Shown one piece after another: positions 1 through 64,000 of a stretch of DNA of 64,000 nucleotides (within the stretch, counting starts at the first letter, position 1; every line of letters starts with the position of its first letter). The DNA is taken from assembly GCA_003133205.1 (NCBI GenBank), contig PKWK01000347.1, forward strand, positions 1 to 64,000, read 5' to 3'. The stretch is from Granulicella sp. (GTDB lineage: Bacteria > Acidobacteriota > Terriglobia > Terriglobales > Acidobacteriaceae). A model generated the notes under the pieces. That model did no database searches. It was not told the origin of the DNA and saw only the letters and a list, made by a program, of their open reading frames with translations. The position numbers were made by a program, and so were the translations under genes.

Positions 1-20
1 GCCCGACGCAAGAACACGAC

Positions 21-90
21 TAGGGAAGCTCTGCGCAGGTAGCTGATTCGCTGCCGCCAGCGAATCAGCTACCTGCGCAGAGCTTCCCTA
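21..90. repeat. Perfect 33-bp inverted repeat with 4-nt loop
   Basis: Bases 21-53 are the exact reverse complement of bases 58-90, separated by four bases (54-57). This gives a 70-nt perfect hairpin beginning TAGGGAAGCTCTGCGCAGGT. No T-run follows the right arm, so it does not look like an ordinary rho-independent terminator. It lies just before a dispersed repeat (127-248). It may be a palindromic mobile element, a cruciform site, or a fold-back assembly artefact. Confidence 0.9.
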
Positions 91-126
91 ATGGGTTGGA
101 CTGCAGCTCGAAGAGATAATTTTGCA

Positions 127-248
127 AGAGATTTGCAAGAACGTTTGGGCATTCTGGCCCTTTTCGCCCTTCTGTCCTCTTTTAGAATGTGTAACTTGCT
201 GATTCTGTTAGTGGCACAGGAGACCGATCCCGTCTCTGGCCACCACAT
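127..248. repeat. Dispersed repeat, copy A
   Basis: About 120 bp that align nearly end to end with 35727-35850. Shared blocks include CGTTTGGGCATTCTGGCCC near the start and GAGACCGATCCCGTCTCTGG near the end, the latter holding a GAGAC/GTCTC inverted repeat. Both copies could encode a short leucine-rich stretch (RLGILA...ALL), but the frames are not maintained through the element, so I do not call a gene. The rest of 249-603 shows nothing I recognise. Confidence 0.75.
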
Positions 249-603
249 CCCAAGAAACTTAGGGGGCGCTTAGCGGAAGCGGGTCCACCCGCTTTCTCCC
301 CCGCACATTGCCGGAACCTTGTTCTCTGAATGCGTGAGTTTCGCCATGAGTGTGACCACGGCAGCCTTCCGGCGATCACCACCCGCATGTGCGTTCAGTT
401 GAAGTGTTGTGTGGACGTCCGCGAGAGATGCACTGGCTGCTTGAGTTAGGCGACACCCATCACGATCGAGGGTGTCGTCCATCCGACCTGCCTCTGGTCT
501 TCGCGTAGCGTGGCTTCGCTTTCACTTAATCGGGAGGGGATCTCCTTAAGAAAATGACAAAACCATTACATTGAGGTTCGCAAAAGGAGCATCTCCGTTT
601 GTT

Positions 604-610
604 AGGAGGT
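604..610 (+). promoter_or_regulatory. Ribosome binding site deciding the start at 617
   Basis: AGGAGGT lies 6 nt before the ATG at 617. A TTG at 599 is in frame upstream, but the consensus Shine-Dalgarno would fall inside that longer version, so ATG 617 is the better start. Confidence 0.85.
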
Positions 611-616
611 AAGCAA

Positions 617-2410
617 ATGCAGACCTACTTCAAGGGCGCTCGTGCCCGAGTGCTGCTGTCATCCGTTTTCGGGCCTTACGCGCAGGATGATGAATTCGGC
701 AGTCGCTCGATCAATCCGATGGAGCTGTATCACAACCAGGTCACCCGGGCCCAGGGCGCATTCTCGTTAAGGATGTTCCATAGAAGCTGGGGCATCATGA
801 TGATCCAGGCCAACATTCCAGCGCCAACCACCGTGCTGGATTTTCCCACACGTGAGGTCTTCGAACGGGAGCTGCGCGAGCACGAGTATGACATTGTCGG
901 AATCACGTCGATCATCGTGAACGTCGGCAAGGTGCGCGAGATGTGCCGCATGGTGCGAGATATCTCGCCGAGGTCGACGATTGTGGTCGGCGGGCACGTG
1001 ACCGCGATTTCGGCGATCGAGACGATGATCGACGCGGACTTTATCGTGCGCGGCGAAGGAATCTCATGGATGAGACGCTTCCTCGGTCTCGATGAAAAGG
1101 CTCCCATCGTGCATCCACCGATTGTTTCCGGATTCGGTCATCGCGTGATGGGACTGAAGTTACCGCTCAACCTCGGTTCTACGGCGGCTACCATTGTGCC
1201 TTCGGTGGGATGCCCCATGGGCTGCAACTTCTGCACAACCTCGGCGTTCTTTGGAGGAAAGGGCAAAGTTCTTAACTTCTATAACACGGGGGAGGAACTG
1301 TACGGAGTAATGTCCGAGATGGAGGGCAAGCTCGGCGTGAGCTCGTTCTTCATCATGGATGAGAATTTTCTACTGAATAAGAGCCGCGCGATGGAACTGC
1401 TGGCGCACATGAAGCGGGACGGGAAATCATGGGAATTCTATGTGTTCTCGTCAGCGAACGCGATTGCCAAGTACACGATGGATGAACTGGTGGAACTGGG
1501 CATCTCCTGGGTGTGGATGGGGCTTGAGTCGCCGAAGTCAGGTTACAGCAAGCTGGCAGACGTCGATACGCTCGCGATGACGGGGGAACTGCACCAGCAC
1601 GGCATTCGAGTACTGGGTTCGACGATTGTGGGCATGGAGCATCACACGCCGGAGAATATCGGTGAAGAGATTGAGCATGCGGTGGCACATGACACCGATT
1701 TTCACCAGTTCATGTTGTACACGCCGGTACCCGGAACACCGCTCTATCAGCAGATGCAGCGCGAAGAGCGGCTGCTGGAGGGCAATCTGGCGGACATCCA
1801 CGGACAATTCAAGTTTAATTTTCGGCATCCGGCGATCTCGCGGGACCAGTCGAAAGAGTTTCTGGATTGGGCGTTCCGACGCGACTTCGAACGGAACGGA
1901 CCGAGCTTGTTTCGGGTCTGCAAGACCACGCTGCAGGGCTGGAGGCGGTATAAGAACCATCCGGATCTGCGGATTCGCCGGAGGTTTTGCCACGAGGCGA
2001 AGGCATTGAAGTGGACCTATAGCGGACTACTGTGGGCGATGGAACGCTTTCTCAGGCCTACGAATGAACGCGTGGCAGGGCAGATTCGGGTATTGCGTGA
2101 TGAGGTCCGGCGGGAGTTCGGACTTGCGTCTATGCTGTCGGAATGGTCGCTCGGGCCGCTGATGCTGGCGACGGCGAAACGGGAGGAGCGGCGGCTTGCG
2201 GAAGGCATAACATACGAACCGAAAACAATAATCGAGCGGACGAATTGGGTCGGCAATGCGGATTCTGCCGTACTTCCTGAGAGTATTGGTTCTGTATTCC
2301 GGCCGGATTATGCTGTTACGGGCAGGTCCTCAATGTGTCCTCCATCGATCGGGACGTCTGGTTCAGCTCCATTTCCTATATTGAGATCTCGGGACGCTGG
2401 GCAATTCTAA
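617..2410 (+). CDS. B12-binding-domain radical SAM protein
   Basis: A 597-aa protein. The N-terminal ~150 residues look like a cobalamin-binding Rossmann domain (EYDIVGITSI, then STIVVGGHVTA). A radical SAM core follows with the cluster motif CPMGCNFC, which is CxxxCxxC, near residue 200, and a TIM-barrel segment with WMGLES and STIVGMEHHTPE. The family uses S-adenosylmethionine and often cobalamin for methylations or ring rearrangements; the substrate cannot be read from sequence. The last ~60 residues after TYEPKTIIERTNW look unlike the family tail and may be a late frame shift or a poorly conserved extension. It stands alone, with no operon partner on the same strand. Confidence 0.85.
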   Translation: MQTYFKGARARVLLSSVFGPYAQDDEFGSRSINPMELYHNQVTRAQGAFSLRMFHRSWGIMMIQANIPAPTTVLDFPTREVFERELREHEYDIVGITSIIVNVGKVREMCRMVRDISPRSTIVVGGHVTAISAIETMIDADFIVRGEGISWMRRFLGLDEKAPIVHPPIVSGFGHRVMGLKLPLNLGSTAATIVPSVGCPMGCNFCTTSAFFGGKGKVLNFYNTGEELYGVMSEMEGKLGVSSFFIMDENFLLNKSRAMELLAHMKRDGKSWEFYVFSSANAIAKYTMDELVELGISWVWMGLESPKSGYSKLADVDTLAMTGELHQHGIRVLGSTIVGMEHHTPENIGEEIEHAVAHDTDFHQFMLYTPVPGTPLYQQMQREERLLEGNLADIHGQFKFNFRHPAISRDQSKEFLDWAFRRDFERNGPSLFRVCKTTLQGWRRYKNHPDLRIRRRFCHEAKALKWTYSGLLWAMERFLRPTNERVAGQIRVLRDEVRREFGLASMLSEWSLGPLMLATAKREERRLAEGITYEPKTIIERTNWVGNADSAVLPESIGSVFRPDYAVTGRSSMCPPSIGTSGSAPFPILRSRDAGQF

Positions 2411-2585
2411 ACACTGCGGTGTATCACGTCCTTCCCGGGGAACGACTTCGCTTGGGAAATGCGAAGAGATGTCTGATCGCGACCAGTAACGAGCCAAGGG
2501 TACAGACAGTGGCACGCGACACGGGTCTCGGTCGGATGTTCACCGGCCTCTTCTTTGCGCCGCTGGTCCACTGATTCAGTGCGAA

Positions 2586-2690
2586 CTACGAGACTTGAAA
2601 AAGCATCTGCATCAGGATTGCGCTGCCCATAAACAGGAGCAACGCCACGGGCATGGCCACTGCGCCAACCTTGAGGAAGCGCCAGTAGGT
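2586..2690 (-). pseudogene. Possible C-terminal remnant of a membrane transporter
   Basis: On the minus strand a ~34-codon frame reads TYWRFLKVGAVAMPVALLLF and then a second hydrophobic stretch before a TAG at 2586-2588. This resembles the last helix of anion or proton antiporters of the ion-transporter superfamily. A stop lies immediately upstream in frame, so only a fragment remains. The rest of 2411-2788 contains nothing else I can identify. Confidence 0.35.
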
Positions 2691-2788
2691 CCCTCAAAGG
2701 CCACACTTACCGGCTTGCAGTCCTTGGGCAGGCTATAGGGAATGCGGCAAATACGTGTCTCAGAACAAATGTGAAGCTGAAGGTTTCT

Positions 2789-3886
2789 CTACGTTTGCTT
2801 GATAATAAATACGGTCTTGTCGTCGATCTCATCACTGCGACCGTCCTGGCGTAGCCGATCGTCTCTCTTCACTGCGTAGTCCAGGACCGCGTTGCAAATG
2901 TCCTTGGCAGGCTGTTGTTCGTGCTCGCCTATGATTGCTTCAATCTGACGTCTTTCCTGCTCGTCACTGCCATCGTAGACGCCGTCTGTGTAGAGGAAAA
3001 GAACGTCTCCCCTGCCCATGAGCGTAATCTCTGCGATATCGGAGGAGTTCATCCGTCTCTTCCTCAGGCTGACCGAAATATATTTGTTCCGGTCGGGATG
3101 GTCTTCGGGAATTTCAAGCCCAAGCGCGGGAAACTGCACCATGCGATCCCTTCCAACCTCCATGAACTTCTTGTACTTTGCCGAGAACACGAGCGGAGGT
3201 GGATGGCCGAAATTGACAAAGCGAAATTGCCCGCTGGAACGGATTTCGCCATAGAGCAACGTGGCAATTTCGCGGGAGCTTGCATCCATGTCCCGGCCCA
3301 GGGCATTCCGCGCTGTTGCCGACTGCGCAAGTCTCAGATTGAGCTGTTCGAAAAGAGCCGGCGTAATTGTCCCGCTCCGGTCGAGTTCGGTGAGCATGAA
3401 CGCGTGGAGGGTATCATGAACGGTTGACGCTATCTTTGCCGCAATAATACCGTGGCCCTGCGCATCGACGAGAAGCACTCCGGCGGTTGTGTAAAGCTCC
3501 TGCAAGTTCTCGGCAATCCTTAGTTGCTCCGAACTCTTTGCCTTCCTGTACTGAAGTCCATCGGCATCTGTGTAGCCAGCTCTCGATGACAGCCACTGAA
3601 CATGCACATCGACTTCATTGCGTGCCGATGCCCCTTCAGCGGGCGGTTCCAGATACTCTTTCGATAGCCGCCGAGCTTGGGTGATGCGTGCCTCAATGTT
3701 GTAGCGCTGTTGGAAGTTGATGTATTCAAAGACATCGCCCCCGACAGTTCCGGCCGGAATGGTGTTTCCATGCATATCGATGCCAGCCAGTTGAGGAATT
3801 GCCCCCTCGACCGGCATTAGCCTCTTGCGGAGATACTCATCGATAGTCAGGGGCAGGTCGGCATGGACGATTTCTTGCGATGACAT
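2789..3886 (-). CDS. SpoIIE/RsbU-type PP2C protein phosphatase
   Basis: A 365-aa soluble protein with a PPM/SpoIIE phosphatase core: AGTVGGDVFEY (first metal Asp) near residue 47, VDAQGHGIIAA near 140, FVNFGHPPPL near 224, LFLYTDGVYD near 305 and DDKTVFIIK at the C terminus. Family members dephosphorylate anti-sigma-factor antagonists in partner-switching systems, or act as output domains of sensors. No PAS, GAF or receiver domain precedes the core, and no anti-sigma or antagonist gene lies next to it, so its partner is unknown. There is an unusual ~60-residue charged insertion between the first two motifs. Confidence 0.85.
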   Translation of the reverse strand: MSSQEIVHADLPLTIDEYLRKRLMPVEGAIPQLAGIDMHGNTIPAGTVGGDVFEYINFQQRYNIEARITQARRLSKEYLEPPAEGASARNEVDVHVQWLSSRAGYTDADGLQYRKAKSSEQLRIAENLQELYTTAGVLLVDAQGHGIIAAKIASTVHDTLHAFMLTELDRSGTITPALFEQLNLRLAQSATARNALGRDMDASSREIATLLYGEIRSSGQFRFVNFGHPPPLVFSAKYKKFMEVGRDRMVQFPALGLEIPEDHPDRNKYISVSLRKRRMNSSDIAEITLMGRGDVLFLYTDGVYDGSDEQERRQIEAIIGEHEQQPAKDICNAVLDYAVKRDDRLRQDGRSDEIDDKTVFIIKQT

Positions 3887-4219
3887 GGTATCTCAAGCTC
3901 CCGGCAGGTGCTCATGCTATCAGCGAAACACTGGCCTCACAACCTGGCTCTTCAACTCCTTCGGGCTTTCCCTGTGTGCAGACGAATACGTGCTTGATGA
4001 AACGGCTCCATGGATGCTCTCCTGTGACCCCGGTCGCGAGGCGTGCTCACAGCTCAAGCGTAGGCTGCACCCCCCTATGGCGCAAGGCGAGTACTAGCAA
4101 AGTATAGCTCTTCTTCAAATGGCATCTCGATCTTTTGGTTCGACGAATAACCCGTTCATATGGCCGACTTAGTTCGAGTACACAGTCGGTGAATATATGG
4201 ACTCGCACGTCAGTGGGCT
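3887..4219. other. Intergenic, nothing recognised
   Basis: 333 bp between the phosphatase start and the thiM stop. Short frames here have no recognisable similarity, and I see no hairpin with a T-run. Confidence 0.5.
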
Positions 4220-5032
4220 CTACCAAGTACCTCCTGCAATCCGTACCCCAGCTCGTAGGGCGTCTTCTCTCAGTTCTGCCACCGCGTCGTAGAGAGACAT
4301 TTGAAATGTCCCAGGTCCCCGCGCATTTTCTGCTGCAATCTCGCCCGCCAATCCGTACGCGGCGAGTGCGGACGTGGCTGCACGCACAGAGTCCCGTTCG
4401 ACAGCCGCGCAGGCCGCAACAACCGCGGTTGCCATGCAACCTGTACCGGTGACGGTGCTCATCATGGGATGACCATTCGCTATGCGGATGGAGCGCACAC
4501 CATCGGTCACAACATCCACGGCTCCAGTGACCGCCGCGACGCAGTGGTATTTCTCAGCGAATTGCGAAGCGATGTCTCCCGCGTCGCCTACCACGCTAAG
4601 CGATTCGACACCGCTGATCTTCGCCTTCACTCCAGCCAGTGACGCAATTTCTGCCATGTTGCCGCGCACAATGGCAATCGACAATTCATGTAGCAGAAGC
4701 CGTGCGCTCTTCGTGCGCAACTGTGTTGCTCCGGCTCCAACGGGATCCAGGACGATCGGGATGTTCCGTTGATTGGCGCGACGGCCTGCCATGAGCATTG
4801 CGTCGACCTGGTCCGGCCAAAGAGTGCCCAGATTCAACACCAACGCACTGGCGGCATCTACCATTTGCTCAACTTCTTCTTTGGCGTGGGCCATCACTGG
4901 AAGGGCCCCAATGCACAACGTGATGTTTGCGACAGCGTTCATGCTGACGAAGTTTGTGATGTGGTGAACGAGTGGCCGCCTGGATCGAACGTTCGCGATG
5001 ACCTCAGCAACTTTTGTTGGCGCGTTGTTCAT
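4220..5032 (-). CDS. thiM: Hydroxyethylthiazole kinase
   Basis: A 270-aa protein matching ThiM throughout. It has HHITNFVSMNAVANITLCIG at residues ~23-42, LNLGTLWPDQVDAML near 90, PIVLDPVGAGAT near 113, a VRGNMAEIASL segment, AVTGAVDVVTDG, and the phosphate-binding TVTGTGCMATAVVAACAA near 193. ThiM phosphorylates 4-methyl-5-(2-hydroxyethyl)thiazole with ATP in thiamine salvage. Other thi genes are absent from the window. I looked for a TPP riboswitch in the 98-bp divergent gap to the flavin reductase and saw none of the conserved elements. Confidence 0.95.
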   Translation of the reverse strand: MNNAPTKVAEVIANVRSRRPLVHHITNFVSMNAVANITLCIGALPVMAHAKEEVEQMVDAASALVLNLGTLWPDQVDAMLMAGRRANQRNIPIVLDPVGAGATQLRTKSARLLLHELSIAIVRGNMAEIASLAGVKAKISGVESLSVVGDAGDIASQFAEKYHCVAAVTGAVDVVTDGVRSIRIANGHPMMSTVTGTGCMATAVVAACAAVERDSVRAATSALAAYGLAGEIAAENARGPGTFQMSLYDAVAELREDALRAGVRIAGGTW

Positions 5033-5130
5033 ACTCCACTCCCAAACCCGATCTGTGTTGGCGATTGCCGTTGCGGAACTACAATGGTTACGCCCTGACC
5101 ATCATTCCTTGCTGACGGGGTCCAGGAGCG

Positions 5131-5670
5131 ATGATTGTGATGAAAGATCTACCTCTGTCGAACGTATACCAGTTGCTCGAACCAGGTCCGGTGGTTTTGC
5201 TGACGACCGCCCACAAGGGTCGAGCCAACGTCATGGCGATGTCCTGGCACATGATGGTCGAATTCGAGCCCCCGCTGATTGCCTGCGTCGTGAGCAACGC
5301 TAATTTTAGCTTTGCCGCACTGCGGGCGACGAAAGAGTGCGTGATCGCGGTTCCGGCGCTGAATCTGGCGCCCAAAATCGTTGAAATCGGCAACTGCTCA
5401 GGCCGGGACGTGGAGAAGTTCCAAAGATTCGGCCTGACGCCGATGCCAGCCCAGCGAGTGACAGCGCCTCTCGTGGCCGAGTGTTTCGCGAATCTCGAAT
5501 GCATAATGGCCGATACTCGTCTTGTCAATAAACACAATCTCTTCGTCCTCGAAGTGGTCAAGGCGTGGACTGATCCGGCGCAGAAGAATCCGAAAACCAT
5601 CCACCATCACGGGTATGGCCGATTTGCTGTGGACGGCGAGATGATCAAACTGAAGTCGAAGATGCCATAG
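5131..5670 (+). CDS. Flavin reductase-like (FMN-binding split barrel) protein
   Basis: A 179-aa protein with the flavin reductase-like domain: GPVVLLTTAHKGRANVMAMS near residue 18, PPLIACVVSNANFSF near 47, CVIAVPALNLAPKIVEIGNC, and LFVLEVVKAW. These proteins bind FMN and reduce flavin or transfer electrons; the physiological partner is not evident. It is divergent from thiM. ATG 5131 and ATG 5140 are both possible starts; AGGAG at 5124-5128 is too close to the first and rather far from the second. Confidence 0.8.
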   Translation: MIVMKDLPLSNVYQLLEPGPVVLLTTAHKGRANVMAMSWHMMVEFEPPLIACVVSNANFSFAALRATKECVIAVPALNLAPKIVEIGNCSGRDVEKFQRFGLTPMPAQRVTAPLVAECFANLECIMADTRLVNKHNLFVLEVVKAWTDPAQKNPKTIHHHGYGRFAVDGEMIKLKSKMP

Positions 5671-6028
5671 TCGACACAGGGCCATGCCGGTAAATAAGAG
5701 TTATTGGTGGATGTCCCTTCGCTGGGCCGATGATGGGTCACCGCGACGAGTTCGAACTTCTCCTATCCGCTCCGGTTTCTGAAGGAAGTAGCATGGGTTG
5801 GCCAACGTCAACCTTTGTTCTTCGGACTAAGGGGAATATACTGGAGCTGGTCAGCGTTGCATCGTGCGTGTCCGCTATGACCACCCGACCCGATCTATGA
5901 TTGGCCGGTCGTAGCGCTACCTACCGCATGACGCCAAAGATGGATGACGCCAGCAGTGCCCCGGTTCCGATCGAACAGGACCTCCGCAGTGACCCGCTGA
6001 CCAGGGATTCCATCCCATAGGAGGACTT

Positions 6029-6205
6029 ATGGCAGTTTCTGGAACGACAACTCCTTCAACCAGTGACGTACTTCATTTCGAAGACCACAGTCGGCTTTCT
6101 GCAGAGGAGATAGCCAAAGCGGTTGCCCGCCACCAGCGCGAACATCCGAACAGACAAATGATGAATGCTGCGGCAAAGTCGCAGAAAACAACTCCCCGTC
6201 AATAG
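6029..6205 (+). CDS. Small hypothetical protein, 58 aa
   Basis: The ATG at 6029 is preceded by AGGAGG at 6019-6024, one of the strongest ribosome binding sites in the window, with 4-nt spacing. The product is hydrophilic with no membrane segment: an acidic N-terminal half containing FEDHSRLSAEEIAKAVARHQ, which looks helical, and a basic Q/K-rich tail. I do not recognise a family. It is isolated between the flavin reductase and the activase gene. The surrounding stretches 5671-6018 and 6206-6804 show nothing else supportable. Confidence 0.55.
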   Translation: MAVSGTTTPSTSDVLHFEDHSRLSAEEIAKAVARHQREHPNRQMMNAAAKSQKTTPRQ

Positions 6206-6804
6206 CGTTGGTAGACGCGCGGTAACAGACGCCGAGTTGTGGCGTGGAAGCGGTCATTCTGATGGAAGTGTATTTGGCCGGAGTTAGATTTACCTCAAGG
6301 AATGAGGCCCACCCGCTGCTTTGTTCTACTGCGCCGACTCGGCCGGAAGTGAGTCAAGCCTGCCTAGAGATCCTCCTGAGTGACGGTCTCCGACCACTGG
6401 AACATTCGTGAATACTGGCCGAGACATATCAGGACGATGCGCCTGAACATACCGGTCAAGCAACTCATTGTCTGATCCCAACTCGGTCGTGAGACTCCAG
6501 GCGTAAGCCGATTTGCGAACGTCAGGAGCAGTCTCGCAGGTCGTTTTTTGCGGAGGCAAAGTGCTGATTCGATACAGAGTATCCGATTCCCAGGACTGAT
6601 CGCAGGCGGATGAAGGATTGTACGGGCGATTCCCATGATTGAAGCAACATGAGTATGTGTGCTGTACGACATTTCAAAACTTCTATCTTTCCCCTCTGTT
6701 TGGGCGTACAGTTCCTTCGCATTGCAGATTTGAGTTGATCGGATTTTCAGTTTTCGCCTGCCCGCGAAGCTCCTTTCACCGGCCGTCCGCAGTTCCCAGC
6801 CGCC

Positions 6805-7758
6805 ATGTCCTACGTAGGCATCAACATCGGCGCACTGACGGTAAAGGTGGTCGCGGTCCACTCCGACGTCAAGAATGCCAAGGTCATGGCTCATCAGGGA
6901 CGGCCCCTGGAAGTTCTTGAGCAGTTGCTCGCGATGCCAGAGTTCGCCGACGCCGAATATTTCGGCGTATCCGGTCACCTGGGCCACATTTCCGAATTCG
7001 CCGCGATTCTACGCGCTCTGCGCGAGGTGGGCGGCGAGTTCGACGCCGTGGCTTCGTTGGGCGGCGAATCTTTTCTGGTCTATACGCTCGCAGCTGGAAG
7101 GGTCATCAATGTCTTGTCGCACAACAAATGTGCGGCCGGAAGCGGAGAATTCCTTGTACAACTGATCGGACGGATAGGACTTGACATCGATGCTGCGATC
7201 CAGCTTTCGTCTTCTGGAACCGTTGTGCCGCTGGCTTCGCGCTGTACGGTGCATTGCAAATCCGATGTGACGCACAAGCTCAATCGTCATGAGGCGACCC
7301 CCGCGGACATCCTGAAGACGCTGCACGACAGCATGGCCGGTAAAGTCGCCGCACTGCTTGAGAAAGGACAAAACTCGCTGCGGCGCGTGCTGCTGATTGG
7401 AGGCGTGACGCGCAACGCTGCGCTGGTTGAAGCATTGCGCGCAAAGCTTTTCGGAACTGAGCTGATCGTGTTACCAGAGAGCGAGTGGTTCGAAGCGTGG
7501 GGCAGCGCATTGCTCACGCGCGACAAGCCGCTTCACAAGTCCCCGCAGATTTCGCATCCGCCAGTCTTCAGACGCTCCCGCCGCTTGATCGTTATAAGGA
7601 CCGGGTGCAGGTCATGGCCGCCCCCCCCCCGCGCAGGCACCGCCCGACGGGGCGATAGTTTTGGGAGTGGATGCGGGCTCGACGACTACCAAGGCAATTC
7701 TGCTCGATCCTGCGACGCGCGGCCTGGTGGCCTCGCACTACACGCGGACGCGCGATGA
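6805..7758 (+). CDS. CoA-dehydratase activase-like protein, first ATPase domain (frame-disrupted gene)
   Basis: Residues 1 to ~245 form a BadF/BadG/BcrA/BcrD-type ASKHA ATPase: INIGALTVKVVAV, the cluster-ligand motif NKCAAGSGEFL near residue 110, ASRCTVHCKSD near 148 and VLLIGGVTRNAALVEAL near 198. Family activators hydrolyse ATP to drive a one-electron transfer from a bridging [4Fe-4S] cluster to a 2-hydroxyacyl-CoA dehydratase-type component. After about base 7550 this frame is no longer authentic. The linker PPLDRYKDRVQVM, typical of the family, is read in another frame from 7569. The fragment should be joined to 7661-8200 and 8151-11000. Confidence 0.8.
   Translation: MSYVGINIGALTVKVVAVHSDVKNAKVMAHQGRPLEVLEQLLAMPEFADAEYFGVSGHLGHISEFAAILRALREVGGEFDAVASLGGESFLVYTLAAGRVINVLSHNKCAAGSGEFLVQLIGRIGLDIDAAIQLSSSGTVVPLASRCTVHCKSDVTHKLNRHEATPADILKTLHDSMAGKVAALLEKGQNSLRRVLLIGGVTRNAALVEALRAKLFGTELIVLPESEWFEAWGSALLTRDKPLHKSPQISHPPVFRRSRRLIVIRTGCRSWPPPPRAGTARRGDSFGSGCGLDDYQGNSARSCDARPGGLALHADAR
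7621..7630 (+). other. C10 homopolymer at a frame change
   Basis: Ten consecutive C residues sit in the linker between the two ATPase domains. The linker reads in one frame before the tract and the second domain (VLGVDAGSTTTK) in another after it. Such a tract is prone both to slippage in cells and to sequencing error. Confidence 0.8.
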
Positions 7759-8200
7759 CCCCGTGGCAGCGGTTCGTGAATGCCTCAGAGCCCTTATCAG
7801 CCAAGTTGGCAATCGTTCGGTGGGCCTGGTAGGCACAACGGGTTCGGCCCGCGAGCTGGTTGGCGCGTGCCTGGGAACCGAGCAGGTGTACAACGAGATT
7901 TCGGCCCATGCCGCCGGCGCGACGCACTTTACCGCGGACGTGGATACGATTTTCGAGATTGGCGGCCAGGACGCCAAATACATCTATCTTCGCAATGGCG
8001 TGCCCATCGGCTATGCGATGAATAACGCCTGCTCGGCGGGCACTGGCTCTTTTCTCGAGGAGAGCGCGCAGGGCGACCTCGGGATCAGTGTCCGCGATAT
8101 TGCAGACCACGCATTGGCTGCGGTCTCGCCGGTGAAATTCAAGACGACTTGTGCGGCGTTTATCAATTCTGACATCCGCATCGCCCAGCAACAGGGCTAA
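7661..8200 (+). CDS. CoA-dehydratase activase-like protein, second ATPase domain (frame-disrupted gene)
   Basis: This frame carries the second ASKHA ATPase of the long activase family: GVDAGSTTTKAILLDP at its start, GTTGSARELVGACLG, EIGGQDAKYIYL, NNACSAGTGSFLEESA (cluster-ligand Cys) and TTCAAFINSDIRIAQQQG, then a TAA. The domain is complete except for its last ~60 residues (DDILAGLVYAIAENYL...), which follow in the frame of 8151-11000. The change falls at about 8193-8197 and needs one extra or two missing bases. The ATG at 7661 is only the first in this frame; the authentic domain begins a little upstream (AQAPPDGAIVL). Confidence 0.8.
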   Translation: MGVDAGSTTTKAILLDPATRGLVASHYTRTRDDPVAAVRECLRALISQVGNRSVGLVGTTGSARELVGACLGTEQVYNEISAHAAGATHFTADVDTIFEIGGQDAKYIYLRNGVPIGYAMNNACSAGTGSFLEESAQGDLGISVRDIADHALAAVSPVKFKTTCAAFINSDIRIAQQQG

Positions 8201-11000
8201 AGGGCGCGATGATATTCTCGCCGGCCTGGTGTATGCAATTGCTGAAAACTACCTCACGAAAGTCAAAGGACAACGCCCGGCTGGGAAGAAAGTGCTCCTG
8301 CAAGGCGGGGTGGCTCTGAACCGAGCAGTTGGATACGCGTTTGCCCATCGCGTTGGGCGCCCGATCGTGATCCCAGCCAACCCGGAATTACTCGGAGCCC
8401 TTGGCGTTGGGTTGCTCGCCCTCGATCGGTCAGGCGGCGTAATGGGTACGTCCATCGATCTCGAGACTCTCGCGTCTGCGGAGATGAAACTCGTGGGCCG
8501 ATTCACATGTAAGGCGTGCAAGATGTACTGCAGCATCGAGCGCTTCGAAGTCGACGGCCGGCGGTTCCCTTTCGGCGGGCGTTGCAGCCTATACGAAAAC
8601 GTGTGGAAGAGAAAGACCCGCATCGCGCCTGCGGCGGACCTGGTGGAACAGCGGGCCGCGATTCTCTTTGGCGCTCCCGGGCGCCGCGATACAGTGCCAA
8701 GGCATGAGCCAAAAGCAAGTGCTTTTTGGGACGTGGGACCGACGCTTGAAGCCGCCAGGTCGTTTTTAGAACAGTCCTTCGGTTACCCCAATAGTAAGGC
8801 CCAGATTTCGGAGACACGCATCGGCATTCCTCGCGCGCTGACGACGCACTCCTTGTTTCCCCTCTATTCAACTTTCTTCTCGGTTCTGGGAATGGAGGTC
8901 GTGTTGTCGGCCGTAGACCCGCGGGGCGATCTGAAGTCGCATTCCGGCTTTTGTTTGCCGGCGCAGATTGCACACGGCGCAGTAATGGATCTGGCGCAAA
9001 AGGGCGTGCGCCTGGTATTCCTGCCGCAGGTGGCGCGGATGCCTCAGAACGACTCTTGCAAGGATTCGTACCTCTGCCCGATCACGCAAGCCGGTCCTTA
9101 TTTCCTGGCCAAGGCATTCCCGGATGCGCAGTTCCTTTCGCCAGTTCTGGATTTCACCAACGGATACGCGGCCAACGCGGCGATGGCCGATATGGCCGTG
9201 CGCGAGTTGGGAGCCTCACGCGAGTTGGCCAACGAGGCTTGGGCAGTGGCCGTTGGCGCGCAGACGGAGGCCCAATGCGCGCTGATGGAGATGGGCCGGC
9301 AAGCTCTCGCGCAGGCGTTGGCGGCCGGCAAGCCGGCGATCTTGTTGGCAGGCCACAGCTATAACGCATACACACCCGAGGCCTCGCAATCGGTGGGCAA
9401 AATACCGGCTGGGGCTGGACCTACGGTTTGGCATTTCGCCAATCAGATATTGAATGCGGCCTCGCTCACCAAGCAGCATTCGAATCTTTTTCTCCTCAAC
9501 ATTAGCAATTTCAGTTGCACGATCGACGCATTCACACATGCGTTGCTTGCCTCGGAGTTGGGATCCAAGCCGTACCTGATCCTCGAAATCGACGCTCACA
9601 CCGCCGATGCCGGCGTGCAAACGCGCCTGGAGGCCTTTCTAGACATCGTGCATAACTACCACGCGGCTCAACCCAGCCTGGCCAAGCCATTCACGCCTTG
9701 CGCGTTGGTCAAGGGTGGAGCCGTTATCTCCTCGAATGGCGAGCGAGTGCCGCTCACCGACCCACGGGTTAAACTGCATCTTCTCAACTTCTCGCAGTAT
9801 CACGCGGAGTCCACGGCGATGGCTCTCGGCTGGCTTGGTTTGCATGCCGGCCAGGTGGTACCTATCGATCGGAGTCAACTCGACCTAGGCCTGCAGTCCA
9901 CCTCTGGCCGCGCGTGCCTCCCGCTACCCCTCTCGATCGGACAACTACTCCAGATACATCGCGATCGTCAGCCCGGCGAGATCGTTGGCTTCCACATGCT
10001 CCGCGGTGGCGCTCCATGCGTAAGCGAAGCCTACATGGGCTATTTCGAGCGATTCATCGCCGAGCAACAGTTAGCCGATGTGTTCATGGTGAATCCTGAA
10101 AAGGGAAACGACTATCTTGGATTCGACCCATCCATTCTGTTCAAGCATCTGTCGCCTGCAATTCTCGTGGCGGATATCCTCGTCGAGATCGATCATGTTT
10201 TGCGCGTCGTGGGGGCTCCTGGCAGCATCGAGCAATTTCACCGGGAGTGGAAACGATTCAGGGCCGGGGCTAAGACACTCGATGAGTTCTCTTCCACACT
10301 GCCCGAATTTGTAGAGCGCTTAGCGGCGCTGCCACGGACGCGGGATCCCAGGGACTGCCCCAGGGTTGTGGTTACGGGTGATTTCTTCGCCCGCTTCAGT
10401 CCGTTTTTCATGGATGGGGCTCGCGACCTTTATGCGGCACGGGGAATCATCCTCAAGCCCGTCGATCTGACTGATCTCTTCCTTTACATCAACTACGATG
10501 GGATGAGGGAAACGGCGAACAATTGGGGCCTGAAGCCGGGAGGTTTTGCCCTGGCCAAAGCTTGCACCAGGATGCTCGAACCCGACGGCCAAGAGTATCT
10601 GCAGCAATGGTGGGGATATCAGTCCGGGCGAAGAACTGAGGAGCAGTTCCGCGAGATATTCTTGAGTACTGGACTCCTGGTTTCCGAGCCTAACGATGTT
10701 GTTGCGGCGTTTGAGAAGAGCGCAGAACACATCTCGCCGCAGATTTTTGGTGAAATCACCCCGACGGTAGGCAAGGGCTTGAACGCCGAATATGAAGGTT
10801 TCGACGGCATCATCCTCATCGGGCCATTCAACTGCCTCCCATTCCGGATCTCGGAGGCAATCCTCAAGCCGCTCAGCATTCAGCAAGGGATGCCCTTGCT
10901 CACCTACGAAACCGATGCCTGCGCTGTAGCGCCTGCCGTGCTTCGGCAGGTAGATGTACACATTCAGCAGGTTCTCGAGCACTCCGCCAGACCCCAATGA
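8151..11000 (+). CDS. CoA-dehydratase activase-related protein, DUF2229 and dehydratase-like C-terminal part
   Basis: Authentic from about base 8196. It begins with the end of the second ATPase (ILAGLVYAIAENYL, VLLQGGVALNRAVGYAFAHR), then a cysteine motif CKACKMYCSIERF near residue 120. A long DUF2229/HgdB-like region follows (GIPRALTTHSLFPLYSTFF; FCLPAQIAHGAVMDLAQKG; CKDSYLCPI; GEITPTVGKGLNAEYEGFDG). Joined with the two upstream fragments it makes a ~1400-residue protein, the usual size of the fused activase/dehydratase-like family. These are inferred to handle radical-type reductions coupled to ATP; the substrate is unknown. No separate dehydratase subunit genes are adjacent. Confidence 0.8.
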   Translation: MRRLSILTSASPSNRAKGRDDILAGLVYAIAENYLTKVKGQRPAGKKVLLQGGVALNRAVGYAFAHRVGRPIVIPANPELLGALGVGLLALDRSGGVMGTSIDLETLASAEMKLVGRFTCKACKMYCSIERFEVDGRRFPFGGRCSLYENVWKRKTRIAPAADLVEQRAAILFGAPGRRDTVPRHEPKASAFWDVGPTLEAARSFLEQSFGYPNSKAQISETRIGIPRALTTHSLFPLYSTFFSVLGMEVVLSAVDPRGDLKSHSGFCLPAQIAHGAVMDLAQKGVRLVFLPQVARMPQNDSCKDSYLCPITQAGPYFLAKAFPDAQFLSPVLDFTNGYAANAAMADMAVRELGASRELANEAWAVAVGAQTEAQCALMEMGRQALAQALAAGKPAILLAGHSYNAYTPEASQSVGKIPAGAGPTVWHFANQILNAASLTKQHSNLFLLNISNFSCTIDAFTHALLASELGSKPYLILEIDAHTADAGVQTRLEAFLDIVHNYHAAQPSLAKPFTPCALVKGGAVISSNGERVPLTDPRVKLHLLNFSQYHAESTAMALGWLGLHAGQVVPIDRSQLDLGLQSTSGRACLPLPLSIGQLLQIHRDRQPGEIVGFHMLRGGAPCVSEAYMGYFERFIAEQQLADVFMVNPEKGNDYLGFDPSILFKHLSPAILVADILVEIDHVLRVVGAPGSIEQFHREWKRFRAGAKTLDEFSSTLPEFVERLAALPRTRDPRDCPRVVVTGDFFARFSPFFMDGARDLYAARGIILKPVDLTDLFLYINYDGMRETANNWGLKPGGFALAKACTRMLEPDGQEYLQQWWGYQSGRRTEEQFREIFLSTGLLVSEPNDVVAAFEKSAEHISPQIFGEITPTVGKGLNAEYEGFDGIILIGPFNCLPFRISEAILKPLSIQQGMPLLTYETDACAVAPAVLRQVDVHIQQVLEHSARPQ

Positions 11001-11143
11001 GAGTGTCCCACCGCATTCGATTTTCCGATCTGGAGCCGTATTCGCCAGCCACGAGCGGCGGCGTGAAGTTGGATAATCGACAAATGGAAAGTTGGGCCCG
11101 TGTCCCCGGATCGCCTGATCGAAATCGCCAAGCCATAAACTGA
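10997..11143 (+). CDS. Small ORF overlapping the activase stop, 48 aa
   Basis: Its ATG overlaps the activase TGA as ATGA, a geometry typical of translational coupling. The product begins MRVSHRIRFSDLEPYSPATS and is hydrophilic. The first ~20 residues resemble the opening of small cupin proteins, but no cupin barrel follows, so it could be the stump of a decayed gene. The remaining ~195 bp to 11339 show no further gene. Confidence 0.4.
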   Translation: MRVSHRIRFSDLEPYSPATSGGVKLDNRQMESWARVPGSPDRNRQAIN

Positions 11144-11339
11144 AGCGCGGCGCGTGGCAAAGCCAGCTTCGGCCGACAGATCCAAGCCAAGGCGAAATAG
11201 GTACTGGGAAACAGCCATCTCAGCATCCGGAAACGCGTACACTTGCGTCTCGACAGGAGAGATGCTCTGTCCTCTCGCTGGGTGAAGCAAATTGCATTGG
11301 CGGCTTTGCTTTTCAACGACGACTGAATTCTAATTCCTG

Positions 11340-13679
11340 GTGGCAGCACCGATGCAGTCCATCACCATGCCGCAGGCAAGACAACCAACGTCTGCCGTAA
11401 GAGCGGCTCTGACGCTCATAGGGTTCAGCGCGGTCATCGGCCAGATCATTCTCATGCGGGAGCTCATCGTCGTCTTCAACGGCAATGAGATTTCGCTGGG
11501 GATTATGTTAGCCACCTGGCTACTCTGGACCGCGGTCGGCAGCAGCCTGAGTAGCGGTTTCGCACTGGGCGGAAACGACGCTCGCCGCGCAGTCGCCGTG
11601 CTCGAATGTATTCTCGCCGTCATCCTGCTGCCGACCCTATGGGCCTTGCGTACCACAAAGTCTGTCTTTCAGACAGTGCCAGGTGAGTTGGTTGGACCGC
11701 TACCGATGATCCTTACATCCCTGGTGTGCCTCAGCCTGTTTTGCCTGGTCTCAGGGGCGCTTTTCGTGGTTGCGGCCCGGATGTACGAACAGGAGTGCGC
11801 CGTCTCATCTCGCCTTGCTGCCAGTTCGGCTTACATGCTGGAGGCCGTTGGTTCCGGCCTGGGAGGGATTCTGGCCAGCATCGTGCTGCTGCGCTTTCTT
11901 GAGTCCTTCCAGATCGCAACCATCGTGGCCATCCTAAACCTTTGTATGGCGGCGGTGCTGTTGCTCCGGATGAGTCGCAAGCAGTTTGGGGCGTTAACTG
12001 TTGCATTGGGACTTTTAGCGATACCTCTCCTTGTGCTTGTTGCACCGTCGTTGAACAGGTCAGCCCAGGCGCACCTGTGGCGGGGCTTCCGCCTGGTGGG
12101 ATCGCGCGACTCAATTTACGGCAACCTGACGGTAACCGAGACCAGCAATACTCGCAGCATCTATCAAAACGGCGTAATCCTTGCCAACGCTCCGGACGAG
12201 AACGCCGCCGAAGAGGCGGTCCACTATGCACTGCTTGAGAACCCGGCGCCTAGACACATTCTGATGATCGGCGGCGGAGTGAACGGCAGCGTCGTCGAAG
12301 CGCTGAAGCATCCCACTGTCGAGCGGATCGACTACGTTGAACTGGACCCCGCCCTCATCTATATGGCGATGCAGTTCTTCCCCGTTCAGTCTGCTCCTCT
12401 GGTCTCGGATCCTCGGGTACACCTGCATTACGCGGATGGCCGTTACTATCTCAGGACGGCTGGCGACACATTCGACGTGATCATTCTTAATGTGCCCGAC
12501 CCGCAGACCGCACAATTAAACCGCTTCTATACCGCTGAGTTCTTTCGTTCTGCTCGCGAAAAGCTCACACCGGGCGGGTTGCTCGCCTTGCAACTACGAT
12601 CGTCGGAGGAAACCATCAGCCCCGACCTTGCAGAGTTTCTGCGCTGCATTCAGCGCACGCTACAGGAAGTCTTTCCTTACGTCGTCACCATCCCAGGCGA
12701 AACAATCCACTTCTTTGCCGCGACGCGCTCCGATGTTTTGACGGAGAATCCCCAAACCTTGGTTGCAAGGTTGCGCGAGCGGAATCTGAAGACACAGTAC
12801 GTCCGGGAATACTTCATCCCTTTCCGCATGATGCCCGATCGCATGACCCGGGTTCATGAGCAACTGTGGCCGCTGGCATCGACACCCGTCAATCGCGATT
12901 TCGAGCCGATCGCCTATTACTTCGACCTTGTGCTATGGAGTAAGCAATTCAATCTAGGCAGTTCCGGCTGGTTCCGAGCCGCAGCACATATCAATTTCAC
13001 GGTAGTCATCGCTGCAGTGCTTATGATCTCGTCCCTTGCGGCGGTTCTTGGCGTGTTTGTGAGCGGTCGGGAGAGGCGTGCCCGTTACGCGTCAGCATGT
13101 TGTATGGCTGCAACTGGCTTCACACTGATGGCGCTGCAGATCGTTCTGCTCCTTGCATTCCAGTCCATCTATGGCTACGTCTACCATCAACTCGCAATTC
13201 TGATCGGCTTGTGCATGGCAGGTATTGCGTTCGGAAGTTGGCTGGGTATTCGCCGCATCAGCTTGGGCGATGGAATCGCCTACCGCAGCCTTGCACCAAC
13301 CCAGTTTCTGCTCGCCCTCTCCGGTCCTGCGTTGATCTTTGTGGTGAGCATGCTGGCAAAGGTTTCTGGAATTGCGACAACGTGGTTGGCAGCACAGTGC
13401 GTTTTCCCCGCTCTGGCTGCTATCTCGGGGATGCTGGGAGGATATCAATTCCCTATTGCGACGGAAATCTACCTTCACCATAGCGAAGGCCAGTCAGGAC
13501 TTGGTGCGCTCTATGCCATCGATCTTCTGGGAGGATGTGCGGGCGCACTCTTGCTGAGCACCTACCTTATTCCGGTATTTGGATTATGGAGAACTGCATG
13601 GCTCATTGCAGCGATAAACCTGACGCCGGTTCTGCTTGCCATGCGAGGAAACTTGGAGACCAAAAAATCTCGGATATAA
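11340..13679 (+). CDS. Membrane-embedded spermidine-synthase-like protein
   Basis: A 779-aa protein in three parts: about seven N-terminal membrane segments (residues ~20-250); a spermidine/spermine synthase-like Rossmann domain (~270-480) with ILMIGGGVNGSVVEALK, IDYVELDPALI, YADGRYYL and FDVIILNVPDPQTAQLNRFY; and a second membrane block (~545-775). Proteins of this build are common in environmental bacteria and are usually not proven polyamine synthases, since the domain may transfer other groups or serve as a scaffold. The GTG start at 11340 lacks a clear Shine-Dalgarno; ATG 11352 is an alternative. It converges on the Memo gene with only 4 bp between the stops, at the edge of the AmmeMemoRadiSam locus. 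Confidence 0.8.
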   Translation: MAAPMQSITMPQARQPTSAVRAALTLIGFSAVIGQIILMRELIVVFNGNEISLGIMLATWLLWTAVGSSLSSGFALGGNDARRAVAVLECILAVILLPTLWALRTTKSVFQTVPGELVGPLPMILTSLVCLSLFCLVSGALFVVAARMYEQECAVSSRLAASSAYMLEAVGSGLGGILASIVLLRFLESFQIATIVAILNLCMAAVLLLRMSRKQFGALTVALGLLAIPLLVLVAPSLNRSAQAHLWRGFRLVGSRDSIYGNLTVTETSNTRSIYQNGVILANAPDENAAEEAVHYALLENPAPRHILMIGGGVNGSVVEALKHPTVERIDYVELDPALIYMAMQFFPVQSAPLVSDPRVHLHYADGRYYLRTAGDTFDVIILNVPDPQTAQLNRFYTAEFFRSAREKLTPGGLLALQLRSSEETISPDLAEFLRCIQRTLQEVFPYVVTIPGETIHFFAATRSDVLTENPQTLVARLRERNLKTQYVREYFIPFRMMPDRMTRVHEQLWPLASTPVNRDFEPIAYYFDLVLWSKQFNLGSSGWFRAAAHINFTVVIAAVLMISSLAAVLGVFVSGRERRARYASACCMAATGFTLMALQIVLLLAFQSIYGYVYHQLAILIGLCMAGIAFGSWLGIRRISLGDGIAYRSLAPTQFLLALSGPALIFVVSMLAKVSGIATTWLAAQCVFPALAAISGMLGGYQFPIATEIYLHHSEGQSGLGALYAIDLLGGCAGALLLSTYLIPVFGLWRTAWLIAAINLTPVLLAMRGNLETKKSRI

Positions 13680-13683
13680 GCGC

Positions 13684-15198
13684 TTACGGCTTGTGCTCAC
13701 CAAATACCACAGCAGTAAACATGAAGATGTCTGTGTCCTCATCCCTCCAGCAAGAGGAGCGCATACCCGCTTTGCCGCAGGTTTCTTCCAGAAACTTCTG
13801 GCGATCCCATTTCTCTTCCACTGGAACCTGCGGAAGTAACAGGCCCTCGTGTTCGCCATTCTTCATCAGCAAACCGTCCTCGCCCACCTTGATCTGTTGA
13901 ATGTCAACAACACGCCGGAGGGGTGACAGCACAGAGACCTCATATTCGAGCCGCGGCAACTCTGAAGCCGATACCGGATGGAATCGGGAATCGCGCAAGG
14001 CGGCGAACGTGGCCGTGTCCCGCACCGTCATGTAGAGAGGCTTCATCGCGGAGGTATAGCCGATGCACCCCCGCAGTTCTCCCGATTCGCGCAGGGTCAC
14101 GAACGCACCGCGATCCTGATTGAGCGCTTCGCTTGTGACTGCGCCAGGCTCATACTCCACTTTTTCCTTTACCGCATGCTCAACCGACTTGCGAGCCAGA
14201 CTGAGCAGTTCGCTCTTATCGTGGTCGTTCAGTGAGAATGGCGGTTCCACCGTCTTTCCATTTTGAGTCTTCACAAAGACGTCTGCACTATATCCGACCA
14301 CGCGCGAGCGGTCGCCCGAGGTGTCCCCTGAATTAGCGTACCTGAGAACTAGTGCCTGGTTGGCTCCCATGTGCTCGGCGGCAATCATTGCGGCTACGAT
14401 AGGCGCGCCGCCACAGGCTTCCCATATTCGAGACTGGAAGTTCCGCGACATGCTCAAGTAGTCCCATGCCCCAAGTGCATTCAGCGTCTTATGATCGATC
14501 TTCACCGCTTCGTCGTATGGGTGATAGTGCGACAAATCGGAGCTGGCGACGATCAGAGTGTCCGCACCCTGGATCAGCTTGGCCAGGGCCAGACCCAGAG
14601 CACGGCTATTCTCGTAGCTCTGATCTCCCATGACGATGGGCACGAGTTTGAATTCACCCAACACCCGTTGCAACCACGGCAACTGCACCTCGATAGCATG
14701 CTCAGCCCCGGCCGGAGTGGGATCGTGCCCCTGGCTAGAAAGTCGCATGGTCGGGCTCATCTTGGCCAACTGTCTTGCAAAGACTTTGTCAACCCGAACT
14801 GTCCCCAGTGGCGTTGCGTACGCGTCGCCGTCATAGATGGAAGTGAAGTCAAACGCCTCATAGTGCGACGGAGCAATCACGACGACACGCGAAAACTTGC
14901 GCCCCTTCAGCGCCGCATACGTGTAGGCAGCCACGGGGCCGGAGTATTGATAGCCTGCGTGCGGCGCAACCACGGCGAGGATGGGGTCGTTGATCGGCGG
15001 CCCGCTCGCATGCGCCAGCATGTCGTCGATCATGACCGAAAGTGCCTTTCGGTCGGCCGGATAAAAGCTGCCGGCAACTCCGGCTGGTCTCACCTTCGGT
15101 GAATCTGCGCCACGGACGCACTGCAACGGTGCAATCGCCAGCAGCGCGAACAACGGAGCTGCAAGCCAATACATTCTGCAACTACTTTTGATATTCAT
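13684..15198 (-). CDS. Exported Memo-AMMECR1 fusion (AmmeMemoRadiSam proteins B and A)
   Basis: 504 aa. A hydrophobic N-terminal segment (LAAPLFALLAIAPLQCVRGA) looks like a signal peptide. Residues ~35-300 are a Memo/extradiol-dioxygenase-like domain: VAGSFYPADRKAL, VVAPHAGYQYSGPVAAYTYA, VVIAPSHYEAFDF, HAIEVQLPWLQ, VASSDLSHYHPYDEA. Residues ~320-500 are AMMECR1: FVTLRESGELRGCIGY and LPRLEYEVSVLSPL. A and B are usually separate cytoplasmic proteins encoded beside the radical SAM protein; here they are fused and apparently exported. The function of the system is not established. The start is supported by AGGAGG 7 nt upstream. It is the last gene of a minus-strand series that includes the cognate radical SAM enzyme. 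Confidence 0.88.
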   Translation of the reverse strand: MNIKSSCRMYWLAAPLFALLAIAPLQCVRGADSPKVRPAGVAGSFYPADRKALSVMIDDMLAHASGPPINDPILAVVAPHAGYQYSGPVAAYTYAALKGRKFSRVVVIAPSHYEAFDFTSIYDGDAYATPLGTVRVDKVFARQLAKMSPTMRLSSQGHDPTPAGAEHAIEVQLPWLQRVLGEFKLVPIVMGDQSYENSRALGLALAKLIQGADTLIVASSDLSHYHPYDEAVKIDHKTLNALGAWDYLSMSRNFQSRIWEACGGAPIVAAMIAAEHMGANQALVLRYANSGDTSGDRSRVVGYSADVFVKTQNGKTVEPPFSLNDHDKSELLSLARKSVEHAVKEKVEYEPGAVTSEALNQDRGAFVTLRESGELRGCIGYTSAMKPLYMTVRDTATFAALRDSRFHPVSASELPRLEYEVSVLSPLRRVVDIQQIKVGEDGLLMKNGEHEGLLLPQVPVEEKWDRQKFLEETCGKAGMRSSCWRDEDTDIFMFTAVVFGEHKP

Positions 15199-15219
15199 TT
15201 GCTAACCTCCTCTGCGCCC

Positions 15220-16467
15220 TCACATGTGCCAGATACCTGGGATCGGGTTCCGGCAGAATGGGCAGCTATCCTTGCGGATCAGCATCTTGCTCGCCGTGAA
15301 GCCTATGCGTTCCACCAGCATTTGGCGGCACTTCGGGCAGTAGGTATTTTGCGCAGGGTGTCCTGGGACATTGCCGATGTATACGTAGTGGAGTCCCTCG
15401 GCGTCGGCAATGGCCTTGGCCCGCTCCAGAGTAGGCACTGGGGTTATGGGCAGGTTCTTCAATAGGTATTCCGGATGAAACTGCGTGAAATGCAGTGGAA
15501 CATCCAAGCCCAGGTTTGTCTTGATCCAGCGTGCCAGACCGAGTAATTCAGAATCGCCGTCATTGAGAGTCGGCACCACCAGGTAGACGATCTCCGTCCA
15601 CTTATCCATCTTTCGCAAAGTGACCAACGAATCCAGCACCGGTTTCAACTGGCCGGTAACCACATCCCTGTAATACGACTCAGAGAAAGCCTTCAGATCG
15701 ATCTTGACTGCGTCCATTTTCTCGTACGCAGTCTTCAGCGCCTCTTCTTGCATGTAGCCATTCGACACGACCACACTGCGAATGCCTGCTTCGTGCCCGG
15801 CATCGGCAGCATCCATCAAAAACTCGCTGAAGATCACTGGCTCACTGTAGGTGTATGCAATCGTCGGACAGCGATACTGCTTCGCCAAATCCGCAACCCG
15901 TCGCGGGGGAGTGTACTCGGCAGGGACCTGTTCCGGACGCACTTGGGAGATGTCCCAGTTCTGGCAGAATTTGCAGTTGACGTTGCAGCCAGCCGTGGCC
16001 AACGAGAAAGCGAGCGTCCCAGGCAGGTAGTGGAACAGGGGCTTCTTCTCGACGGGATCGACGTGCGCTGCGCAGACTCGCGAGTGCACCAGCGTGTAGT
16101 AAGTTCCTCCGCGATTCTCCCGCACACCGCAATAACCGCGCTCCCGATCTCCCACCGTGCACTCGCGCGGACACAGCTTACACTTGATCTTCTTACTTTC
16201 GAGTTTCTGATAGAACTTGGCTTCGACGGTGAATTGCGAATCATCCTGTTTCGGCGAACCACCCCACAATGGGGAGGCGACGAGAGGAGGAGAAAATTCG
16301 CAGACACCCAAAGCTGCCCCCGACGCCAAGGCGCCCTTCAAGAAGGAGCGGCGATCAAGGGGGCACGAGAACTGGCTTCGCTCATCTTGGATACCGAGAT
16401 TCTCGCTTTCCACCTCGCCGTAAGCCGGGACTATCACGCTGCCTTGCACCTTGAGCTCATGCAACAT
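15220..16467 (-). CDS. AmmeMemoRadiSam system radical SAM enzyme with Tat-like signal
   Basis: 415 aa. After ~35 residues comes DRRSFLKGALASGAALGV, a twin-arginine-like signal. The mature part has the family's cysteine-rich N terminus (CKLCPRECTVGDRERGYCGV), the radical SAM cluster motif CNVNCKFC near residue 145, TIAYTYSEPVIF, and a C-terminal zinc-ribbon-like CPKCRQM...CPFC. It relates to pyruvate-formate-lyase-activating enzymes. ATG 16467 is preferred over TTG 16479 because GGGGGT sits 4 nt before it. It is 12 bp downstream of a DUF362 gene and 21 bp upstream of the Memo-AMMECR1 gene, so co-transcription is likely. A Tat signal on a radical SAM enzyme is unusual. Confidence 0.88.
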   Translation of the reverse strand: MLHELKVQGSVIVPAYGEVESENLGIQDERSQFSCPLDRRSFLKGALASGAALGVCEFSPPLVASPLWGGSPKQDDSQFTVEAKFYQKLESKKIKCKLCPRECTVGDRERGYCGVRENRGGTYYTLVHSRVCAAHVDPVEKKPLFHYLPGTLAFSLATAGCNVNCKFCQNWDISQVRPEQVPAEYTPPRRVADLAKQYRCPTIAYTYSEPVIFSEFLMDAADAGHEAGIRSVVVSNGYMQEEALKTAYEKMDAVKIDLKAFSESYYRDVVTGQLKPVLDSLVTLRKMDKWTEIVYLVVPTLNDGDSELLGLARWIKTNLGLDVPLHFTQFHPEYLLKNLPITPVPTLERAKAIADAEGLHYVYIGNVPGHPAQNTYCPKCRQMLVERIGFTASKMLIRKDSCPFCRNPIPGIWHM

Positions 16468-16479
16468 GTTGACCCCCAA

Positions 16480-17502
16480 TCACACGTGCGTCTGCACCTC
16501 AGAAACCGCGATTCTATCGGGATCGTTCGTACCCAGCCGATGCTGTGCATCGGCGGCGGTCGAGATGTAGTGTGGTGCTCTGCCATCGCCTTCCAGCGTC
16601 TTCAATCCTTTTTCGGCTCGCCTGCGCTCGATGATTTGCCAGCCGGTGTAGTCGAGCGCCACAGCATCCTGTGAAACGATCAGAGAATTGTGCTTCCAAC
16701 TGTATTGCGGCTTATACGCGGGCCCGCCCTCGTACTGTGCCGTGGTCGCGTCGCAGATGATCAATCGCATCTTTGTTCGGATCTCCGGCAGCATGTTCAA
16801 GTCTGTGATGTATGGATTGCAGCCGTCGGGGTGGTACTTATTCGGGTTATGAATGACGCCGTACATATTTTTCAGCGCGATGGTTACGCCGGCGCCATCA
16901 TGGTCTTTCAGTACAGGGACATTGATCAGGACGTTGCAGCGTTGCGTGAGAATTCTGGACAGCCGGCTCCCAACGCTGCCATACGTCACCAGGTCTTGTT
17001 CGTAATCAACTCGATCGGTACCGAAGCATTGAACACCGTTCCCACCCGTCGACACATGGAAGCCGGACCGTTCCAATTCGTCCGTATCGCGGTCCCAGAC
17101 CACGATATCGGAGGCTTTGATTCCAGCCTCCTGCAACCGCTCGCAAACGGCTTCGACGAGTTGTAGATTGCTGGAGATTCCGCGCCCACCAAGTGAATTC
17201 ACCTTAAGTCCCACCATCTCACCCGGGCGAACCAGCTTTTTCCAAGCCTCGGTCGGATGATCCCGGTCGAAGAGAGTTTGCATGGCGCGATCCAGCAGAC
17301 TCAGCATCCGGCGCGAATCCACTGTGGAACCCGTGCCGCGCAGTAGGTCATCGCGCGCAATCACTACCCTGGATTTCGCGAGCGGCGACCGTTGTTGTGC
17401 TGCTGCGAGTAGTCCCATCGTGCCGCTTGCACGCAGAACCACAGCGCCAGTGAGACACTCCTTCAAGAAATCCCGTCGACTCGCGCTATGAATTGAGCTC
17501 AT
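16480..17502 (-). CDS. DUF362 protein with Tat signal (first of three)
   Basis: 340 aa. The N terminus SASRRDFLKECLTGAVVL is a good Tat signal. The DUF362 core contains VGLKVNSLGGRGISSNLQLV, DIVVWDRDTDEL, NVLINVPVLKDHDGAGVTIA and NMYGVIHNPNKYH. DUF362 proteins often accompany iron-sulfur or radical enzymes; their activity is not defined. No four-cysteine ferredoxin motif is visible in this copy. ATG 17502 has GGAG 7 nt upstream. It is closely similar to the 18900-19886 copy (both end near AQH.LGTNDP.RIA), so the two probably arose by local duplication. Confidence 0.85.
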   Translation of the reverse strand: MSSIHSASRRDFLKECLTGAVVLRASGTMGLLAAAQQRSPLAKSRVVIARDDLLRGTGSTVDSRRMLSLLDRAMQTLFDRDHPTEAWKKLVRPGEMVGLKVNSLGGRGISSNLQLVEAVCERLQEAGIKASDIVVWDRDTDELERSGFHVSTGGNGVQCFGTDRVDYEQDLVTYGSVGSRLSRILTQRCNVLINVPVLKDHDGAGVTIALKNMYGVIHNPNKYHPDGCNPYITDLNMLPEIRTKMRLIICDATTAQYEGGPAYKPQYSWKHNSLIVSQDAVALDYTGWQIIERRRAEKGLKTLEGDGRAPHYISTAADAQHRLGTNDPDRIAVSEVQTHV

Positions 17503-17889
17503 AGGGGTTCTCCACCGAACGCGCAACCACTTTCCAGGATCGGTCTGTTGGAGGGTACGGCATTCACCGCTCGGGTAAACTATTCAACCCGCGGCGGTTA
17601 CCTTCAAGACGGGTCCTCATCATTCAGTGCGCCGCATCAAACCATAATGTACTACCATCGGCGCGACGTTTCAGTGACGACCAGCACATCTGCTCATCAT
17701 CACCTGGCAACCCACAGCTCAATATTTGCCGACATTGAGACAGAATGCCTAGACCTAAACCAGCAGTATGAATGCTGCGGGGGACCTCAATATAGGTTCC
17801 GCTCCGCAGTCATACAAACGTAGCCGAAGCCTCCCAATGGATGCGCGGGGACAATCCCGTACTCGAAGTGGGAGATGCATAAAGCCATT
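17503..17889. other. Intergenic within the DUF362 series
   Basis: 387 bp separate two genes that otherwise read as one minus-strand series. I see no protein-like frame and no clear terminator. The gap suggests the downstream set (16480 to 13684) may have its own promoter. Confidence 0.5.
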
Positions 17890-18888
17890 TCAGCCGAGTT
17901 GGCTGACTTTGGTGCGGACATGCTCGAAATCCGGTCGTCCCAGTCCGCGCTTCTCGGCCAGTTTCAGGTATGGCAACGAGTTGGCGTCGAGATTCCAGTA
18001 AGCTTTGGCGACATAGGCATCCAGGGCCACCGGGTCTGTGCCCGCAACCAGCGTCTTGTGCAAGGCAACGTCCTCCACATTGCCGCCAGTCGGACCATTG
18101 CGCAGTAGTACCCGGTAACAATCGATCATGGTCAGAGTGGGCAGCATGAAAGCCGCAAGATCGACCAGGCTCTGATGGATCTGTTGGTGCAGCCGGTTGC
18201 GCTCGCCGCCAAGAATCCCATACCAGTTCTTGAATCCCAGCGTGGCTCCAGTGAGGGCATGATGTTTGGCGATGGGCAGATTGATGATCTTGTCGGCCTG
18301 GAGAAACGGCTCAAATACCTGCCAGTTCTGCAGGATTTCGCCGCCCAGATTCACCTCGCGGAACCGTGCTGGATCGGGCAGGATCACTTCCGCTCCCTCG
18401 CTGCGAGCCGCGGCCGCGATGCCGGAGCGGTGGAAACATCGCTCAGCCTCGTTGCAACTCACATCGGTGACGATTACCCTCTTCGCGCCGGCCTGCCAGC
18501 ACTGCTTCACCGTTTCGGCGACAACATCGGGATTCGTATTCGCCGCCTGTTCCGGAGTCCGGTCCCAGGCAATATTCGGCTTGAGCACAACCACGTCGTT
18601 GTGCGCTATGAACCGGCTGACGCCCCCCAGGTCGTCGAACGCCCGCCGGACGAGGGCACGCGGATCTTCACCCTGCACCACAACCATCTCCGGCAGCGCT
18701 GCGTTGGATTCAACGGTGTGATCGCGTCGAGCATTTGCCGCGATCGTCGAGACGGGCAGCACACTTCGTTCGGACAGCCAAAAGGCCGCAGCCGCAGTGC
18801 CAGCGCCAGCGCCCGTCAGCCGCAGCAACTGCAGCATCGCCTCGCGGCGAGTCATCCTGCCATCAGGAGCCGGGTTGTCGGAAGCCAT
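17890..18888 (-). CDS. DUF362 protein with Tat-like signal (second of three)
   Basis: 332 aa. The signal region TRREAMLQLLRLTGAGAGTA is followed by an Ala-rich hydrophobic stretch. Core motifs are VVVLKPNIAWDRTPEQAANT, RVIVTDVSCNEAERCF, IINLPIAKHHALTGATLG and KNWYGILGG. It is more divergent from the other two copies than they are from each other. The start lies 11 bp after the stop of 18900-19886, so the two are co-transcribed. No Fe-S cysteine cluster is evident. Confidence 0.82.
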   Translation of the reverse strand: MASDNPAPDGRMTRREAMLQLLRLTGAGAGTAAAAFWLSERSVLPVSTIAANARRDHTVESNAALPEMVVVQGEDPRALVRRAFDDLGGVSRFIAHNDVVVLKPNIAWDRTPEQAANTNPDVVAETVKQCWQAGAKRVIVTDVSCNEAERCFHRSGIAAAARSEGAEVILPDPARFREVNLGGEILQNWQVFEPFLQADKIINLPIAKHHALTGATLGFKNWYGILGGERNRLHQQIHQSLVDLAAFMLPTLTMIDCYRVLLRNGPTGGNVEDVALHKTLVAGTDPVALDAYVAKAYWNLDANSLPYLKLAEKRGLGRPDFEHVRTKVSQLG

Positions 18889-18899
18889 TGGCCACCCCC

Positions 18900-19886
18900 T
18901 TATGCAATGCTGTGCTCGATCAGCGCAATCCGTGCGGGATCATTCGTCCCGAGTTGGTGTTGCGCATCCGCTGCAGTGGCGATGTAATGCCATGGCGTAC
19001 CCGCCTGCTCCAGCGTTTTCAAGCCCTGTTCCGCGCGCTTGCGCTCTATAATCTGCGCGCTGGTGTGGTCGATCGCAACCCGGTCCTCGCCTACCATCAG
19101 GCCGTTCTCGTTCCATGCATACTCGGGCCGGTATCCGGGTCCACCTTCATAGAGCGCGGTCATCATATCGCCAATCACGAAGCGGACCTTCTGCCGTATC
19201 TCGGGAATCATGTTGAGGTCGGCAATATATGGATTGCATGCGGAGCCATGCATTGCATTCGGATTATTGATCACGCCATACATGTTCTTCATCGCCATGG
19301 TTACGCCCGCTAGATTGTGGCTCTTCAGGACTGGCATGTTGATCACCAGATCGCACTGGGTGAGAATCTTCGAAAGTCGCGTCGTGACTACACCGTGGCT
19401 CACCGCCGCGTCTTCATATCCGGCGGTGTCCGAAGCAAAGCAGCGCACCGCGCCGGGCGCACTCGATAGCTTGTACCCAGCCGCTTGCAGGTCGCGGCTG
19501 CCGCGGTCCCACACAATAATGTCGCCAGGCTTGATGCCGGCCTGCTGCAAGCGTTCGCAGATGGTCGCCACCAGCGCCACATTCGGCGACAAGGCGCGAC
19601 CGAGGCAATTCAACTTAAGCCCAACCACCTGGCCGGGGCGAACAAGCTGCTTCCATGGCTGGACTGGATTCTGAGTATTGAAGTACGTCTGCATCGCATG
19701 GTCGAGCATGGCAGCCACGCGCTTCTCGTCGGGAGAGGGGCCCGGGGTGCGGAGTTTCGCATCACGCACGATGACTACCTTCGACTTTTCCGTGGTCCTG
19801 GTCTGGCCCAATGCAAACTTCGTGCTCGTTCCGAGGACAGCGGCCCCTGCCACCATCTCCTTAACAAACTCACGCCGGTTTTGCAT
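18900..19886 (-). CDS. DUF362 protein with Tat signal (third of three)
   Basis: 328 aa. ATG 19886 is supported by GGAGGT 5 nt upstream and by the Tat motif NRREFVKEMVAGAAVLG directly after it; a longer in-frame extension to 20336 runs through the neighbouring gene and is rejected. Core motifs are VGLKLNCLGRALSPNVALV, DIIVWDRGSRDL, DLVINMPVLKSHNLAGVTMA and NMYGVINNPNAMH. It follows the DUF6599-like lipoprotein by 35 bp in the same series that starts with the polyferredoxin, which suggests an electron-transfer context. Confidence 0.85.
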   Translation of the reverse strand: MQNRREFVKEMVAGAAVLGTSTKFALGQTRTTEKSKVVIVRDAKLRTPGPSPDEKRVAAMLDHAMQTYFNTQNPVQPWKQLVRPGQVVGLKLNCLGRALSPNVALVATICERLQQAGIKPGDIIVWDRGSRDLQAAGYKLSSAPGAVRCFASDTAGYEDAAVSHGVVTTRLSKILTQCDLVINMPVLKSHNLAGVTMAMKNMYGVINNPNAMHGSACNPYIADLNMIPEIRQKVRFVIGDMMTALYEGGPGYRPEYAWNENGLMVGEDRVAIDHTSAQIIERKRAEQGLKTLEQAGTPWHYIATAADAQHQLGTNDPARIALIEHSIA

Positions 19887-19921
19887 AATGCACCTCCGTG
19901 CAGCGTCCACTGCCACTTGTC

Positions 19922-20410
19922 CTACAGTCTGCTCTCGACACCATGGGCCAACGCCAGCAATGCGTCGGCTTCCCCGGGCGCTGCTTCGTAGGCCGTAATA
20001 CGCACAAGATACGGCCCATGGCGAAAGACCACGCTCCGTTCGAACAGGCGTGCCGCATCGCCCAACTGCACACTCTTGCTGCCGACCGGCGGATCGGCGT
20101 CGAAGATCGTCTTCGCGCCAGCCGCCGTCTTCATGGTGTATATGTCCACCACCGCTTCCAGACTTCCTTGGAATTTGTAGTCCGAAGTCGATGTGGTGAC
20201 CACCCCGGCATTGACATACTGATCGGCTCCGCCGTCGATGTACTGCCACAGGTTCGCGGCATCGAACGTTTGTGTCTTGTCGCCTTTTTCCCATCCCGCG
20301 ACCACTCCCGAAGCAGGAAAGTGATTCTTCCTGCACCCCACGCCCATCAGTACCGTCACCGTTAGCAATGCGGTCATCGCTGCTCTCTTCATCCTCTGTA
20401 TCTTGATCAT
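19922..20410 (-). CDS. DUF6599-like lipoprotein
   Basis: 162 aa. The N terminus has a hydrophobic segment and a lipobox-like VLMGVGC, so a secreted lipoprotein is likely. The mature part contains GWEKGDKTQTFDAANLWQYI, then DGGADQYVNAG, close to the plus-strand protein at 23562 (GWEQSGPKRQYTADNLYDYK, DGGAEGYLLF), so the two are family members on either side of the divergent promoter region. ATG 20410 overlaps the polyferredoxin stop as ATGA, which indicates translational coupling. Function unknown. Confidence 0.78.
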   Translation of the reverse strand: MIKIQRMKRAAMTALLTVTVLMGVGCRKNHFPASGVVAGWEKGDKTQTFDAANLWQYIDGGADQYVNAGVVTTSTSDYKFQGSLEAVVDIYTMKTAAGAKTIFDADPPVGSKSVQLGDAARLFERSVVFRHGPYLVRITAYEAAPGEADALLALAHGVESRL

Positions 20411-22092
20411 GACTGCGCCTTTCCCTTTCTTCTGGTCAGCAGAATCTGACTGTCTGCCGACCGGCTTTCCCCAATACTGGTCACGTACACGGCCGGATGC
20501 TCCTGCAGCGGACATGCATACTCGCAGGCTCCGCAACCGACACAGCGGCTAGGATCGACGTGCGGTTGCTTCAGCACTTTCTTGTTGCCGTCCGCATCGA
20601 CGATCTCAACTTCCTGCAGATAAATGGCTTTCGGCGATACCGGACACCACTCTTCACAAACGATGCAGTCGGTCGCCATCGCCCACGGCAGACATCTGCC
20701 GCGATCGTAAAACGCCGTACCCAGGCGGACGGCTTTCGCGTCGCCCTGGCCAACACCGACCACCCAGCCTTTTTCTTGCGGCGTGAGCTTCCAGATCGCC
20801 CCGGTTGGGCAAACCTCCGAGCAGAGCACGCAGCTCGGCTCGCAATATCCGATGCGCGGTGTCAGTACAGGCGTCCAGACGCCTTCCAATCCTGCCTCGG
20901 TCAGCGCAGGCTGCAGCGAATTGTTCGGACACACCTTCATGCATTCGCCGCAGCGGATGCAGCGCGAAAGGAAATCCGTCTCTTCGAGAGCTCCCGGTGG
21001 GCGAATTAGACGCTCATTACGGCTCTTTCCCAGAGCCGTATTGGCGCGCAGAAGCGGAACCGCGGCAATCCCTGTGACCAGCCCGGTGATCATCTTGCGG
21101 CGAGGCAGATTCGGCCCGGCGACCTCCGTCTCCTTTCGAAAGAATCGGAATTCGAGGCTCTGATGCGGACAAGCACCGACGCAGTTCATGCACATCAGGC
21201 ATTCAGCCTTGTGCCATGGCACGCCGCCTATCGGATCGTCGCCGCCCTGGCAATGGAGCAGGCAGCGATTACAGCGGTCGCAGGTTGCCGAATCCTTATG
21301 CAGGCCGAGGACCGACCAGCGCGATGCCACCCCGAGCAATGCACCCAGCGGACACAGCGCGCGGCACCAGAAGCGAGTCACTCGCAGGTTGGCCGCCAGT
21401 AAAACAAGAAGAATCAGTCCCAGGTACACGCCCTGGCGAAAATGAGGCTGCCTGAAGTTCAGTATGGTCGCGGAAAGCACAGCATGAAGACCTGTACCCG
21501 TCGCCTGAAGTACGCTGACGCCGCTGTGCTGGAGCGCGTTCAAGGTCGCATTCGACGCATAGTTAGTCGCGGGCAGAATCGACAGCCCCATGGACCGCAC
21601 CAGCAGACTGAAAGGATCGAGCCATCCCACCAGGCCCGTGCCGCACACAGCCGCGGCCAGCACCGCGATCAGGATGACGTACTTGGTTCGCTGCCATAGC
21701 TTGTAGCGATTGGCATCGATGCCCTGCTTGCCGCGCTTCTTCTCCGATTTCAGGCTGCCGAAAAAGTGGTGGAGGGTGCCCATTGGACAGATCCAGCCGC
21801 AGAAAAATCGTCCGAAAAACATCACTGGCAGCAAGATCAGCAGGCTCCACAACAGGCCGCGATAGAGAGCATGGGTCGCCAGCGCATTCGAAAGCGCCAC
21901 CAGAGGATCAAGCTCGAAGAACAGGCGCACCGGCCAATGCATCCGGAGTTCGCTCCCTGGGCCAACCGCCCCGCGAAACTCCGTCATGAGGAGAAGGAAT
22001 GCAAATAACGCAAGAAAGGATATCTGCGATACGCGTCGCAGCGTGACGACCCGGAATCGAGCGAATAATCTAGCGAACATGGGTCGAACCAA
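20407..22092 (-). CDS. NapH/polyferredoxin-like membrane 4Fe-4S protein
   Basis: 561 aa. About five membrane segments lie in the first 260 residues, with the NapH/CcoG-type motif FFCGWICPMGTLHHFF and a second CRALCPLGAL. Several [4Fe-4S] motifs follow: CDRCNRCLLHC, CLMCMNCVGACP, CIRCGECMKVCP, CVLCSEVCP, CIVCEEWCP and CVGCGACEYACP. It reads as a fusion of a NapH-like quinol-side protein with a NapG-like polyferredoxin, probably passing electrons across or along the membrane. TTG 22092 has AAGGAG 5 nt upstream and is favoured over ATG 22080. It is the first gene of the series DUF6599-like, DUF362, DUF362. Confidence 0.85.
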   Translation of the reverse strand: MVRPMFARLFARFRVVTLRRVSQISFLALFAFLLLMTEFRGAVGPGSELRMHWPVRLFFELDPLVALSNALATHALYRGLLWSLLILLPVMFFGRFFCGWICPMGTLHHFFGSLKSEKKRGKQGIDANRYKLWQRTKYVILIAVLAAAVCGTGLVGWLDPFSLLVRSMGLSILPATNYASNATLNALQHSGVSVLQATGTGLHAVLSATILNFRQPHFRQGVYLGLILLVLLAANLRVTRFWCRALCPLGALLGVASRWSVLGLHKDSATCDRCNRCLLHCQGGDDPIGGVPWHKAECLMCMNCVGACPHQSLEFRFFRKETEVAGPNLPRRKMITGLVTGIAAVPLLRANTALGKSRNERLIRPPGALEETDFLSRCIRCGECMKVCPNNSLQPALTEAGLEGVWTPVLTPRIGYCEPSCVLCSEVCPTGAIWKLTPQEKGWVVGVGQGDAKAVRLGTAFYDRGRCLPWAMATDCIVCEEWCPVSPKAIYLQEVEIVDADGNKKVLKQPHVDPSRCVGCGACEYACPLQEHPAVYVTSIGESRSADSQILLTRRKGKAQS

Positions 22093-22392
22093 GAACGCTC
22101 CTTATCCCTTCAGGAGCGCAGTCGGCGCATCTGTTTCTTGCCGCGCGTCATAACCCGAACATTGCGGCAACGTCGACAGGCACGCAGAAAACTAGCATCG
22201 ATTTTTCGTCCGTGTGCCGCGATGGTCAGTGATGCCCATCACCTGCCAGCGGCTATCTACTGTGCTATACGGTGTCATGGAGACCTCAGAGCAATCGCGT
22301 AAACGTCGATTCGACGGGATAAGCACGGCTTAGGAGCGGTTCGAGGTCGCCATTTTCCCCTCCTATGCCGACTTGCCAATGGAGGTAACTTC
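22093..22392. promoter_or_regulatory. Divergent intergenic region
   Basis: 300 bp between the polyferredoxin start (minus) and the aldo/keto reductase start (plus). It must hold promoters for both directions. I cannot assign confident -35/-10 boxes or an operator. Confidence 0.5.
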
Positions 22393-23565
22393 ATGAAAAC
22401 AAACACGTCTCGCCGGGACTTCTTGTCTGCTGGATTGGCTCTTCCTGTTGTGACCGCGACTTCCAGAATGGGGCTTTGGCAGTCGTCCGAGACTCCCATC
22501 CCAGGCACTCCCAGTTCCCCCGCCAAACTCGATTACAGAACCTTGGGCCACACAGGCCTCAAGGTGACCACCGTGGGATTCGGATGCATGATCACGTCGG
22601 ACCCCAGCGTGATTGGACGCGCAGCCGATGCTGGAATCACATACTTCGATACCGCGCGCGGCTATCAACACGGCAACAACGAACGCATGGTGGGCGCGGC
22701 CCTGGGGAACAAACGGAAGCAGGTCGTACTCTCCACCAAGACGGAAGCTCATGACAAGGAGGGAGCCCTGCAAGAGCTCGAAACCAGTCTGCGCGAACTT
22801 AACACGGATTATGTCGATATCTGGTATCTCCATGGCAAAAGCCGACCGGCCGATATTCATGACGACATGATCGAAGCGCAACAGCTTGCCAAGAAACAGG
22901 GCAAGGCCCGCTTTGTCGGCATCAGCACGCACAGCGGCCAGCAGGAACTACTGCCCTGGATGACACAAAAGGGCGTCTTCGACGTGGTCCTGACTGCCTA
23001 CAACTTTTCCATGGACCCCGGCATGGAGCAGGCGATCGAGGTGGCCGCCAAGGCCGGTATGGGCGTGGTTGCGATGAAAGTGATGGCTGGAGGATTTCGC
23101 AGCCTGAGACCCGGCGATCCCACTCGCCAGAAGTTGTCGCAGGATGGCGCCATGTTGGCAGCGCTGAAGTGGGTCATCAAACACCCCAACGTCTCAACGA
23201 CCATTCCCAGCATGACCGACATGGACCAGTTGGAGGAGAACCTGAGAGCCATGGGGAATCCATTCTCCGCCAATGACGAGAAGCTGCTGGCCGAGCAACT
23301 GGAGTTCATCCAGCCGCTTTATTGCCGTATGTGCGGAAAGTGCAAAGGTACCTGCGCAAAGGGATTGCCGGTCGCCGATGTGCTCCGCTCCCTTACCTAC
23401 GCCGACGGCTATCGCCAGTTCGCGCTGGGGCGGGAGAGGTTTATGGAGCTGACCTCCGAGCAGGTTGCAGTCCGCTGCGGTGATTGTGCCGAATGCACGG
23501 TGAAGTGTCCTTTCGGCGTCCAGGTATCGAGCCGGATGGCGCGGGCGCAGGAATTGTTCGCATGA
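22393..23565 (+). CDS. Tat-exported aldo/keto reductase with C-terminal Fe-S cysteines
   Basis: 390 aa. A Tat signal TSRRDFLSAGLALPVV leads, then an aldo/keto reductase barrel: YRTLGHTGLKVTTVGFGCM near residue 50, ITYFDTARGYQHGNNERMVG, YVDIWYLHGKS (catalytic Tyr/His region) and a TTIPSM segment. The C terminus adds CRMCGKCKGTC and CGDCAECTVKCPF, so it may bind one or two [4Fe-4S] clusters. Such fused reductases are probably redox enzymes exported folded with cofactor. GGAGGT 6 nt upstream fixes the start. The following gene overlaps its stop by ATGA. Confidence 0.88.
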   Translation: MKTNTSRRDFLSAGLALPVVTATSRMGLWQSSETPIPGTPSSPAKLDYRTLGHTGLKVTTVGFGCMITSDPSVIGRAADAGITYFDTARGYQHGNNERMVGAALGNKRKQVVLSTKTEAHDKEGALQELETSLRELNTDYVDIWYLHGKSRPADIHDDMIEAQQLAKKQGKARFVGISTHSGQQELLPWMTQKGVFDVVLTAYNFSMDPGMEQAIEVAAKAGMGVVAMKVMAGGFRSLRPGDPTRQKLSQDGAMLAALKWVIKHPNVSTTIPSMTDMDQLEENLRAMGNPFSANDEKLLAEQLEFIQPLYCRMCGKCKGTCAKGLPVADVLRSLTYADGYRQFALGRERFMELTSEQVAVRCGDCAECTVKCPFGVQVSSRMARAQELFA

Positions 23566-24404
23566 GGTCCGCCCATTTGGCGCTGCTTACAATCCTTCTG
23601 GCAGCGGGGCTGGCACGTGCCCAGGACTACCTCGACTGCCATTTCGTGTCCGGCTGGGAACAGTCCGGGCCAAAACGTCAGTACACAGCTGACAACCTCT
23701 ACGACTACAAGGATGGCGGCGCCGAAGGTTACCTTCTCTTCAGCTTCGTGCGCATGCAAGGCATCGACTGCAAGTCGGGCGGGAATACGCTGACGATCGA
23801 CGTCTCGGACATGACCGATGCGGACTCAGCATACGGCATGTTCGCCGCCAACAGTGATCCCCGCCTGCCTATCGCCAAAATCGGAATGGGCGGCCAGATC
23901 CAACCCCAGAGCGCCATCTTCGCGAAGGGTAAGTACTACGTCGAAATGGTCGAAATCGACCCCAATCCAAACGGCGACCATACTGCGGAACTGAAGGCTT
24001 TCGTAATCAGGATGCAGGAGCGCCTTGAGGGCCGGGACACTGCCCCGGAGGCTTTGGAGTGGTTTCCCAAAGAGAACCTCACCTCCGCGACGCTGGTCCC
24101 GGAAAGCGTGCTCGGCCTGCGTCTGCTCAAGCGCGGCTACGTGGCGAAGTACAAGCAAGGACAGGCGTTTATCGTGCTGGAGTCCTCGCCAGAATCCGCC
24201 GCAGAGGTCCTAAAGGAGCTCCGGGAGCGGTTTGACACTGCTACACCTGCACCGGTTGGCGACGAGGCGTTCCAGGCGAAGGCACCGTACCTGGACGGAA
24301 TCTGCATCTTTCGCAAGGGTCGTTACCTTGGGGGGTACGCAAACCTGCCCGAACCCCAGCAAGCTGCTTCCAAGGCCGCTAGGCTCGCCGCCCGCATTCC
24401 GTAA
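23562..24404 (+). CDS. DUF6599-like secreted protein
   Basis: 280 aa. ATG 23562 overlaps the reductase TGA (ATGA) and begins a signal peptide (SAHLALLTILLAAGLARAQD). The frame is open further upstream, but that part is inside the reductase gene. The mature part has GWEQSGPKRQYTADNLYDYK, DGGAEGYLLFSF, a DADSAYGMFA segment and a C-terminal EAFQAKAPYLDGICIFRKGR. It is paralogous to the lipoprotein at 19922. Function unknown; coupling to the Fe-S reductase suggests an accessory role. Confidence 0.75.
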   Translation: MRSAHLALLTILLAAGLARAQDYLDCHFVSGWEQSGPKRQYTADNLYDYKDGGAEGYLLFSFVRMQGIDCKSGGNTLTIDVSDMTDADSAYGMFAANSDPRLPIAKIGMGGQIQPQSAIFAKGKYYVEMVEIDPNPNGDHTAELKAFVIRMQERLEGRDTAPEALEWFPKENLTSATLVPESVLGLRLLKRGYVAKYKQGQAFIVLESSPESAAEVLKELRERFDTATPAPVGDEAFQAKAPYLDGICIFRKGRYLGGYANLPEPQQAASKAARLAARIP

Positions 24405-25060
24405 GAGACCGATTGGCATGGATATCTATGGTTTGTCCGGCAATCTGCCGGACCCGTCGGAGGAAGACGGAAGTAAAGTGGATTGCTTCTTAACCCACAC
24501 CTCATGGGACAGCATTTTGGCAGTCTTCGCCATCTTGTTTTCATTCATTTCCTTGCACTTGTAGAGTCCAGCCGGTCCCCATGGGGTTAGCCAGGCATAA
24601 TGTGACAGTTTCGGCTGCGCCGCGGTCCGCTCCGACCAATGGACGTGAATCATGTGATTCTTGCCAATTGTGGTCCCGCGGAGGAGGAGGGATTCTCTAA
24701 GGTCGGATTTCCGATGCCGTCTGGAATCAACCAGATATAGCGATTCTCCCGCTAAAATCAAGGGTTTCGTGGCTTTCACCACATATTGAATCATAAGGCT
24801 TTCTAACGCTCTGTATCAATGGAAAACGCTCGAAAGTGTCACACGGAGCCAGGGCAAGTGCAGCAGCATCTATGGCATCGCTAGTAGCACAGATACATGA
24901 ATCTAATCTCCACGGTCGCCGTGAGGATGTCCTCACTTTCAAGCGGCAGAAGAGAGACCGTACTAGTGCCGCGGTTTTTACCCGCCCATTTAGTGGACGG
25001 TCGTTTGCAACGGTATAAGAACTACGGCGGCAAGTCGATCTTGCGCCCACACCGGAGTTG
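24405..25060. other. Intergenic, nothing firm recognised
   Basis: 656 bp. A 122-codon minus-strand frame (24426-24794) is open but has no family features or ribosome binding site that I can defend. The rest is broken in all frames. It may be remnants of lost genes. Confidence 0.4.
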
Positions 25061-26857
25061 TTAGAAGCCCGTCGGCCTTATTGCGGCAACATCGAACTCT
25101 CGCTCCATCGCGATGCCCGCTTCGGCTACAGTTCCTTCTTCAAATAGCCGCCCAACCAGCGTAACGCCATGCGGCACTCGCCTAGGCGGCGTGAATTTCG
25201 GCAGCGGGTTCTTCGGGTCGGGCGCCCAATCGCTCCGCGCTTGCGATACTTCCACAAACCCTGCGCGCATGGTTAAAGATGGATGCCCGGTGAAGTTTGT
25301 AATCACGAGAAACTCGTCGCGCAGCGAAGGCACGAGCAGCAGGTCAACCTCCGAGAAGATTCGCTCCATCTCCATCGCGACCTTGCGCCTCAGCCTGTCC
25401 GCCTGTACAAAGTCCACCGCCGAGAGGAACCGCGATTGGCGAAACGTATTCGGCCACGCATCCGGCACCTGCATCTTCAACCCGTCGACCTTGTGGCTCA
25501 GCGTCAGCTCCTCAAACGCCGCCGCCGCCTCCGCAAACAGAATGATGTTCAGCGAGTCGTACGGCCAATCCGGCAGCGACACCTCAACCGGCTTCATCCC
25601 CAGCTTCTTCACGGTCTCGAGCGCCGCACGATCCACCGCGGTTGCAGGCGCGGCCTGCATCCACGCCGGAATGTATCCCACGCGAAGACGCGAAATATCG
25701 GCGCTGGAATCGAACGCCAGTTTGCACGGAACACTCGCTACATCTGTCGCATCAGGCCCGCTAATGGCATGGAGCACCAGCATCGTGTCTTCGACGGACC
25801 GCGCCATTGGTCCCAGCTTGTCGCAGCTCCAACTCAGCGTCATCGCTCCGGTTCGTGGTACTCGCCCATAGGTCGGTCGCAGCCCCGTAACGCCGCATCG
25901 CATCGACGGGCTCACAATGCTGCCCTGCGTCTCGCTTCCGATCGCGAACCCCACTAGCCCAGCCGCGACTGCTGCACCCGGTCCTGCGCTTGAACCGGAC
26001 GAACCCTCTTCGAGTAGCCAGGGATTCATCGTCTGCCCGCCAAACCAGATATCGTTGAGCGCCAAAGCGCCAAGGCTCAACTTTGCGACCAGCACTGCGC
26101 CCGCCTCGTTGAGTCGGGCCGTCACCGTTGCATCCTTGTCGGGCACGCGATTGCGATATGGCTCTGCACCATAGGTCGTCGGAATTCCTGCCGTATCGAG
26201 CAGGTCTTTCGCGCCCCACGGAATCCCATGCAAGGGGCCTCGATACTTGCCCGCGGCAATCTCCCGATCCGCCGCACGAGCCTGCTCCAGCGCGTGCTCA
26301 CGCGTCAACGTAATCACACAGTGAAGCTTCGGATCGAACGTCTCCAGCCGCTTCAGATAGATATTGGTTAGCCGCTCCGAGGTAATCTTTCGCGACTTAA
26401 TCCATGCGGCGAGCATCACGACCGGCGCGAACGCGATGTCCGCATCGTTCGCGGGAAGGCCGGGTACAGGATAGGCGCGAATCGAAAACTCATCCTTTGC
26501 CGGGCCGCTCGTCCTTCCCGGCAAAGTGGGATTCCACAGTGTCGCTGGTGCGATCGTCTCCTCGATGTGCAGCTTCCGCGGCCCAACCCGGCGCTCATAT
26601 ACGGAAGCCAGCGATTGCTGCCAATTGCCCGCCGCCTGCGCGAGGTCCTTCGGCGACATCTCGACCTGCACGAGCTTTTCGGCCTCGGAAAACGTCTCCG
26701 GCGTCACCACCGGTCCGACCGGCGCAGCCGTTCCAAAGGCAGGCGGAGCTCCTGGCGTCGTTGGCGTTTGCTTTGCTCGTGCGGTGCTGGCAGACATCGC
26801 CGCCCCCAACAATCCCAAGGAACCTTTTGCAAGAAACTCCCGACGTGACCGCGGCAT
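25061..26857 (-). CDS. Amidase signature family protein, Tat-exported
   Basis: 598 aa. ATG 26857 has AAGGAG 4 nt upstream and begins MPRSRREFLAKGSLGLLG, a Tat signal; a longer frame to 26947 lacks this support. The amidase signature is clear: HGIPWGAKDLLDTAGIPTTY (catalytic Lys), EEGSSGSSAGPGAAVAAG (cis-Ser) and GSETQGSIVSPSMRCGVTG (nucleophile Ser), then TYGRVPRTGAMTLSWSCDKL. Family members hydrolyse amides of many kinds. It is next to an M28 peptidase on the same strand, and with the gamma-glutamyltransferase nearby suggests peptide or amide scavenging in the periplasm. Confidence 0.9.
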   Translation of the reverse strand: MPRSRREFLAKGSLGLLGAAMSASTARAKQTPTTPGAPPAFGTAAPVGPVVTPETFSEAEKLVQVEMSPKDLAQAAGNWQQSLASVYERRVGPRKLHIEETIAPATLWNPTLPGRTSGPAKDEFSIRAYPVPGLPANDADIAFAPVVMLAAWIKSRKITSERLTNIYLKRLETFDPKLHCVITLTREHALEQARAADREIAAGKYRGPLHGIPWGAKDLLDTAGIPTTYGAEPYRNRVPDKDATVTARLNEAGAVLVAKLSLGALALNDIWFGGQTMNPWLLEEGSSGSSAGPGAAVAAGLVGFAIGSETQGSIVSPSMRCGVTGLRPTYGRVPRTGAMTLSWSCDKLGPMARSVEDTMLVLHAISGPDATDVASVPCKLAFDSSADISRLRVGYIPAWMQAAPATAVDRAALETVKKLGMKPVEVSLPDWPYDSLNIILFAEAAAAFEELTLSHKVDGLKMQVPDAWPNTFRQSRFLSAVDFVQADRLRRKVAMEMERIFSEVDLLLVPSLRDEFLVITNFTGHPSLTMRAGFVEVSQARSDWAPDPKNPLPKFTPPRRVPHGVTLVGRLFEEGTVAEAGIAMEREFDVAAIRPTGF

Positions 26858-26998
26858 AGTGCTCCTTTTTAGGTTCTGCCTGAGTGAAATCGAATGCGAC
26901 ACACTCAGGTATATCACCCGGTTCATACGCAATTGATTCCGCTTCAATCGCCCTGCTATTCACATAAATTGCCGGCACAAACATTGAGTGGGCCAAGC

Positions 26999-28555
26999 TT
27001 ACGAGCGGCGTTCCGGCATGGGCGCGACTGCCTGCCCACAATGCCCCTCGGAGTCGCAAGCTCTGATTCCAAAGAAGACGTTGTCCTTCGAGATCGGTAG
27101 CGTAGCGGAGTTGTTCGTGTCAGTCGCCCCGTACTTTGCTGCGTCCGTGGCGTACTGCCAATCGGAAGCCGTAGTCTCGCGCCACACAATCTGGTAGCGA
27201 ATCGGCCCGCGCGCAGCGGAAGGTGGATCCCACTTAAGGATTGTGTCGTTATCGAGGTTTGTCGTAACGATGCGAACGTTCTGAGGCAATCCGGGCGAAG
27301 AGGCGAGAGTAGCCAGACCGGCCATATTGAGACGCGCAACCTGCGCGATGTACTCGAAGTCATCGAACTTCAGAAGGTCTCCGTATTCGATGCCGTTTTC
27401 GGTTCGGACATGCTGATGTTGGTGATTGAAATTCTCTCTCCACTCGGTAAAGCGGACGGCCGGAAAGCCTTCTGCACTGAACGAACTGTGGTCTCCACCG
27501 CGGAGGTAGCGATCGAGGCGCAGTTCCATCACAGGCTCAAACGCCTTCAACTGCCCTGGCTTCGTAGCTACAGTCTTTGACCCGGGCGCCGGAAAGTAGG
27601 TTCGGCTGACTGCTAGAACCTCGCGCGCCAGCTCGCGTGATGGAGTGTCGTTTTCCATGCCGAGCGACAGCATCTGCGTGATCATTTCAAGAGGAGCGGT
27701 CGGCAGGATGCCCTGCGAGAAGACGCGCACGAGCGACTTGTCCTGCAACGTGTCGCCCGGCGTTGTGTCGCCTCCTACGATGTCATTGTTCAGAACGCCT
27801 TCCAACTGCCAACCTTCGCTCTTTGCAATCTTCGCAAGATGACGGCTTCCGTTCAGCCCCTGTTCTTCACCCGCGACGCACACAAAGACGAGGGTCGCGG
27901 GAAACTTGTACTTGCTCAAAATGCGGGCGGATTCAAGACTGACCGCGGTTCCACTGGAATCGTCATTCGCGCCAGGAGCCGGATCGTGAGTGTTCATCAC
28001 ATCGGTTTCACGCGTATCGTAGTGGCCCGTCACCAGATACATTCGCTTGGATTGCACCGGATCGCTGCCTCGCAGAATTGCATAGACATTTCGGATAGGT
28101 GTCGGCTTTACGATGCGCGGCTTCACTGTCGCCGTACCCGTAGACGGTGGCTCCACGAATGCATCAACCTTGACCTCTAGGCAATTGCCGCAGGCCTTGC
28201 TGTAGCTTTCGAACTGCTGCTTGATCCAGTCCGAGGCGGCAAGAACCCCGGTTCCGGGGGGGAGATCGGTCTCAACGCTGGACACCGTGCTGCGATTATT
28301 GAACTGAACCAGCATCTCAATGTTGGCGCGTATCTTAGCGGCGGAGACCTCTCTCAGCGCCGCGGCGATCGGCTTGTCCGCTGGAGCCGCAGATATGGGA
28401 GTTCCGGCAGCCCTATAGTCGCGAGTGTATCGACCTACATGGGTAGCCAGTTGCGCAGATGTTGCCAGTTGTGACACCCCCAGCAGGAGGAACGGGGCTA
28501 CCACATTGCGCAAACGAATGGCGAAGCGTCGGGCCGACGTGTCTAAGCGGGCCAT
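26999..28555 (-). CDS. Secreted M28 family metallopeptidase with Fn3-like C terminus
   Basis: 518 aa. A hydrophobic N terminus (VVAPFLLLGVSQLATSA) is a likely signal peptide. The M28 zinc ligands are visible: VTGHYDTRE (His), GANDDSSGTAVSLE (Asp), CVAGEEQGLNGSRH (Glu pair), LNNDIVGGD (Asp) and GGDHSSFSAEGFPAVRF (His). Residues ~420-510 look like a fibronectin type III domain (ILKWDPPSAARGPIRYQIVW). Probably an aminopeptidase or carboxypeptidase-like enzyme of the periplasm or outside. It lies 141 bp upstream of the amidase and diverges from the TonB receptor. Confidence 0.88.
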   Translation of the reverse strand: MARLDTSARRFAIRLRNVVAPFLLLGVSQLATSAQLATHVGRYTRDYRAAGTPISAAPADKPIAAALREVSAAKIRANIEMLVQFNNRSTVSSVETDLPPGTGVLAASDWIKQQFESYSKACGNCLEVKVDAFVEPPSTGTATVKPRIVKPTPIRNVYAILRGSDPVQSKRMYLVTGHYDTRETDVMNTHDPAPGANDDSSGTAVSLESARILSKYKFPATLVFVCVAGEEQGLNGSRHLAKIAKSEGWQLEGVLNNDIVGGDTTPGDTLQDKSLVRVFSQGILPTAPLEMITQMLSLGMENDTPSRELAREVLAVSRTYFPAPGSKTVATKPGQLKAFEPVMELRLDRYLRGGDHSSFSAEGFPAVRFTEWRENFNHQHQHVRTENGIEYGDLLKFDDFEYIAQVARLNMAGLATLASSPGLPQNVRIVTTNLDNDTILKWDPPSAARGPIRYQIVWRETTASDWQYATDAAKYGATDTNNSATLPISKDNVFFGIRACDSEGHCGQAVAPMPERRS

Positions 28556-28719
28556 AGCAAGACTCTTTCCTTAATGGCTATTGAAGCTATTGAAAACAGC
28601 TTTAGCGAGTGCAAAAGTCGCCGATCCGGGATATTGCCACTTCGCCTATTGAGAACGCCGATGACAACATAACGACAATCCGGTGACAATTAAGATCCTC
28701 CCATAACGCAATATCTGAT

Positions 28720-28731
28720 ATATCTAGATAT
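28720..28731. promoter_or_regulatory. ATATCTAGATAT palindrome, candidate operator
   Basis: A perfect 12-bp palindrome in the AT-rich divergent region between the M28 peptidase and the TonB receptor, preceded by a related ATATCTGATA. It could be bound by the GntR regulator encoded at 34372, but the two sites I see for that protein do not share an obvious motif. Confidence 0.35.
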
Positions 28732-28830
28732 CATCGTAACCAACTTTAACCGCGACTGCCTCCCAGAGGCTCTCGTATTCTTCGCACCTTCCCCTCAGGA
28801 CAGCGCTGTCGCGCATCTATTGGAGACCCA

Positions 28831-31800
28831 ATGAAACTCATCCAAGCTCTGTGTTCAGTAACGGTGGCGGCCTTCTTCGCCATCAGCGCGTCGGGTCAAT
28901 CGACTGCCACTTTGTCGGGCACTGTTTCCGATCCAACCGACGCAGTATTGCCGAATGCGAAGGTCATCGTGCATTCGCTGTCGACCGGGCTGGACCGCAT
29001 CATGGTGACGGATGCTGCAGGCATTTATGTCGCCGCGTCGCTGCAACCAGGGGACTACAAGGTGTCGGTCACGGCCTCCGGATTCAGTATGGATACGGTC
29101 GAAAAAGTGACGCTTGATGTTGACAGGAAGATCACGGTCAATCTCAAGCTCTCACTCGCCTCGACCGGGGCGACGGTAGAGGTACAGAGTGCCGCGGCCT
29201 CGCAGATCGAGGCCTCAACCATCACGGTTGGCCAGGTAATCGACAGGAACACCGTGCAAGAGTTGCCGCTGAACGGCCGCCACTTCTTGGATCTCACGGT
29301 GCTCACACCCGGAGGTGTAGTCGCTCCGACCGCGGGTAGCCTCACCGCTGCCAGCCGAGGCCTTGGCGCCAACTCCTTCATCACGGCCGGCAACCGCGAA
29401 GACTCGGTCAACTTCCAGATCAACGGCATCAATCTCAACGACATAAGCCAGAACCAGATCACCTTCCAGCCGTCGATCAGCACTACCTCCGAGTTCAAGA
29501 TCAACAACTCCACCTTCAGCGCGGAGTACGGCCGCAGTGATGGCTCGATCGTCACCGTTGCCACCCGCTCCGGCGGCAACAAGTTCCACGGCGAGGCCTT
29601 TGACTACTTCCGCAATGAAGCCCTGGATGCGCGCAACTACTTCAACCGCCCCTTCAACCCCACCACCGGGCTTCCCCTGGTTGGCAACACCGGCAATAAG
29701 GCCCCACTCAAGCGCGACAACTTCGGCGGCTCTGTAGGCGGTCCAATCTGGAGAGGCCACACCTTCTTCTACGGCAGTTACGAAGGTCTGCGTCAGCATC
29801 AGGGCATTCTGCAGAACAGCACGGTGATCTCAGCAGCCAATCAAGCCGCAATTGCCGCCAACAAGGCTGTTCATCCTGCTGCAGCCGCACTGGCCGCACT
29901 CATCCCACTTCCGAACAGTGGAAATAACTACGTTTCATTTACGCCCGGCCCGGTCCAGATTGACCAGTTCACCGGTGACGTCCTGCATCAACTCAACTCC
30001 AACGATTCTCTGCACGGCTTCTATGCCTTCCAGAAGGATGTCCGCACCGAACCCGCGCTGCAGGGCGACACCATTCCCGGTTGGGGAGACCATCGCAACG
30101 CGCATCGCCAGATAGGTACCCTCAGCGAGACTCACGTCTTCAGCCCGGCTACCGTCAATGAAGTGCGTCTCGGCTTCAACCGCATCTCCATCGCCTTCCA
30201 CCCGGCCAACACCATCGACCCCACCAGCGTCGGCCTCGGCGATGGACTCAGCGGCCCCGTCGGCATTCCCCAAATCACGCTCTCCGACATCGGCCTGGTC
30301 TTCGGAGGCCCTTCGGGTTTCCCGCAGGGACGCAACACCACCACGGGTGTCTTGTCGGATACGCTGACCATGCTCAAGGGCAAGCACACCATCAAGTATG
30401 GCGGCGAGTTCCGCCGCTACCTCCTGGCCACCTTCGGGGCGAATATCGGCTCACTGACCTATGTGACTTCCACCACGCCAATCAGCAACTTCCAACAGGA
30501 CACTGCCACCGTCTTCAGCATCCAGCCCAACACCGTCTCCACCCGCAACTATGCTGATTCCGTGGGAGCGTTCTTACAGGACAATTTCAAACTCACACCC
30601 ACCTTTACTCTCGAATATGGTCTGCGCTTCGAGTGGAACGGAACGCCGGTAGAGGGTGCGAACCGCTACGCGGTCTTCAATACCACCAACGTCACCCTCA
30701 CTCAGGTGGGGACAAACGGACTCGCGGCCAACGGCGAGTACGGCCAGAACTACAATCTGGAGCCACGGCTGGGATTTGCCTTCGATGTCTTCGGCAACGG
30801 CAAGTCCGTCGTTCGCGGCGGCTATGCCTACCTGGTGGATCAGCCGGTTGCCTTTCCATCGGCGCTGGGAACCAATCCTCCCTTCAGCACTGCGGTCACC
30901 TATAACGGTGCTGCGATTCCGGTCTCCTCGCTCTATACCTCGGCGGCGGCCTCTGGCCTGGCGATCGTCATGGACAACCCCAACTACAAGAATGCGTACA
31001 TCGAGAGCTTTAACCTGAACGTGCAGCAGGCTCTGCCATGGGGCATCGTCGGCTCGCTCTACTACGACGGATCGGTAGGCAGACACCTGCTCATCAACAC
31101 CAACGCCAACCAGGTAACCGGCCCTGCAGGCGCGACCGGGGCTACGCAGGTGCATCCGTTCCTGACCCTCTCGGCCTCGAGTCCAATCGCGGCCGGTAAG
31201 GCCATCGCCTCCAACATCTCCGAGAGAAACAGCATCGGCATCTCCAGCTATAACGCACTCTGGGCCGTGCTCAGCAAGAACATGAGCCATGGTCTCGAGT
31301 TCAACATGAACTACGAGTGGACGAAGTCGATGGACCTCAACTCACTCGGGTCGCAGGGTGGCCTGGTCCTGCCCGACAGCAACAACCCCCGCGGAAACTA
31401 TGGTCTGTCGGACTTCGACGTGCGTCAGCACTACGCCGGAACGGCAATCTACGCGCTGCCCTTCAAGGGCAACCGCCTGGTCTCGGGCTATCGGCTAACG
31501 ACCATCGTCCAGTACCAGACCGGCAACCCAGTCAACATCACCGCGGGTAGCTCGAACTTCAACGGCGTCACCGGCCTCGTGCGCGCCACCCAGATCGGCC
31601 ACATCGTCACGAGTAAGTCGCAGGTTCCTGTTGCTGGTTCACCGAGTTCCTTCACCAACGTCACTTTCATCCAGAACAGTGGACAGACAAACTACGGCGG
31701 CACAGTTTGCAACATAACCAACCAAACCTCAGCCTGTGTCTATCAGATTCAGGAGACACAAACCGGCCCCAACGCGGCCACTTCGGCCGTCGGAGCTGCC

Positions 31801-32088
31801 GGCCTTACTACCGCCTATACGGGTCTCGGCACCATGCAGCGTAACGCGGTGACCGGCCCAGGATTCGCGGATATCGATCTCTCCGGTGAGAAGGAGACGA
31901 AGATCTTCGAAGGCCTCACCTTCACTCTTCGCGCCGATGCCTTCGACATCCTCAACCACCCCAACTTTGGTCAGCCGTCGGGCAATGTTCAGTCCTCGAC
32001 CTTTGGCCAGATATCCTCAACCCGCTTCGCCACCAGCGACGGCGGATCATCGCGGCAACTTCAGCTCAGTGGTAAGTTCATCTTCTAA
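28831..32088 (+). CDS. Oar-like TonB-dependent receptor
   Basis: 1085 aa. Signal peptide MKLIQALCSVTVAAFFAISA, then a carboxypeptidase-regulatory-like domain (ATLSGTVSDPTDAVLPNAKV) at residues ~25-115, a plug domain (VQELPLNGRHFLDLTVL; NFQINGINLNDIS) and a long beta-barrel ending SSRQLQLSGKFIF with a terminal Phe, as usual for outer-membrane barrels. This is the type found in large families in Acidobacteriota. The substrate is unknown. The neighbours (gamma-glutamyltransferase, M28 peptidase, amidase) point to peptides or amino-acid derivatives. A strong terminator follows at 32103. Confidence 0.93.
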   Translation: MKLIQALCSVTVAAFFAISASGQSTATLSGTVSDPTDAVLPNAKVIVHSLSTGLDRIMVTDAAGIYVAASLQPGDYKVSVTASGFSMDTVEKVTLDVDRKITVNLKLSLASTGATVEVQSAAASQIEASTITVGQVIDRNTVQELPLNGRHFLDLTVLTPGGVVAPTAGSLTAASRGLGANSFITAGNREDSVNFQINGINLNDISQNQITFQPSISTTSEFKINNSTFSAEYGRSDGSIVTVATRSGGNKFHGEAFDYFRNEALDARNYFNRPFNPTTGLPLVGNTGNKAPLKRDNFGGSVGGPIWRGHTFFYGSYEGLRQHQGILQNSTVISAANQAAIAANKAVHPAAAALAALIPLPNSGNNYVSFTPGPVQIDQFTGDVLHQLNSNDSLHGFYAFQKDVRTEPALQGDTIPGWGDHRNAHRQIGTLSETHVFSPATVNEVRLGFNRISIAFHPANTIDPTSVGLGDGLSGPVGIPQITLSDIGLVFGGPSGFPQGRNTTTGVLSDTLTMLKGKHTIKYGGEFRRYLLATFGANIGSLTYVTSTTPISNFQQDTATVFSIQPNTVSTRNYADSVGAFLQDNFKLTPTFTLEYGLRFEWNGTPVEGANRYAVFNTTNVTLTQVGTNGLAANGEYGQNYNLEPRLGFAFDVFGNGKSVVRGGYAYLVDQPVAFPSALGTNPPFSTAVTYNGAAIPVSSLYTSAAASGLAIVMDNPNYKNAYIESFNLNVQQALPWGIVGSLYYDGSVGRHLLINTNANQVTGPAGATGATQVHPFLTLSASSPIAAGKAIASNISERNSIGISSYNALWAVLSKNMSHGLEFNMNYEWTKSMDLNSLGSQGGLVLPDSNNPRGNYGLSDFDVRQHYAGTAIYALPFKGNRLVSGYRLTTIVQYQTGNPVNITAGSSNFNGVTGLVRATQIGHIVTSKSQVPVAGSPSSFTNVTFIQNSGQTNYGGTVCNITNQTSACVYQIQETQTGPNAATSAVGAAGLTTAYTGLGTMQRNAVTGPGFADIDLSGEKETKIFEGLTFTLRADAFDILNHPNFGQPSGNVQSSTFGQISSTRFATSDGGSSRQLQLSGKFIF

Positions 32089-32102
32089 AGGTCAACGCCC
32101 AG

Positions 32103-32150
32103 GGCGTGCGCTTTGCGGAAGGTTCCGCGAAGCGCACGCCTCTTCTTCTA
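32103..32150 (+). terminator. Rho-independent terminator after the TonB receptor
   Basis: A 16-bp stem (32103-32118 with 32125-32140, one G-T wobble), a 6-nt loop and a pyrimidine-rich tail TCTTCTTCT. It begins 15 bp after the receptor stop and would separate it from the gamma-glutamyltransferase gene. Confidence 0.8.
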
Positions 32151-32248
32151 TCATTGGAAGATCGCAGGGGCTCGCGCCTGCATCCCACGGTGCGCCGCCC
32201 ACTCGCGTAGTGGCGGGCTGAATCGAAAATCTTGCTCTCGAGGTGACC

Positions 32249-34099
32249 ATGCGCCGTCGCACGTTTCTCACCACGCTTCCGCTTGCAGCGGCCGGTTCGA
32301 CATCACTGGGGCAGCGCCTCGCCGCGCCGGGACAGGGCGATGCTCCGCACACTCCAGGCTCCGACAGTCCCGCAAAGTATCAGGCCCCCGGCGCCGAGAG
32401 TTTTCTGCGGCCAGACGTCCATGCAGGCGACCGGCCCTCAGGCGCGAGCTTTGCCAGCCGCTCTCCCGCCCTGGGATGTTCTGGCGCGGCGGGTACTGCT
32501 CATCCGTTAGCAACTCAGGCGGCAATCGAGATGCTGCGCCGAGGCGGTTCTGCCGTCGATGCAGCCGTGGCGGCGAATGCGCTACTGGGTTTTGTCGAGC
32601 CGGTCAGCTCAGGCCTCGGCGGCGACTGCTTTGCCTTGCTCTGGGACCCGAAGCAGGCGAAGGTAGTGAGCATGGCGAGTTCGGGTAAGTCGCCGAAGTC
32701 GCTTTCTCTCGCAACCGCGCGGTCTCGGGCAAAGCAAGGCGTGCTTCCCAGACTGGGAGCGGTGACAGTATCGACGCCGGGTTCGCTCGGTGGCTGGTGG
32801 GCGCTGCATCAGCGCTACGGCAAGCTGAAGTGGGCTGAGCTGTTTGAACCCGCGATTCACTACTGTGAGGCCGGCGACCCGGTTCCGCAGATCATCGGCT
32901 ACTACATCAAGCGCAACTTGGCGGCATTTGTAAAACCGGGATCGGGCGTGGAAGAGACAGCAAACGCCATGCGCACCTACGCGCCTTCGGGCACGGTTCC
33001 TAACGAGTACGATATCCGTCGCAATCCAGATTTGGCGCACACTTATCGACTTATTGCCGCTGGTGGCCGCGACGCTTTCTATGACGGTCCGATCGCGGCG
33101 ACCATCGATGCGTACTTCAAACGCATCGGCGGATGGCTATCGAAAGAAGACCTGCGCGAGCATCAGGCCGAGTGGATCGACCCCCTCGTGACCAGCTATC
33201 GCGGTGTCGATGTGTATGGCATGGGCGCAAACACACAGGGATTGGCGACGCTCCAGATGCTCAACATCCTCGAACAGTTCAACCTGAGAGAGATGGGCTT
33301 TCAATCGCCTCAATCCCTTCATGTGCAGATTGAGGCCAAACGATTGGCTTACGAGGACCGGGCGCGCTATTATGCCGATCCGCATTTTGCCAGTATCCCG
33401 GTCGCATGGCTGAACTCGAAGGAATACGCAAAAGAAAGGATGAAGCTCATCAGGCTCGACCGGATTCTCGATCCGGTACATCCAGGACAGGCGCCGAGCC
33501 ACGGCGATACTACCTACTTCACCACGGCTGATAACGACGGCATGATGGTGTCGATGATTCAGTCGAACTTCCGCGGCATGGGATCGGGTCTAGTGGCCGA
33601 TGGGCTGGGCTTTATGTTTCAGGACCGCGGGGAGCTTTTCTCTCTGCAGGATAGGCATCCCAATATCTATGCGCCGGGCAAGCGGCCGTTTCAGACCATC
33701 ATCCCTGGATTCGCTGCGAAGGGCGACGTCCCCTGGATGTCGTTCGGCGTGATGGGTGGCGACATGCAGCCACAGGGGCAGACCCAGATCGTGTTGAACC
33801 GGGTGGATTACGGGCTCGACGTTCAGGCCGCTGGCGATAGCCCACGGTGGCACCACGAAGGATCGTCGCAGACCATGGGCGAGGATCTCGCCGGCCTTCC
33901 ATCCAAAGGCCTGCTGCGGCTTGAGGCAGGAGTTCCGGTGGAGACACGCAATGCGCTGATCGAGCTCGGTTGGTCGATGGGAGCAAGCGATGGTGGGTTC
34001 GGCCGATACGAGTGCATCGAGAATCGCAAGCAGGGAACGGATCGCGTGTACGCTGCCGCGAGTGAGATGCGGGCCGACGGAGTAGCGCTGGCTTACTAG
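32249..34099 (+). CDS. Gamma-glutamyltransferase
   Basis: 616 aa. The N terminus RRRTFLTTLPLAAAGSTSLG is Tat-like. GGT features are GTAHPLATQAAIEMLRRGGS, AVDAAVAANALLGFVEP, SGLGGDCFALLWD, the autoprocessing site PSHGDTTYFTTAD with the catalytic Thr near residue 420, and GGDMQPQGQTQIVLN. The proenzyme self-cleaves before that Thr and transfers or hydrolyses gamma-glutamyl groups from glutathione and peptides. ATG 32249 is preferred over GTG 32243, with GAGG 5 nt before it. It lies between the TonB receptor and a GntR regulator. Confidence 0.9.
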   Translation: MRRRTFLTTLPLAAAGSTSLGQRLAAPGQGDAPHTPGSDSPAKYQAPGAESFLRPDVHAGDRPSGASFASRSPALGCSGAAGTAHPLATQAAIEMLRRGGSAVDAAVAANALLGFVEPVSSGLGGDCFALLWDPKQAKVVSMASSGKSPKSLSLATARSRAKQGVLPRLGAVTVSTPGSLGGWWALHQRYGKLKWAELFEPAIHYCEAGDPVPQIIGYYIKRNLAAFVKPGSGVEETANAMRTYAPSGTVPNEYDIRRNPDLAHTYRLIAAGGRDAFYDGPIAATIDAYFKRIGGWLSKEDLREHQAEWIDPLVTSYRGVDVYGMGANTQGLATLQMLNILEQFNLREMGFQSPQSLHVQIEAKRLAYEDRARYYADPHFASIPVAWLNSKEYAKERMKLIRLDRILDPVHPGQAPSHGDTTYFTTADNDGMMVSMIQSNFRGMGSGLVADGLGFMFQDRGELFSLQDRHPNIYAPGKRPFQTIIPGFAAKGDVPWMSFGVMGGDMQPQGQTQIVLNRVDYGLDVQAAGDSPRWHHEGSSQTMGEDLAGLPSKGLLRLEAGVPVETRNALIELGWSMGASDGGFGRYECIENRKQGTDRVYAAASEMRADGVALAY

Positions 34100-34332
34100 T
34101 GCCAGGACAGCCCCTTACCTGCCTGCGCGTATCAAGCAGCTAAGAGACCAAGGGCCTCTACCATACATCAGCTAAAACGCCCTCGGAACGCGCGATGATT
34201 GCGCTCGCCATGCAATTCCCAACTACGTTCATCATCGTGCGGCCCAACGGGAGCATTCCAGATAACAGATTGGCGGCATAGAAAGTCTGTCAACCGAAAA
34301 TGATATTTCAAGTACTACAGGGTGAGTTGCAT

Positions 34333-34349
34333 AATCTGCATCGCAGATT
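34333..34349. promoter_or_regulatory. Candidate autoregulatory operator of the GntR gene
   Basis: AATCTGC-ATC-GCAGATT, a 7-bp inverted repeat, is centred 31 bp before the GntR start, with a -10-like TAGAAT at 34353-34358. The position suits repression by the regulator's own dimer. Confidence 0.45.
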
Positions 34350-34371
34350 GAGTAGAATGTGAGAATTCCCT

Positions 34372-35037
34372 ATGCAATCCATGAAGAAGATTTACGCTCC
34401 GCAAAATCTGACCGCGCTGGCATACGAAAGCATCAAGAGCTACATCCTGCGGGAAGATCTGGATGAGGAGACCAAACTGACGGAGGAGTCTCTCTCCAAC
34501 CAGCTTGGCATCAGCAAATCTCCTGTCCGGGAGGCGCTGAATAGTTTACACACCCAAGGCTTGATTCGAATTGAATCGCGGCGTGGCGCCTATCTGCGCC
34601 GCTTTACAGCGCAAGAGGTGAAAGACCTCTACGACCTTCGCGAGGCGCTTGAAGTCTATGCCGTGGGCGCAGCGATCGTGACCCCCGAGTTGTTGTCCGA
34701 GTTGCGCGAAAGCACCAAACGCACCCGCAAGTTTCTCAAGACGAATGATCGGATGAAACACATCGAAGAAGATACGAAGTTCCATGGATTGATCGCTCTT
34801 GCAACCGGCAATGCTGAGCTATGCCGCGTTCTGGCAAACATACAGAACCAGATATGGTTGTGCCGGCGCAAGACCTACGAGCTGTCCGCTTCCACCGCTC
34901 CGAGTGCACATAAGGCGATTCTCGAAGCACTGGAGAAGGGCAGCCTCAAAGAAGCCCGGAGTGCCATGCGCAGTCACATCGCTCTGGTGCGGCAACGCCT
35001 GATCAGTTTCATACAACAGAAGAACGGATTGTCTTAA
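34372..35037 (+). CDS. GntR family regulator, FCD type
   Basis: 221 aa. The N-terminal winged helix-turn-helix has LTEESLSNQLGISKSPVREAL near residues 41-61 and GLIRIESRRGAYLRRF. The C-terminal all-helical FCD domain has DLYDLREALEVYAVGAAI and FHGLIALATGNAEL, with His residues that in this family often bind metal or carboxylate ligands. Probably a repressor that senses an organic acid or amino-acid derivative, perhaps controlling the adjacent receptor and gamma-glutamyltransferase genes. ATG 34381 is a possible alternative start. Confidence 0.9.
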   Translation: MQSMKKIYAPQNLTALAYESIKSYILREDLDEETKLTEESLSNQLGISKSPVREALNSLHTQGLIRIESRRGAYLRRFTAQEVKDLYDLREALEVYAVGAAIVTPELLSELRESTKRTRKFLKTNDRMKHIEEDTKFHGLIALATGNAELCRVLANIQNQIWLCRRKTYELSASTAPSAHKAILEALEKGSLKEARSAMRSHIALVRQRLISFIQQKNGLS

Positions 35038-35069
35038 GGTAAGGATTGAGCGCTCCAGCGAGATCGACT

Positions 35070-35250
35070 GGAGGTCAAGTTCGAGATTCCGAAGGGCGAC
35101 TACGGCTGCGTCCGGGCCGATAGCCACGACCTGAGATGCAGCGTTGACGTTTACCGTCTCCATCGCGCTGCCAACTTTCAACTCGAAGTTTAGAGCGACG
35201 TCGCTACCGATCGTAACGTCGACGTTCTCTTTTCCGTTCGCCAGGCAACC
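35070..35250 (-). pseudogene. Fragment of a TonB receptor N-terminal region
   Basis: On the minus strand the frame reads ANGKENVDVTIGSDVALN, then FELKVGSAMETVNVNAAS, the characteristic end of the carboxypeptidase-regulatory domain of Oar-like receptors. No start, plug or barrel is present. It abuts a SorC-type remnant on the other strand at about 35245-35255. Confidence 0.35.
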
Positions 35251-35616
35251 GATCTGTTTGACCGGCTTGATCTAGCCCTTATCGGCATAGGCTCGATGGA
35301 GCCGTCGCCTTTCCTGGTTAGCAGCGGCAACGCCTTCTCTCCCGGAGAGCGGCGCGAGATGCTCCGGCAGGGCGCCGTCGGCGACATCTGCCTGCGCTTT
35401 TTCGACCAGATGGGCAAACCCATCAAGTCAACGCTTAATTCCCGCGTCATTAATATTGAACTTGAGGCCCTCAAGCGGGTCGGGCACGTCGTTGCCGTTG
35501 CGGGCGGTCCAGGAAAGGTTGCTGCAATCCTGGGAGCGTTGCGGAGTCAGCGCATCAATGCCCTGATTACCGATCGGCAGACTGCAGAGAGCCTCCTCGG
35601 TGCGGAATCTGTTTGA
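35250..35616 (+). pseudogene. C-terminal remnant of a SorC-type sugar-binding regulator
   Basis: From about 35250 the frame reads ATDLFDRLDLALIGIGSM, then GAVGDICLRFFDQMGKPI, RVINIELEALKRVGHVVAVA, GGPGKVAAILGAL and INALITDRQTAESLL. This matches the end of the SorC/DeoR-type sugar-binding domain. There is no DNA-binding domain, and a stop lies upstream in frame, so about two thirds of the gene is missing. A shorter ATG frame starts at 35296. Confidence 0.65.
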
Positions 35617-35726
35617 TATCCCGGCCGGATGATTGGGGACTTGATCGTGAACTCTGGAGAACGTCATGTGAATCTGTGCCTCGTCACAGCTCAACCGGGG
35701 GAGGATCGACGTCATTCTCTAACTCG

Positions 35727-35850
35727 AAGGATTTGCTTGACCGTTTGGGCATTCTGGCCCATTTGGCACTTCTGGCCTTTTTTTTAAATGCGTAAGTCAA
35801 TGATTCCATTAGCGGAGCGGGAGACCGATCCCGTCTCTGGCCACCACATT
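35727..35850. repeat. Dispersed repeat, copy B
   Basis: The partner of 127-248 in the same orientation, with CGTTTGGGCATTCTGGCCC and GAGACCGATCCCGTCTCTGG conserved. It lies in a 1-kb zone of gene debris. The rest of 35851-36436 contains no gene I can support. Confidence 0.75.
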
Positions 35851-36436
35851 CTCACCTGCACATTGGCGCCCTGCGACTCCACCTTCAAGCTGAACGCAGT
35901 GCTCGCTGCCGTCGTGCGGCAACTGCGTCGCGGTCCCACCCGCGATTTTGAACGTGCTGCTCCTCGCCGAGATCAGGCCACTGCCCGTCGCCGTAAGTGG
36001 GTAGCCGGCGTAAGTCGACGGTAGTCAGTCCTGGCAACGTGGAATGGCCTGTTATCGCCAACTAAGAATCTACACATTCGGTTTGAATCGTCAAAGATTA
36101 CTTGGGCCAAAGCTCAAACAACCTCGGCGCGGCCATCTGTATAGATTTCACATCGGAGCTTAGGAGGCAACGCATCCAGCGCGACTCTGCGCTCACGATC
36201 TCACAAAGATCTGCTTTCATGTCGTGATCGTACAAAGCGAGCGTGAAGAATTCATGGAAGGTGCCCTGCGCCAGTGCGAGTACGTGGTGAGAGTCAGCGT
36301 GAGGACGAGCGCGAGAAGTCGGGGTCTTCCAGGAATCCGTCGGATCATCGTGCGACCTCCGTAGACAGGAGAACATCGTACCCTAGATGGAAAGGGTCGA
36401 ACCGCACCAGCACGTCGCGGGTCAGCATCTGCCCGC

Positions 36437-36640
36437 TGGGATCCGGACATCTCGCGGGCAGCGGCGTTCTACCAGGTGTCGCGGGTGGCGGCGGACCGGC
36501 ACCTGGGGGAGGACGCGGCAGGGAACCTGGTGGCGGTGCACGTGACGCCGCGGCAGTTCGGGTTGCTGGGCGAGCCTCGGGTGAATGTGCTGGAGCTGAA
36601 CCTGGATCTGGACAAGGTGGCACCGACAGGTTCGAAGTAG
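36437..36640 (+). pseudogene. Orphan gene tail, copy 1, unknown family
   Basis: A 67-codon frame without a start reads [20 protein letters not shown], ending [19 protein letters not shown] and a TAG. Its high-GC third positions are typical of real genes here. The last ~20 codons and some following bases match 40440-40532. I do not recognise the protein. Confidence 0.4.
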
Positions 36641-36668
36641 TTGAGGGTCCCTTCCCTGTGGCAGCTCC

Positions 36669-37253
36669 TTATGGCTGCGGTGTGTCACGTTTTCTCGTGA
36701 GGTGCTCGAAGTCGGAGAACACGTCATCCGCGTGAACGGAGATGTAGTGGCGCAGATCGGCGGTTGGCGCGTATATAAGCGTCGCCCCATCGGTGTCGAC
36801 GAACGCCAGGGGAAGGCTATCCCACTGGTTCTGCTTGTCGATCTCTCCCTTGTCCAACGTCGCATAGGCGAGGTCATCGCCCGCAACTCTTAGCTTCACA
36901 ATCACGTGGGCGGGAAAGGCCCCAAGCGGAAGGTCGAGCTTTGCGCCATCGATCGCCTGGTCCTTGAACTCCATGTCCATATAGAGCTGATCCCCCAGCC
37001 GCACGAAGTTCACTTCATAGTTCTGCACAAACTTATTGTCGGGACTGGATATCGCCAAGGTGTATTCGTGAGCGCCGGATTTCTGCAGATTGAATTCGGA
37101 TTCGCCCTCTTTGCCTGCTTCGATCCAGGTGCCCTCCAGCGCAGGCTCCACGACGGCATCGTCGCTGGTATACAGGGGATGTACCGAGTTCGGCCCGCAG
37201 CCAGATAGAACGAGGCAAACAAGAGCAGCAAGCGGCAGCGCGAGCGTTTTCAT
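36669..37253 (-). CDS. Hypothetical lipoprotein
   Basis: 194 aa. ATG 37253 is preceded by GGAGGAG and begins a signal peptide with a lipobox (LVCLVLSGCGPNSV). The mature protein contains YTSDDAVVEPALEGTWIEAG and HEYTLAISSPDNKFVQNYEV, a pattern of small beta-rich lipoproteins that I cannot assign. It is 86 bp downstream of the Ser/Thr kinase on the same strand and may belong to its operon. The longer frame up to 37595 runs antisense through the intergenic part and is rejected. Confidence 0.72.
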   Translation of the reverse strand: MKTLALPLAALVCLVLSGCGPNSVHPLYTSDDAVVEPALEGTWIEAGKEGESEFNLQKSGAHEYTLAISSPDNKFVQNYEVNFVRLGDQLYMDMEFKDQAIDGAKLDLPLGAFPAHVIVKLRVAGDDLAYATLDKGEIDKQNQWDSLPLAFVDTDGATLIYAPTADLRHYISVHADDVFSDFEHLTRKRDTPQP

Positions 37254-37339
37254 GGCTCCTCCTCCGCCGGGCGCCCTACGACCTTTCCGTGGGCAATCTC
37301 CGGCGTCTACTACGGAGAAGCGCCATTCCGGTTCAGGAA

Positions 37340-39811
37340 TTACACCCCTGGCGGAGTTTTTGTGGCCGGCCCAGCTTTTCGCTGGACGCGCCGCCCCATC
37401 GCCAGCCGGAGATAGGAAGACCGGCTGGCACCGAGCATGAGCGTAATCCCCACCACCAGCAGCGCAATCGGCCAGGTGGCGCGGCTGTGAAAGAAGTCCT
37501 GCTGCAAACGCACGATTCCGATTGCCAGGAAGAACAGCCCGGTGGCGAAGAAGTTCTTCATCTGTTTCGGGATGCTGCCGAAGACAAACGCGCACGCCAC
37601 AATCGGCAACAGAATCTCAAATGTCCTTGCCTCGCGCCGCATTGCGATTTGCGCGGGCGATTCGTCCCAGAGCCGGGACGCTTCGAGCCCCAGCAGGAGC
37701 AAGGACGTCATAACGTGTCCCGGAATGACGAACCGGAAGGACTTGGCCACCATGCGCAGTTGGGAGGAGTGGAAGCGCTCGAAGACGCTCTGCAGGAGCA
37801 GATAGATTCCCGCGTTGATGATGAAGAGGTACTCGATTTGCCCACGCGTCCACGGCGCCACGGACTGCAGCCACTTGGCATAGGGCTCGTGGAAGAGGGC
37901 CACGCCGCTGAGCGCTGCGAATGTGAAAGTGACGGCCAATGGATAGAAGTAGCGGGAATCGGCGCCGCGACCCGAGCGCTCGAGTGCGAACGCGGCCACG
38001 AAGAAAGCGAGGGCGATCGGAATCAGGTGGAAATAGATCCTGCCGGGGTCGTTGTCGAACCATTCCAGCATGCCGAGGCGGAGCAAGGTGACCAGGCTGA
38101 ACAGGGCCGCCATGACCGCAAATACGAGCGAGAAGACGGAGCTGCGCGTGAACTGCCGCAGCCACACATATACGGGAAGGGAAAGCAGGAGTGCCCACCA
38201 CAGTTGCGCATTGGTGGTTTTCTTGAACGAATCGAAGCGGTAGAAAAGTTCGAGGTCCTGGCGGCCTTTTGTGAACGCCGAGAAGATGCCGTATTCGCCC
38301 ATGGTCACGAGCAATGCGACCGGCAACAAAAGACAGAACGCAAGCAGGTATGCGATGGAAAAACGGAATTGCCCGGTCTTCCAGCTTCGGATGCCCAGAT
38401 ACGCAGTGGGTACGGCAACGGCACTCACTACGAATACCGAGAGAGGGCCCGAAAGTGCAGGGACCTTAAACAGGAAGACCAAGGCTGCCCCGACGACCAG
38501 CAGCCACGCGCCGAGGTAGAGGCTGACCTGAGAGAACGACAGCCTCCGCGTCTCCATGATCCACGCGTCCTCGGGCTCGGTAAGGCGGCCGTATGCCTTG
38601 CGCAGCGCGTCGTACTCCGAATCGGAGACGACCTGGTCGTTCTTCCAGCCGTCCAATTCCCGCAGGTGCCCTTCGATCCGGCCGGCGATCAGGCGGGAGT
38701 AGGAGGCCGGCACACCGAGGACCTCCTGCCCGGCGAGATAACGCTCAATGTCCTCGGCCATTTCGCGGGCGGAATTGTAGCGCTCGGCAGGATTCTTCTC
38801 GAGAGCCTTCAGGCAGATGTTCTGGAGCGCGCGTGGGAGTGAGGAGTTCAGGCGGCGCGGCAGGACCGGTTCGCGATCGCGAATGGCCCCGATCAGTTCC
38901 ATGGGGCTCTCTCCGTGGAAGGGGAGCGATCCGGTGAGCACCTGGTAGAGGATTGTTCCGAGGGAAAAGACGTCGCTGCGCGGATCGAGGGAGGTATCGC
39001 CGCGAGTCTGTTCCGGCGAGAAATAGTCCGGCGTGCCGACGATGGCACCGGCGTGGGTGACGCGACTTTCCAGGTCGCCGACTTCGAGTGCGAGTCCAAA
39101 ATCGAGCAGCTTGGGATCAAGGTCGGGCCCGACCAGGATGTTGGCGGGCTTGAGGTCGCGGTGGAGAAGGTTGTGCTGATGCAGGAACTCGACCGCGAGA
39201 ACAACCTTCTGCACCAGTTCAACTTTTTGCCGCAACGGCAACGGGCGCGCCACCTCGGTGAGTGGACTCCCCTCCAGGTACTCCATTACAAAATGGGGCG
39301 TTTCGTGGGGTTCGCCGAGGTTGTAGATCTGGACGATGTTGGGATGGCTCAGCCGGGCCATGGCGCGGGCCTCGCGCATGAAACGCTCGCGAAGGGTTGG
39401 ATGATTTGTGTATTGCGCCTTCAGGGTCTTGATGGCGACCTTGCGCCCCAATCGCTCATCTACGGCAAGAAACACCCGGCCCATTCCGCCGGATCCGATC
39501 TCGCTGAGAATCCGGTTGCCGGAGAGCCGGCCGATGGGTAATTCGTGGGAGTCCACCGCTTCGCTCTCGGGTGGGCACTCGGTGAAGACATCCAACTCGT
39601 GCAGCGTCTCGATCTCGCGACGCAACGCGGCTTCAAGACCAGGGTGCCGCCTGCAGAAGCTGCCGATGTCGACAGGATGTTCGCTCGATATCAGGTCAAC
39701 GTAGTCCGCGAGTGCCTGGGCAAGAGCATGTTCGGCGTCCGTGTCCTGGGATGGAGAATTGTCCCCCAGGTTCTCGGCACTTCGATCTCCGCTCTGGTTG
39801 GTACGGTTCAC
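37340..39811 (-). CDS. Membrane-anchored Ser/Thr protein kinase
   Basis: 823 aa. After ~95 residues the kinase domain shows ILSEIGSGGMGRVFLAV (P-loop), VAIKTLK (Lys ~128), HRDLKPANILVG, LLDFGLAL, GTPDYFSPEQTRGD and SDVFSLGTILYQ. From ~450 to the end there are about a dozen hydrophobic segments (LYLGAWLLVVGAALVFLF onward), so it is a polytopic membrane kinase. The GTG at 39811 overlaps the sigma-factor stop (GTGA), which fixes the start; the open frame further upstream is antisense-like and Arg/Gly-rich. Direct coupling to an ECF sigma gene suggests the kinase controls that sigma factor. Confidence 0.88.
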   Translation of the reverse strand: MNRTNQSGDRSAENLGDNSPSQDTDAEHALAQALADYVDLISSEHPVDIGSFCRRHPGLEAALRREIETLHELDVFTECPPESEAVDSHELPIGRLSGNRILSEIGSGGMGRVFLAVDERLGRKVAIKTLKAQYTNHPTLRERFMREARAMARLSHPNIVQIYNLGEPHETPHFVMEYLEGSPLTEVARPLPLRQKVELVQKVVLAVEFLHQHNLLHRDLKPANILVGPDLDPKLLDFGLALEVGDLESRVTHAGAIVGTPDYFSPEQTRGDTSLDPRSDVFSLGTILYQVLTGSLPFHGESPMELIGAIRDREPVLPRRLNSSLPRALQNICLKALEKNPAERYNSAREMAEDIERYLAGQEVLGVPASYSRLIAGRIEGHLRELDGWKNDQVVSDSEYDALRKAYGRLTEPEDAWIMETRRLSFSQVSLYLGAWLLVVGAALVFLFKVPALSGPLSVFVVSAVAVPTAYLGIRSWKTGQFRFSIAYLLAFCLLLPVALLVTMGEYGIFSAFTKGRQDLELFYRFDSFKKTTNAQLWWALLLSLPVYVWLRQFTRSSVFSLVFAVMAALFSLVTLLRLGMLEWFDNDPGRIYFHLIPIALAFFVAAFALERSGRGADSRYFYPLAVTFTFAALSGVALFHEPYAKWLQSVAPWTRGQIEYLFIINAGIYLLLQSVFERFHSSQLRMVAKSFRFVIPGHVMTSLLLLGLEASRLWDESPAQIAMRREARTFEILLPIVACAFVFGSIPKQMKNFFATGLFFLAIGIVRLQQDFFHSRATWPIALLVVGITLMLGASRSSYLRLAMGRRVQRKAGPATKTPPGV

Positions 39812-40407
39812 TCTTTCCTCTTGCCCATCGCACGCAGACGCTGGAGAGCGCGGTGCAGCAAGACCGCGACCGCCTCGCGGCTTCTGCCCATCTGTGTTGC
39901 CATCTCCGCAGAGGAAAGTCCTTCTACCTTGGCCAGGAGGATCGCTTCCCGATAGTCGGGCGGCAGAGCGTCCAATCGCGCGAGCAGATTCCGGATGCTC
40001 TCGTTCTGCATCAGGATTCGGCTTGGAGTGGTTGGATCGGCCGGTTCCGGTCCGTCGGGGTTGCTGGCGGACCGAAAGCGCACCAACTCCACCGCGCGGC
40101 GCTTTTGCCGCGCCTGCGAGCGGGCCTCGTCCGCGACGAGATGGTCGGCGATACGGGAGAGCCAGCTCATGAAACTGCCCGGACAACGGTAGGTGAAGCT
40201 TCCGATATCCTTTGAGGCAGCGAGAAATACTTCCTGCAGGATGTCGTCCACTTCGACGCGCTCACGCAGACGTTCACTCAACTTGTAGCGGATGAGTACG
40301 GCCAACCGAGGCCTGTAGGCCGCAAAGAGCTGGCCGAAAGCGGTCTCATCTCCCGCGCGGAACCTCTCGACCAGATCAAATGTGGATGTAAAGGACGACA
40401 CACCCAT
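39808..40407 (-). CDS. ECF-type RNA polymerase sigma factor
   Basis: 199 aa. Region 2 is visible in FDLVERFRAGDETAFGQLFA and VEVDDILQEVFLAASKDI. Region 4 is LDALPPDYREAILLAKVEGL, SSAEMATQMGRSREAVAVLL. It resembles the ECF groups paired with Ser/Thr kinases in Planctomycetes and Acidobacteriota, where no anti-sigma gene is present. ATG 40407 has GGGAG 6 nt upstream and starts just before region 2. It is the first gene of the sigma-kinase-lipoprotein set. Confidence 0.88.
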   Translation of the reverse strand: MGVSSFTSTFDLVERFRAGDETAFGQLFAAYRPRLAVLIRYKLSERLRERVEVDDILQEVFLAASKDIGSFTYRCPGSFMSWLSRIADHLVADEARSQARQKRRAVELVRFRSASNPDGPEPADPTTPSRILMQNESIRNLLARLDALPPDYREAILLAKVEGLSSAEMATQMGRSREAVAVLLHRALQRLRAMGKRKE

Positions 40408-40439
40408 CTGCAACTCCCGGTTATTGGCCCGAGTATACG

Positions 40440-40532
40440 CCAGCGGCAGAGGCGGCCGGATTCGAGGCGCGGGGAAATGCGCTGGAGCTGAATCTCGACC
40501 TGAACAAGATGGCGTCGATGACTTCGAAGTAG
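40440..40532 (+). pseudogene. Orphan gene tail, copy 2
   Basis: The frame reads GNALELNLDLNKMASMTSK then TAG, matching the tail at 36590-36640 ([19 protein letters not shown]) in both protein and DNA, and in the same orientation. It has no start. Confidence 0.4.
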
Positions 40533-40642
40533 CTAGAGCCTCTTGGAGTTGCTGTGTCTGGCAAGACGGAACCAGAACCGGTTTGTTTCCCAACCCACAG
40601 CTTCTGAAACAGCGCTGTGTGATCAACGGCCTGCGTGCACAT

Positions 40643-41278
40643 TCAGGCAAATAGGCTGTCGTATACAGCAAATGTCCGCTCAACCATTCGAGAATTTGGA
40701 AAGTGGTCAAGGGCTCGCTGGCGCCTTGCGATACCCATTGCCTCCCGTTTCCGGCCATCATGAATCAATTCTCCCACCCGCTGTGCAAGTTCGGCAGGTG
40801 AGGCGGGAGGAACGAGCCAACCTGTTTCGCCATTCTGCACCAACTCACAAAGTCCCTCAACGGCGCTTGCAATCACGGGCAAACCTGCGGCCATTCCCTC
40901 CAATGCCGCTACACCAAAGCCTTCGTCCAGAGATGGCAAAACGAAAATGTCCCAACCTGCCATGACAGACGGCAGGTCCTCTCTCCAACCGAGGAAGGAG
41001 ACAATGCCAGATACGCCGAGTTGGCGACTTTTCTGTTCCAAAGCACCTCGTAAGGTACCACCGCCTGCGATTTCTAAGCGGAGGTCAGGAAACTCAGGTG
41101 CGAGGACGGCTAGTGCCTCGATGAGGTAGTTAAGTCCTTTGATCAATTCCAAGCGACACGCCGTTCCGATTACTACTCCTGCGTGTGCCGGGCGTGGAAC
41201 AGAAAAGTCGGATACGTTGATCCCGGGATATATCACCACGGCATTTGGGTCTTTGGAATAATCCGCTATAACTCGCAA
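40643..41278 (-). CDS. Group 1 (GT4-like) glycosyltransferase, C-terminal fragment
   Basis: 211 codons in this frame hold the nucleotide-sugar-binding half of a GT4-type glycosyltransferase: VIYPGINVSDF, IGTACRLELIKGLNYLIEAL, LRLEIAGGGTLRGAL, FVLPSLDEGFGVAALEGMAA (EX7E motif) and LPVIASAVEGLCELVQNGE. The N-terminal half is in the frame of 41130-41696, so the gene is broken by a frame change at about 41290. It lies at the distal end of the peptide-modification cluster. Sugar donor and acceptor are unknown. Confidence 0.75.
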   Translation of the reverse strand: MRVIADYSKDPNAVVIYPGINVSDFSVPRPAHAGVVIGTACRLELIKGLNYLIEALAVLAPEFPDLRLEIAGGGTLRGALEQKSRQLGVSGIVSFLGWREDLPSVMAGWDIFVLPSLDEGFGVAALEGMAAGLPVIASAVEGLCELVQNGETGWLVPPASPAELAQRVGELIHDGRKREAMGIARRQRALDHFPNSRMVERTFAVYDSLFA

Positions 41279-41696
41279 TTGGCTTTGAGTACGTCTCGCC
41301 TAGGCAAGTCGCAACTGGGCGCGACAACCCCAGTGAATTCCGAAGCACGCCGTGAAGATTGCGCACTATCCGTGCGCCAGTAAGCAGATGTCCCATACCA
41401 GTAAGCAAGCGTCCTCCAGTGTGCTGATGAATGACACTGAATTCGATCGAACGCAGCAGTGCCGCATACCGTGCCGACCCCCAAGGATCTCGCGCACTAC
41501 CGCTCCAATTGATGCAGGTCGATTTGACACCCACTTGCTGCAGGCGCTCGGCAAGCTCGCCCTCTCGAAGAAAGCAAGCGTGGATCTCGTACCTTGCCGG
41601 ATCGACTGCAACAGCCAAGCTTTCAAGCATTCGAAAAATGCCCATCCCAGCTGGTTCAGCTGTACCCAAAACATGCAGGACTCGTCGCGGTTTCAT
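41130..41696 (-). CDS. Group 1 (GT4-like) glycosyltransferase, N-terminal fragment
   Basis: ATG 41696 begins MKPRRVLHVLGTAEPAGMGI, the acceptor-binding Rossmann half of a GT4 enzyme. It continues with HACFLREGELAERLQQVGV, SVIHQHTGGRLLTGMGHLL and ARIVRNLHGVLRNSLGLSR, and then loses similarity at about 41290. The rest of the enzyme continues in the frame of 40643-41278. The distance from the LHG segment to VIADYSKDP looks short for the family, so a small internal deletion may accompany the frame change. Confidence 0.7.
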   Translation of the reverse strand: MKPRRVLHVLGTAEPAGMGIFRMLESLAVAVDPARYEIHACFLREGELAERLQQVGVKSTCINWSGSARDPWGSARYAALLRSIEFSVIHQHTGGRLLTGMGHLLTGARIVRNLHGVLRNSLGLSRPVATCLGETYSKPIASYSGLFQRPKCRGDISRDQRIRLFCSTPGTRRSSNRNGVSLGIDQRT

Positions 41697-42019
41697 CGGA
41701 TTGTTTGCCTGGGCATGCGATGTACTTTCCACACTCGATTCTGAAAATCGGGTTCTATTCGCATTGTATTGCGCTGATAGCGCGATGTGGTTTCCGCTTC
41801 CCAAGAACCAATTCTTCAACGATCACATTGGTCGTGGGAACATTGCATCTGAACTGTGTCGCCTCCGGAACCGATTATCTGAGCACAGCTAGGCAATTAG
41901 GAGAGAAGTATGACGCGGCCCTTGGATCAAGGGAGTCTTTGCCACAGCTTTCGCCAGGACCCATTTGGCGTTTACTGACAAAATTGACACGCCAAGGCAG
42001 ACCAAGAGTTGCGAGTGGG
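41697..42019. other. Intergenic between glycosyltransferase and deacetylase
   Basis: 323 bp with no protein-like frame that I can support. An in-frame extension of the glycosyltransferase to 41819 exists but looks random. Confidence 0.4.
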
Positions 42020-42240
42020 CTAATGCGAAAGGAATCGAAAGCGCCGAAGTGCGCTTGCCAATCGCGATCGCAGGCGAATATGTATACGGATCCAATCAAG
42101 CGGGCTCGTGCCAAATGCTGCGCGAAATTCGATGTCGACTAGAGTATCGCCTGGATGGACCATGGTGCGCCTCAGTAGCAGGGGATCTGTCCAGAAATCG
42201 TTCAAGCCTTCTTCGCACGTAAAGGCGAGGGGAAAACTCC
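42020..42240 (-). pseudogene. Polysaccharide deacetylase, C-terminal part in shifted frame
   Basis: From about 42240 the frame reads AFTCEEGLNDFWTDPLLL, RRTMVHPGDTLVDIEFRAAF and an Arg-rich end. This is the expected end of the deacetylase whose NodB core is in the frame of 42202-42687. The two parts are separated by a single frame change near 42235. Confidence 0.6.
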
Positions 42241-42724
42241 ATCTACCGATCCGCGAATCCGATCATCGAAGGCTCCAAAAGGATAAGCAAAAGAGAGAGG
42301 TCTAAAACCTGCTTTGCTCAGGTCCTCTTTTGAGCCTATGAGTTCGTCAGACACTGCGCCGTCGGGAATAGCAGTCAGGTCGGGATGTGTTCGAGTATGC
42401 GCCCCAATTTCAACTCCGCGCGCGGACCAATGTTGAAGTTCCTCCATCGTCATCATGGGCAGGCCGTCCCATGAGGTCACGCTCCCTACTTGCCCGGTGA
42501 TCACAAAGACCACGCTTAGGGAACCGAACTGCTCGAGCACCGGGAAGGCGTGATCGGCAGTGTCTGAATAGGCGTCGTCGAAGGTGAAGATGATCGGTTT
42601 TTTCGGAAGACCCTCGCCGGTCGTGCACCACGCAAGCCATTGTGCGGGCGTTATCGCTGTGTATCCTCGCCGAGGAAGAAGCAGCAAATACCTGTATGCG
42701 AGGTGGCTTTGATGAAAGCGCCAT
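42202..42724 (-). pseudogene. Polysaccharide deacetylase (NodB-like), truncated and frame-shifted
   Basis: The open part contains RGYTAITPAQWLAW, PIIFTFDDAYSDTADHAFPV (the paired Asp of the NodB motif), ARGVEIGAHTRTHPDLTAI (the His-x3-His metal site) and PLSFAYPFGAFDDRIRG. Upstream, KWRFHQSHLAYRYLLL stays in frame back to the radical SAM stop, but there is no start codon or opening strand. A TAAATG junction with the radical SAM gene exists in a different frame, so the native start was probably there. The product would remove acetyl groups from N-acetylated sugars. Confidence 0.65.
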
Positions 42725-43870
42725 TTACAAACATGCTAAAGCTGCCTGTGGCGTGCTAGCTCGTTCCATGACGCCCTGGATCTGCACGAGTCTAGCATTA
42801 GATCGCGTTCGGCCGTGAACCATCATGCCCGCAGTAACCACGCCAGTGCGGGCATAGGATTTTTCGCAGTCCTGACTCGACGGACCGCGCATGTTGCCTT
42901 CCATGTATGCGAGACCTGGGCATCGCGTGCAGGATCCTCCGCCATGCGAACAGGTGGAGCAAACCGGCAAATCGTTCATCGTAATCGATCGAACGTCATT
43001 CATCTGCGGTGAGTGCTTCCAGATGTCGATGAATCTAGTTGTGCGCACGTTGCCGGTGGGGAGCGGGAATTGCACGCAGGGATAAACATCCCCATACGGC
43101 GAGACGTAGCAGAATGTGTGGCTCGCGCTGCATGGCAACGTATCCATGGCGTCCTCCTGGGCGAGCGGCCCGGAGGGCGGGGCGCAGAACTCCTCCGCGG
43201 TGGCGCCCAAGAGGGAAGCATCCCGGAACACTTGTTCAAGATTGGCGCGTTCGATGTTCAAGTTCAGGATTGAACGGTCGCCATCCATCATAGGAGTAAT
43301 GGTAGGGTCGACGGTATACGTAGCGCCTACTTCGGCGGCCAGGGCCTGCACACCGGAATAATCCTGAAAATTATCGCGCATGAGCACGTTGGCGAAGATC
43401 ACCTTGACGCCGCGCTCCACCAGGAGCCTGGCCCCCGCCATTGATTTTTTGAGCGACCCGGGCAGCTTGGTGATGGCGTCATGCACCTCCGGGCGATGCG
43501 AGTACACGCTGATCTGCACGGATTCAGGCGCCAGCGTGTGGATCCGGTCGGCCTCCGCCTCATGGATCATGACCGCGTTGGTCTTCAATTTCACGCAGAA
43601 CATGAGTTGGCGCGCGTGCTCGACAATTTCGAAGAAGTCGCGCCGCATGAGGATTTCGCCGCCGCTGATGGTGAGGAAGAAAACTCCGGCCGCAGCCATC
43701 TGTTCCAACAGATCCTTGATCTCGGCAGTGTCCATCTCGCCGTGGTCGTTGTGATCCAGGTAACAGTGCACGCATCGCTCATTGCAGCGATAGGTCAGGT
43801 CGAGCTGGACGCCGAGCGGAATCCCCAGCCGCAGAGCTGTGCCGCTCATCTCCTGTATCAGTGAACTCAT
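42725..43870 (-). CDS. Radical SAM/SPASM peptide-modifying enzyme (PqqE-like)
   Basis: 381 aa. The radical SAM motif CNERCVHCYLD lies near residue 29, with SGGEILMRRDFF following. A C-terminal SPASM-type cysteine set is present: CSASHTFCYVSPYGDVYPC (residues ~240-265) and CSTCSHGGGSCTRCPG (~310-325). The arrangement is that of peptide-modifying maturases such as PqqE and sactionine or thioether synthases. ATG 43870 overlaps the PqqD-like stop (ATGA). With a chaperone and a small Cys-containing peptide in the same operon, the likely substrate is that peptide. Confidence 0.9.
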   Translation of the reverse strand: MSSLIQEMSGTALRLGIPLGVQLDLTYRCNERCVHCYLDHNDHGEMDTAEIKDLLEQMAAAGVFFLTISGGEILMRRDFFEIVEHARQLMFCVKLKTNAVMIHEAEADRIHTLAPESVQISVYSHRPEVHDAITKLPGSLKKSMAGARLLVERGVKVIFANVLMRDNFQDYSGVQALAAEVGATYTVDPTITPMMDGDRSILNLNIERANLEQVFRDASLLGATAEEFCAPPSGPLAQEDAMDTLPCSASHTFCYVSPYGDVYPCVQFPLPTGNVRTTRFIDIWKHSPQMNDVRSITMNDLPVCSTCSHGGGSCTRCPGLAYMEGNMRGPSSQDCEKSYARTGVVTAGMMVHGRTRSNARLVQIQGVMERASTPQAALACL

Positions 43871-44163
43871 GGCGTCACCTCGATCGGTATGTTGGAGACT
43901 TTCAGGATACCCTCCTGCGCTAAACCTTCCACCAACTTCTCGGCATCGCGCAAGGCTACGTCCCGATCAACTTCGAACTCCGCGCAGACGTGCTGCTCAA
44001 CGATCTCTGAGAGCGGCGTCATGCCGTCTGCCGCCTGCCAGATCGCTGCCGCGGTTTCATTCAAGCTGAACAGTTTTGAATCGCGGGCGGACAAGATCAT
44101 CATCTCTTCACCAATCATCCGAGCTGCGACTTCCCTGGCTCGAGCGATATAAACGGGGCTCAT
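43867..44163 (-). CDS. PqqD-like peptide chaperone (RiPP recognition element)
   Basis: 98 aa matching the PqqD winged-helix fold: EEMMILSARDSKLFSLNETA, AAIWQAADGMTPLSEIVEQH, then DVALRDAEKLVEGLAQEGIL. PqqD proteins bind the leader of a precursor peptide and present it to the radical SAM enzyme. Both ends overlap neighbours by ATGA (44160-44163 with the HprK-like gene, 43867-43870 with the radical SAM gene), a sign of tight co-translation. Confidence 0.88.
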   Translation of the reverse strand: MSPVYIARAREVAARMIGEEMMILSARDSKLFSLNETAAAIWQAADGMTPLSEIVEQHVCAEFEVDRDVALRDAEKLVEGLAQEGILKVSNIPIEVTP

Positions 44164-44975
44164 GCGATTACCTCCCAGACACGAGAATCGGGAACGAAAG
44201 TCAGACGCCGAATCGGAACCGTCCGCACCAGTTCATAAACGGAGTCAAACACTCGCCCGACTAACTCAGAATCGTGTGCAAAAAAGAGGACACTCCCGAG
44301 CAAGGCACGCGTTGCATCCGCGTCGCCGACCGGTTCTATTCGGTTCACCGGACCTTGGGCGAGCAGATACAGCGCAGCGAGTGGCGCGCGCACGTTCTCC
44401 CCCGGCTGCCCGAGTTCTCCCGCAAAGGGAGTGCCGTAGGCAACATACCCGTCGCCTTCGCGGCGGAGATAGGAGATTTCGTCCGTGAGCAGGGTGACAT
44501 CCGGAGGAGCGAGGCGCGAAATAGTCGTTTTGCCAGCCCCCGAGACCCCTGCGAACAGGAATGCCCGGCCATTGCGCACAGCGCTGGCGGCGTGAACCAG
44601 AATCCCGCCCTGCTTGGCGAGCAGCAAAGAATGCAGGATGCGGAACGCGGCGTCGATCGCATAAGGGGTCGCGGCCTGACGAATGTGCCCATGGCGCAAG
44701 GCCGGGTCTAATTCCGCGTGGAAATCACCACGCTCCAGAACCCATCGGCCGCCTTCGAGACGCACGCTCAAGTCTTGGTCGGGGTCGATTGCGCCGTGGA
44801 TCGTGCCGGAAGGAGAGATCTCGACCTCCAACTCGAAGACAGGTTCTGCGGCGGGATTCACGAAGCCTCCATAACGGTTCCCGAGTATCTGAAGAAACTC
44901 CGGGTTGTCCGTACGCACGACGATGGGCATGCCGCCGATCTCGACGACCACGTCGCACACCTGGGCAGCACCCAT
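44160..44975 (-). CDS. HprK-like P-loop kinase
   Basis: 271 aa from ATG 44975, which overlaps the peptidase stop as TGATG; an upstream ATG at 45032 is in frame and possible. Key features are LLAKQGGILVHAASAVRN, the Walker A motif AGVSGAGKTT, TLLTDEISYLRRE (Walker B-like Asp-Glu) and GTPFAGELGQPG. It resembles the C-terminal catalytic domain of HPr kinase/phosphorylase without the usual regulatory half. Such kinases occur in RiPP clusters, for example those of phosphorylated lasso peptides, where they phosphorylate Ser. The peptide here ends in a Ser/Thr-rich tail. Confidence 0.82.
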   Translation of the reverse strand: MGAAQVCDVVVEIGGMPIVVRTDNPEFLQILGNRYGGFVNPAAEPVFELEVEISPSGTIHGAIDPDQDLSVRLEGGRWVLERGDFHAELDPALRHGHIRQAATPYAIDAAFRILHSLLLAKQGGILVHAASAVRNGRAFLFAGVSGAGKTTISRLAPPDVTLLTDEISYLRREGDGYVAYGTPFAGELGQPGENVRAPLAALYLLAQGPVNRIEPVGDADATRALLGSVLFFAHDSELVGRVFDSVYELVRTVPIRRLTFVPDSRVWEVIA

Positions 44976-45436
44976 CAATTGACCCACGACAGTTTCGACC
45001 GTCTGCGCAGGCTGAGCAGTATCCGTGTGCATAGCTCCGAGTGTCGCACGATCGAGGAGCCGATGCGATGCCACCAAACCCTGGTCGGGGCCACCGGGCG
45101 ACCGTCCCGCAGAATGGAAGTCACATCACCCAGGATCTCGTCATGGCGGAATGGGGGGTCATCGAAGCGAAGCGAATCCCCACGAGTGATGACACCATCG
45201 CCATGTTTCCCGATCAGCCGGTGCGCGACAAACGCCTGGTTGCGGTAGCACAAGATAATCCGGCCGGTGCGCAGTTCGGATGCGCTTCGCCGCCGCACGG
45301 TCAGGATGTCGCCAGGCCAGACCGAGGGGAGCATGCTGGTTCCGGTGACTCGCAAACGGACTTCTCCAAATCGGCGAATGACCTCCGCGGTGAGGTCGCG
45401 TTTGGCTGCATCTTGCAACTCTCCGGTTAGGTCCAT
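44975..45436 (-). CDS. S24/S26 peptidase, ER/archaeal signal-peptidase-like
   Basis: 153 aa. The Ser motif VTGTSMLPSVWPGD lies near residue 31, then VAHRLIGKHGDGVITRGDS near residue 71. A His in place of the bacterial Lys, followed by TRGDS, resembles the Ser-His type of signal peptidase (Sec11-like) more than bacterial LepB. No membrane anchor is evident. The start is only 3 bp after the precursor-like gene stop, so it is the natural candidate for removing a leader peptide. That is inference. Confidence 0.8.
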   Translation of the reverse strand: MDLTGELQDAAKRDLTAEVIRRFGEVRLRVTGTSMLPSVWPGDILTVRRRSASELRTGRIILCYRNQAFVAHRLIGKHGDGVITRGDSLRFDDPPFRHDEILGDVTSILRDGRPVAPTRVWWHRIGSSIVRHSELCTRILLSLRRRSKLSWVN

Positions 45437-45439
45437 CGG

Positions 45440-45619
45440 CTACGAAGTCTTCCGGTTGCTATGGCACGATCCCTGCGTGGACTGCACCTTGCCGCAGCTC
45501 AACGCTCCTGTTTCAAAGAGGTGTTCGTGGCGAAAAGTGGGCTTCGCGTAGGGCTTCCTGAGGGAACCCTGGTCTTCCGCCGCTGATGTAACCTGATCCG
45601 TCTGCTCCGATTCGTTCAT
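45440..45619 (-). CDS. Putative RiPP precursor peptide, 59 aa
   Basis: ATG 45619 has GAGGA upstream; a frame open to 45643 adds 8 residues without a ribosome binding site. The leader is acidic (MNESEQTDQVTSAAEDQG), then KPYAKPTFRHEHLFETGALS, then a C-terminal core CGKVQSTQGSC followed by HSNRKTS. The core has two Cys and is rich in Ser, Thr, Gln and Asn. Its position as first gene of the peptidase-HprK-PqqD-radical SAM operon, its size and the leader/core polarity support a ribosomally made, modified peptide. The modification (thioether, other cross-link, phosphorylation) cannot be decided from sequence. Confidence 0.75.
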   Translation of the reverse strand: MNESEQTDQVTSAAEDQGSLRKPYAKPTFRHEHLFETGALSCGKVQSTQGSCHSNRKTS

Positions 45620-45670
45620 TTTTTCCTCATGCCCCCATTGCACCCTGATTGCGCTCGCTCATTGAATTAA

Positions 45671-45698
45671 GCATAGCCGCCAGCATAGCCGGCTATGC
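45671..45698. promoter_or_regulatory. GCATAGCCGGCTATGC palindrome plus half-site
   Basis: A perfect 16-bp palindrome at 45683-45698 and an extra half GCATAGCC at 45671-45678, in the 99-bp gap between the secreted repeat protein and the precursor gene. It could be an operator for the peptide operon or a transcript hairpin. There is no T-run on either side. Confidence 0.5.
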
Positions 45699-45718
45699 CC
45701 GAATATCGCCAATGACAC

Positions 45719-47671
45719 TTACGGCACTGATTGCGATGTCTGCACCGCGCACCCTCCGAAACCGCTCCCTGAGCCTCCAGTTGTTCCCGCGCAGAACTCG
45801 TCGGCCAAGGGCGTGAAGTAGATCTGGGATTCTGGTGAAGGTGAAGTGGCTCCGCTTCCCGCCGTATTGTCGATGACGATGCCGCTGGAGCCGCTGGCTG
45901 ACGCGATCCCCGCGTAGGCCGTGGTGGGTACGGACAATGTGCCAGGTGTAGTGGAGGTGCCCCCGGTGGCAACGATGAAGTTGTACACGCATGCGCCCGT
46001 GCACGCGGCGGAGAGATCGGTGGTAGTGAGAGTGCCAAGCGCGCTCACGCTGAGATACATATAGTCGTTGGTGCTGCCGCCGCTGCCCCAGATTTCGGTG
46101 ACCGGCGAACAGGTCGCAGTGCCGGAAGTCAAGGGTGTGATGGCTATGCCGGCAATGCCGACTACGTTTGGGCTGGCCACGATCCCACCGTCGGCTTGCA
46201 AGGGCACGTACGACAACCTCGGTACAGAGGAAGCCGCTGGGGCGCAGCCCCAAAGATTTCCCGTTGTTCCCTCCGTGCCAACCAGGTAAATTTGGTCGAA
46301 CGCTCCGTCGTACATGGTGGGGGTCGTGGTGGTCGCTTTGCCGTATACAGATTCTTCGCCGCAGTTTGTTCCCGACCAGGCGCTCACGCTAGTCGGATTG
46401 CAGGCTCCGTTGCCTATGGTTGCGTTACTGGCAGCGAACTGGAAGACACCGCTGCACCCAAACCCGGCGGCCCCGGGGCGGCAGCCAGCGTTGCTTCTAG
46501 TGTTTGCATCCCCCCCCACGAACACATAGACCTTCTCGGTGGTGGAATCGACCATGGGACCGTCGGCGATGCCAAAGGTGACGGAGGCATGGGTAAGCTT
46601 GCTGCTGGTCATCTGGTGAACGGCGGTAAGGGCATTATAGGAGTAAAGGAATCCGCCCGAGTCGGCCACAAAGATGTTTCCGGATGTCCCGGAATCGTAT
46701 ACCGGGCTGGTCAGCACATTGCCGCTCACCGAAATCGGCCAGCCGCCGGTGGTGACTTCGCCGGGAGTTTCATTGAACACTCCAGTGAATTTGTGGAGTG
46801 TTCCGGAAGCGTCGCCCACGTAGAGAGTGTCGGAGTCGTAATCGTAAAACGGCGCGGAGATTATGTCTTGATTGCCATTCTGGAAGGCAACGCTGATCAG
46901 GCAGGAGCCAACCGCTGGGCAGTTGGTAGCGTTCCAGGCGGTGTTCAACACGGCGCCAGCGGTGGTATTCGTGTACTCCTTGTCCGGGGTATAAGCCGCG
47001 GCCGGAGTGCCTTGGCTCGCGTGCCAGGCGAGGATGCGCAATACCGCAGCAGCACCCGGGGTTGGGTTCTCGATGAATGCAATCTTCGTCCCGTCTCCTG
47101 AGATGACTGTAGAGGTAAGGGCCGCGCCTGTTCCGGTGAAGTAAGCCCAGTAAACCGAAGGCACCGTTCCGCTGCAGTCGGAGTCGTACAGATTGCTGTA
47201 CGCAACGATGTTAGCCTGCCCGGCCGAGACGCCTGCCGCCCCGGTATTGTAGGCGACCCAGTCACTGCAACTCGAAGTAGTGGTATCGAAAGTGAACTTT
47301 GCGGGGTACTGGCCGGCACCTACCGTGGCGCCGGGTCCCATGTCCATGCTCCAGTCAGTCTTCAGTACCTGCCCTCTCCGATGGCCCCGTTCCGGCACTG
47401 GCCGCTGCCGCAGGCTCCGCCTCAACTGCTGGATCTTGTAGCGCCGGTCGTTGACGATCTTGCTCCACTTGCCAACCGTCCGGTTCCGCATAGCGTCGTC
47501 GAATGTGCCTGGATTGGAGAAGAGAGCGTGGTGGTGACTCCAATCTTCAGGAACGCCGACGATGACGCCCGGGGCCTGTTGCCCCCGGGCTGGAACGGCG
47601 ACCGCAGAAAGCATCATCAGCATCAGAATGGCAATCCATAACTTCAAGGAAGAAGCTTTTGTACTCTGCAT
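45719..47671 (-). CDS. Secreted repeat-rich protein, paralogue 1 (propeller-like)
   Basis: 650 aa with a signal peptide (LWIAILMLMMLSAVAVPARG). The N terminus carries VGVPEDWSHHHALFSNPG, shared in form with paralogue 2 (DWTHHH). The bulk is Gly/Thr/Ser-rich with repeated beta-like strands (SAPFYDYDSDTLYVGDASGT; TSPVYDSGTSGNIFVADSGG; DGPMVDSTTEKVYVFVGGD), suggesting a beta-propeller. The C terminus has ESQIYFTPLADEFCAGTTGG. There is no sorting signal that I recognise. It lies 99 bp upstream of the precursor gene on the same strand, so it may be the operon's first gene or a separate unit. Function unknown. Confidence 0.75.
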   Translation of the reverse strand: MQSTKASSLKLWIAILMLMMLSAVAVPARGQQAPGVIVGVPEDWSHHHALFSNPGTFDDAMRNRTVGKWSKIVNDRRYKIQQLRRSLRQRPVPERGHRRGQVLKTDWSMDMGPGATVGAGQYPAKFTFDTTTSSCSDWVAYNTGAAGVSAGQANIVAYSNLYDSDCSGTVPSVYWAYFTGTGAALTSTVISGDGTKIAFIENPTPGAAAVLRILAWHASQGTPAAAYTPDKEYTNTTAGAVLNTAWNATNCPAVGSCLISVAFQNGNQDIISAPFYDYDSDTLYVGDASGTLHKFTGVFNETPGEVTTGGWPISVSGNVLTSPVYDSGTSGNIFVADSGGFLYSYNALTAVHQMTSSKLTHASVTFGIADGPMVDSTTEKVYVFVGGDANTRSNAGCRPGAAGFGCSGVFQFAASNATIGNGACNPTSVSAWSGTNCGEESVYGKATTTTPTMYDGAFDQIYLVGTEGTTGNLWGCAPAASSVPRLSYVPLQADGGIVASPNVVGIAGIAITPLTSGTATCSPVTEIWGSGGSTNDYMYLSVSALGTLTTTDLSAACTGACVYNFIVATGGTSTTPGTLSVPTTAYAGIASASGSSGIVIDNTAGSGATSPSPESQIYFTPLADEFCAGTTGGSGSGFGGCAVQTSQSVP

Positions 47672-47991
47672 AAATCGCTCTCCGATCTTACTTGTGAATC
47701 GTTCACTTCTTGGCTGGGCTGAACGTCTTGCACTAACTGTTCGACGGGTGTTTCGTCGATCACGAGATCATTCTGATAGGGACTCAAGAGATAGCTGCGG
47801 CAAGTTCAGCGTCTAGATTATTAGCATGTACCGACTGCTCTGAAGAATACCACTTTTGGGGTCGGGCTAACAAGTATCGCGATTCGGCAAGGCGCACCCC
47901 AATAATCGGGAGAGAACGCGTTGCGCCCGTCTGAACTTAGGCTATGATGGAGCCGATCGCAATACAAAGTAAACCTAGCAACTGCACATAG
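47672..47991. promoter_or_regulatory. Divergent region between the two secreted paralogues
   Basis: 320 bp between divergent start codons. For the plus gene a weak promoter is possible: TTGCGC (47921-47926), 16 nt, then TATGAT (47943-47948). I see nothing convincing for the minus direction. Confidence 0.35.
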
Positions 47992-50082
47992 ATGGAGGCG
48001 AGTACGAACGATACGACGTGTTACTCTTGCAAGGCAAGCATCGCTTGGGTGATCTTCTGTGCCCTTTCGGTTTCTCCCGCAGTCCTTCACAGCCAAACAG
48101 TTGAGAAACATGTGACGCTGGGGATCACTTCGGATTGGACGCATCATCATGTCCTATATCCGTATTCGAAGAGCTATTCGGTAATGGCTCGGGTTCAGAA
48201 AGATCCGCGCTGGGTTCACGACTGGTACACGCGGCATCCGGAGGCTTGGTGGCGGAATGGCCGTCGCAACCTAGACAATGCAAAGAAGGGAAGTCACAGG
48301 GACTGGAGCTATTCCCTGGGGACGACCAGCTTTGAGCCTTTGTTCGACTTTTCCTTTTCCATCGGTTCTCAGACCGGAAACGGAAGCCTGAATGTGTCGG
48401 ATCAGAGCAATGGTCAGTACCTCGCCATCGCCGGCAGCCTCACCGTCGACGGCATCTACGATGTCGGCACTTACCCTCTCTATCCAGGCGGTCCGAGCAT
48501 CGTGACCAGTCCAAGCGGAGCCTTTTTTTACGACAATCTCCTCTTCCCATCATATCCATCGATCAATCCGTCGATCGATGTGGATGGACTTCTCTTCCGC
48601 AACAGCAGCGGCTTTGAAGTCAACCTCTGGGGCAATGGCGCCAACGCCTACGAGTATGACGATTCGGGTTATGCACACGACAACACGGGGGCGCCGTTCA
48701 CCTTAAATATCGATCCGGGCGGCGGCCAGACCTTCCCGGCCATGTTTGTGTTTGACGTGACTGCAACTCCCAGTTGCACGAACGACTTCGTGGTGATGGG
48801 AATCCCTTCGAACCCGGCTGCGGGCGGCCAGGCGAACATCATTGGCCTAAACAATCTCTACAGTGGGCCGGCATCGACCGGCTACTGTCCGGGAACCGGA
48901 CCGACAGTGAAGTTCGCATACGCATCAGGAACGGGACAGGTTCCGGCCAGCGTGGCTCTTTCTCAAGACGGAGGACGAATCGCTTACGTCGAAACTCTGC
49001 AGACCGGGAGTTCCTATTTTCATGTTCTGACTATTGGCACGACGGGCAACAACGGTTCCAGTGCGACAGCGGGAGCGGTCCCGGGAACTGGGAACAACGC
49101 TTCGGATACACGGGTTCTGCTATCGCCGGACGGAGGAATCACAAACCAGAGTTCCACAAACAGCGTCTTCGTCGTGTACACGACGAACGAAGCGAGTGAC
49201 GTTGCCTACGCGACAACGTATAGCACGCTCCAAGGTGGCTCTGGCTATCTTTACAAGCTCGGCAATGTGTTTAACGGAAGCGCGACCCCGACGATAGTCT
49301 GGGGCGTTCCAATCAACGCGATTCCATCGACACCGGTGTACGACTCGGTATCAAATAAGGTGTTCTTTACGGATAGCGACGGGCGTGTCGACTATGTGAC
49401 GGACACTGGCTCCTCACCGTCTGTCGTTTATAGCTCGGTGCTGGCCAGCGGAACCACGTCCGAGAATCCGGTTGTGGTCGATAGCACCAATCAGATGATT
49501 TACGCTTCCTTCAACTCCAACGGAACAAACGCCATCGTAGTGCAGGCCCCCACAAGTATGGCGAGCACCGTCTCCGTACCCGTGGGCACTGCGACTGCAA
49601 CCTACACAGGGCCTTACAGCCCGGACTTCAACAACGCCTTTTACACAGGATCGGGAACACCTCTGATGTACGTTGCCGGCACGGGCACCGGAACGCTTCC
49701 GACCCTTTACGGGATTGGATTCGACGGTAGTGGCCATTTGAATCCGAGTAGCGTCAGCACGGTAGCTCTGGCTACAGGGATGGCGGATTCGTCGCCGGTT
49801 ACGGAGTTTTATAACGCTTCACTTAGCAAGGACTACCTCTTCGTTGGAGTTACGAACAACTGCGTAGCCACTGCGGGAGGGACATCCGGATGCGTCTTGA
49901 GTCTGGACATCACCAACGGGTTTCCGTCCGTCGGCGCCGGCAGTACTGCACTTGCTGCCCCTGGAGGTACTACAGGCATCGTCATTGACAACGACAGTAC
50001 ACTCGCGCAAGCCTCCAGCATCTATTACGCGACCAAGAGTGGGTCAACCCTAGTCAAGGCAACTCAGTCCGGGTTGAATTGA
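47992..50082 (+). CDS. Secreted repeat-rich protein, paralogue 2, with inserted PEP-CTERM-type domain
   Basis: 696 aa. A hydrophobic N terminus (IAWVIFCALSVSPAVLHS) is a likely signal peptide. DWTHHHVLYPYSKSYS and the propeller-like C-terminal part match paralogue 1. Residues ~111-228 have no counterpart there: FDFSFSIGSQTGNGSLNVSD, DNLLFPSYPSINPSIDVDGL, LFRNSSGFEVNLWGNGANAY. These resemble the secreted domain found in many PEP-CTERM proteins. No PEP-CTERM anchor is present. This looks like an in-frame domain insertion. Function unknown. Confidence 0.75.
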   Translation: MEASTNDTTCYSCKASIAWVIFCALSVSPAVLHSQTVEKHVTLGITSDWTHHHVLYPYSKSYSVMARVQKDPRWVHDWYTRHPEAWWRNGRRNLDNAKKGSHRDWSYSLGTTSFEPLFDFSFSIGSQTGNGSLNVSDQSNGQYLAIAGSLTVDGIYDVGTYPLYPGGPSIVTSPSGAFFYDNLLFPSYPSINPSIDVDGLLFRNSSGFEVNLWGNGANAYEYDDSGYAHDNTGAPFTLNIDPGGGQTFPAMFVFDVTATPSCTNDFVVMGIPSNPAAGGQANIIGLNNLYSGPASTGYCPGTGPTVKFAYASGTGQVPASVALSQDGGRIAYVETLQTGSSYFHVLTIGTTGNNGSSATAGAVPGTGNNASDTRVLLSPDGGITNQSSTNSVFVVYTTNEASDVAYATTYSTLQGGSGYLYKLGNVFNGSATPTIVWGVPINAIPSTPVYDSVSNKVFFTDSDGRVDYVTDTGSSPSVVYSSVLASGTTSENPVVVDSTNQMIYASFNSNGTNAIVVQAPTSMASTVSVPVGTATATYTGPYSPDFNNAFYTGSGTPLMYVAGTGTGTLPTLYGIGFDGSGHLNPSSVSTVALATGMADSSPVTEFYNASLSKDYLFVGVTNNCVATAGGTSGCVLSLDITNGFPSVGAGSTALAAPGGTTGIVIDNDSTLAQASSIYYATKSGSTLVKATQSGLN

Positions 50083-50094
50083 TAACTCGAAGGC

Positions 50095-50287
50095 CTACGC
50101 GGGGATCACCACAACAGGCGGCTCCAGCGGCATCATCATCGACAATACGGCAGGAAGCGGAGCCACTTCACCAGAATCCCAGATATACTTCACGCCCTTG
50201 GCCAACGAGCTCTGCGCGGGAACAACTGGAGGCTCAGGGAACGGTACCGGAGGGTGCGCGGTGCAGACGTCACAGTCGGCTCCCTAG
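50095..50287 (+). pseudogene. C-terminal remnant of a third secreted paralogue
   Basis: A frame without a start reads AYAGITTTGGSSGIIIDNTA, then ESQIYFTPLANELCAGTTGG and CAVQTSQSAP before a TAG. It is nearly identical to the last ~65 residues of paralogue 1 (AYAGIASASGSSGIVIDNTA; CAVQTSQSVP) but in the orientation of paralogue 2, 12 bp after its stop. This points to recombination or gene conversion within the family. Confidence 0.75.
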
Positions 50288-50359
50288 AATTGACTGTCAG
50301 ACTCAATCTGAGCCAGATGCGGACATCATCGACCCGGAATGTTGTCCTCCCGATCTGAC

Positions 50360-51493
50360 TCAGCGCCGGATGGCGTCTCGGAGCAATCGCAAAGGACGGA
50401 ACAAACGGACCTGCCAGACTCGATGACACCCGAATCTGGCAGCAAACTCGTAGTCCGGTTGGATTACGCGGTCCAGCAGTATTTGAAGGTGCCTCAATCG
50501 CCGACGCAGGCGATGGCCGGGAAGCTCTATCTCCAAATAGAACGAATGCAGTGAGCGCCAGTCCAGCGGTTCGCTGGGTTGTGTGAGCAGCCGATGCCAC
50601 AAGCGATCCGCGAGGCTGTCCAAATGCCTGAACTGCACTGGCGACGCACCCAGGAAGGACGGCGCGCTGATCTCGGGCTGAAGGCGGCGCGCCATCGCCA
50701 GGCCAAGGACCAGGAGGCTACTGCGTTCAGCGACCTCTGGTCGAGCCTGTACTGTCTCTGACATGTCCAGTTTCTCAAACGCCAGGCAAAGGTCCAGGAT
50801 AAGACTGAGGCGCTCGAAGCGGTGGCGGACACCGTGGAGACAGAGGAAGAGTAATTCGTCGCTCGGGGCAAGTTGCCAGCAACGCTGCCCCTGAAAGACG
50901 GCCGGCTGTACACGCCGCAAAACGCTTTTGATATGGACGTTGAACGCCAGAGGATTATCTACATCATGATGCAACTCGATGGTAGTGCGACCTCTGTACC
51001 ACTGGCGATGGTAATCGTCAGGTGTGTCGGGAATGAACTCAAGTACAGAGAGCACGGCTTCGGCACGAGTCAGATCGTCTTTGGAGACGAGCAAATCCAG
51101 ATCGTGGCTGACGCGGAGTGCGGCTTCTCCGAAGAGCCGCTCCGCCAGGAAAGGCCCCTTGAGCGGAACCACCACAATACCCAGTTGTTCGAAGGCTCGC
51201 AGGATACTCTTCAACTCCGAACTCCAGTAGAACCCAGCGATGGCAGCATCGCGTTCTATCGTGTTGAGGCGACTGCGCAGGCTTGGACTAGCTGACGTCT
51301 GCTGGACGCAGAGACGAGCCACCCATGGGAGGATTTGTTCCTCTTCCGCCAACGCGAGCGCTTGTTCCCACTCCGCCTCGTCGTGAAGGTCGACGCTGCG
51401 CCCGCGCAGGAGTCCCAACAGACCCTGCATGCCTGGTCTCATCAGGATGCCTTGCCTAACTTCACTTCCATCCACAAAACGCTCACATGCCAT
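50360..51493 (-). CDS. Nucleotidyltransferase family protein (NTP_transf_5-like)
   Basis: 377 aa. The nucleotidyltransferase signature is VVVPLKGPFLAERLFG, then ALRVSHDLDLLVSKDD with the paired Asp near residue 148, and further on TTIELHHDVDNPLAFNV and FLCLHGVRHRFERLSLILDL. Proteins of this family recur in clusters with PqqD-like chaperones, HprK-like kinases and glycosyltransferases, so I place it with the peptide operon at 45.6-42.7 kb, from which the secreted paralogues now separate it. The start is uncertain: TTG 51499, ATG 51493 and ATG 51439 are all possible. Confidence 0.78.
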   Translation of the reverse strand: MACERFVDGSEVRQGILMRPGMQGLLGLLRGRSVDLHDEAEWEQALALAEEEQILPWVARLCVQQTSASPSLRSRLNTIERDAAIAGFYWSSELKSILRAFEQLGIVVVPLKGPFLAERLFGEAALRVSHDLDLLVSKDDLTRAEAVLSVLEFIPDTPDDYHRQWYRGRTTIELHHDVDNPLAFNVHIKSVLRRVQPAVFQGQRCWQLAPSDELLFLCLHGVRHRFERLSLILDLCLAFEKLDMSETVQARPEVAERSSLLVLGLAMARRLQPEISAPSFLGASPVQFRHLDSLADRLWHRLLTQPSEPLDWRSLHSFYLEIELPGHRLRRRLRHLQILLDRVIQPDYEFAARFGCHRVWQVRLFRPLRLLRDAIRR

Positions 51494-51499
51494 CTCCAA

Positions 51500-51906
51500 G
51501 CTTCATCAGCGAAGAATAGCATTCAACTCATATGCCCCAAAAAAGGATCCAAGACTCCATTTGAAAAGCTGCTTTCAGACGCGAGCAGCGAAACTCGAGG
51601 CTGCCTGGAACGGGACTATCTTGATGCGGAGGCCATAGCGAGGAGTCAGCTTCCGGCAAGGCTGGGCTTACGGCGTGCCGAACGCCTGTGGTACAAAACG
51701 GTTGTTTGAAACCGCGATCTTCATTAGGATCGGCACGCGCGCAACTCATCATGGCTCGGAGCAGGGCTCCACTCAGAAGCCGCATACATTTGCGCAGACC
51801 ATTTCCTCTATCCTCAAACCTTTCCCTTGCATTCCCGCGGCGGACCATACATTTGTACCCGCTCGGTTGTTCGTGTAGCGCGGCTATCCGAGTCGATGCC
51901 GGGAGC
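51500..51906. other. Intergenic, nothing recognised
   Basis: 407 bp between the nucleotidyltransferase and the MFS transporter end. A 136-codon minus frame (51528-51938) crosses it but shows no family features. Confidence 0.4.
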
Positions 51907-52130
51907 TTACGTCGACGCGTCCTGTCGCTGCAGCGCATGGCGGAGGTCGTCGTCCGTCATCGTGGAATCTTGCTCGCTCCACAGGCTTAGCGGCAGGGCA
52001 AGTGACATCGTCACCATCATCATGGTTGCGATCATCGGTACTGCAAGTCCCAGGCGCAGCGAGTGACGCTCGGCCGAGACGAAGCCGGTCAGCCAGGGCA
52101 GGCAAGCCGATCCCACTCCCGCGGGAAGAA
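51907..52130 (-). pseudogene. MFS transporter, C-terminal part in shifted frame
   Basis: From about 52130 the frame reads AGVGSACLPWLTGFVSAE, RHSLRLGLAVPMIATMMMVT and MSLALPLSLW, then a short charged tail and a stop at 51907. These are the last two membrane segments expected for the transporter at 52089-53072. The junction needs one missing or two extra bases near the TTCTTCCCGCGG stretch. Confidence 0.7.
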
Positions 52131-53072
52131 GATCGCGCCACCCCGCTGGAAGCGCAGCGCCCATGCGAGCAGCAGAGGATACGTCGGTCCGATGCCAAAT
52201 CCCAGGCAGAAGGCAGCGATCAGGATCAGCAAGCCGCTTCCGCCCGAAACCAACAGAATCGATGCGCCGCACATGAGCGCGACACTGCCGCGTACCGTGC
52301 GGTCGTGGGTGAGCCGGCGACTACAAACCGACCAGAAGAGCCGGCTGAGCAGGAGGCCAGCCCAAAAACAGGACGGCGCAGCGACCGCTTCGGCGATCCC
52401 ATGTCCTCCTCGCCTCGCATACGTGGCGAGCCATCCTCCCGCAGAGGCTTCGATGCCGGTGATGAGCATCGTCATGGCAATCAGACCCACCGGCACGTTG
52501 CAAAATATCGTCCACGGGATTGCGTGCTTCGCCGCGACTACTTCGATCGACAAACCAGACTGAAAGATTGTCCAGGTCGCGAGCAGCGCAAAGCAAAGTG
52601 CCAGGCCGCAGAGTACCGGGCGGATATCGCCAACTGCCTGCGCGCGAATCGTCAAGGATGGACAGGCGCATGCTCCGATGGCCCACAACAGGTTCAGCCT
52701 CACCAATGTTGTTCCACTGCCGCCCGCCTGCCGTTGGCGAATCAGGCTAATGGAGGTCATGGTCAGGCCCAGCCCCAATCCGTAGAGCGCCATCCATGCA
52801 TCCGCTCCGCGCCCTGCACAGAAGCCAAGCCCTGTGGCTCCGAGCGCGACGGCGGTGCTTCCGAAGAGCAATGCCGTTCGCAGTGACCCGCGCACCAGGA
52901 GAGCGCCCAGCGACGACCCGATCCACGCCAGCAGGAAGAGACGCCCGGCCTGCTCATCTTGGAGATGCCAGCGAAGGAGCATCGCCGGAAGCAATGCTCC
53001 TGGCAGCGCTACGCCGACACCGGTTGCCGCAAAGCCGAGGTAGAGCGGCGCGGTCGCGAGACTTCGATTCAC
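52089..53072 (-). CDS. MFS transporter, FucP/NagP-like (frame-shifted at its 3' end)
   Basis: 327 codons from GTG 53072. Ten or more membrane segments are visible, beginning LYLGFAATGVGVALPGALLP and including LFLLAWIGSSLGALLV, YGLGLGLTMTSISLI, NLLWAIGACACPSL and FCLGFGIGPTYPLLLAWAL. The pattern suits sugar:proton symporters of the FucP type. Authentic sequence ends at GGAIFF, and the last two segments continue in another frame (51907-52130), giving a full length of ~388 residues. A DasR/NagR-like palindrome lies ~270 bp upstream, hinting at an amino sugar, but that is inference. Confidence 0.75.
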   Translation of the reverse strand: MNRSLATAPLYLGFAATGVGVALPGALLPAMLLRWHLQDEQAGRLFLLAWIGSSLGALLVRGSLRTALLFGSTAVALGATGLGFCAGRGADAWMALYGLGLGLTMTSISLIRQRQAGGSGTTLVRLNLLWAIGACACPSLTIRAQAVGDIRPVLCGLALCFALLATWTIFQSGLSIEVVAAKHAIPWTIFCNVPVGLIAMTMLITGIEASAGGWLATYARRGGHGIAEAVAAPSCFWAGLLLSRLFWSVCSRRLTHDRTVRGSVALMCGASILLVSGGSGLLILIAAFCLGFGIGPTYPLLLAWALRFQRGGAIFFPREWDRLACPG

Positions 53073-53325
53073 TCCCTGATCTTACGCATGCTGGCATTTG
53101 GACGGTGGTAGGGGTACCCCCCGGGGGGTTGTGGTACTAAGTAGTGTGTTTGCAGCGAGATACCAAAATTGCTTCTTGTAAATATCTGATTCCATGCTGG
53201 TTATAGTCAAATATCTCATTCTAAGTTGCTTAGTCTCGGGTCAGCGGTTTCGGCTGCGGCTGGCGTTGTACCCCCTACCCCCTGTACATAAGTCCTAAGG
53301 TATCTTTTCTAAAGGTGTTATGTCT

Positions 53326-53335
53326 GGACCGGTCC
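53326..53335. promoter_or_regulatory. GGACCGGTCC palindrome
   Basis: A perfect 10-bp palindrome 5 bp before the 14-bp palindrome at 53341. Paired palindromes of this kind could form a compound operator. Confidence 0.35.
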
Positions 53336-53340
53336 GGTGT

Positions 53341-53354
53341 TTGGTCTAGACCAA
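53341..53354. promoter_or_regulatory. DasR/NagR-like operator TTGGTCTAGACCAA
   Basis: A perfect 14-bp palindrome containing TGGTCTAGACCA, the core of the sites bound by HutC-type GntR regulators DasR and NagR, which sense amino-sugar phosphates. The only gene reading away from it is the MFS transporter whose start is at 53072. No HutC-type regulator is encoded in the window. Confidence 0.5.
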
Positions 53355-53367
53355 TGAGCTAAATGCG

Positions 53368-53400
53368 AAAGGCCCAGCCGCTTGGCTGAGCCTTTTGTTT
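53368..53400 (+). terminator. Rho-independent terminator without an upstream gene
   Basis: AAAGGCCCAGCC, a 4-nt loop, and GGCTGAGCCTTTT form a hairpin followed by a T-rich tail on the plus strand. No plus-strand gene lies within 3 kb upstream. The 53100-53367 stretch is AT-richer than its neighbours and could encode a small RNA ending here. Confidence 0.6.
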
Positions 53401-53630
53401 ACTTACTACTTAATTGTAGCAGGTTGACCATAACTACTATGCCAACTATATTCCATTGCGAATCATGAAGTTAAGCCATTTGGGGGCTTGACATGCGAGT
53501 TTGCTGAGGCTTTTGGTGAAAGATTTTCGGCGTGGGCCGTTGTGTCCAAGGAATCATAGAGTTGCGAGGACGGATTTGGGCTGAAGGCATATCCCGGGGG
53601 CTAAAGCCCGCGCTCTTGCCTGCCTGGGAT

Positions 53631-53650
53631 GTCCGGGCTGAAGCCCGGAC
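53631..53650. repeat. REP-like inverted repeat
   Basis: GTCCGGGCT-GA-AGCCCGGAC, a 9-bp perfect stem, follows a related GGGGGCTAAAGCCCGCG 30 bp earlier. About 60 bp on, a stretch on the minus strand could encode CHPERSEG, a dispersed intergenic repeat common in Acidobacteriota. Confidence 0.7.
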
Positions 53651-53737
53651 CTATCTCAGAGGCAAGTGCAAAGGTCTCAGATGCAAGTACAAAGGCGAAA
53701 TACGGGGGTCCTTCGCTGCGCTCAGGATGACAGCGAG

Positions 53738-53833
53738 AACTGACAACGGCAGGAACTAACAACGGCAGGAACTGACAACGGCAGGAACTGACAACGGCAG
53801 GAACTAACAACGGCAGGAACTGACAACGGCAGG
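53738..53833. repeat. Tandem repeat, six 16-bp units
   Basis: Six units of AACTGACAACGGCAGG (G/A variation at one position) in perfect phase, followed by a degenerate seventh. It is intergenic, just past the 3' end of the GH144-like gene. Confidence 0.92.
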
Positions 53834-53883
53834 AACGGGCGACAACAGAGACCGACCGCAGCAGGAGTGGGCGACGGCAGGCC

Positions 53884-55191
53884 TCAGAGTTTGTGGAAGC
53901 CGGCTCGTTGCAGGGCGATGGGGACTTCGGGATTCTGGGCGAAGGTCTCCCAGACGAAGCCAGTGCGGAGGTTTTCTGCCATGAGGATGCCGATGCCGAG
54001 GTCGATGCCGAGAACGTCGGGATCGTACCACTGGGCGTCGGGATGGAATGCATCGCAGAAGCCGTATCGTCCCCAAGCGTATTTGGAGTAGCGATCCTTG
54101 AGCGAGTGGAGAACGTGCAGGCATGGGCCGGGGAGAAACGGCAGAGAGCCGGCGGTGGCGCAGGGGACGACCGAGCCGTCGATCCCTCCAAAACCGCTTT
54201 TGCTGCCGCCGCGACTGCCAGGACCTCCCCAGGCCGTGTATCCGTGCTGCGAGTCGGATGCGGAGATGCCCCAGTAGTCGAGGGAGTAGGGTTTGCCGAG
54301 CGAGAGGCAGAAGGCCTGGTGGGCTCGGGTGGCGAGGATGGAGTTGGCGAAGTAGTCGGCGTAACGGTCGCGCTGGTTACGGAAGTCGAACCAGGCGTGG
54401 CTGTACTGGTGAACAAAGAGTGGGTCGTCTGCGCCGATAAAGTCGAAGCCCGCAAAGTGTATGGTGGGCCGCGTCCACGCGTCCCAACAGGCGGGATCGA
54501 TGGGGTGGGTGGGCGAGCCGAGGGCGAGCAGGTGGAGCATCATGAGTTCGCAGTAGTGGCTCCAGCGCGTCTCGATGAATTCGCCGCCCCTCAGTCCCAT
54601 GGAAAAGGTCCGTTCGCCGTTGAGCATCCAGGACCATTCGATGCGCTCGTAGATTTTGGTGGCAAGGCGGACGATCTCCGCGTCGTGGTGGAAGTGGGCA
54701 CGGGCGGTGAGGACTCCGCAGAGGAGGAGCGCGGTGTCGATGGAGGAGATCTCGCTATTGCGCCAGGGCTCGCCGGTTTCGATGTCGTTGAAGTGGAAGA
54801 AGAAGCCGTGCTGATTGGGGAGAGTATCGCAGTGGAAGCGCAGGGTGCGGCGGACCTGTTCGAGGATCTGCGCGGTGGGACAGTAGGCACGCTTGTCGGC
54901 GATGCAGAGGGCGGAGAGACCGAAGCCGGTGGCGGCGATGCTGGCCATCCTGCGCGAGTCGAGCGCGCCGGTGCTGTTGACCCACTTTGCGCGATCGAGC
55001 ACCTGTCCGGTGCGAGGGCTGGACTGTTCGGTGAAGTAGAGACAGCCGCGGCGCTGGATGTCGTCGAGGAGGGCTTCATCCGCGGGGGTGAGGGTTTGTG
55101 CAGTGGGAGCGGACGCGAGGCTTGACCATGACCTGATGAGGGCTGTGGCTGAGAGCAGCTTCAAGAGCGCGCGACGATCCATCGGATTCAT
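53884..55191 (-). CDS. Glycoamylase/GH144-like secreted glycoside hydrolase
   Basis: 435 aa. A Tat-like or Sec signal DRRALLKLLSATALIRSW leads. The body matches the glycoamylase-like family: DIQRRGCLYFTEQSSPRTG, SIAATGFGLSALCIADKRAY, HGFFFHFNDIETGEPW, SEISSIDTALLLCGVLTARA, YSHAWFDFRNQRDRYADYFA and DSQHGYTAWGGPGSRGG. Characterised relatives cut beta-1,2-glucan (GH144); this one's specificity is not proven. It follows the GH39-like gene by 5 bp, so the two are co-transcribed. Alternating GC-rich codons create long antisense frames here, which I treat as shadows. Confidence 0.85.
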   Translation of the reverse strand: MNPMDRRALLKLLSATALIRSWSSLASAPTAQTLTPADEALLDDIQRRGCLYFTEQSSPRTGQVLDRAKWVNSTGALDSRRMASIAATGFGLSALCIADKRAYCPTAQILEQVRRTLRFHCDTLPNQHGFFFHFNDIETGEPWRNSEISSIDTALLLCGVLTARAHFHHDAEIVRLATKIYERIEWSWMLNGERTFSMGLRGGEFIETRWSHYCELMMLHLLALGSPTHPIDPACWDAWTRPTIHFAGFDFIGADDPLFVHQYSHAWFDFRNQRDRYADYFANSILATRAHQAFCLSLGKPYSLDYWGISASDSQHGYTAWGGPGSRGGSKSGFGGIDGSVVPCATAGSLPFLPGPCLHVLHSLKDRYSKYAWGRYGFCDAFHPDAQWYDPDVLGIDLGIGILMAENLRTGFVWETFAQNPEVPIALQRAGFHKL

Positions 55192-55196
55192 AGCGC

Positions 55197-56780
55197 CTAC
55201 TTTGCGAGTACCACTACGGCGAGGCCGTGCGCAGGTACCGTCAGATGTAGTTTGCCATGATCGAGGTGCATTCGTTCGGGCGGGGCCATCTCTCCGGCGG
55301 CGCGAAGTTTGGCGACTTGCTGCTGCGTGAGGTCGCCGGGCGGACGGCCCATGGCGTCGAAGGCTTTCAGGACGTTGCCGTGGTCATCATCGACGCGGAA
55401 GACTTCGGCCGTGGCGCTGGGTGCGACGTTCTTGAATTCAAGGTCGAAGGTCTTCGACGGACCTGCAGGGCCGGTGGGCATGGTGTAGGTTGCGCCAGTG
55501 CCAGTGGGCGGAGCGTAGTCCCAGAGCGCGATAGCGAGCGCGCCAGACTGGGATTCGGTGACGAGGGTGGAGTCGGAGTCGGCGGCGATGCGGCGGTCTC
55601 CGAGCTTGTGCAGGATGCGGAAGATGTTGAGCGTGGGTTTGGGAATGTTGTCGGCGGCGACGAGGCCAAAGCCTCCGTAGAAGGGAGTGCGGACGACGCC
55701 CTGCTCTTCGAATACGTCGGAGAAGGCCCAGTAAGCCATGCTTTGGGTGAGGCCGTCGCAGAGGCGAATGTTGTTGGCGAGCCAGGGACCCATGAAGGTG
55801 GAGTCGGTGACGTTGGGCTCGTTGGCGTAGCTGGCGTTGTACTCGGAGAAGATGAGCGGGATGTTGGGGTACGCGGAGTGCGCGATCTCGTCGTGGACCT
55901 TCTTGACCGCACGCCACACCATCGTTTCGCGAGGAATGTTTTCGGTGGTGCCGAGGACATTGTCGGCAGTGTCGTTGGCGTAGACGTGGGTGGAGACGAA
56001 GTCCACGGGAACGTCTTCAGCCTTGGTGTGGGCGAGGAATGGGGCGACCCAAGCGGCCTGCGCGGTGGACGGGCCGCCGACTTGCAGGCGGGGAGAGACG
56101 GCTTTGAGTGCGCGGGCGGTGTGGTCGTAGAGTTCGAAATACGTGGCCTGTTTGGGATTGCCAACCCAGAAGTCGATGTTGGGTTCATTCCACACTTCGA
56201 ACTTCCAGGTGGCGACCTCGTCGAGGCCGTAGCGCTGGACGAGGTGCGCGGCGAAGGCGGTGATCATTGCGTCCCAGAGCGCATAGTCCTTCGGCGGAGA
56301 GACGTTCGGCTTATACCAGAAGGCGTGGAGCGCGGCTGGGTCGGAGGCCATCGCCTTCGGCGTGAAGCTGAGTTCGACGAAGGGGCGGACGTGCTCGGCG
56401 AGGAGGCCATCGTAGATCTGGTCGACGTAGGAGAAGTTGTAGATGGAAGCGTCGTTGGCGGCCTGCGCCTCGAGGCCTGGGTTCTTGGTCTTGCGGCCGG
56501 GGTCGTAGAGGCCGACCTCATCGTGAAAGATGGCGTGGAAGCGGATGGATTGGAAGTCGGTCGCCTGCTTTACGGTGCGGAGATCGTCGCGGTAGCTCTG
56601 ACGGAGGGAGAGGATCGCGCGGCCGGAGCCGAAGGTCTGCTCCCAGAAGTGAGGGAACGGGGTGGTGGTGGCTTTTGCGTCAATGACGACTTTGTCTTGC
56701 GCAACGACTGGTTGGCTGCCGAGCAAGAGCAGCATCGAGCAACCAACAACGAGCCAGCTTAGTTTGCATGTTGTCCGCAT
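55197..56780 (-). CDS. GH39-like glycoside hydrolase
   Basis: 527 aa. ATG 56780 begins a signal peptide (LSWLVVGCSMLLLLGSQPVV). The TIM barrel carries VVIDAKATTTPFPHFWEQTF near residue 30, SIRFHAIFHDEVGLYD, WKFEVWNEPNIDFW with the acid/base Glu near residue 190, and LIFSEYNASYANEP with the nucleophile Glu near 290. GH39 members are mainly beta-xylosidases; a C-terminal beta domain follows. It lies between a TonB receptor and a GH144-like enzyme, so it probably acts on a hemicellulose- or glucan-derived oligosaccharide in the periplasm. Confidence 0.87.
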   Translation of the reverse strand: MRTTCKLSWLVVGCSMLLLLGSQPVVAQDKVVIDAKATTTPFPHFWEQTFGSGRAILSLRQSYRDDLRTVKQATDFQSIRFHAIFHDEVGLYDPGRKTKNPGLEAQAANDASIYNFSYVDQIYDGLLAEHVRPFVELSFTPKAMASDPAALHAFWYKPNVSPPKDYALWDAMITAFAAHLVQRYGLDEVATWKFEVWNEPNIDFWVGNPKQATYFELYDHTARALKAVSPRLQVGGPSTAQAAWVAPFLAHTKAEDVPVDFVSTHVYANDTADNVLGTTENIPRETMVWRAVKKVHDEIAHSAYPNIPLIFSEYNASYANEPNVTDSTFMGPWLANNIRLCDGLTQSMAYWAFSDVFEEQGVVRTPFYGGFGLVAADNIPKPTLNIFRILHKLGDRRIAADSDSTLVTESQSGALAIALWDYAPPTGTGATYTMPTGPAGPSKTFDLEFKNVAPSATAEVFRVDDDHGNVLKAFDAMGRPPGDLTQQQVAKLRAAGEMAPPERMHLDHGKLHLTVPAHGLAVVVLAK

Positions 56781-56832
56781 CGTCTGTACGCACTCCTGGT
56801 TCCCGCGTGTCCTTTTCGCGAACGTGGAAAAG

Positions 56833-56860
56833 AGAGGGTGCTCTGCGAGGAGCACCCTCT
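56833..56860 (-). terminator. Terminator after the second TonB receptor
   Basis: A perfect 11-bp stem AGAGGGTGCTC/GAGCACCCTCT with a 6-nt loop, followed on the minus strand by CTTTTC. It lies between the receptor stop and the GH39 start, so the glycosidase genes may rely on read-through or on their own promoter. Confidence 0.75.
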
Positions 56861-56877
56861 GTTGTCTGGACGTTGAA

Positions 56878-59800
56878 CTAGAAGCTGAAGCGTGCCTGGA
56901 AACTCACGGTTCGGGCTCCGAGGGCGGATCCTGCCTGCCCAAGGCCGATTTGCGTGACGTTGTTGTTGATTGATCCCGAGTTCAGGTTCATGAGATTGAA
57001 TAGATTGAAGGCGTCTGCGCGGATCTCGAACTTCGCATCCTCACCAAGCACTGGGAGTTTGGGAAGACCGAAAGCCTTTGTCAGACTTGCGTCGACGTCC
57101 CTGTAGCCCGGTCCGGTGAACGAATTGCGCCCGGTGCCTGGAGGCGGAGGCAGACCGGGAGATGCACCCGGAAACGAGTTACCCGCCAACCCCGAAGCAT
57201 AGTTCGGTTCGTAGAAGTAGGGACTGCCAGACCATGATGTTACTCCGCCTGCCGGACCAACCACGTTGGCCTGACCTGGGAAGTTCTGATTGACGCCATT
57301 TCCGACGCCGGGGCCCGACTTGTACGCGTCATTGCTATGAGATTTCCCTGCGCCGCCCTTGTAGTAAGGACGCTGATTGTAATAAGTTGGCCCCGAGCAG
57401 TTGCAATAGAGTTGCTGCCCATTGTTGTAGTTCGGCGTCCATCCGAAGCCGGTGTGAATGTTCATGATTCCGCTAAGGGACCAGCCGCCCGCAACCTTTT
57501 CCATCCATCCGTAGTTGCCGTGGAAGAGAACAGGCTGCCAGAGACCGTAGAGCTTGAACGATCGGTTTACGTCGAAATCGGAGCGCCCACGAGCGAAGAA
57601 CCTCTGATAAGGATAGGGGTCTGTCGTGTACGGTCCGGAGTCATCATCCATACTCTTTGCCCATTGGAACTGAGCGTCCGCAGAGAAATGATGCGCGAAC
57701 TGGTGCTTCAACTCAGCCAGCAGAGCATTGTTGTTGGAGTTCCCATCGTTTCCCCAAACCTCTACGTTAGTGACCAGCGGATTCAGGGTAATGCCAGTTG
57801 CGGCTGCGACCGCATTCTCGTTGAAGTGCCTGAGTTCGTGGCGGCCTGTGGAGCCCTCGTAGCCCAGTGAAGCCACCATCTGATACGGCAGTTGATACGA
57901 GGCTTCCAGAGAGTAGTGGAGGGAATACTGGGTTGGAAGCGTTCCACTTGGACTACCGAAGGAATATACGGACGCACTGCCACCGGTGGGGAGATTGCTG
58001 GAGTTATAGGACGTAACTGCATTTGGATTTGCAGCGTACCCATACAGGGCAGTGGGGCTGGACGAGATTCCATAACTGATTTTGGGGTTGATGCTGGTTG
58101 GACTGCCGCTGTTGAAGTCGTAGAAGTTGGCAATCTTGGGATTGTTGCCGGCGTTTGCGGAGATGGCGATCTCTTCCTGATTGAAGCTCATGCCAAACCC
58201 GCCCCGCACAACCATTTTTCCGGTCGTACCCGGACTCCAATTGAATCCGACCTGGGGCCCGATGTTTGACTTCTGCGACATCCAGAGATTGCCGCCCTGC
58301 CTTACGCTCAGCCCAGTGAGCAGGGTCGACCCAGAGCCAAACACAACGGTATTCAGATTGTTCTGGTTGCTGTGCAACGGTCCTAAGTACGAGTAACGCA
58401 GCCCTGCGTTGATGGTCAGAGTTGGTGCGACCTTCCACTGATCCTGGACGAAGAATCCGAGGAGGGTTTCGCGGTCATCCTGGCGAAGTCCTCCGGGAAC
58501 GCCGGTGACGGAGTTGAAGTTGCCAAACTCTTCCTTCGGGGCATCGTTGAGGAAGTCCCAAATGTTATAGAAGTTGTAGCCTGGGATTCCGGCCGGATTG
58601 TTTAGATAGTGCAGCATCGTAACCTCGGCCCCGAACTTGATGGTGTGGCTTCGGATAACCGCGGTCGCTACATCTTTGTAGGTGTAGGTCCATTGATTGA
58701 GGTCGCTTCCCAGATTGGCGCCGAAGTTGTTCACGCCGATATTGCCGATGCCGTTGATATTGGATTGAGGTAGCCCAACCGGCTGCTGCGGGTTGCTGCC
58801 GATCTCATTCCAGCGCCATCCGGCAGCGTTGGCTCGCAGTTCGTTGAGTAGATTTGGCGAGAAGGTACGGTTCCAGATCGCCGACAAAGCTTCGTTGATC
58901 TGATTGTGATTGAACAAGTTATAGGTACGCTGACCGTTGTAGAATTGTGAGTTTTGCGGCACCCAGTAGATGGCGAATGCGGCATGATCTTTCTTGGTTA
59001 CATCGGCATCGAGGCGGCCGTTGTATTGCGTATAGGCATAGCTGGAGGGGCTTGCGGTCGAATAGTCCGCAATGTCGGCTACGGTTGAGAGACCACCTCC
59101 GATCCCGGGGATTGTGTTGCTCACGTAGCCGAGGTCTTGCTTTCCTAAGCCCGTCGTCAGCGGAGACCCGATATTCAGCCCGCCGGTGACGGTTCGGCAG
59201 TTCACCCCTTCAGTCAAGCCAATGTTGGCACAGGTTTGGGCGATAATGCCTGTATTGGCAGGAGCGTTCCCCGGAAAGGACAGATACTTTGCTGCAATGC
59301 TGCCCGTTGGCGCCAGCGCGTCAAAGGCTGCCGTATCGAACCAACCGGATCCAGTGCTGGTGGAATTGTTGCGAATAGCCTCGTAAGCAAAAAACGCAAA
59401 CGCATGGTCCTTCCAGATGGGACCTCCGACACTGCCGCCATACTGGTTGAACCGCTGCTCGTCTCTCTGCAACCCTCTGGCGGCCGACTTGCCAGAATTA
59501 TAGAAAGCTGGGCCGTTATACCGTTGAAAGGCGTTCAAGCCGGGGCGGTGGAGCGCGAAGAACAGGCTTCCGTGGACCTGGTTGGTGCCGCTCTTCGAGG
59601 TGACCAGGGTCTGTGCGCCGCTGAATCGGCCGTCCTCCGCGTCGTAGGCATTGGTGACGATTCTTACGTTGTCGACGGAATCCTCGGTGGGGGTGATGAT
59701 GGTCGTCCCTCCCCAAACTGCACTGACCGTGCTGATTCCGTCGATCGCAATGCTGTTTGTCTCGTATTGCCCGCCATTGGCGTTTGCCTGCGGACCATTT

Positions 59801-60393
59801 TCTGTGGGGACATTGTTATTGCCGGAACCGCCCGGACCCTGATTGCCCGGAAGGTTGTACACACCGCCGCCAGATCCTTGCGAGCCATCGCTGATGGTAC
59901 CCGGGGCTAACTGGGTCAGCGTGAAGACATCGCGGTTGAAGGACGGCAAGTGCTGGATATCGTTGCTGTTTACGGTGCCACCGATATTGGCGGTTTCGGT
60001 GTCGACGGCCGACTGCGCCTCGCCCGAAACGGTGACGCTTGTACTCGCTTCGCCGAGATCAAGCTTCACGTCAACGGAGTTAGCCTGTTCCGGGATGATC
60101 TGCAGGTTCTCAATAACCTTCTGCTTGAAGCCGGGCGCGGACGTGGTCAGGGTAAAGCGGTCGGCCGGGAGTGCACCGAAGTTGTAGATCCCGGCGTTGT
60201 TAGAGGTGGCGGTAATAACGTGATTGGTCCCGTTGTCTTTCAGGCTCAGTTGAGCACCCGGAATGACGGCGCCGTCGGGGTCTGTCACCGTGCCCTGAAT
60301 AGACGCCCGAAACTGCGCCTGTGCCGAGACGCTCGCCAATAGGAGTAAAGCGGCGCCCGCGAACTTTAGCCGTGCCAAGAATCGAGTATTCAT
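56878..60393 (-). CDS. Oar-like TonB-dependent receptor, second copy
   Basis: 1171 aa. ATG 60393 has GGAGG 4 nt upstream and starts a signal peptide (FAGAALLLLASVSAQAQ). Next come a carboxypeptidase-regulatory domain (ASIQGTVTDPDGAVIPGAQL), a plug (HLPSFNRDVFTLTQLAPGTI; SIAIDGISTVSAVWGG) and a barrel ending SALGARTVSFQARFSF with terminal Phe. The open frame further upstream is rejected because it lacks these supports. It is divergent from a LacI regulator and precedes two glycosidase genes, so it probably takes up their oligosaccharide. Confidence 0.93.
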   Translation of the reverse strand: MNTRFLARLKFAGAALLLLASVSAQAQFRASIQGTVTDPDGAVIPGAQLSLKDNGTNHVITATSNNAGIYNFGALPADRFTLTTSAPGFKQKVIENLQIIPEQANSVDVKLDLGEASTSVTVSGEAQSAVDTETANIGGTVNSNDIQHLPSFNRDVFTLTQLAPGTISDGSQGSGGGVYNLPGNQGPGGSGNNNVPTENGPQANANGGQYETNSIAIDGISTVSAVWGGTTIITPTEDSVDNVRIVTNAYDAEDGRFSGAQTLVTSKSGTNQVHGSLFFALHRPGLNAFQRYNGPAFYNSGKSAARGLQRDEQRFNQYGGSVGGPIWKDHAFAFFAYEAIRNNSTSTGSGWFDTAAFDALAPTGSIAAKYLSFPGNAPANTGIIAQTCANIGLTEGVNCRTVTGGLNIGSPLTTGLGKQDLGYVSNTIPGIGGGLSTVADIADYSTASPSSYAYTQYNGRLDADVTKKDHAAFAIYWVPQNSQFYNGQRTYNLFNHNQINEALSAIWNRTFSPNLLNELRANAAGWRWNEIGSNPQQPVGLPQSNINGIGNIGVNNFGANLGSDLNQWTYTYKDVATAVIRSHTIKFGAEVTMLHYLNNPAGIPGYNFYNIWDFLNDAPKEEFGNFNSVTGVPGGLRQDDRETLLGFFVQDQWKVAPTLTINAGLRYSYLGPLHSNQNNLNTVVFGSGSTLLTGLSVRQGGNLWMSQKSNIGPQVGFNWSPGTTGKMVVRGGFGMSFNQEEIAISANAGNNPKIANFYDFNSGSPTSINPKISYGISSSPTALYGYAANPNAVTSYNSSNLPTGGSASVYSFGSPSGTLPTQYSLHYSLEASYQLPYQMVASLGYEGSTGRHELRHFNENAVAAATGITLNPLVTNVEVWGNDGNSNNNALLAELKHQFAHHFSADAQFQWAKSMDDDSGPYTTDPYPYQRFFARGRSDFDVNRSFKLYGLWQPVLFHGNYGWMEKVAGGWSLSGIMNIHTGFGWTPNYNNGQQLYCNCSGPTYYNQRPYYKGGAGKSHSNDAYKSGPGVGNGVNQNFPGQANVVGPAGGVTSWSGSPYFYEPNYASGLAGNSFPGASPGLPPPPGTGRNSFTGPGYRDVDASLTKAFGLPKLPVLGEDAKFEIRADAFNLFNLMNLNSGSINNNVTQIGLGQAGSALGARTVSFQARFSF

Positions 60394-60456
60394 AAAGCCT
60401 CCAAAAACGGTGCTGCGTCGATCAGGTGGTTGCTCCGCGCCCGTAAACCCTTTAGG

Positions 60457-60466
60457 CAACCGTTTG
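60457..60466. promoter_or_regulatory. Candidate LacI-family operator CAACCGTTTG
   Basis: An almost palindromic CAAnCGnTTG with the central CG typical of LacI-family sites. It lies ~15 bp downstream of the predicted -10 box of the TonB receptor promoter and within the divergent region shared with the LacI gene. Position and sequence fit repression by steric block. Confidence 0.5.
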
Positions 60467-60480
60467 ACCTGATTCGACGA

Positions 60481-60510
60481 GTTGTACTCAAGCCGATGCA
60501 TGTGTGTCAA
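60481..60510 (-). promoter_or_regulatory. Predicted promoter of the second TonB receptor
   Basis: On the minus strand a consensus -35 TTGACA (plus 60505-60510), 18 nt, then TACAAC (plus 60481-60486) as -10. The transcript would start about 80 bp before the receptor ATG. Confidence 0.55.
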
Positions 60511-60653
60511 GAGATTTTTCATGGGGTGGTTGGGTCAGGTTGAGTGCGAGGAGCCAAAGAGGGGCCTCGCGCTGCCCAAAGCGACCAAATCGCCTCGTGA
60601 GTGCGAATTGTAAGGACTCAGCACTGTAATGTTCTGTACTCAATTGATCAGTT

Positions 60654-61808
60654 ATGGACCCGCGGGGTTGCCTTGAATTTCCAGATAAGGTTTTTTATTG
60701 CAACGCGGTCGAGCGGCGACGAGCTTGCTTGTGGCAGACTTCTCTGGTGAGCGGAAGCACAAAACACGACGCTGCCCCCAAGCGGATCAGCCTGAAGATG
60801 GTCGCCGAACGAGTCGGCCTGTCCACCGCTGCTGTCTCCCGGGTGCTGAACGAATCGCCGGCGGCGAAGTCGATCCCCAAGGCGACCCAGGAGCGGATCC
60901 TATCTGCTGCGCGGCAGCTGAACTATCAGCCAAACCAGCTCGCGCGCTCGTTGCGACGCGGGCGCTCGCATACGGTAGGGGTCCTGGTCCCGGAGGTGTC
61001 GGAGGGCTATGCGACGCTGGTGCTTGCGGGGCTTGAGCAGGGGCTATTGCAGGCAGGGTACTTCTATTACCTGATTAGCCATCACCATCGCGCCGACCTC
61101 ATTGAGCAGTCGCAGATCATGCTGGCGGAGCGCGCTGTGGACGGCATCATCGCCATTGATACCGCGCTCCAGAGGTATCGGCCCCTGCCGACGGTGACGA
61201 TCTCCTGCCCGGACAAGCATGAGTGGGTGACAAACATTGTGCTGAACCACAAGAGGGCGGCCGAACTAGCTATCGGTCACCTGACTGGCCTGGGACATCG
61301 CCACATTGCGCTGATCAAGGGACAGGCCTTCAGCTCGGATACTGAGCCTCGGTGGCAGGCGATCCAACACGCCGCAGCCAAAGCCAACCTCAAGCTGAAC
61401 CCGGAGCTGATGGCTCAACTTGAGGGCGATTCGCCTTCCCACGATCCGGGGTACTTTGCCGCGCAACGGTTGTTGGCGTCCAAGGCGCCGTTTACCGCGA
61501 TCTTTGCGTTCAACGACGTCTCAGCGATCGGCGCAATTCGAGCTGTGCGCGAAGCTGGACTGCGGGTCCCCCAGGATGTTTCCGTTGTCGGCTTCGACGA
61601 TGTTCAGTCTGCGGCCTTCCAGAATCCTGCCTTGACCACAGTGCGACAGCCGCTGCGGACCATGGGCATTCTGGCCGCGGAGGCAATCGCCAGGCAGATC
61701 GCCTCACCCAGCGATCATCCCCCTTCAAGGCAAGTCATCGTGGACCCGGAGTTGGTCGTTCGAGATTCCACGTGTCCTCCCTCCGCGAAGAAGCCGGCAA
61801 GAGCCTGA
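60654..61808 (+). CDS. LacI family transcriptional regulator
   Basis: Up to 384 aa. The helix-turn-helix is [20 protein letters not shown] near residue 45, with the hinge [20 protein letters not shown]. The periplasmic-binding-type ligand domain has [56 protein letters not shown] and [23 protein letters not shown] 60654 places a long unrelated leader before the DNA-binding domain; GTG 60747 is a more natural start, though neither has a clear Shine-Dalgarno. It is divergent from the TonB receptor and glycosidase genes, which it probably represses until a sugar binds. Confidence 0.9.
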
Positions 61809-61923
61809 AGGGACACCCACGATTCATCTTCCCGGTAAACACGCGGTCGGTTGCGGCCGCGTTGAGCAACTGTCTGACGCAAGCCGCGGCTTCTTTGCTT
61901 CCCGTCGTCCGATTGGCCGTATC

Positions 61924-62256
61924 TCAGCTTCCGTCTACCCAGGCGATTGGCGGCTCTGTACGCCGTGTGATTGTGACCTGGATGCCATGCCTGGGACAAA
62001 GAGTAATCGTGGGGATTGGCACAATCGTGCAATCTGGCACAACGCGGATCTGATACTTTTGCGCGATCGTGGCCAGCACTAACGCTGCTTCCGTTGCAGC
62101 AAAGGAGGCGCCGATGCACGTGCGGGAGCCTCCACCGAAGGGGAAGTATGCGAACTTCGGCGCCTCTTTGCACCGCACATCCAGCCAGCGATCGGGGTTG
62201 AAGCGCTCCGCTTCGTCGTAATACCTGGGATCGCGGTGCATGACCCATTGGCTCAT
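61924..62256 (-). pseudogene. Cytochrome P450, C-terminal remnant
   Basis: The frame starts MSQWVMHRDPRYYDEAERFN and PDRW, then has the haem-binding loop FAYFPFGGGSRTCIGASFAA (Cys ligand) and EAALVLATIAQKYQI, and ends with a stop at 61924. The I-helix, the ExxR motif and everything earlier are absent. Upstream of 62256 the frame is closed, though WYPEPAYGAIG at ~62310-62335 may be a damaged relic of the segment before the ligand loop. Confidence 0.7.
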
Positions 62257-62424
62257 CAGTTACCCATGATGCCGCGACTTGTTGGACCGGGCGGACGAAC
62301 CAATTGCGCCATAGGCTGGTTCCGGGTACCACTTACCGTTGTGGTTGGATGATAACCCGAAGCTGCGGGACGAGCGTTGGTTCGTACGCGTGGCGAACCA
62401 GACATCTGATCGGAGGGGCGGTCT

Positions 62425-64000
62425 TCAATATCTGGCTGGATGATGCGTGACAAGCATTTTCGTCTCGCGAATCGTCTCCAGCGCAACCGGGCCAATCAAT
62501 CCTGAAGGCAGGAGAGGTGAGTCGGCGGTGTATTTGCGGATGTTCGTTTGAGTGTAGTGGCGGGTCGCGGAAGGCTGTGCATCTCCGATGATCCGGTTTG
62601 GCCATAGATTCGTCACATCGAGTTCCAAACTATTCTTACCCTGCGCAAGGCTGTCGGTTATATCAAGTCGATACGGCATCGCCCAGAGAGTACCCACGCT
62701 CTTCCCATTGATGCGCACCGAGCAGATCTCGTGAAGATCCGTCAGAGTTAGAAAGACGCGCTGGTCTTTGTCCCGCTTGATATCCACCGTGGATTTGTAG
62801 ATCGCCGTCCCGGAGAAGTAACGAACGCCAAGGTCCGGTGACGCACTCCAGGATTGAAACTCGTGCAGGGGTTGGGGGCCGGTTGGCGCGCCTCGGTCGG
62901 CCTGGAATTCAATCGTCCACTGGCTTGCCCGAAGCTCCTCAGATTTTGCCGCCGAGACCTCTGTCGTCAACTGCCGGCCATCGGAAAGCGTAACCCGATA
63001 CGTGCCTGCATCCGCATGCTCCAGGACGAACCCGCTCTGTTCATCGCCTCTCGCCTCCGCCGATTCGACGTTTTTGCCGTCTTTCTGGACCTGGGTCACG
63101 TGCAGGCCCGCCGGTCGCGAAAAGACCACAAAGACAGATCCGAATGGATCAAGATGCAGCGGCATCCGTGTCTGGCCGTCCTCAATTTCGTAATGCATCT
63201 GCGGAGCGATGCTCCCATCCACGGCGTTCCATATCTCGGGCGTGCGTCCGGTGACACGGAAGCGCGCAACGGTATCGATGGCGTGTGCGCCTGTGTTGCG
63301 CACGAAGTAGACGTCGCTCGTCGCATCGGCCCGATGCACGTAGTCAAGTTGTGCGGAGCTACCCTCAAAGTCTGCGGCTACCTTCAGTGCCCGCAACGCC
63401 GCCCGACTATCCGCGTTGCAAAACACCGTGCCGGCGCCGTAGGCATGCGATGCCGCCGTACACCCATCCCATAGCTCATGCGTCAACTGCGAGAATCGCT
63501 TCCCTGCTTCCTCATCCAGGTTGCCCGTCGGGCCCAGGGGAGCCTGCCCTGCGATGCTTCCACCCTGTCGCACATAACTCGCAATACGTTCCAGCGCAGC
63601 GAGGCTTAGCCTTCGTCCCGCGGGCAGCACCATCAGCCGATATACATTTCCGCCCGGCGATGTAATGTTGCCGCCATGCACCGAAAGGGTGTGCAGCAAT
63701 GCGTCCTCGTCGGTCACGTCGTAGTCGTATCCGGGGAGAACATGCGCCGGATCGTCGCGTTTGAGGCGCACGAAGTTAGGCACCTCATCCCCATAGAAAT
63801 AGAGGACATCATCGACGGAATGACCTTGCTGGAGAAGAAACTGCGAGCGGTTCAGGTATTGAAAAAATGCTTCTCCCTGCTGCCACCATGTGATGTTCGG
63901 ATTGAGATGCGTCCCCGCAAAATACTCATTCCCGGGTAAACCAAATTCCTTTGGAGACGAGGTGAACTGGTGCCACACGAGGCGATTCATCCCCTCTGTC
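62425..64000 (-). CDS. GH106-like alpha-L-rhamnosidase, 3' part (runs off the window)
   Basis: About 525 codons are present, and the frame is still open at base 64000, so the gene starts outside. Features are NRLVWHQFTSSP and the downstream THLNPNITWWQQGEAFFQYL; VDDVLYFYGDEVPNFV; and a C-terminal jelly-roll with YFSGTAIYKSTVDI, SVRINGKSVGTLWAMPYRLD and LELDVTNLWPNRIIGDAQ. This layout is that of large GH106-type rhamnosidases or related sugar hydrolases of plant-polysaccharide degraders. The ATG at 63990 is internal. It supports the view of a carbohydrate-utilisation region at this end. Confidence 0.75.
   Translation of the reverse strand, partial: TEGMNRLVWHQFTSSPKEFGLPGNEYFAGTHLNPNITWWQQGEAFFQYLNRSQFLLQQGHSVDDVLYFYGDEVPNFVRLKRDDPAHVLPGYDYDVTDEDALLHTLSVHGGNITSPGGNVYRLMVLPAGRRLSLAALERIASYVRQGGSIAGQAPLGPTGNLDEEAGKRFSQLTHELWDGCTAASHAYGAGTVFCNADSRAALRALKVAADFEGSSAQLDYVHRADATSDVYFVRNTGAHAIDTVARFRVTGRTPEIWNAVDGSIAPQMHYEIEDGQTRMPLHLDPFGSVFVVFSRPAGLHVTQVQKDGKNVESAEARGDEQSGFVLEHADAGTYRVTLSDGRQLTTEVSAAKSEELRASQWTIEFQADRGAPTGPQPLHEFQSWSASPDLGVRYFSGTAIYKSTVDIKRDKDQRVFLTLTDLHEICSVRINGKSVGTLWAMPYRLDITDSLAQGKNSLELDVTNLWPNRIIGDAQPSATRHYTQTNIRKYTADSPLLPSGLIGPVALETIRETKMLVTHHPARY

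Follow-up and report, generated by a model that had tools for sequence, protein, structure and literature searches.

The window analyzed here, positions 1 to 64,000 of contig PKWK01000347.1 (64,000 nt; Granulicella sp., assembly GCA_003133205.1), carries a set of five open reading frames on the minus strand at 42725..45619. In reading order, these encode a 59-aa precursor peptide (45440..45619), an S26-like serine peptidase of the Sec11/archaeal type (44975..45436), an HprK-like kinase of 271 aa (44160..44975), a discrete PqqD-like RiPP recognition element (RRE; 43867..44163), and a radical SAM/SPASM protein that is a predicted peptide maturase (42725..43870). The peptide has a leader with KPYAKPTFRHEHLFET and a predicted core, GALSCGKVQSTQGSCHSNRKTS, and ends in a C-terminal Ser. 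GAGG precedes its ATG. Direct reading of the minus strand shows a 3-bp gap between the peptide and S26 genes (TAG-CCG-ATG), followed by TGATG, ATGA, and ATGA at the remaining junctions, so the five genes, their coordinates, and their junctions are as an earlier, sequence-only reading had given them. That reading drew the unit too narrowly at 42725..45619, missing a propeller gene upstream and a nucleotidyltransferase gene nearby. The former (45719..47671, minus strand) encodes a beta-propeller ("DWS") protein whose N terminus is hydrophobic and which we take to be exported; the gene stops 99 nt ahead of the peptide gene and is probably the first of the operon. A relative of this protein is encoded in divergent orientation on the plus strand (47992..50082), and an NTP_transf_5 nucleotidyltransferase (PF14907, E 1.4e-46), the presumed counterpart of LppN/PsmN, on the minus strand (50360..51499).

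With the radical SAM protein as the query, we compared 81 radical SAM loci, 80 of them fetched and one from the window. A homologous small open reading frame accompanies the enzymes in 64 of the 81, as the sequence-only reading had anticipated for a true precursor. These 64 peptides share the motif YxxP...F-E/V-T/V-xALxCGK...C...S, in which YxxP was demanded by the search pattern and is therefore present in all 64 by construction, whereas the terminal Ser was not demanded. The spacing from Y to F is invariably 11, and the triplet at the leader end is FET in 49 peptides, FVT in 8, FEV in 6, and FVI in 1. Core position +3 is Leu in 63 and Val in one. CGK (63/64) and the second Cys are conserved, as had been predicted, but the variable tail that was to follow them does not extend to the last residue: this is Ser in 64 of 64 peptides, and is encoded by four different codons among them; no other hydroxyl residue of the core is invariant.

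The gene order of the window recurs in 58 of 60 five-gene loci, and a tree, built with a quick method and with partner labels taken from anywhere within each locus, places the ordered cassette in Acidobacteriota and Pseudomonadota. Of 62 loci in which an S26 gene is accompanied by sequence upstream of it, 57 have a full-motif peptide, the misses being L040, L041, L048, L074, and L075. In all, 17 of the 81 loci have no such peptide (those five, L003, L008, L009, L024, L032, L056, L069, L070, L073, L077, L078, and L080). Several of these are truncated by contig ends, L003 retains a partial peptide that ends in Ser, and the peptide frame is disrupted in L041 and L075. In L032, L040, L048, L070, and L074, the full-motif peptide is absent without apparent cause.

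Conservation of the peptide extends to the codon level, as had been expected of a precursor: pN was lower than pS in all 2016 pairs of peptide genes, although saturation of pS is common and the pairs lack independence, and pN/pS was 0 to 0.54 in the 25 pairs with the lowest pN. On this sequence evidence, the small frame is a genuine gene, conserved and under purifying selection. A single-peptide phmmer search returned 11 relatives, and a larger search at least 7309 database clusters at an E value of ≤0.01. The best 120 of these all end in Ser; as the best-scoring relatives, they are not independent. Eight distant peptides are also all Ser-ended and provide more independent evidence, because the profile match to them reaches no further than position 42 to 53 of the 59. 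No Pfam or NCBIfam family matched the window peptide or gave a name to the family members scanned, and the sole match of the peptide profile in the PDB, a zinc-knuckle at an E value of 9.3, was set aside as chance. A second hit in genome G078 (L100; E value, 1.3e-14), whose frame runs past CGK into other sequence, is taken as a disrupted copy and was left uncounted. A class sample around the Thermomonas genome gave 2 peptide matches in 274 at an E value of ≤0.001: the strong one is the center genome itself, and the weak one (L101; 6.6e-4) may be a chance match.

The four enzymes resemble known families to various degrees. The S26-like protein scores just or well below the cut-offs of the S24/S26 and archaeal-type signal peptidase models of Pfam and NCBIfam, yet its profile matches SEC11A/C at about 4e-7, and Ser34, His72, Asp87, and Asp93 are invariant in 24 sequences; by profile and invariant residues, it is a predicted leader peptidase. 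Inspection by eye revealed no membrane anchor. The kinase is weakly HprK-like by Pfam and NCBIfam. Since its profile matched PEPCK in the PDB only weakly by sequence (0.022), we folded a model, which has a predicted PEPCK/HprK fold; His128, the Walker-A Lys149, Asp165, and Asp235 are invariant in 22 sequences, and the protein is a predicted precursor kinase. The RRE matches PqqD at 1.4e-16. Its Asn35 is invariant and its Asp73 is present in at least 90% of 21 sequences, and both align with the Asn/Asp positions of TfuB1 and TbiB1. The radical enzyme matches Radical_SAM (2.3e-19) and SPASM (2.5e-10), and across 24 sequences Cys29, Cys33, Cys36, and a further seven Cys in the SPASM part do not vary; its closest solved relatives are SkfB (4.3e-24) and then PqqE (2.1e-16).

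This cassette appears to represent a new branch of the linear polyphosphorylated peptides (LPP), a class first described in 2026 (Popov et al., Nat Commun 2026, PMC13381572). That report describes a leader, YxxPxVLxHQxIxFET, with a Y-to-F spacing of 13; LppB, with a Tyr-binding Asp and a Pro-kink Asn (N33/D70); LppS, which needs Ser/His/Asp; a kinase that phosphorylates an internal Ser at core +3; and clusters with an NTP transferase and an MsbA-like exporter (PMC13381572). Asn35 and Asp73 of the RRE here may correspond to N33/D70 of LppB. The LPP described there and the cassette have in common a discrete RRE of the PqqD type for a YxxP leader, a Sec11/SipW-type leader peptidase that by sequence is SpI-like with Ser-His-Asp, an HprK-like kinase, in most of the peptides here the FET leader end, and, in part of the loci here, an NTP transferase and an ABC exporter. 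Against the same text, the cassette differs in its shorter Y-to-F spacing, in having Leu instead of the phosphorylated Ser at core +3, and in ending in an invariant Ser where the LPP C terminus is variable. It also has a two-Cys core and a radical SAM/SPASM enzyme, whereas the published LPP gene set is without radical SAM and the main text of PMC13381572 does not name such an enzyme. LPP are reported there as restricted to Bacillota; the loci here come from Acidobacteriota and Pseudomonadota, and many have a propeller partner. The sequence-only reading had called the gene combination a class it could not name. This was too cautious for the kinase, the Sec11-type peptidase, the discrete RRE, and the FET leader end, which are those of LPP, but it holds for the radical SAM enzyme, the two-Cys core, and the invariant terminal Ser, which are new relative to LPP. 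The evidence speaks for likeness to LPP and not yet for descent from them: the RRE profile lies nearer to the lasso RREs TbiB1 (4e-8), PbaB1 (4.7e-6), and TfuB1 (6.5e-6) than to LppB (0.0048); with the single window RRE as the query, LppB was not found at an E value of ≤1.

Three other systems share parts of this gene set. In phosphorylated lasso peptides of the paeninodin/pseudomycoidin type, as described in PMC9266682, a kinase acts on a C-terminal Ser, and the nucleotidyltransferase PsmN adds hexose to the phosphorylated Ser. The cassette resembles those systems in its C-terminal Ser, kinase, nucleotidyltransferase, and discrete RRE, and differs from them in having YxxP rather than WxxP in the leader and in having a radical SAM enzyme; neither a lasso cyclase nor a B2 peptidase was found among the multi-locus gene families named by Pfam or by eye. 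The SynChlorMet (SCM) cassette of NCBIfam likewise unites an HprK-like protein (ScmC), a PqqD-like protein (ScmD), and radical SAM/SPASM proteins. All of 22 kinases match the ScmC model, and for the window kinase no model scores better (36.8 bits against a cut-off of 125). The conserved set here has one radical SAM gene and an extra S26 peptidase, and a SynChlorMet assignment was rejected, as the window proteins fall far below the NCBIfam cut-offs for ScmC, ScmD, ScmE, and ScmF. Sactipeptide and ranthipeptide maturases (SkfB, StsB, and AlbA) are also SPASM radical enzymes acting on Cys-containing peptides, but the window enzyme scores below the listed cut-offs and the RRE of the cassette is a separate protein. 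A literature search, whose reach left out bioRxiv and most subscription journals, found nothing under the name SynChlorMet and, among the papers listed, none that combines a radical SAM enzyme with an HprK-like kinase on one RiPP.

In the cassette, a short, conserved, leader-bearing precursor adjoins modifying enzymes and an RRE, the arrangement that generally defines RiPP loci. We consider it probable that the locus is a RiPP cassette built on LPP-like lines with a radical SAM/SPASM maturase in addition, in which the core is modified, its end phosphorylated, and the leader cut. The PqqD-like RRE would bind the leader via YxxP, as its homologues do, and the radical SAM enzyme would modify the conserved A-L-x-C-G-K...C part of the core, most likely by forming a thioether from one or both Cys; a plain disulfide is a possible alternative. 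The kinase is predicted to phosphorylate the C-terminal Ser, a target proposed because paeninodin-type kinases act on a C-terminal Ser and because this residue is so well conserved, whereas the LPP kinase uses Ser at +3. In loci that have a PF14907 nucleotidyltransferase, this enzyme may attach a sugar or nucleotide to the Ser phosphate. The Sec11-type Ser-His peptidase would cut the leader, presented by the RRE, after FET; this site could be shifted because the Y-to-F spacing is 11 rather than 13 as in LPP, and A-L-[A/S/T] before the Cys would likewise suit a signal peptidase. A cut after FET would leave 22 residues, with a calculated [M+H]+ of 2236.056 when unmodified, 2234.040 after loss of 2 H, 2316.022 with HPO3, 2314.006 with both changes, and 2476.059 with hexose in addition; a cut before Cys would leave 18 residues (unmodified [M+H]+, 1907.881). 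By analogy with known relatives, the roles first proposed for the RRE, peptidase, kinase, and radical enzyme appear sound. If so, the cassette joins radical SAM modification and HprK-type phosphorylation, which we found described only apart, and extends LPP-like logic beyond Bacillota.

The neighboring genes bear on the fate of the product. In counts that take no account of relatedness among genomes, 30 of the 52 loci that could be tested have a propeller gene immediately upstream, and in 11 others an ABC permease takes that place. Among 42 well-flanked loci, an ABC transporter is near 12 (its permease of the ABC-2 type), an ABC transporter without a propeller occurs in 10, and 5 have neither; a nucleotidyltransferase is near 19 of the 42 and, by an HMM census for PF14907, in 32 of all 81 loci. 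Instead of being a free natural product, the modified peptide could belong to the exported propeller as a bound cofactor or small subunit, with quinohaemoprotein amine dehydrogenase as the model for such a subunit. Besides the upstream gene, this idea draws on L067 and L068, where propeller genes surround the peptide gene and the four enzymes are encoded on the other strand, and on a model that supports the propeller fold and appears similar to BamB and YxaL. The loci with an ABC transporter alone or with neither partner argue against it, as do the propellers scanned, in which Pfam named no redox domain, and we regard it as rather doubtful. For the RiPP cassette with LPP-like logic, the association suggests that in most well-flanked loci, including the window, the product acts with the co-encoded propeller, and that it is exported by the ABC transporter where one exists. 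As a tentative extension, one leader may recruit a radical SAM enzyme and a Ser kinase to opposite ends of the core, yielding a ligand or cofactor of an exported beta-propeller rather than a free antibiotic, with an ABC exporter as the other partner where the propeller is absent. The linked propeller protein would give a handle on the function of such peptides.

Alternatively, the peptide could be a RiPP whose kinase targets a partner protein or a different residue of the core, such as the Thr/Ser often found five residues past the CGK lysine region; the terminal Ser would then be kept for some other reason, perhaps because the radical SAM enzyme or the propeller recognizes it. Alignment column 73 is Thr or Ser in 54 of 64 peptides, the kinase of LPP targets an internal Ser (PMC13381572), and the terminal Ser is kept in four loci that lack a kinase nearby (L016, L043, L049, and L053), none of which is cut by contig ends. 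However, column 73 is variable and the last residue invariant, paeninodin-type kinases target a C-terminal Ser, and the genomes of these four loci each have a close kinase elsewhere. We judge another target unlikely. The link between kinase and peptide, which favors the main reading, also shows across genomes, in counts uncorrected for relatedness: in a sample of 149 Acidobacteriota genomes, a close kinase (E value, ≤1e-100) was found in five (G001, G028, G078, G089, and G126), all of them strong-peptide genomes, and the sixth such genome, G270, has a close kinase too; at an E value of ≤1e-15, a kinase match is present in 8 of 8 distant-peptide genomes versus 50 of 149 overall.

It is very improbable that the peptide is turned into a small redox cofactor like PQQ or mycofactocin. 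Of the solved relatives of the radical SAM protein, PqqE comes second, and a mycofactocin maturase is the protein's best NCBIfam match, but at 131.5 bits against a cut-off of 265; with scores under the cut-offs, this assignment was set aside. To our knowledge, the precursor motif is unlike those of PQQ or mycofactocin precursors, and an untargeted look at the genes near the cassette showed no later enzymes of either pathway. Finally, the five testable loci without a full-motif peptide might suggest that the small frame is no gene at all and that the four enzymes have some other substrate, but purifying selection, synonymous codon use at invariant residues, and the thousands of database clusters make this hardly conceivable. 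Carriers of the cassette include Granulicella mallensis X5P3 (L022) and Thermomonas beijingensis RSS-23 (L057), and because these are named strains, it can be tested in culture.

Direct reading of the minus strand confirmed the positions and junctions of the five genes that the sequence-only reading had placed at 42725 to 45619, which encode a 59-aa peptide, a Sec11-like S26 peptidase, an HprK-like kinase, a PqqD-like RRE protein, and a radical SAM/SPASM enzyme. We used the radical SAM protein as a query against genome contigs, retained the best 80 of 107 relatives, and scanned these loci and the window for a peptide pattern. The pattern demands Y, P, F, A or S, C, K, and C in sequence and a short tail; it is silent on E, T, L, G, the exact Y-to-F spacing, and the terminal Ser. 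We obtained 64 full-motif peptides, and 17 loci had none. The Y-to-F spacing is 11 and the last residue is Ser in all 64. The predicted leader ends in FET (49 peptides), FVT (8), FEV (6), or FVI (1); the core has A, L, and CGK in 63 peptides each, and nine residues separate the two Cys in 57/64. Among 62 aligned rows, the terminal Ser is encoded by TCC (27), TCG (18), TCA (10), or TCT (7). In all 2016 peptide pairs, pN was lower than pS; the N-terminal part varies almost freely (median pN 0.65, pS 0.72), and the motif and core are constrained (0.30 versus 0.75). This recurrent motif and codon-level constraint bear out the proposal that the peptide is a real gene. A profile search of a protein database matched at least 7309 clusters at E ≤ 0.01, of 7995 scored candidates; Ser is terminal in all of the best 120 clusters, which are not an independent sample because they are the best-scoring ones. 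No NCBIfam model matches the window peptide, and a weak actinodefensin match (0.0064) in 1 of 41 scanned peptide members was judged to be chance.

The enzymes of the cassette are likewise identifiable and conserved, as is their order. Pfam and NCBIfam matches were clear for the PqqD-like protein and the radical SAM/SPASM enzyme, weak for the S26 protein, and, for the kinase, mainly to its P-loop. The predicted kinase structure (mean pLDDT 89.4) matched PEP carboxykinases best at 9.8e-11 and HPr kinase/phosphorylase best at 3.6e-5; these modeled fold matches are those expected of an HprK-type kinase. The kinase keeps His128, Lys149, Asp165, and Asp235 in 22/22 sequences; judged by sequence, these four residues may correspond to the His-Lys-Asp-Asp set described in lasso kinases. 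The S26 protein matches SEC11 and keeps Ser34, His72, Asp87, and Asp93 in 24/24 sequences. In the RRE, Asn35 is conserved in 21/21 sequences and Asp73 in at least 90%; both residues line up with Asn/Asp positions in the lasso-peptide RREs TfuB1 and TbiB1, and we infer that they correspond to the LppB residues holding Pro and Tyr. The radical SAM enzyme, whose nearest solved structure is the sactipeptide enzyme SkfB, retains CxxxCxxC plus seven other Cys in 24/24 sequences. In the scheme that we favor, each chemical step of which we infer, this enzyme would form a thioether at the CGK...C core, the kinase would phosphorylate the terminal Ser (the sole invariant hydroxyl residue of the core in the 64 peptides), and the leader would be cut after FET, following phosphorylation.

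The cassette probably works like that of the linear polyphosphorylated peptides (LPP). PMC13381572 describes an RRE, LppB, that binds YxxP; an HprK-like kinase, LppK, that phosphorylates Ser at core position 3 (Ser+3); and a peptidase, LppS, with Ser-His-Asp, that cleaves after FET once LppB presents the leader. FET is common to LPP and window-type leaders but lies two residues closer to YxxP here. However, the RRE profile ranks TbiB1 (4e-8), PbaB1 (4.7e-6), and TfuB1 (6.5e-6), all from lasso peptides, above LppB (0.0048), which counts against close LPP kinship. Core position 3 is Leu in 63 and Val in 1 of the 64 peptides; thus, the LPP site is not conserved. Because Ser+3 is absent and a radical SAM enzyme is added relative to LPP, we do not class the cassette as LPP. 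The invariant terminal Ser is instead the same site as the target of paeninodin-type kinases, which act on a C-terminal Ser before the nucleotidyltransferase PsmN adds hexose (PMC9266682). No lasso cyclase or B2 peptidase was seen among gene families common to many loci. Identity with the SynChlorMet cassette was ruled out by scores below the NCBIfam cut-offs. A literature search did not find this combination described.

Across 396 genomes from the phylum of the Granulicella genome, the distribution of the peptide is patchy: it matched at E ≤ 0.001 in 14, six of them strong (E < 1e-14, Granulicella included). The kinase was searched in 149 genomes, whose membership in the 396 was deduced from their handles, and reached E ≤ 1e-100 solely in G001, G028, G078, G089, and G126, followed by a next-best match of 1.1e-40. 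All five are among the six strong-peptide genomes, and a close kinase was found in the sixth, G270, too. HprK-like kinases related to that of the window (E ≤ 1e-15) occur in 50 of the 149 Acidobacteriota genomes, at times clustered in twos or threes (G075:C36, G050:C6, and G086:C116). The cassette's partner alternates between a beta-propeller protein (DWS), encoded directly upstream of the peptide in the window, and an ABC exporter. Among the radical SAM loci, four (L016, L043, L049, and L053) are uninterrupted by contig ends yet without the kinase; their genomes carry a close kinase elsewhere, in three cases within another cassette. In the L053 genome, the kinase and RRE adjoin an ABC transporter, and L053 itself groups the genes for DWS, the peptide, the S26 protein, and the radical SAM enzyme. 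At L067 and L068, the peptide lies amid propeller genes on the strand opposite to the four enzymes. A second peptide-like match in G078 (locus L100; E 1.3e-14) runs into other sequence past CGK, and we read it as a disrupted version of the start of the cassette.

The eight weak matches of the 396-genome search are shorter peptides, mostly MKKxYEKPxIxHxExxEARAVxCxK...C...GPxxS; the profile match ends at position 42 to 53 of 59, yet Ser is terminal in all. An HprK-like match (E ≤ 1e-15) exists somewhere in 8/8 of their genomes versus 50/149 in general, with related genomes counted separately. This second family (loci L092 to L098 and L103 to L109) is at times apart from its enzymes and sometimes adjoins large proteins with a start resembling FG-GAP/VCBS repeats. 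By profile search of the fetched stretches, L103 has two such peptides with S26, kinase, RRE, and radical SAM genes, L106 has only the RRE and radical SAM genes, and the cassette enzymes are absent from L104, L105, L107, L108, and L109. Locus L102 holds a third peptide type in a cassette (5649 to 11171) of nucleotidyltransferase, kinase, RRE, SPASM enzyme, peptide, further protein, and S26 genes; by eye, the N terminus of the further protein resembles a B12-binding radical SAM enzyme.

Immediately 3' of the radical SAM gene in the window, minus-strand positions 42202 to 42735 encode a polysaccharide deacetylase domain without a clear ATG start, which had zero tblastn matches at E ≤ 1e-3 across the 80 related loci. 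A family-4 glycosyltransferase at 40643 to 41819 (minus strand) appears in two overlapping ORFs in different frames (N-terminal part, 41130 to 41819; C-terminal part, 40643 to 41278) and seems to be a disrupted gene or a sequencing error. By eye only, minus-strand ORFs at 39808 to 40761 and 37340 to 40186 resemble an ECF-type sigma factor and a large serine/threonine kinase bearing membrane segments, respectively.
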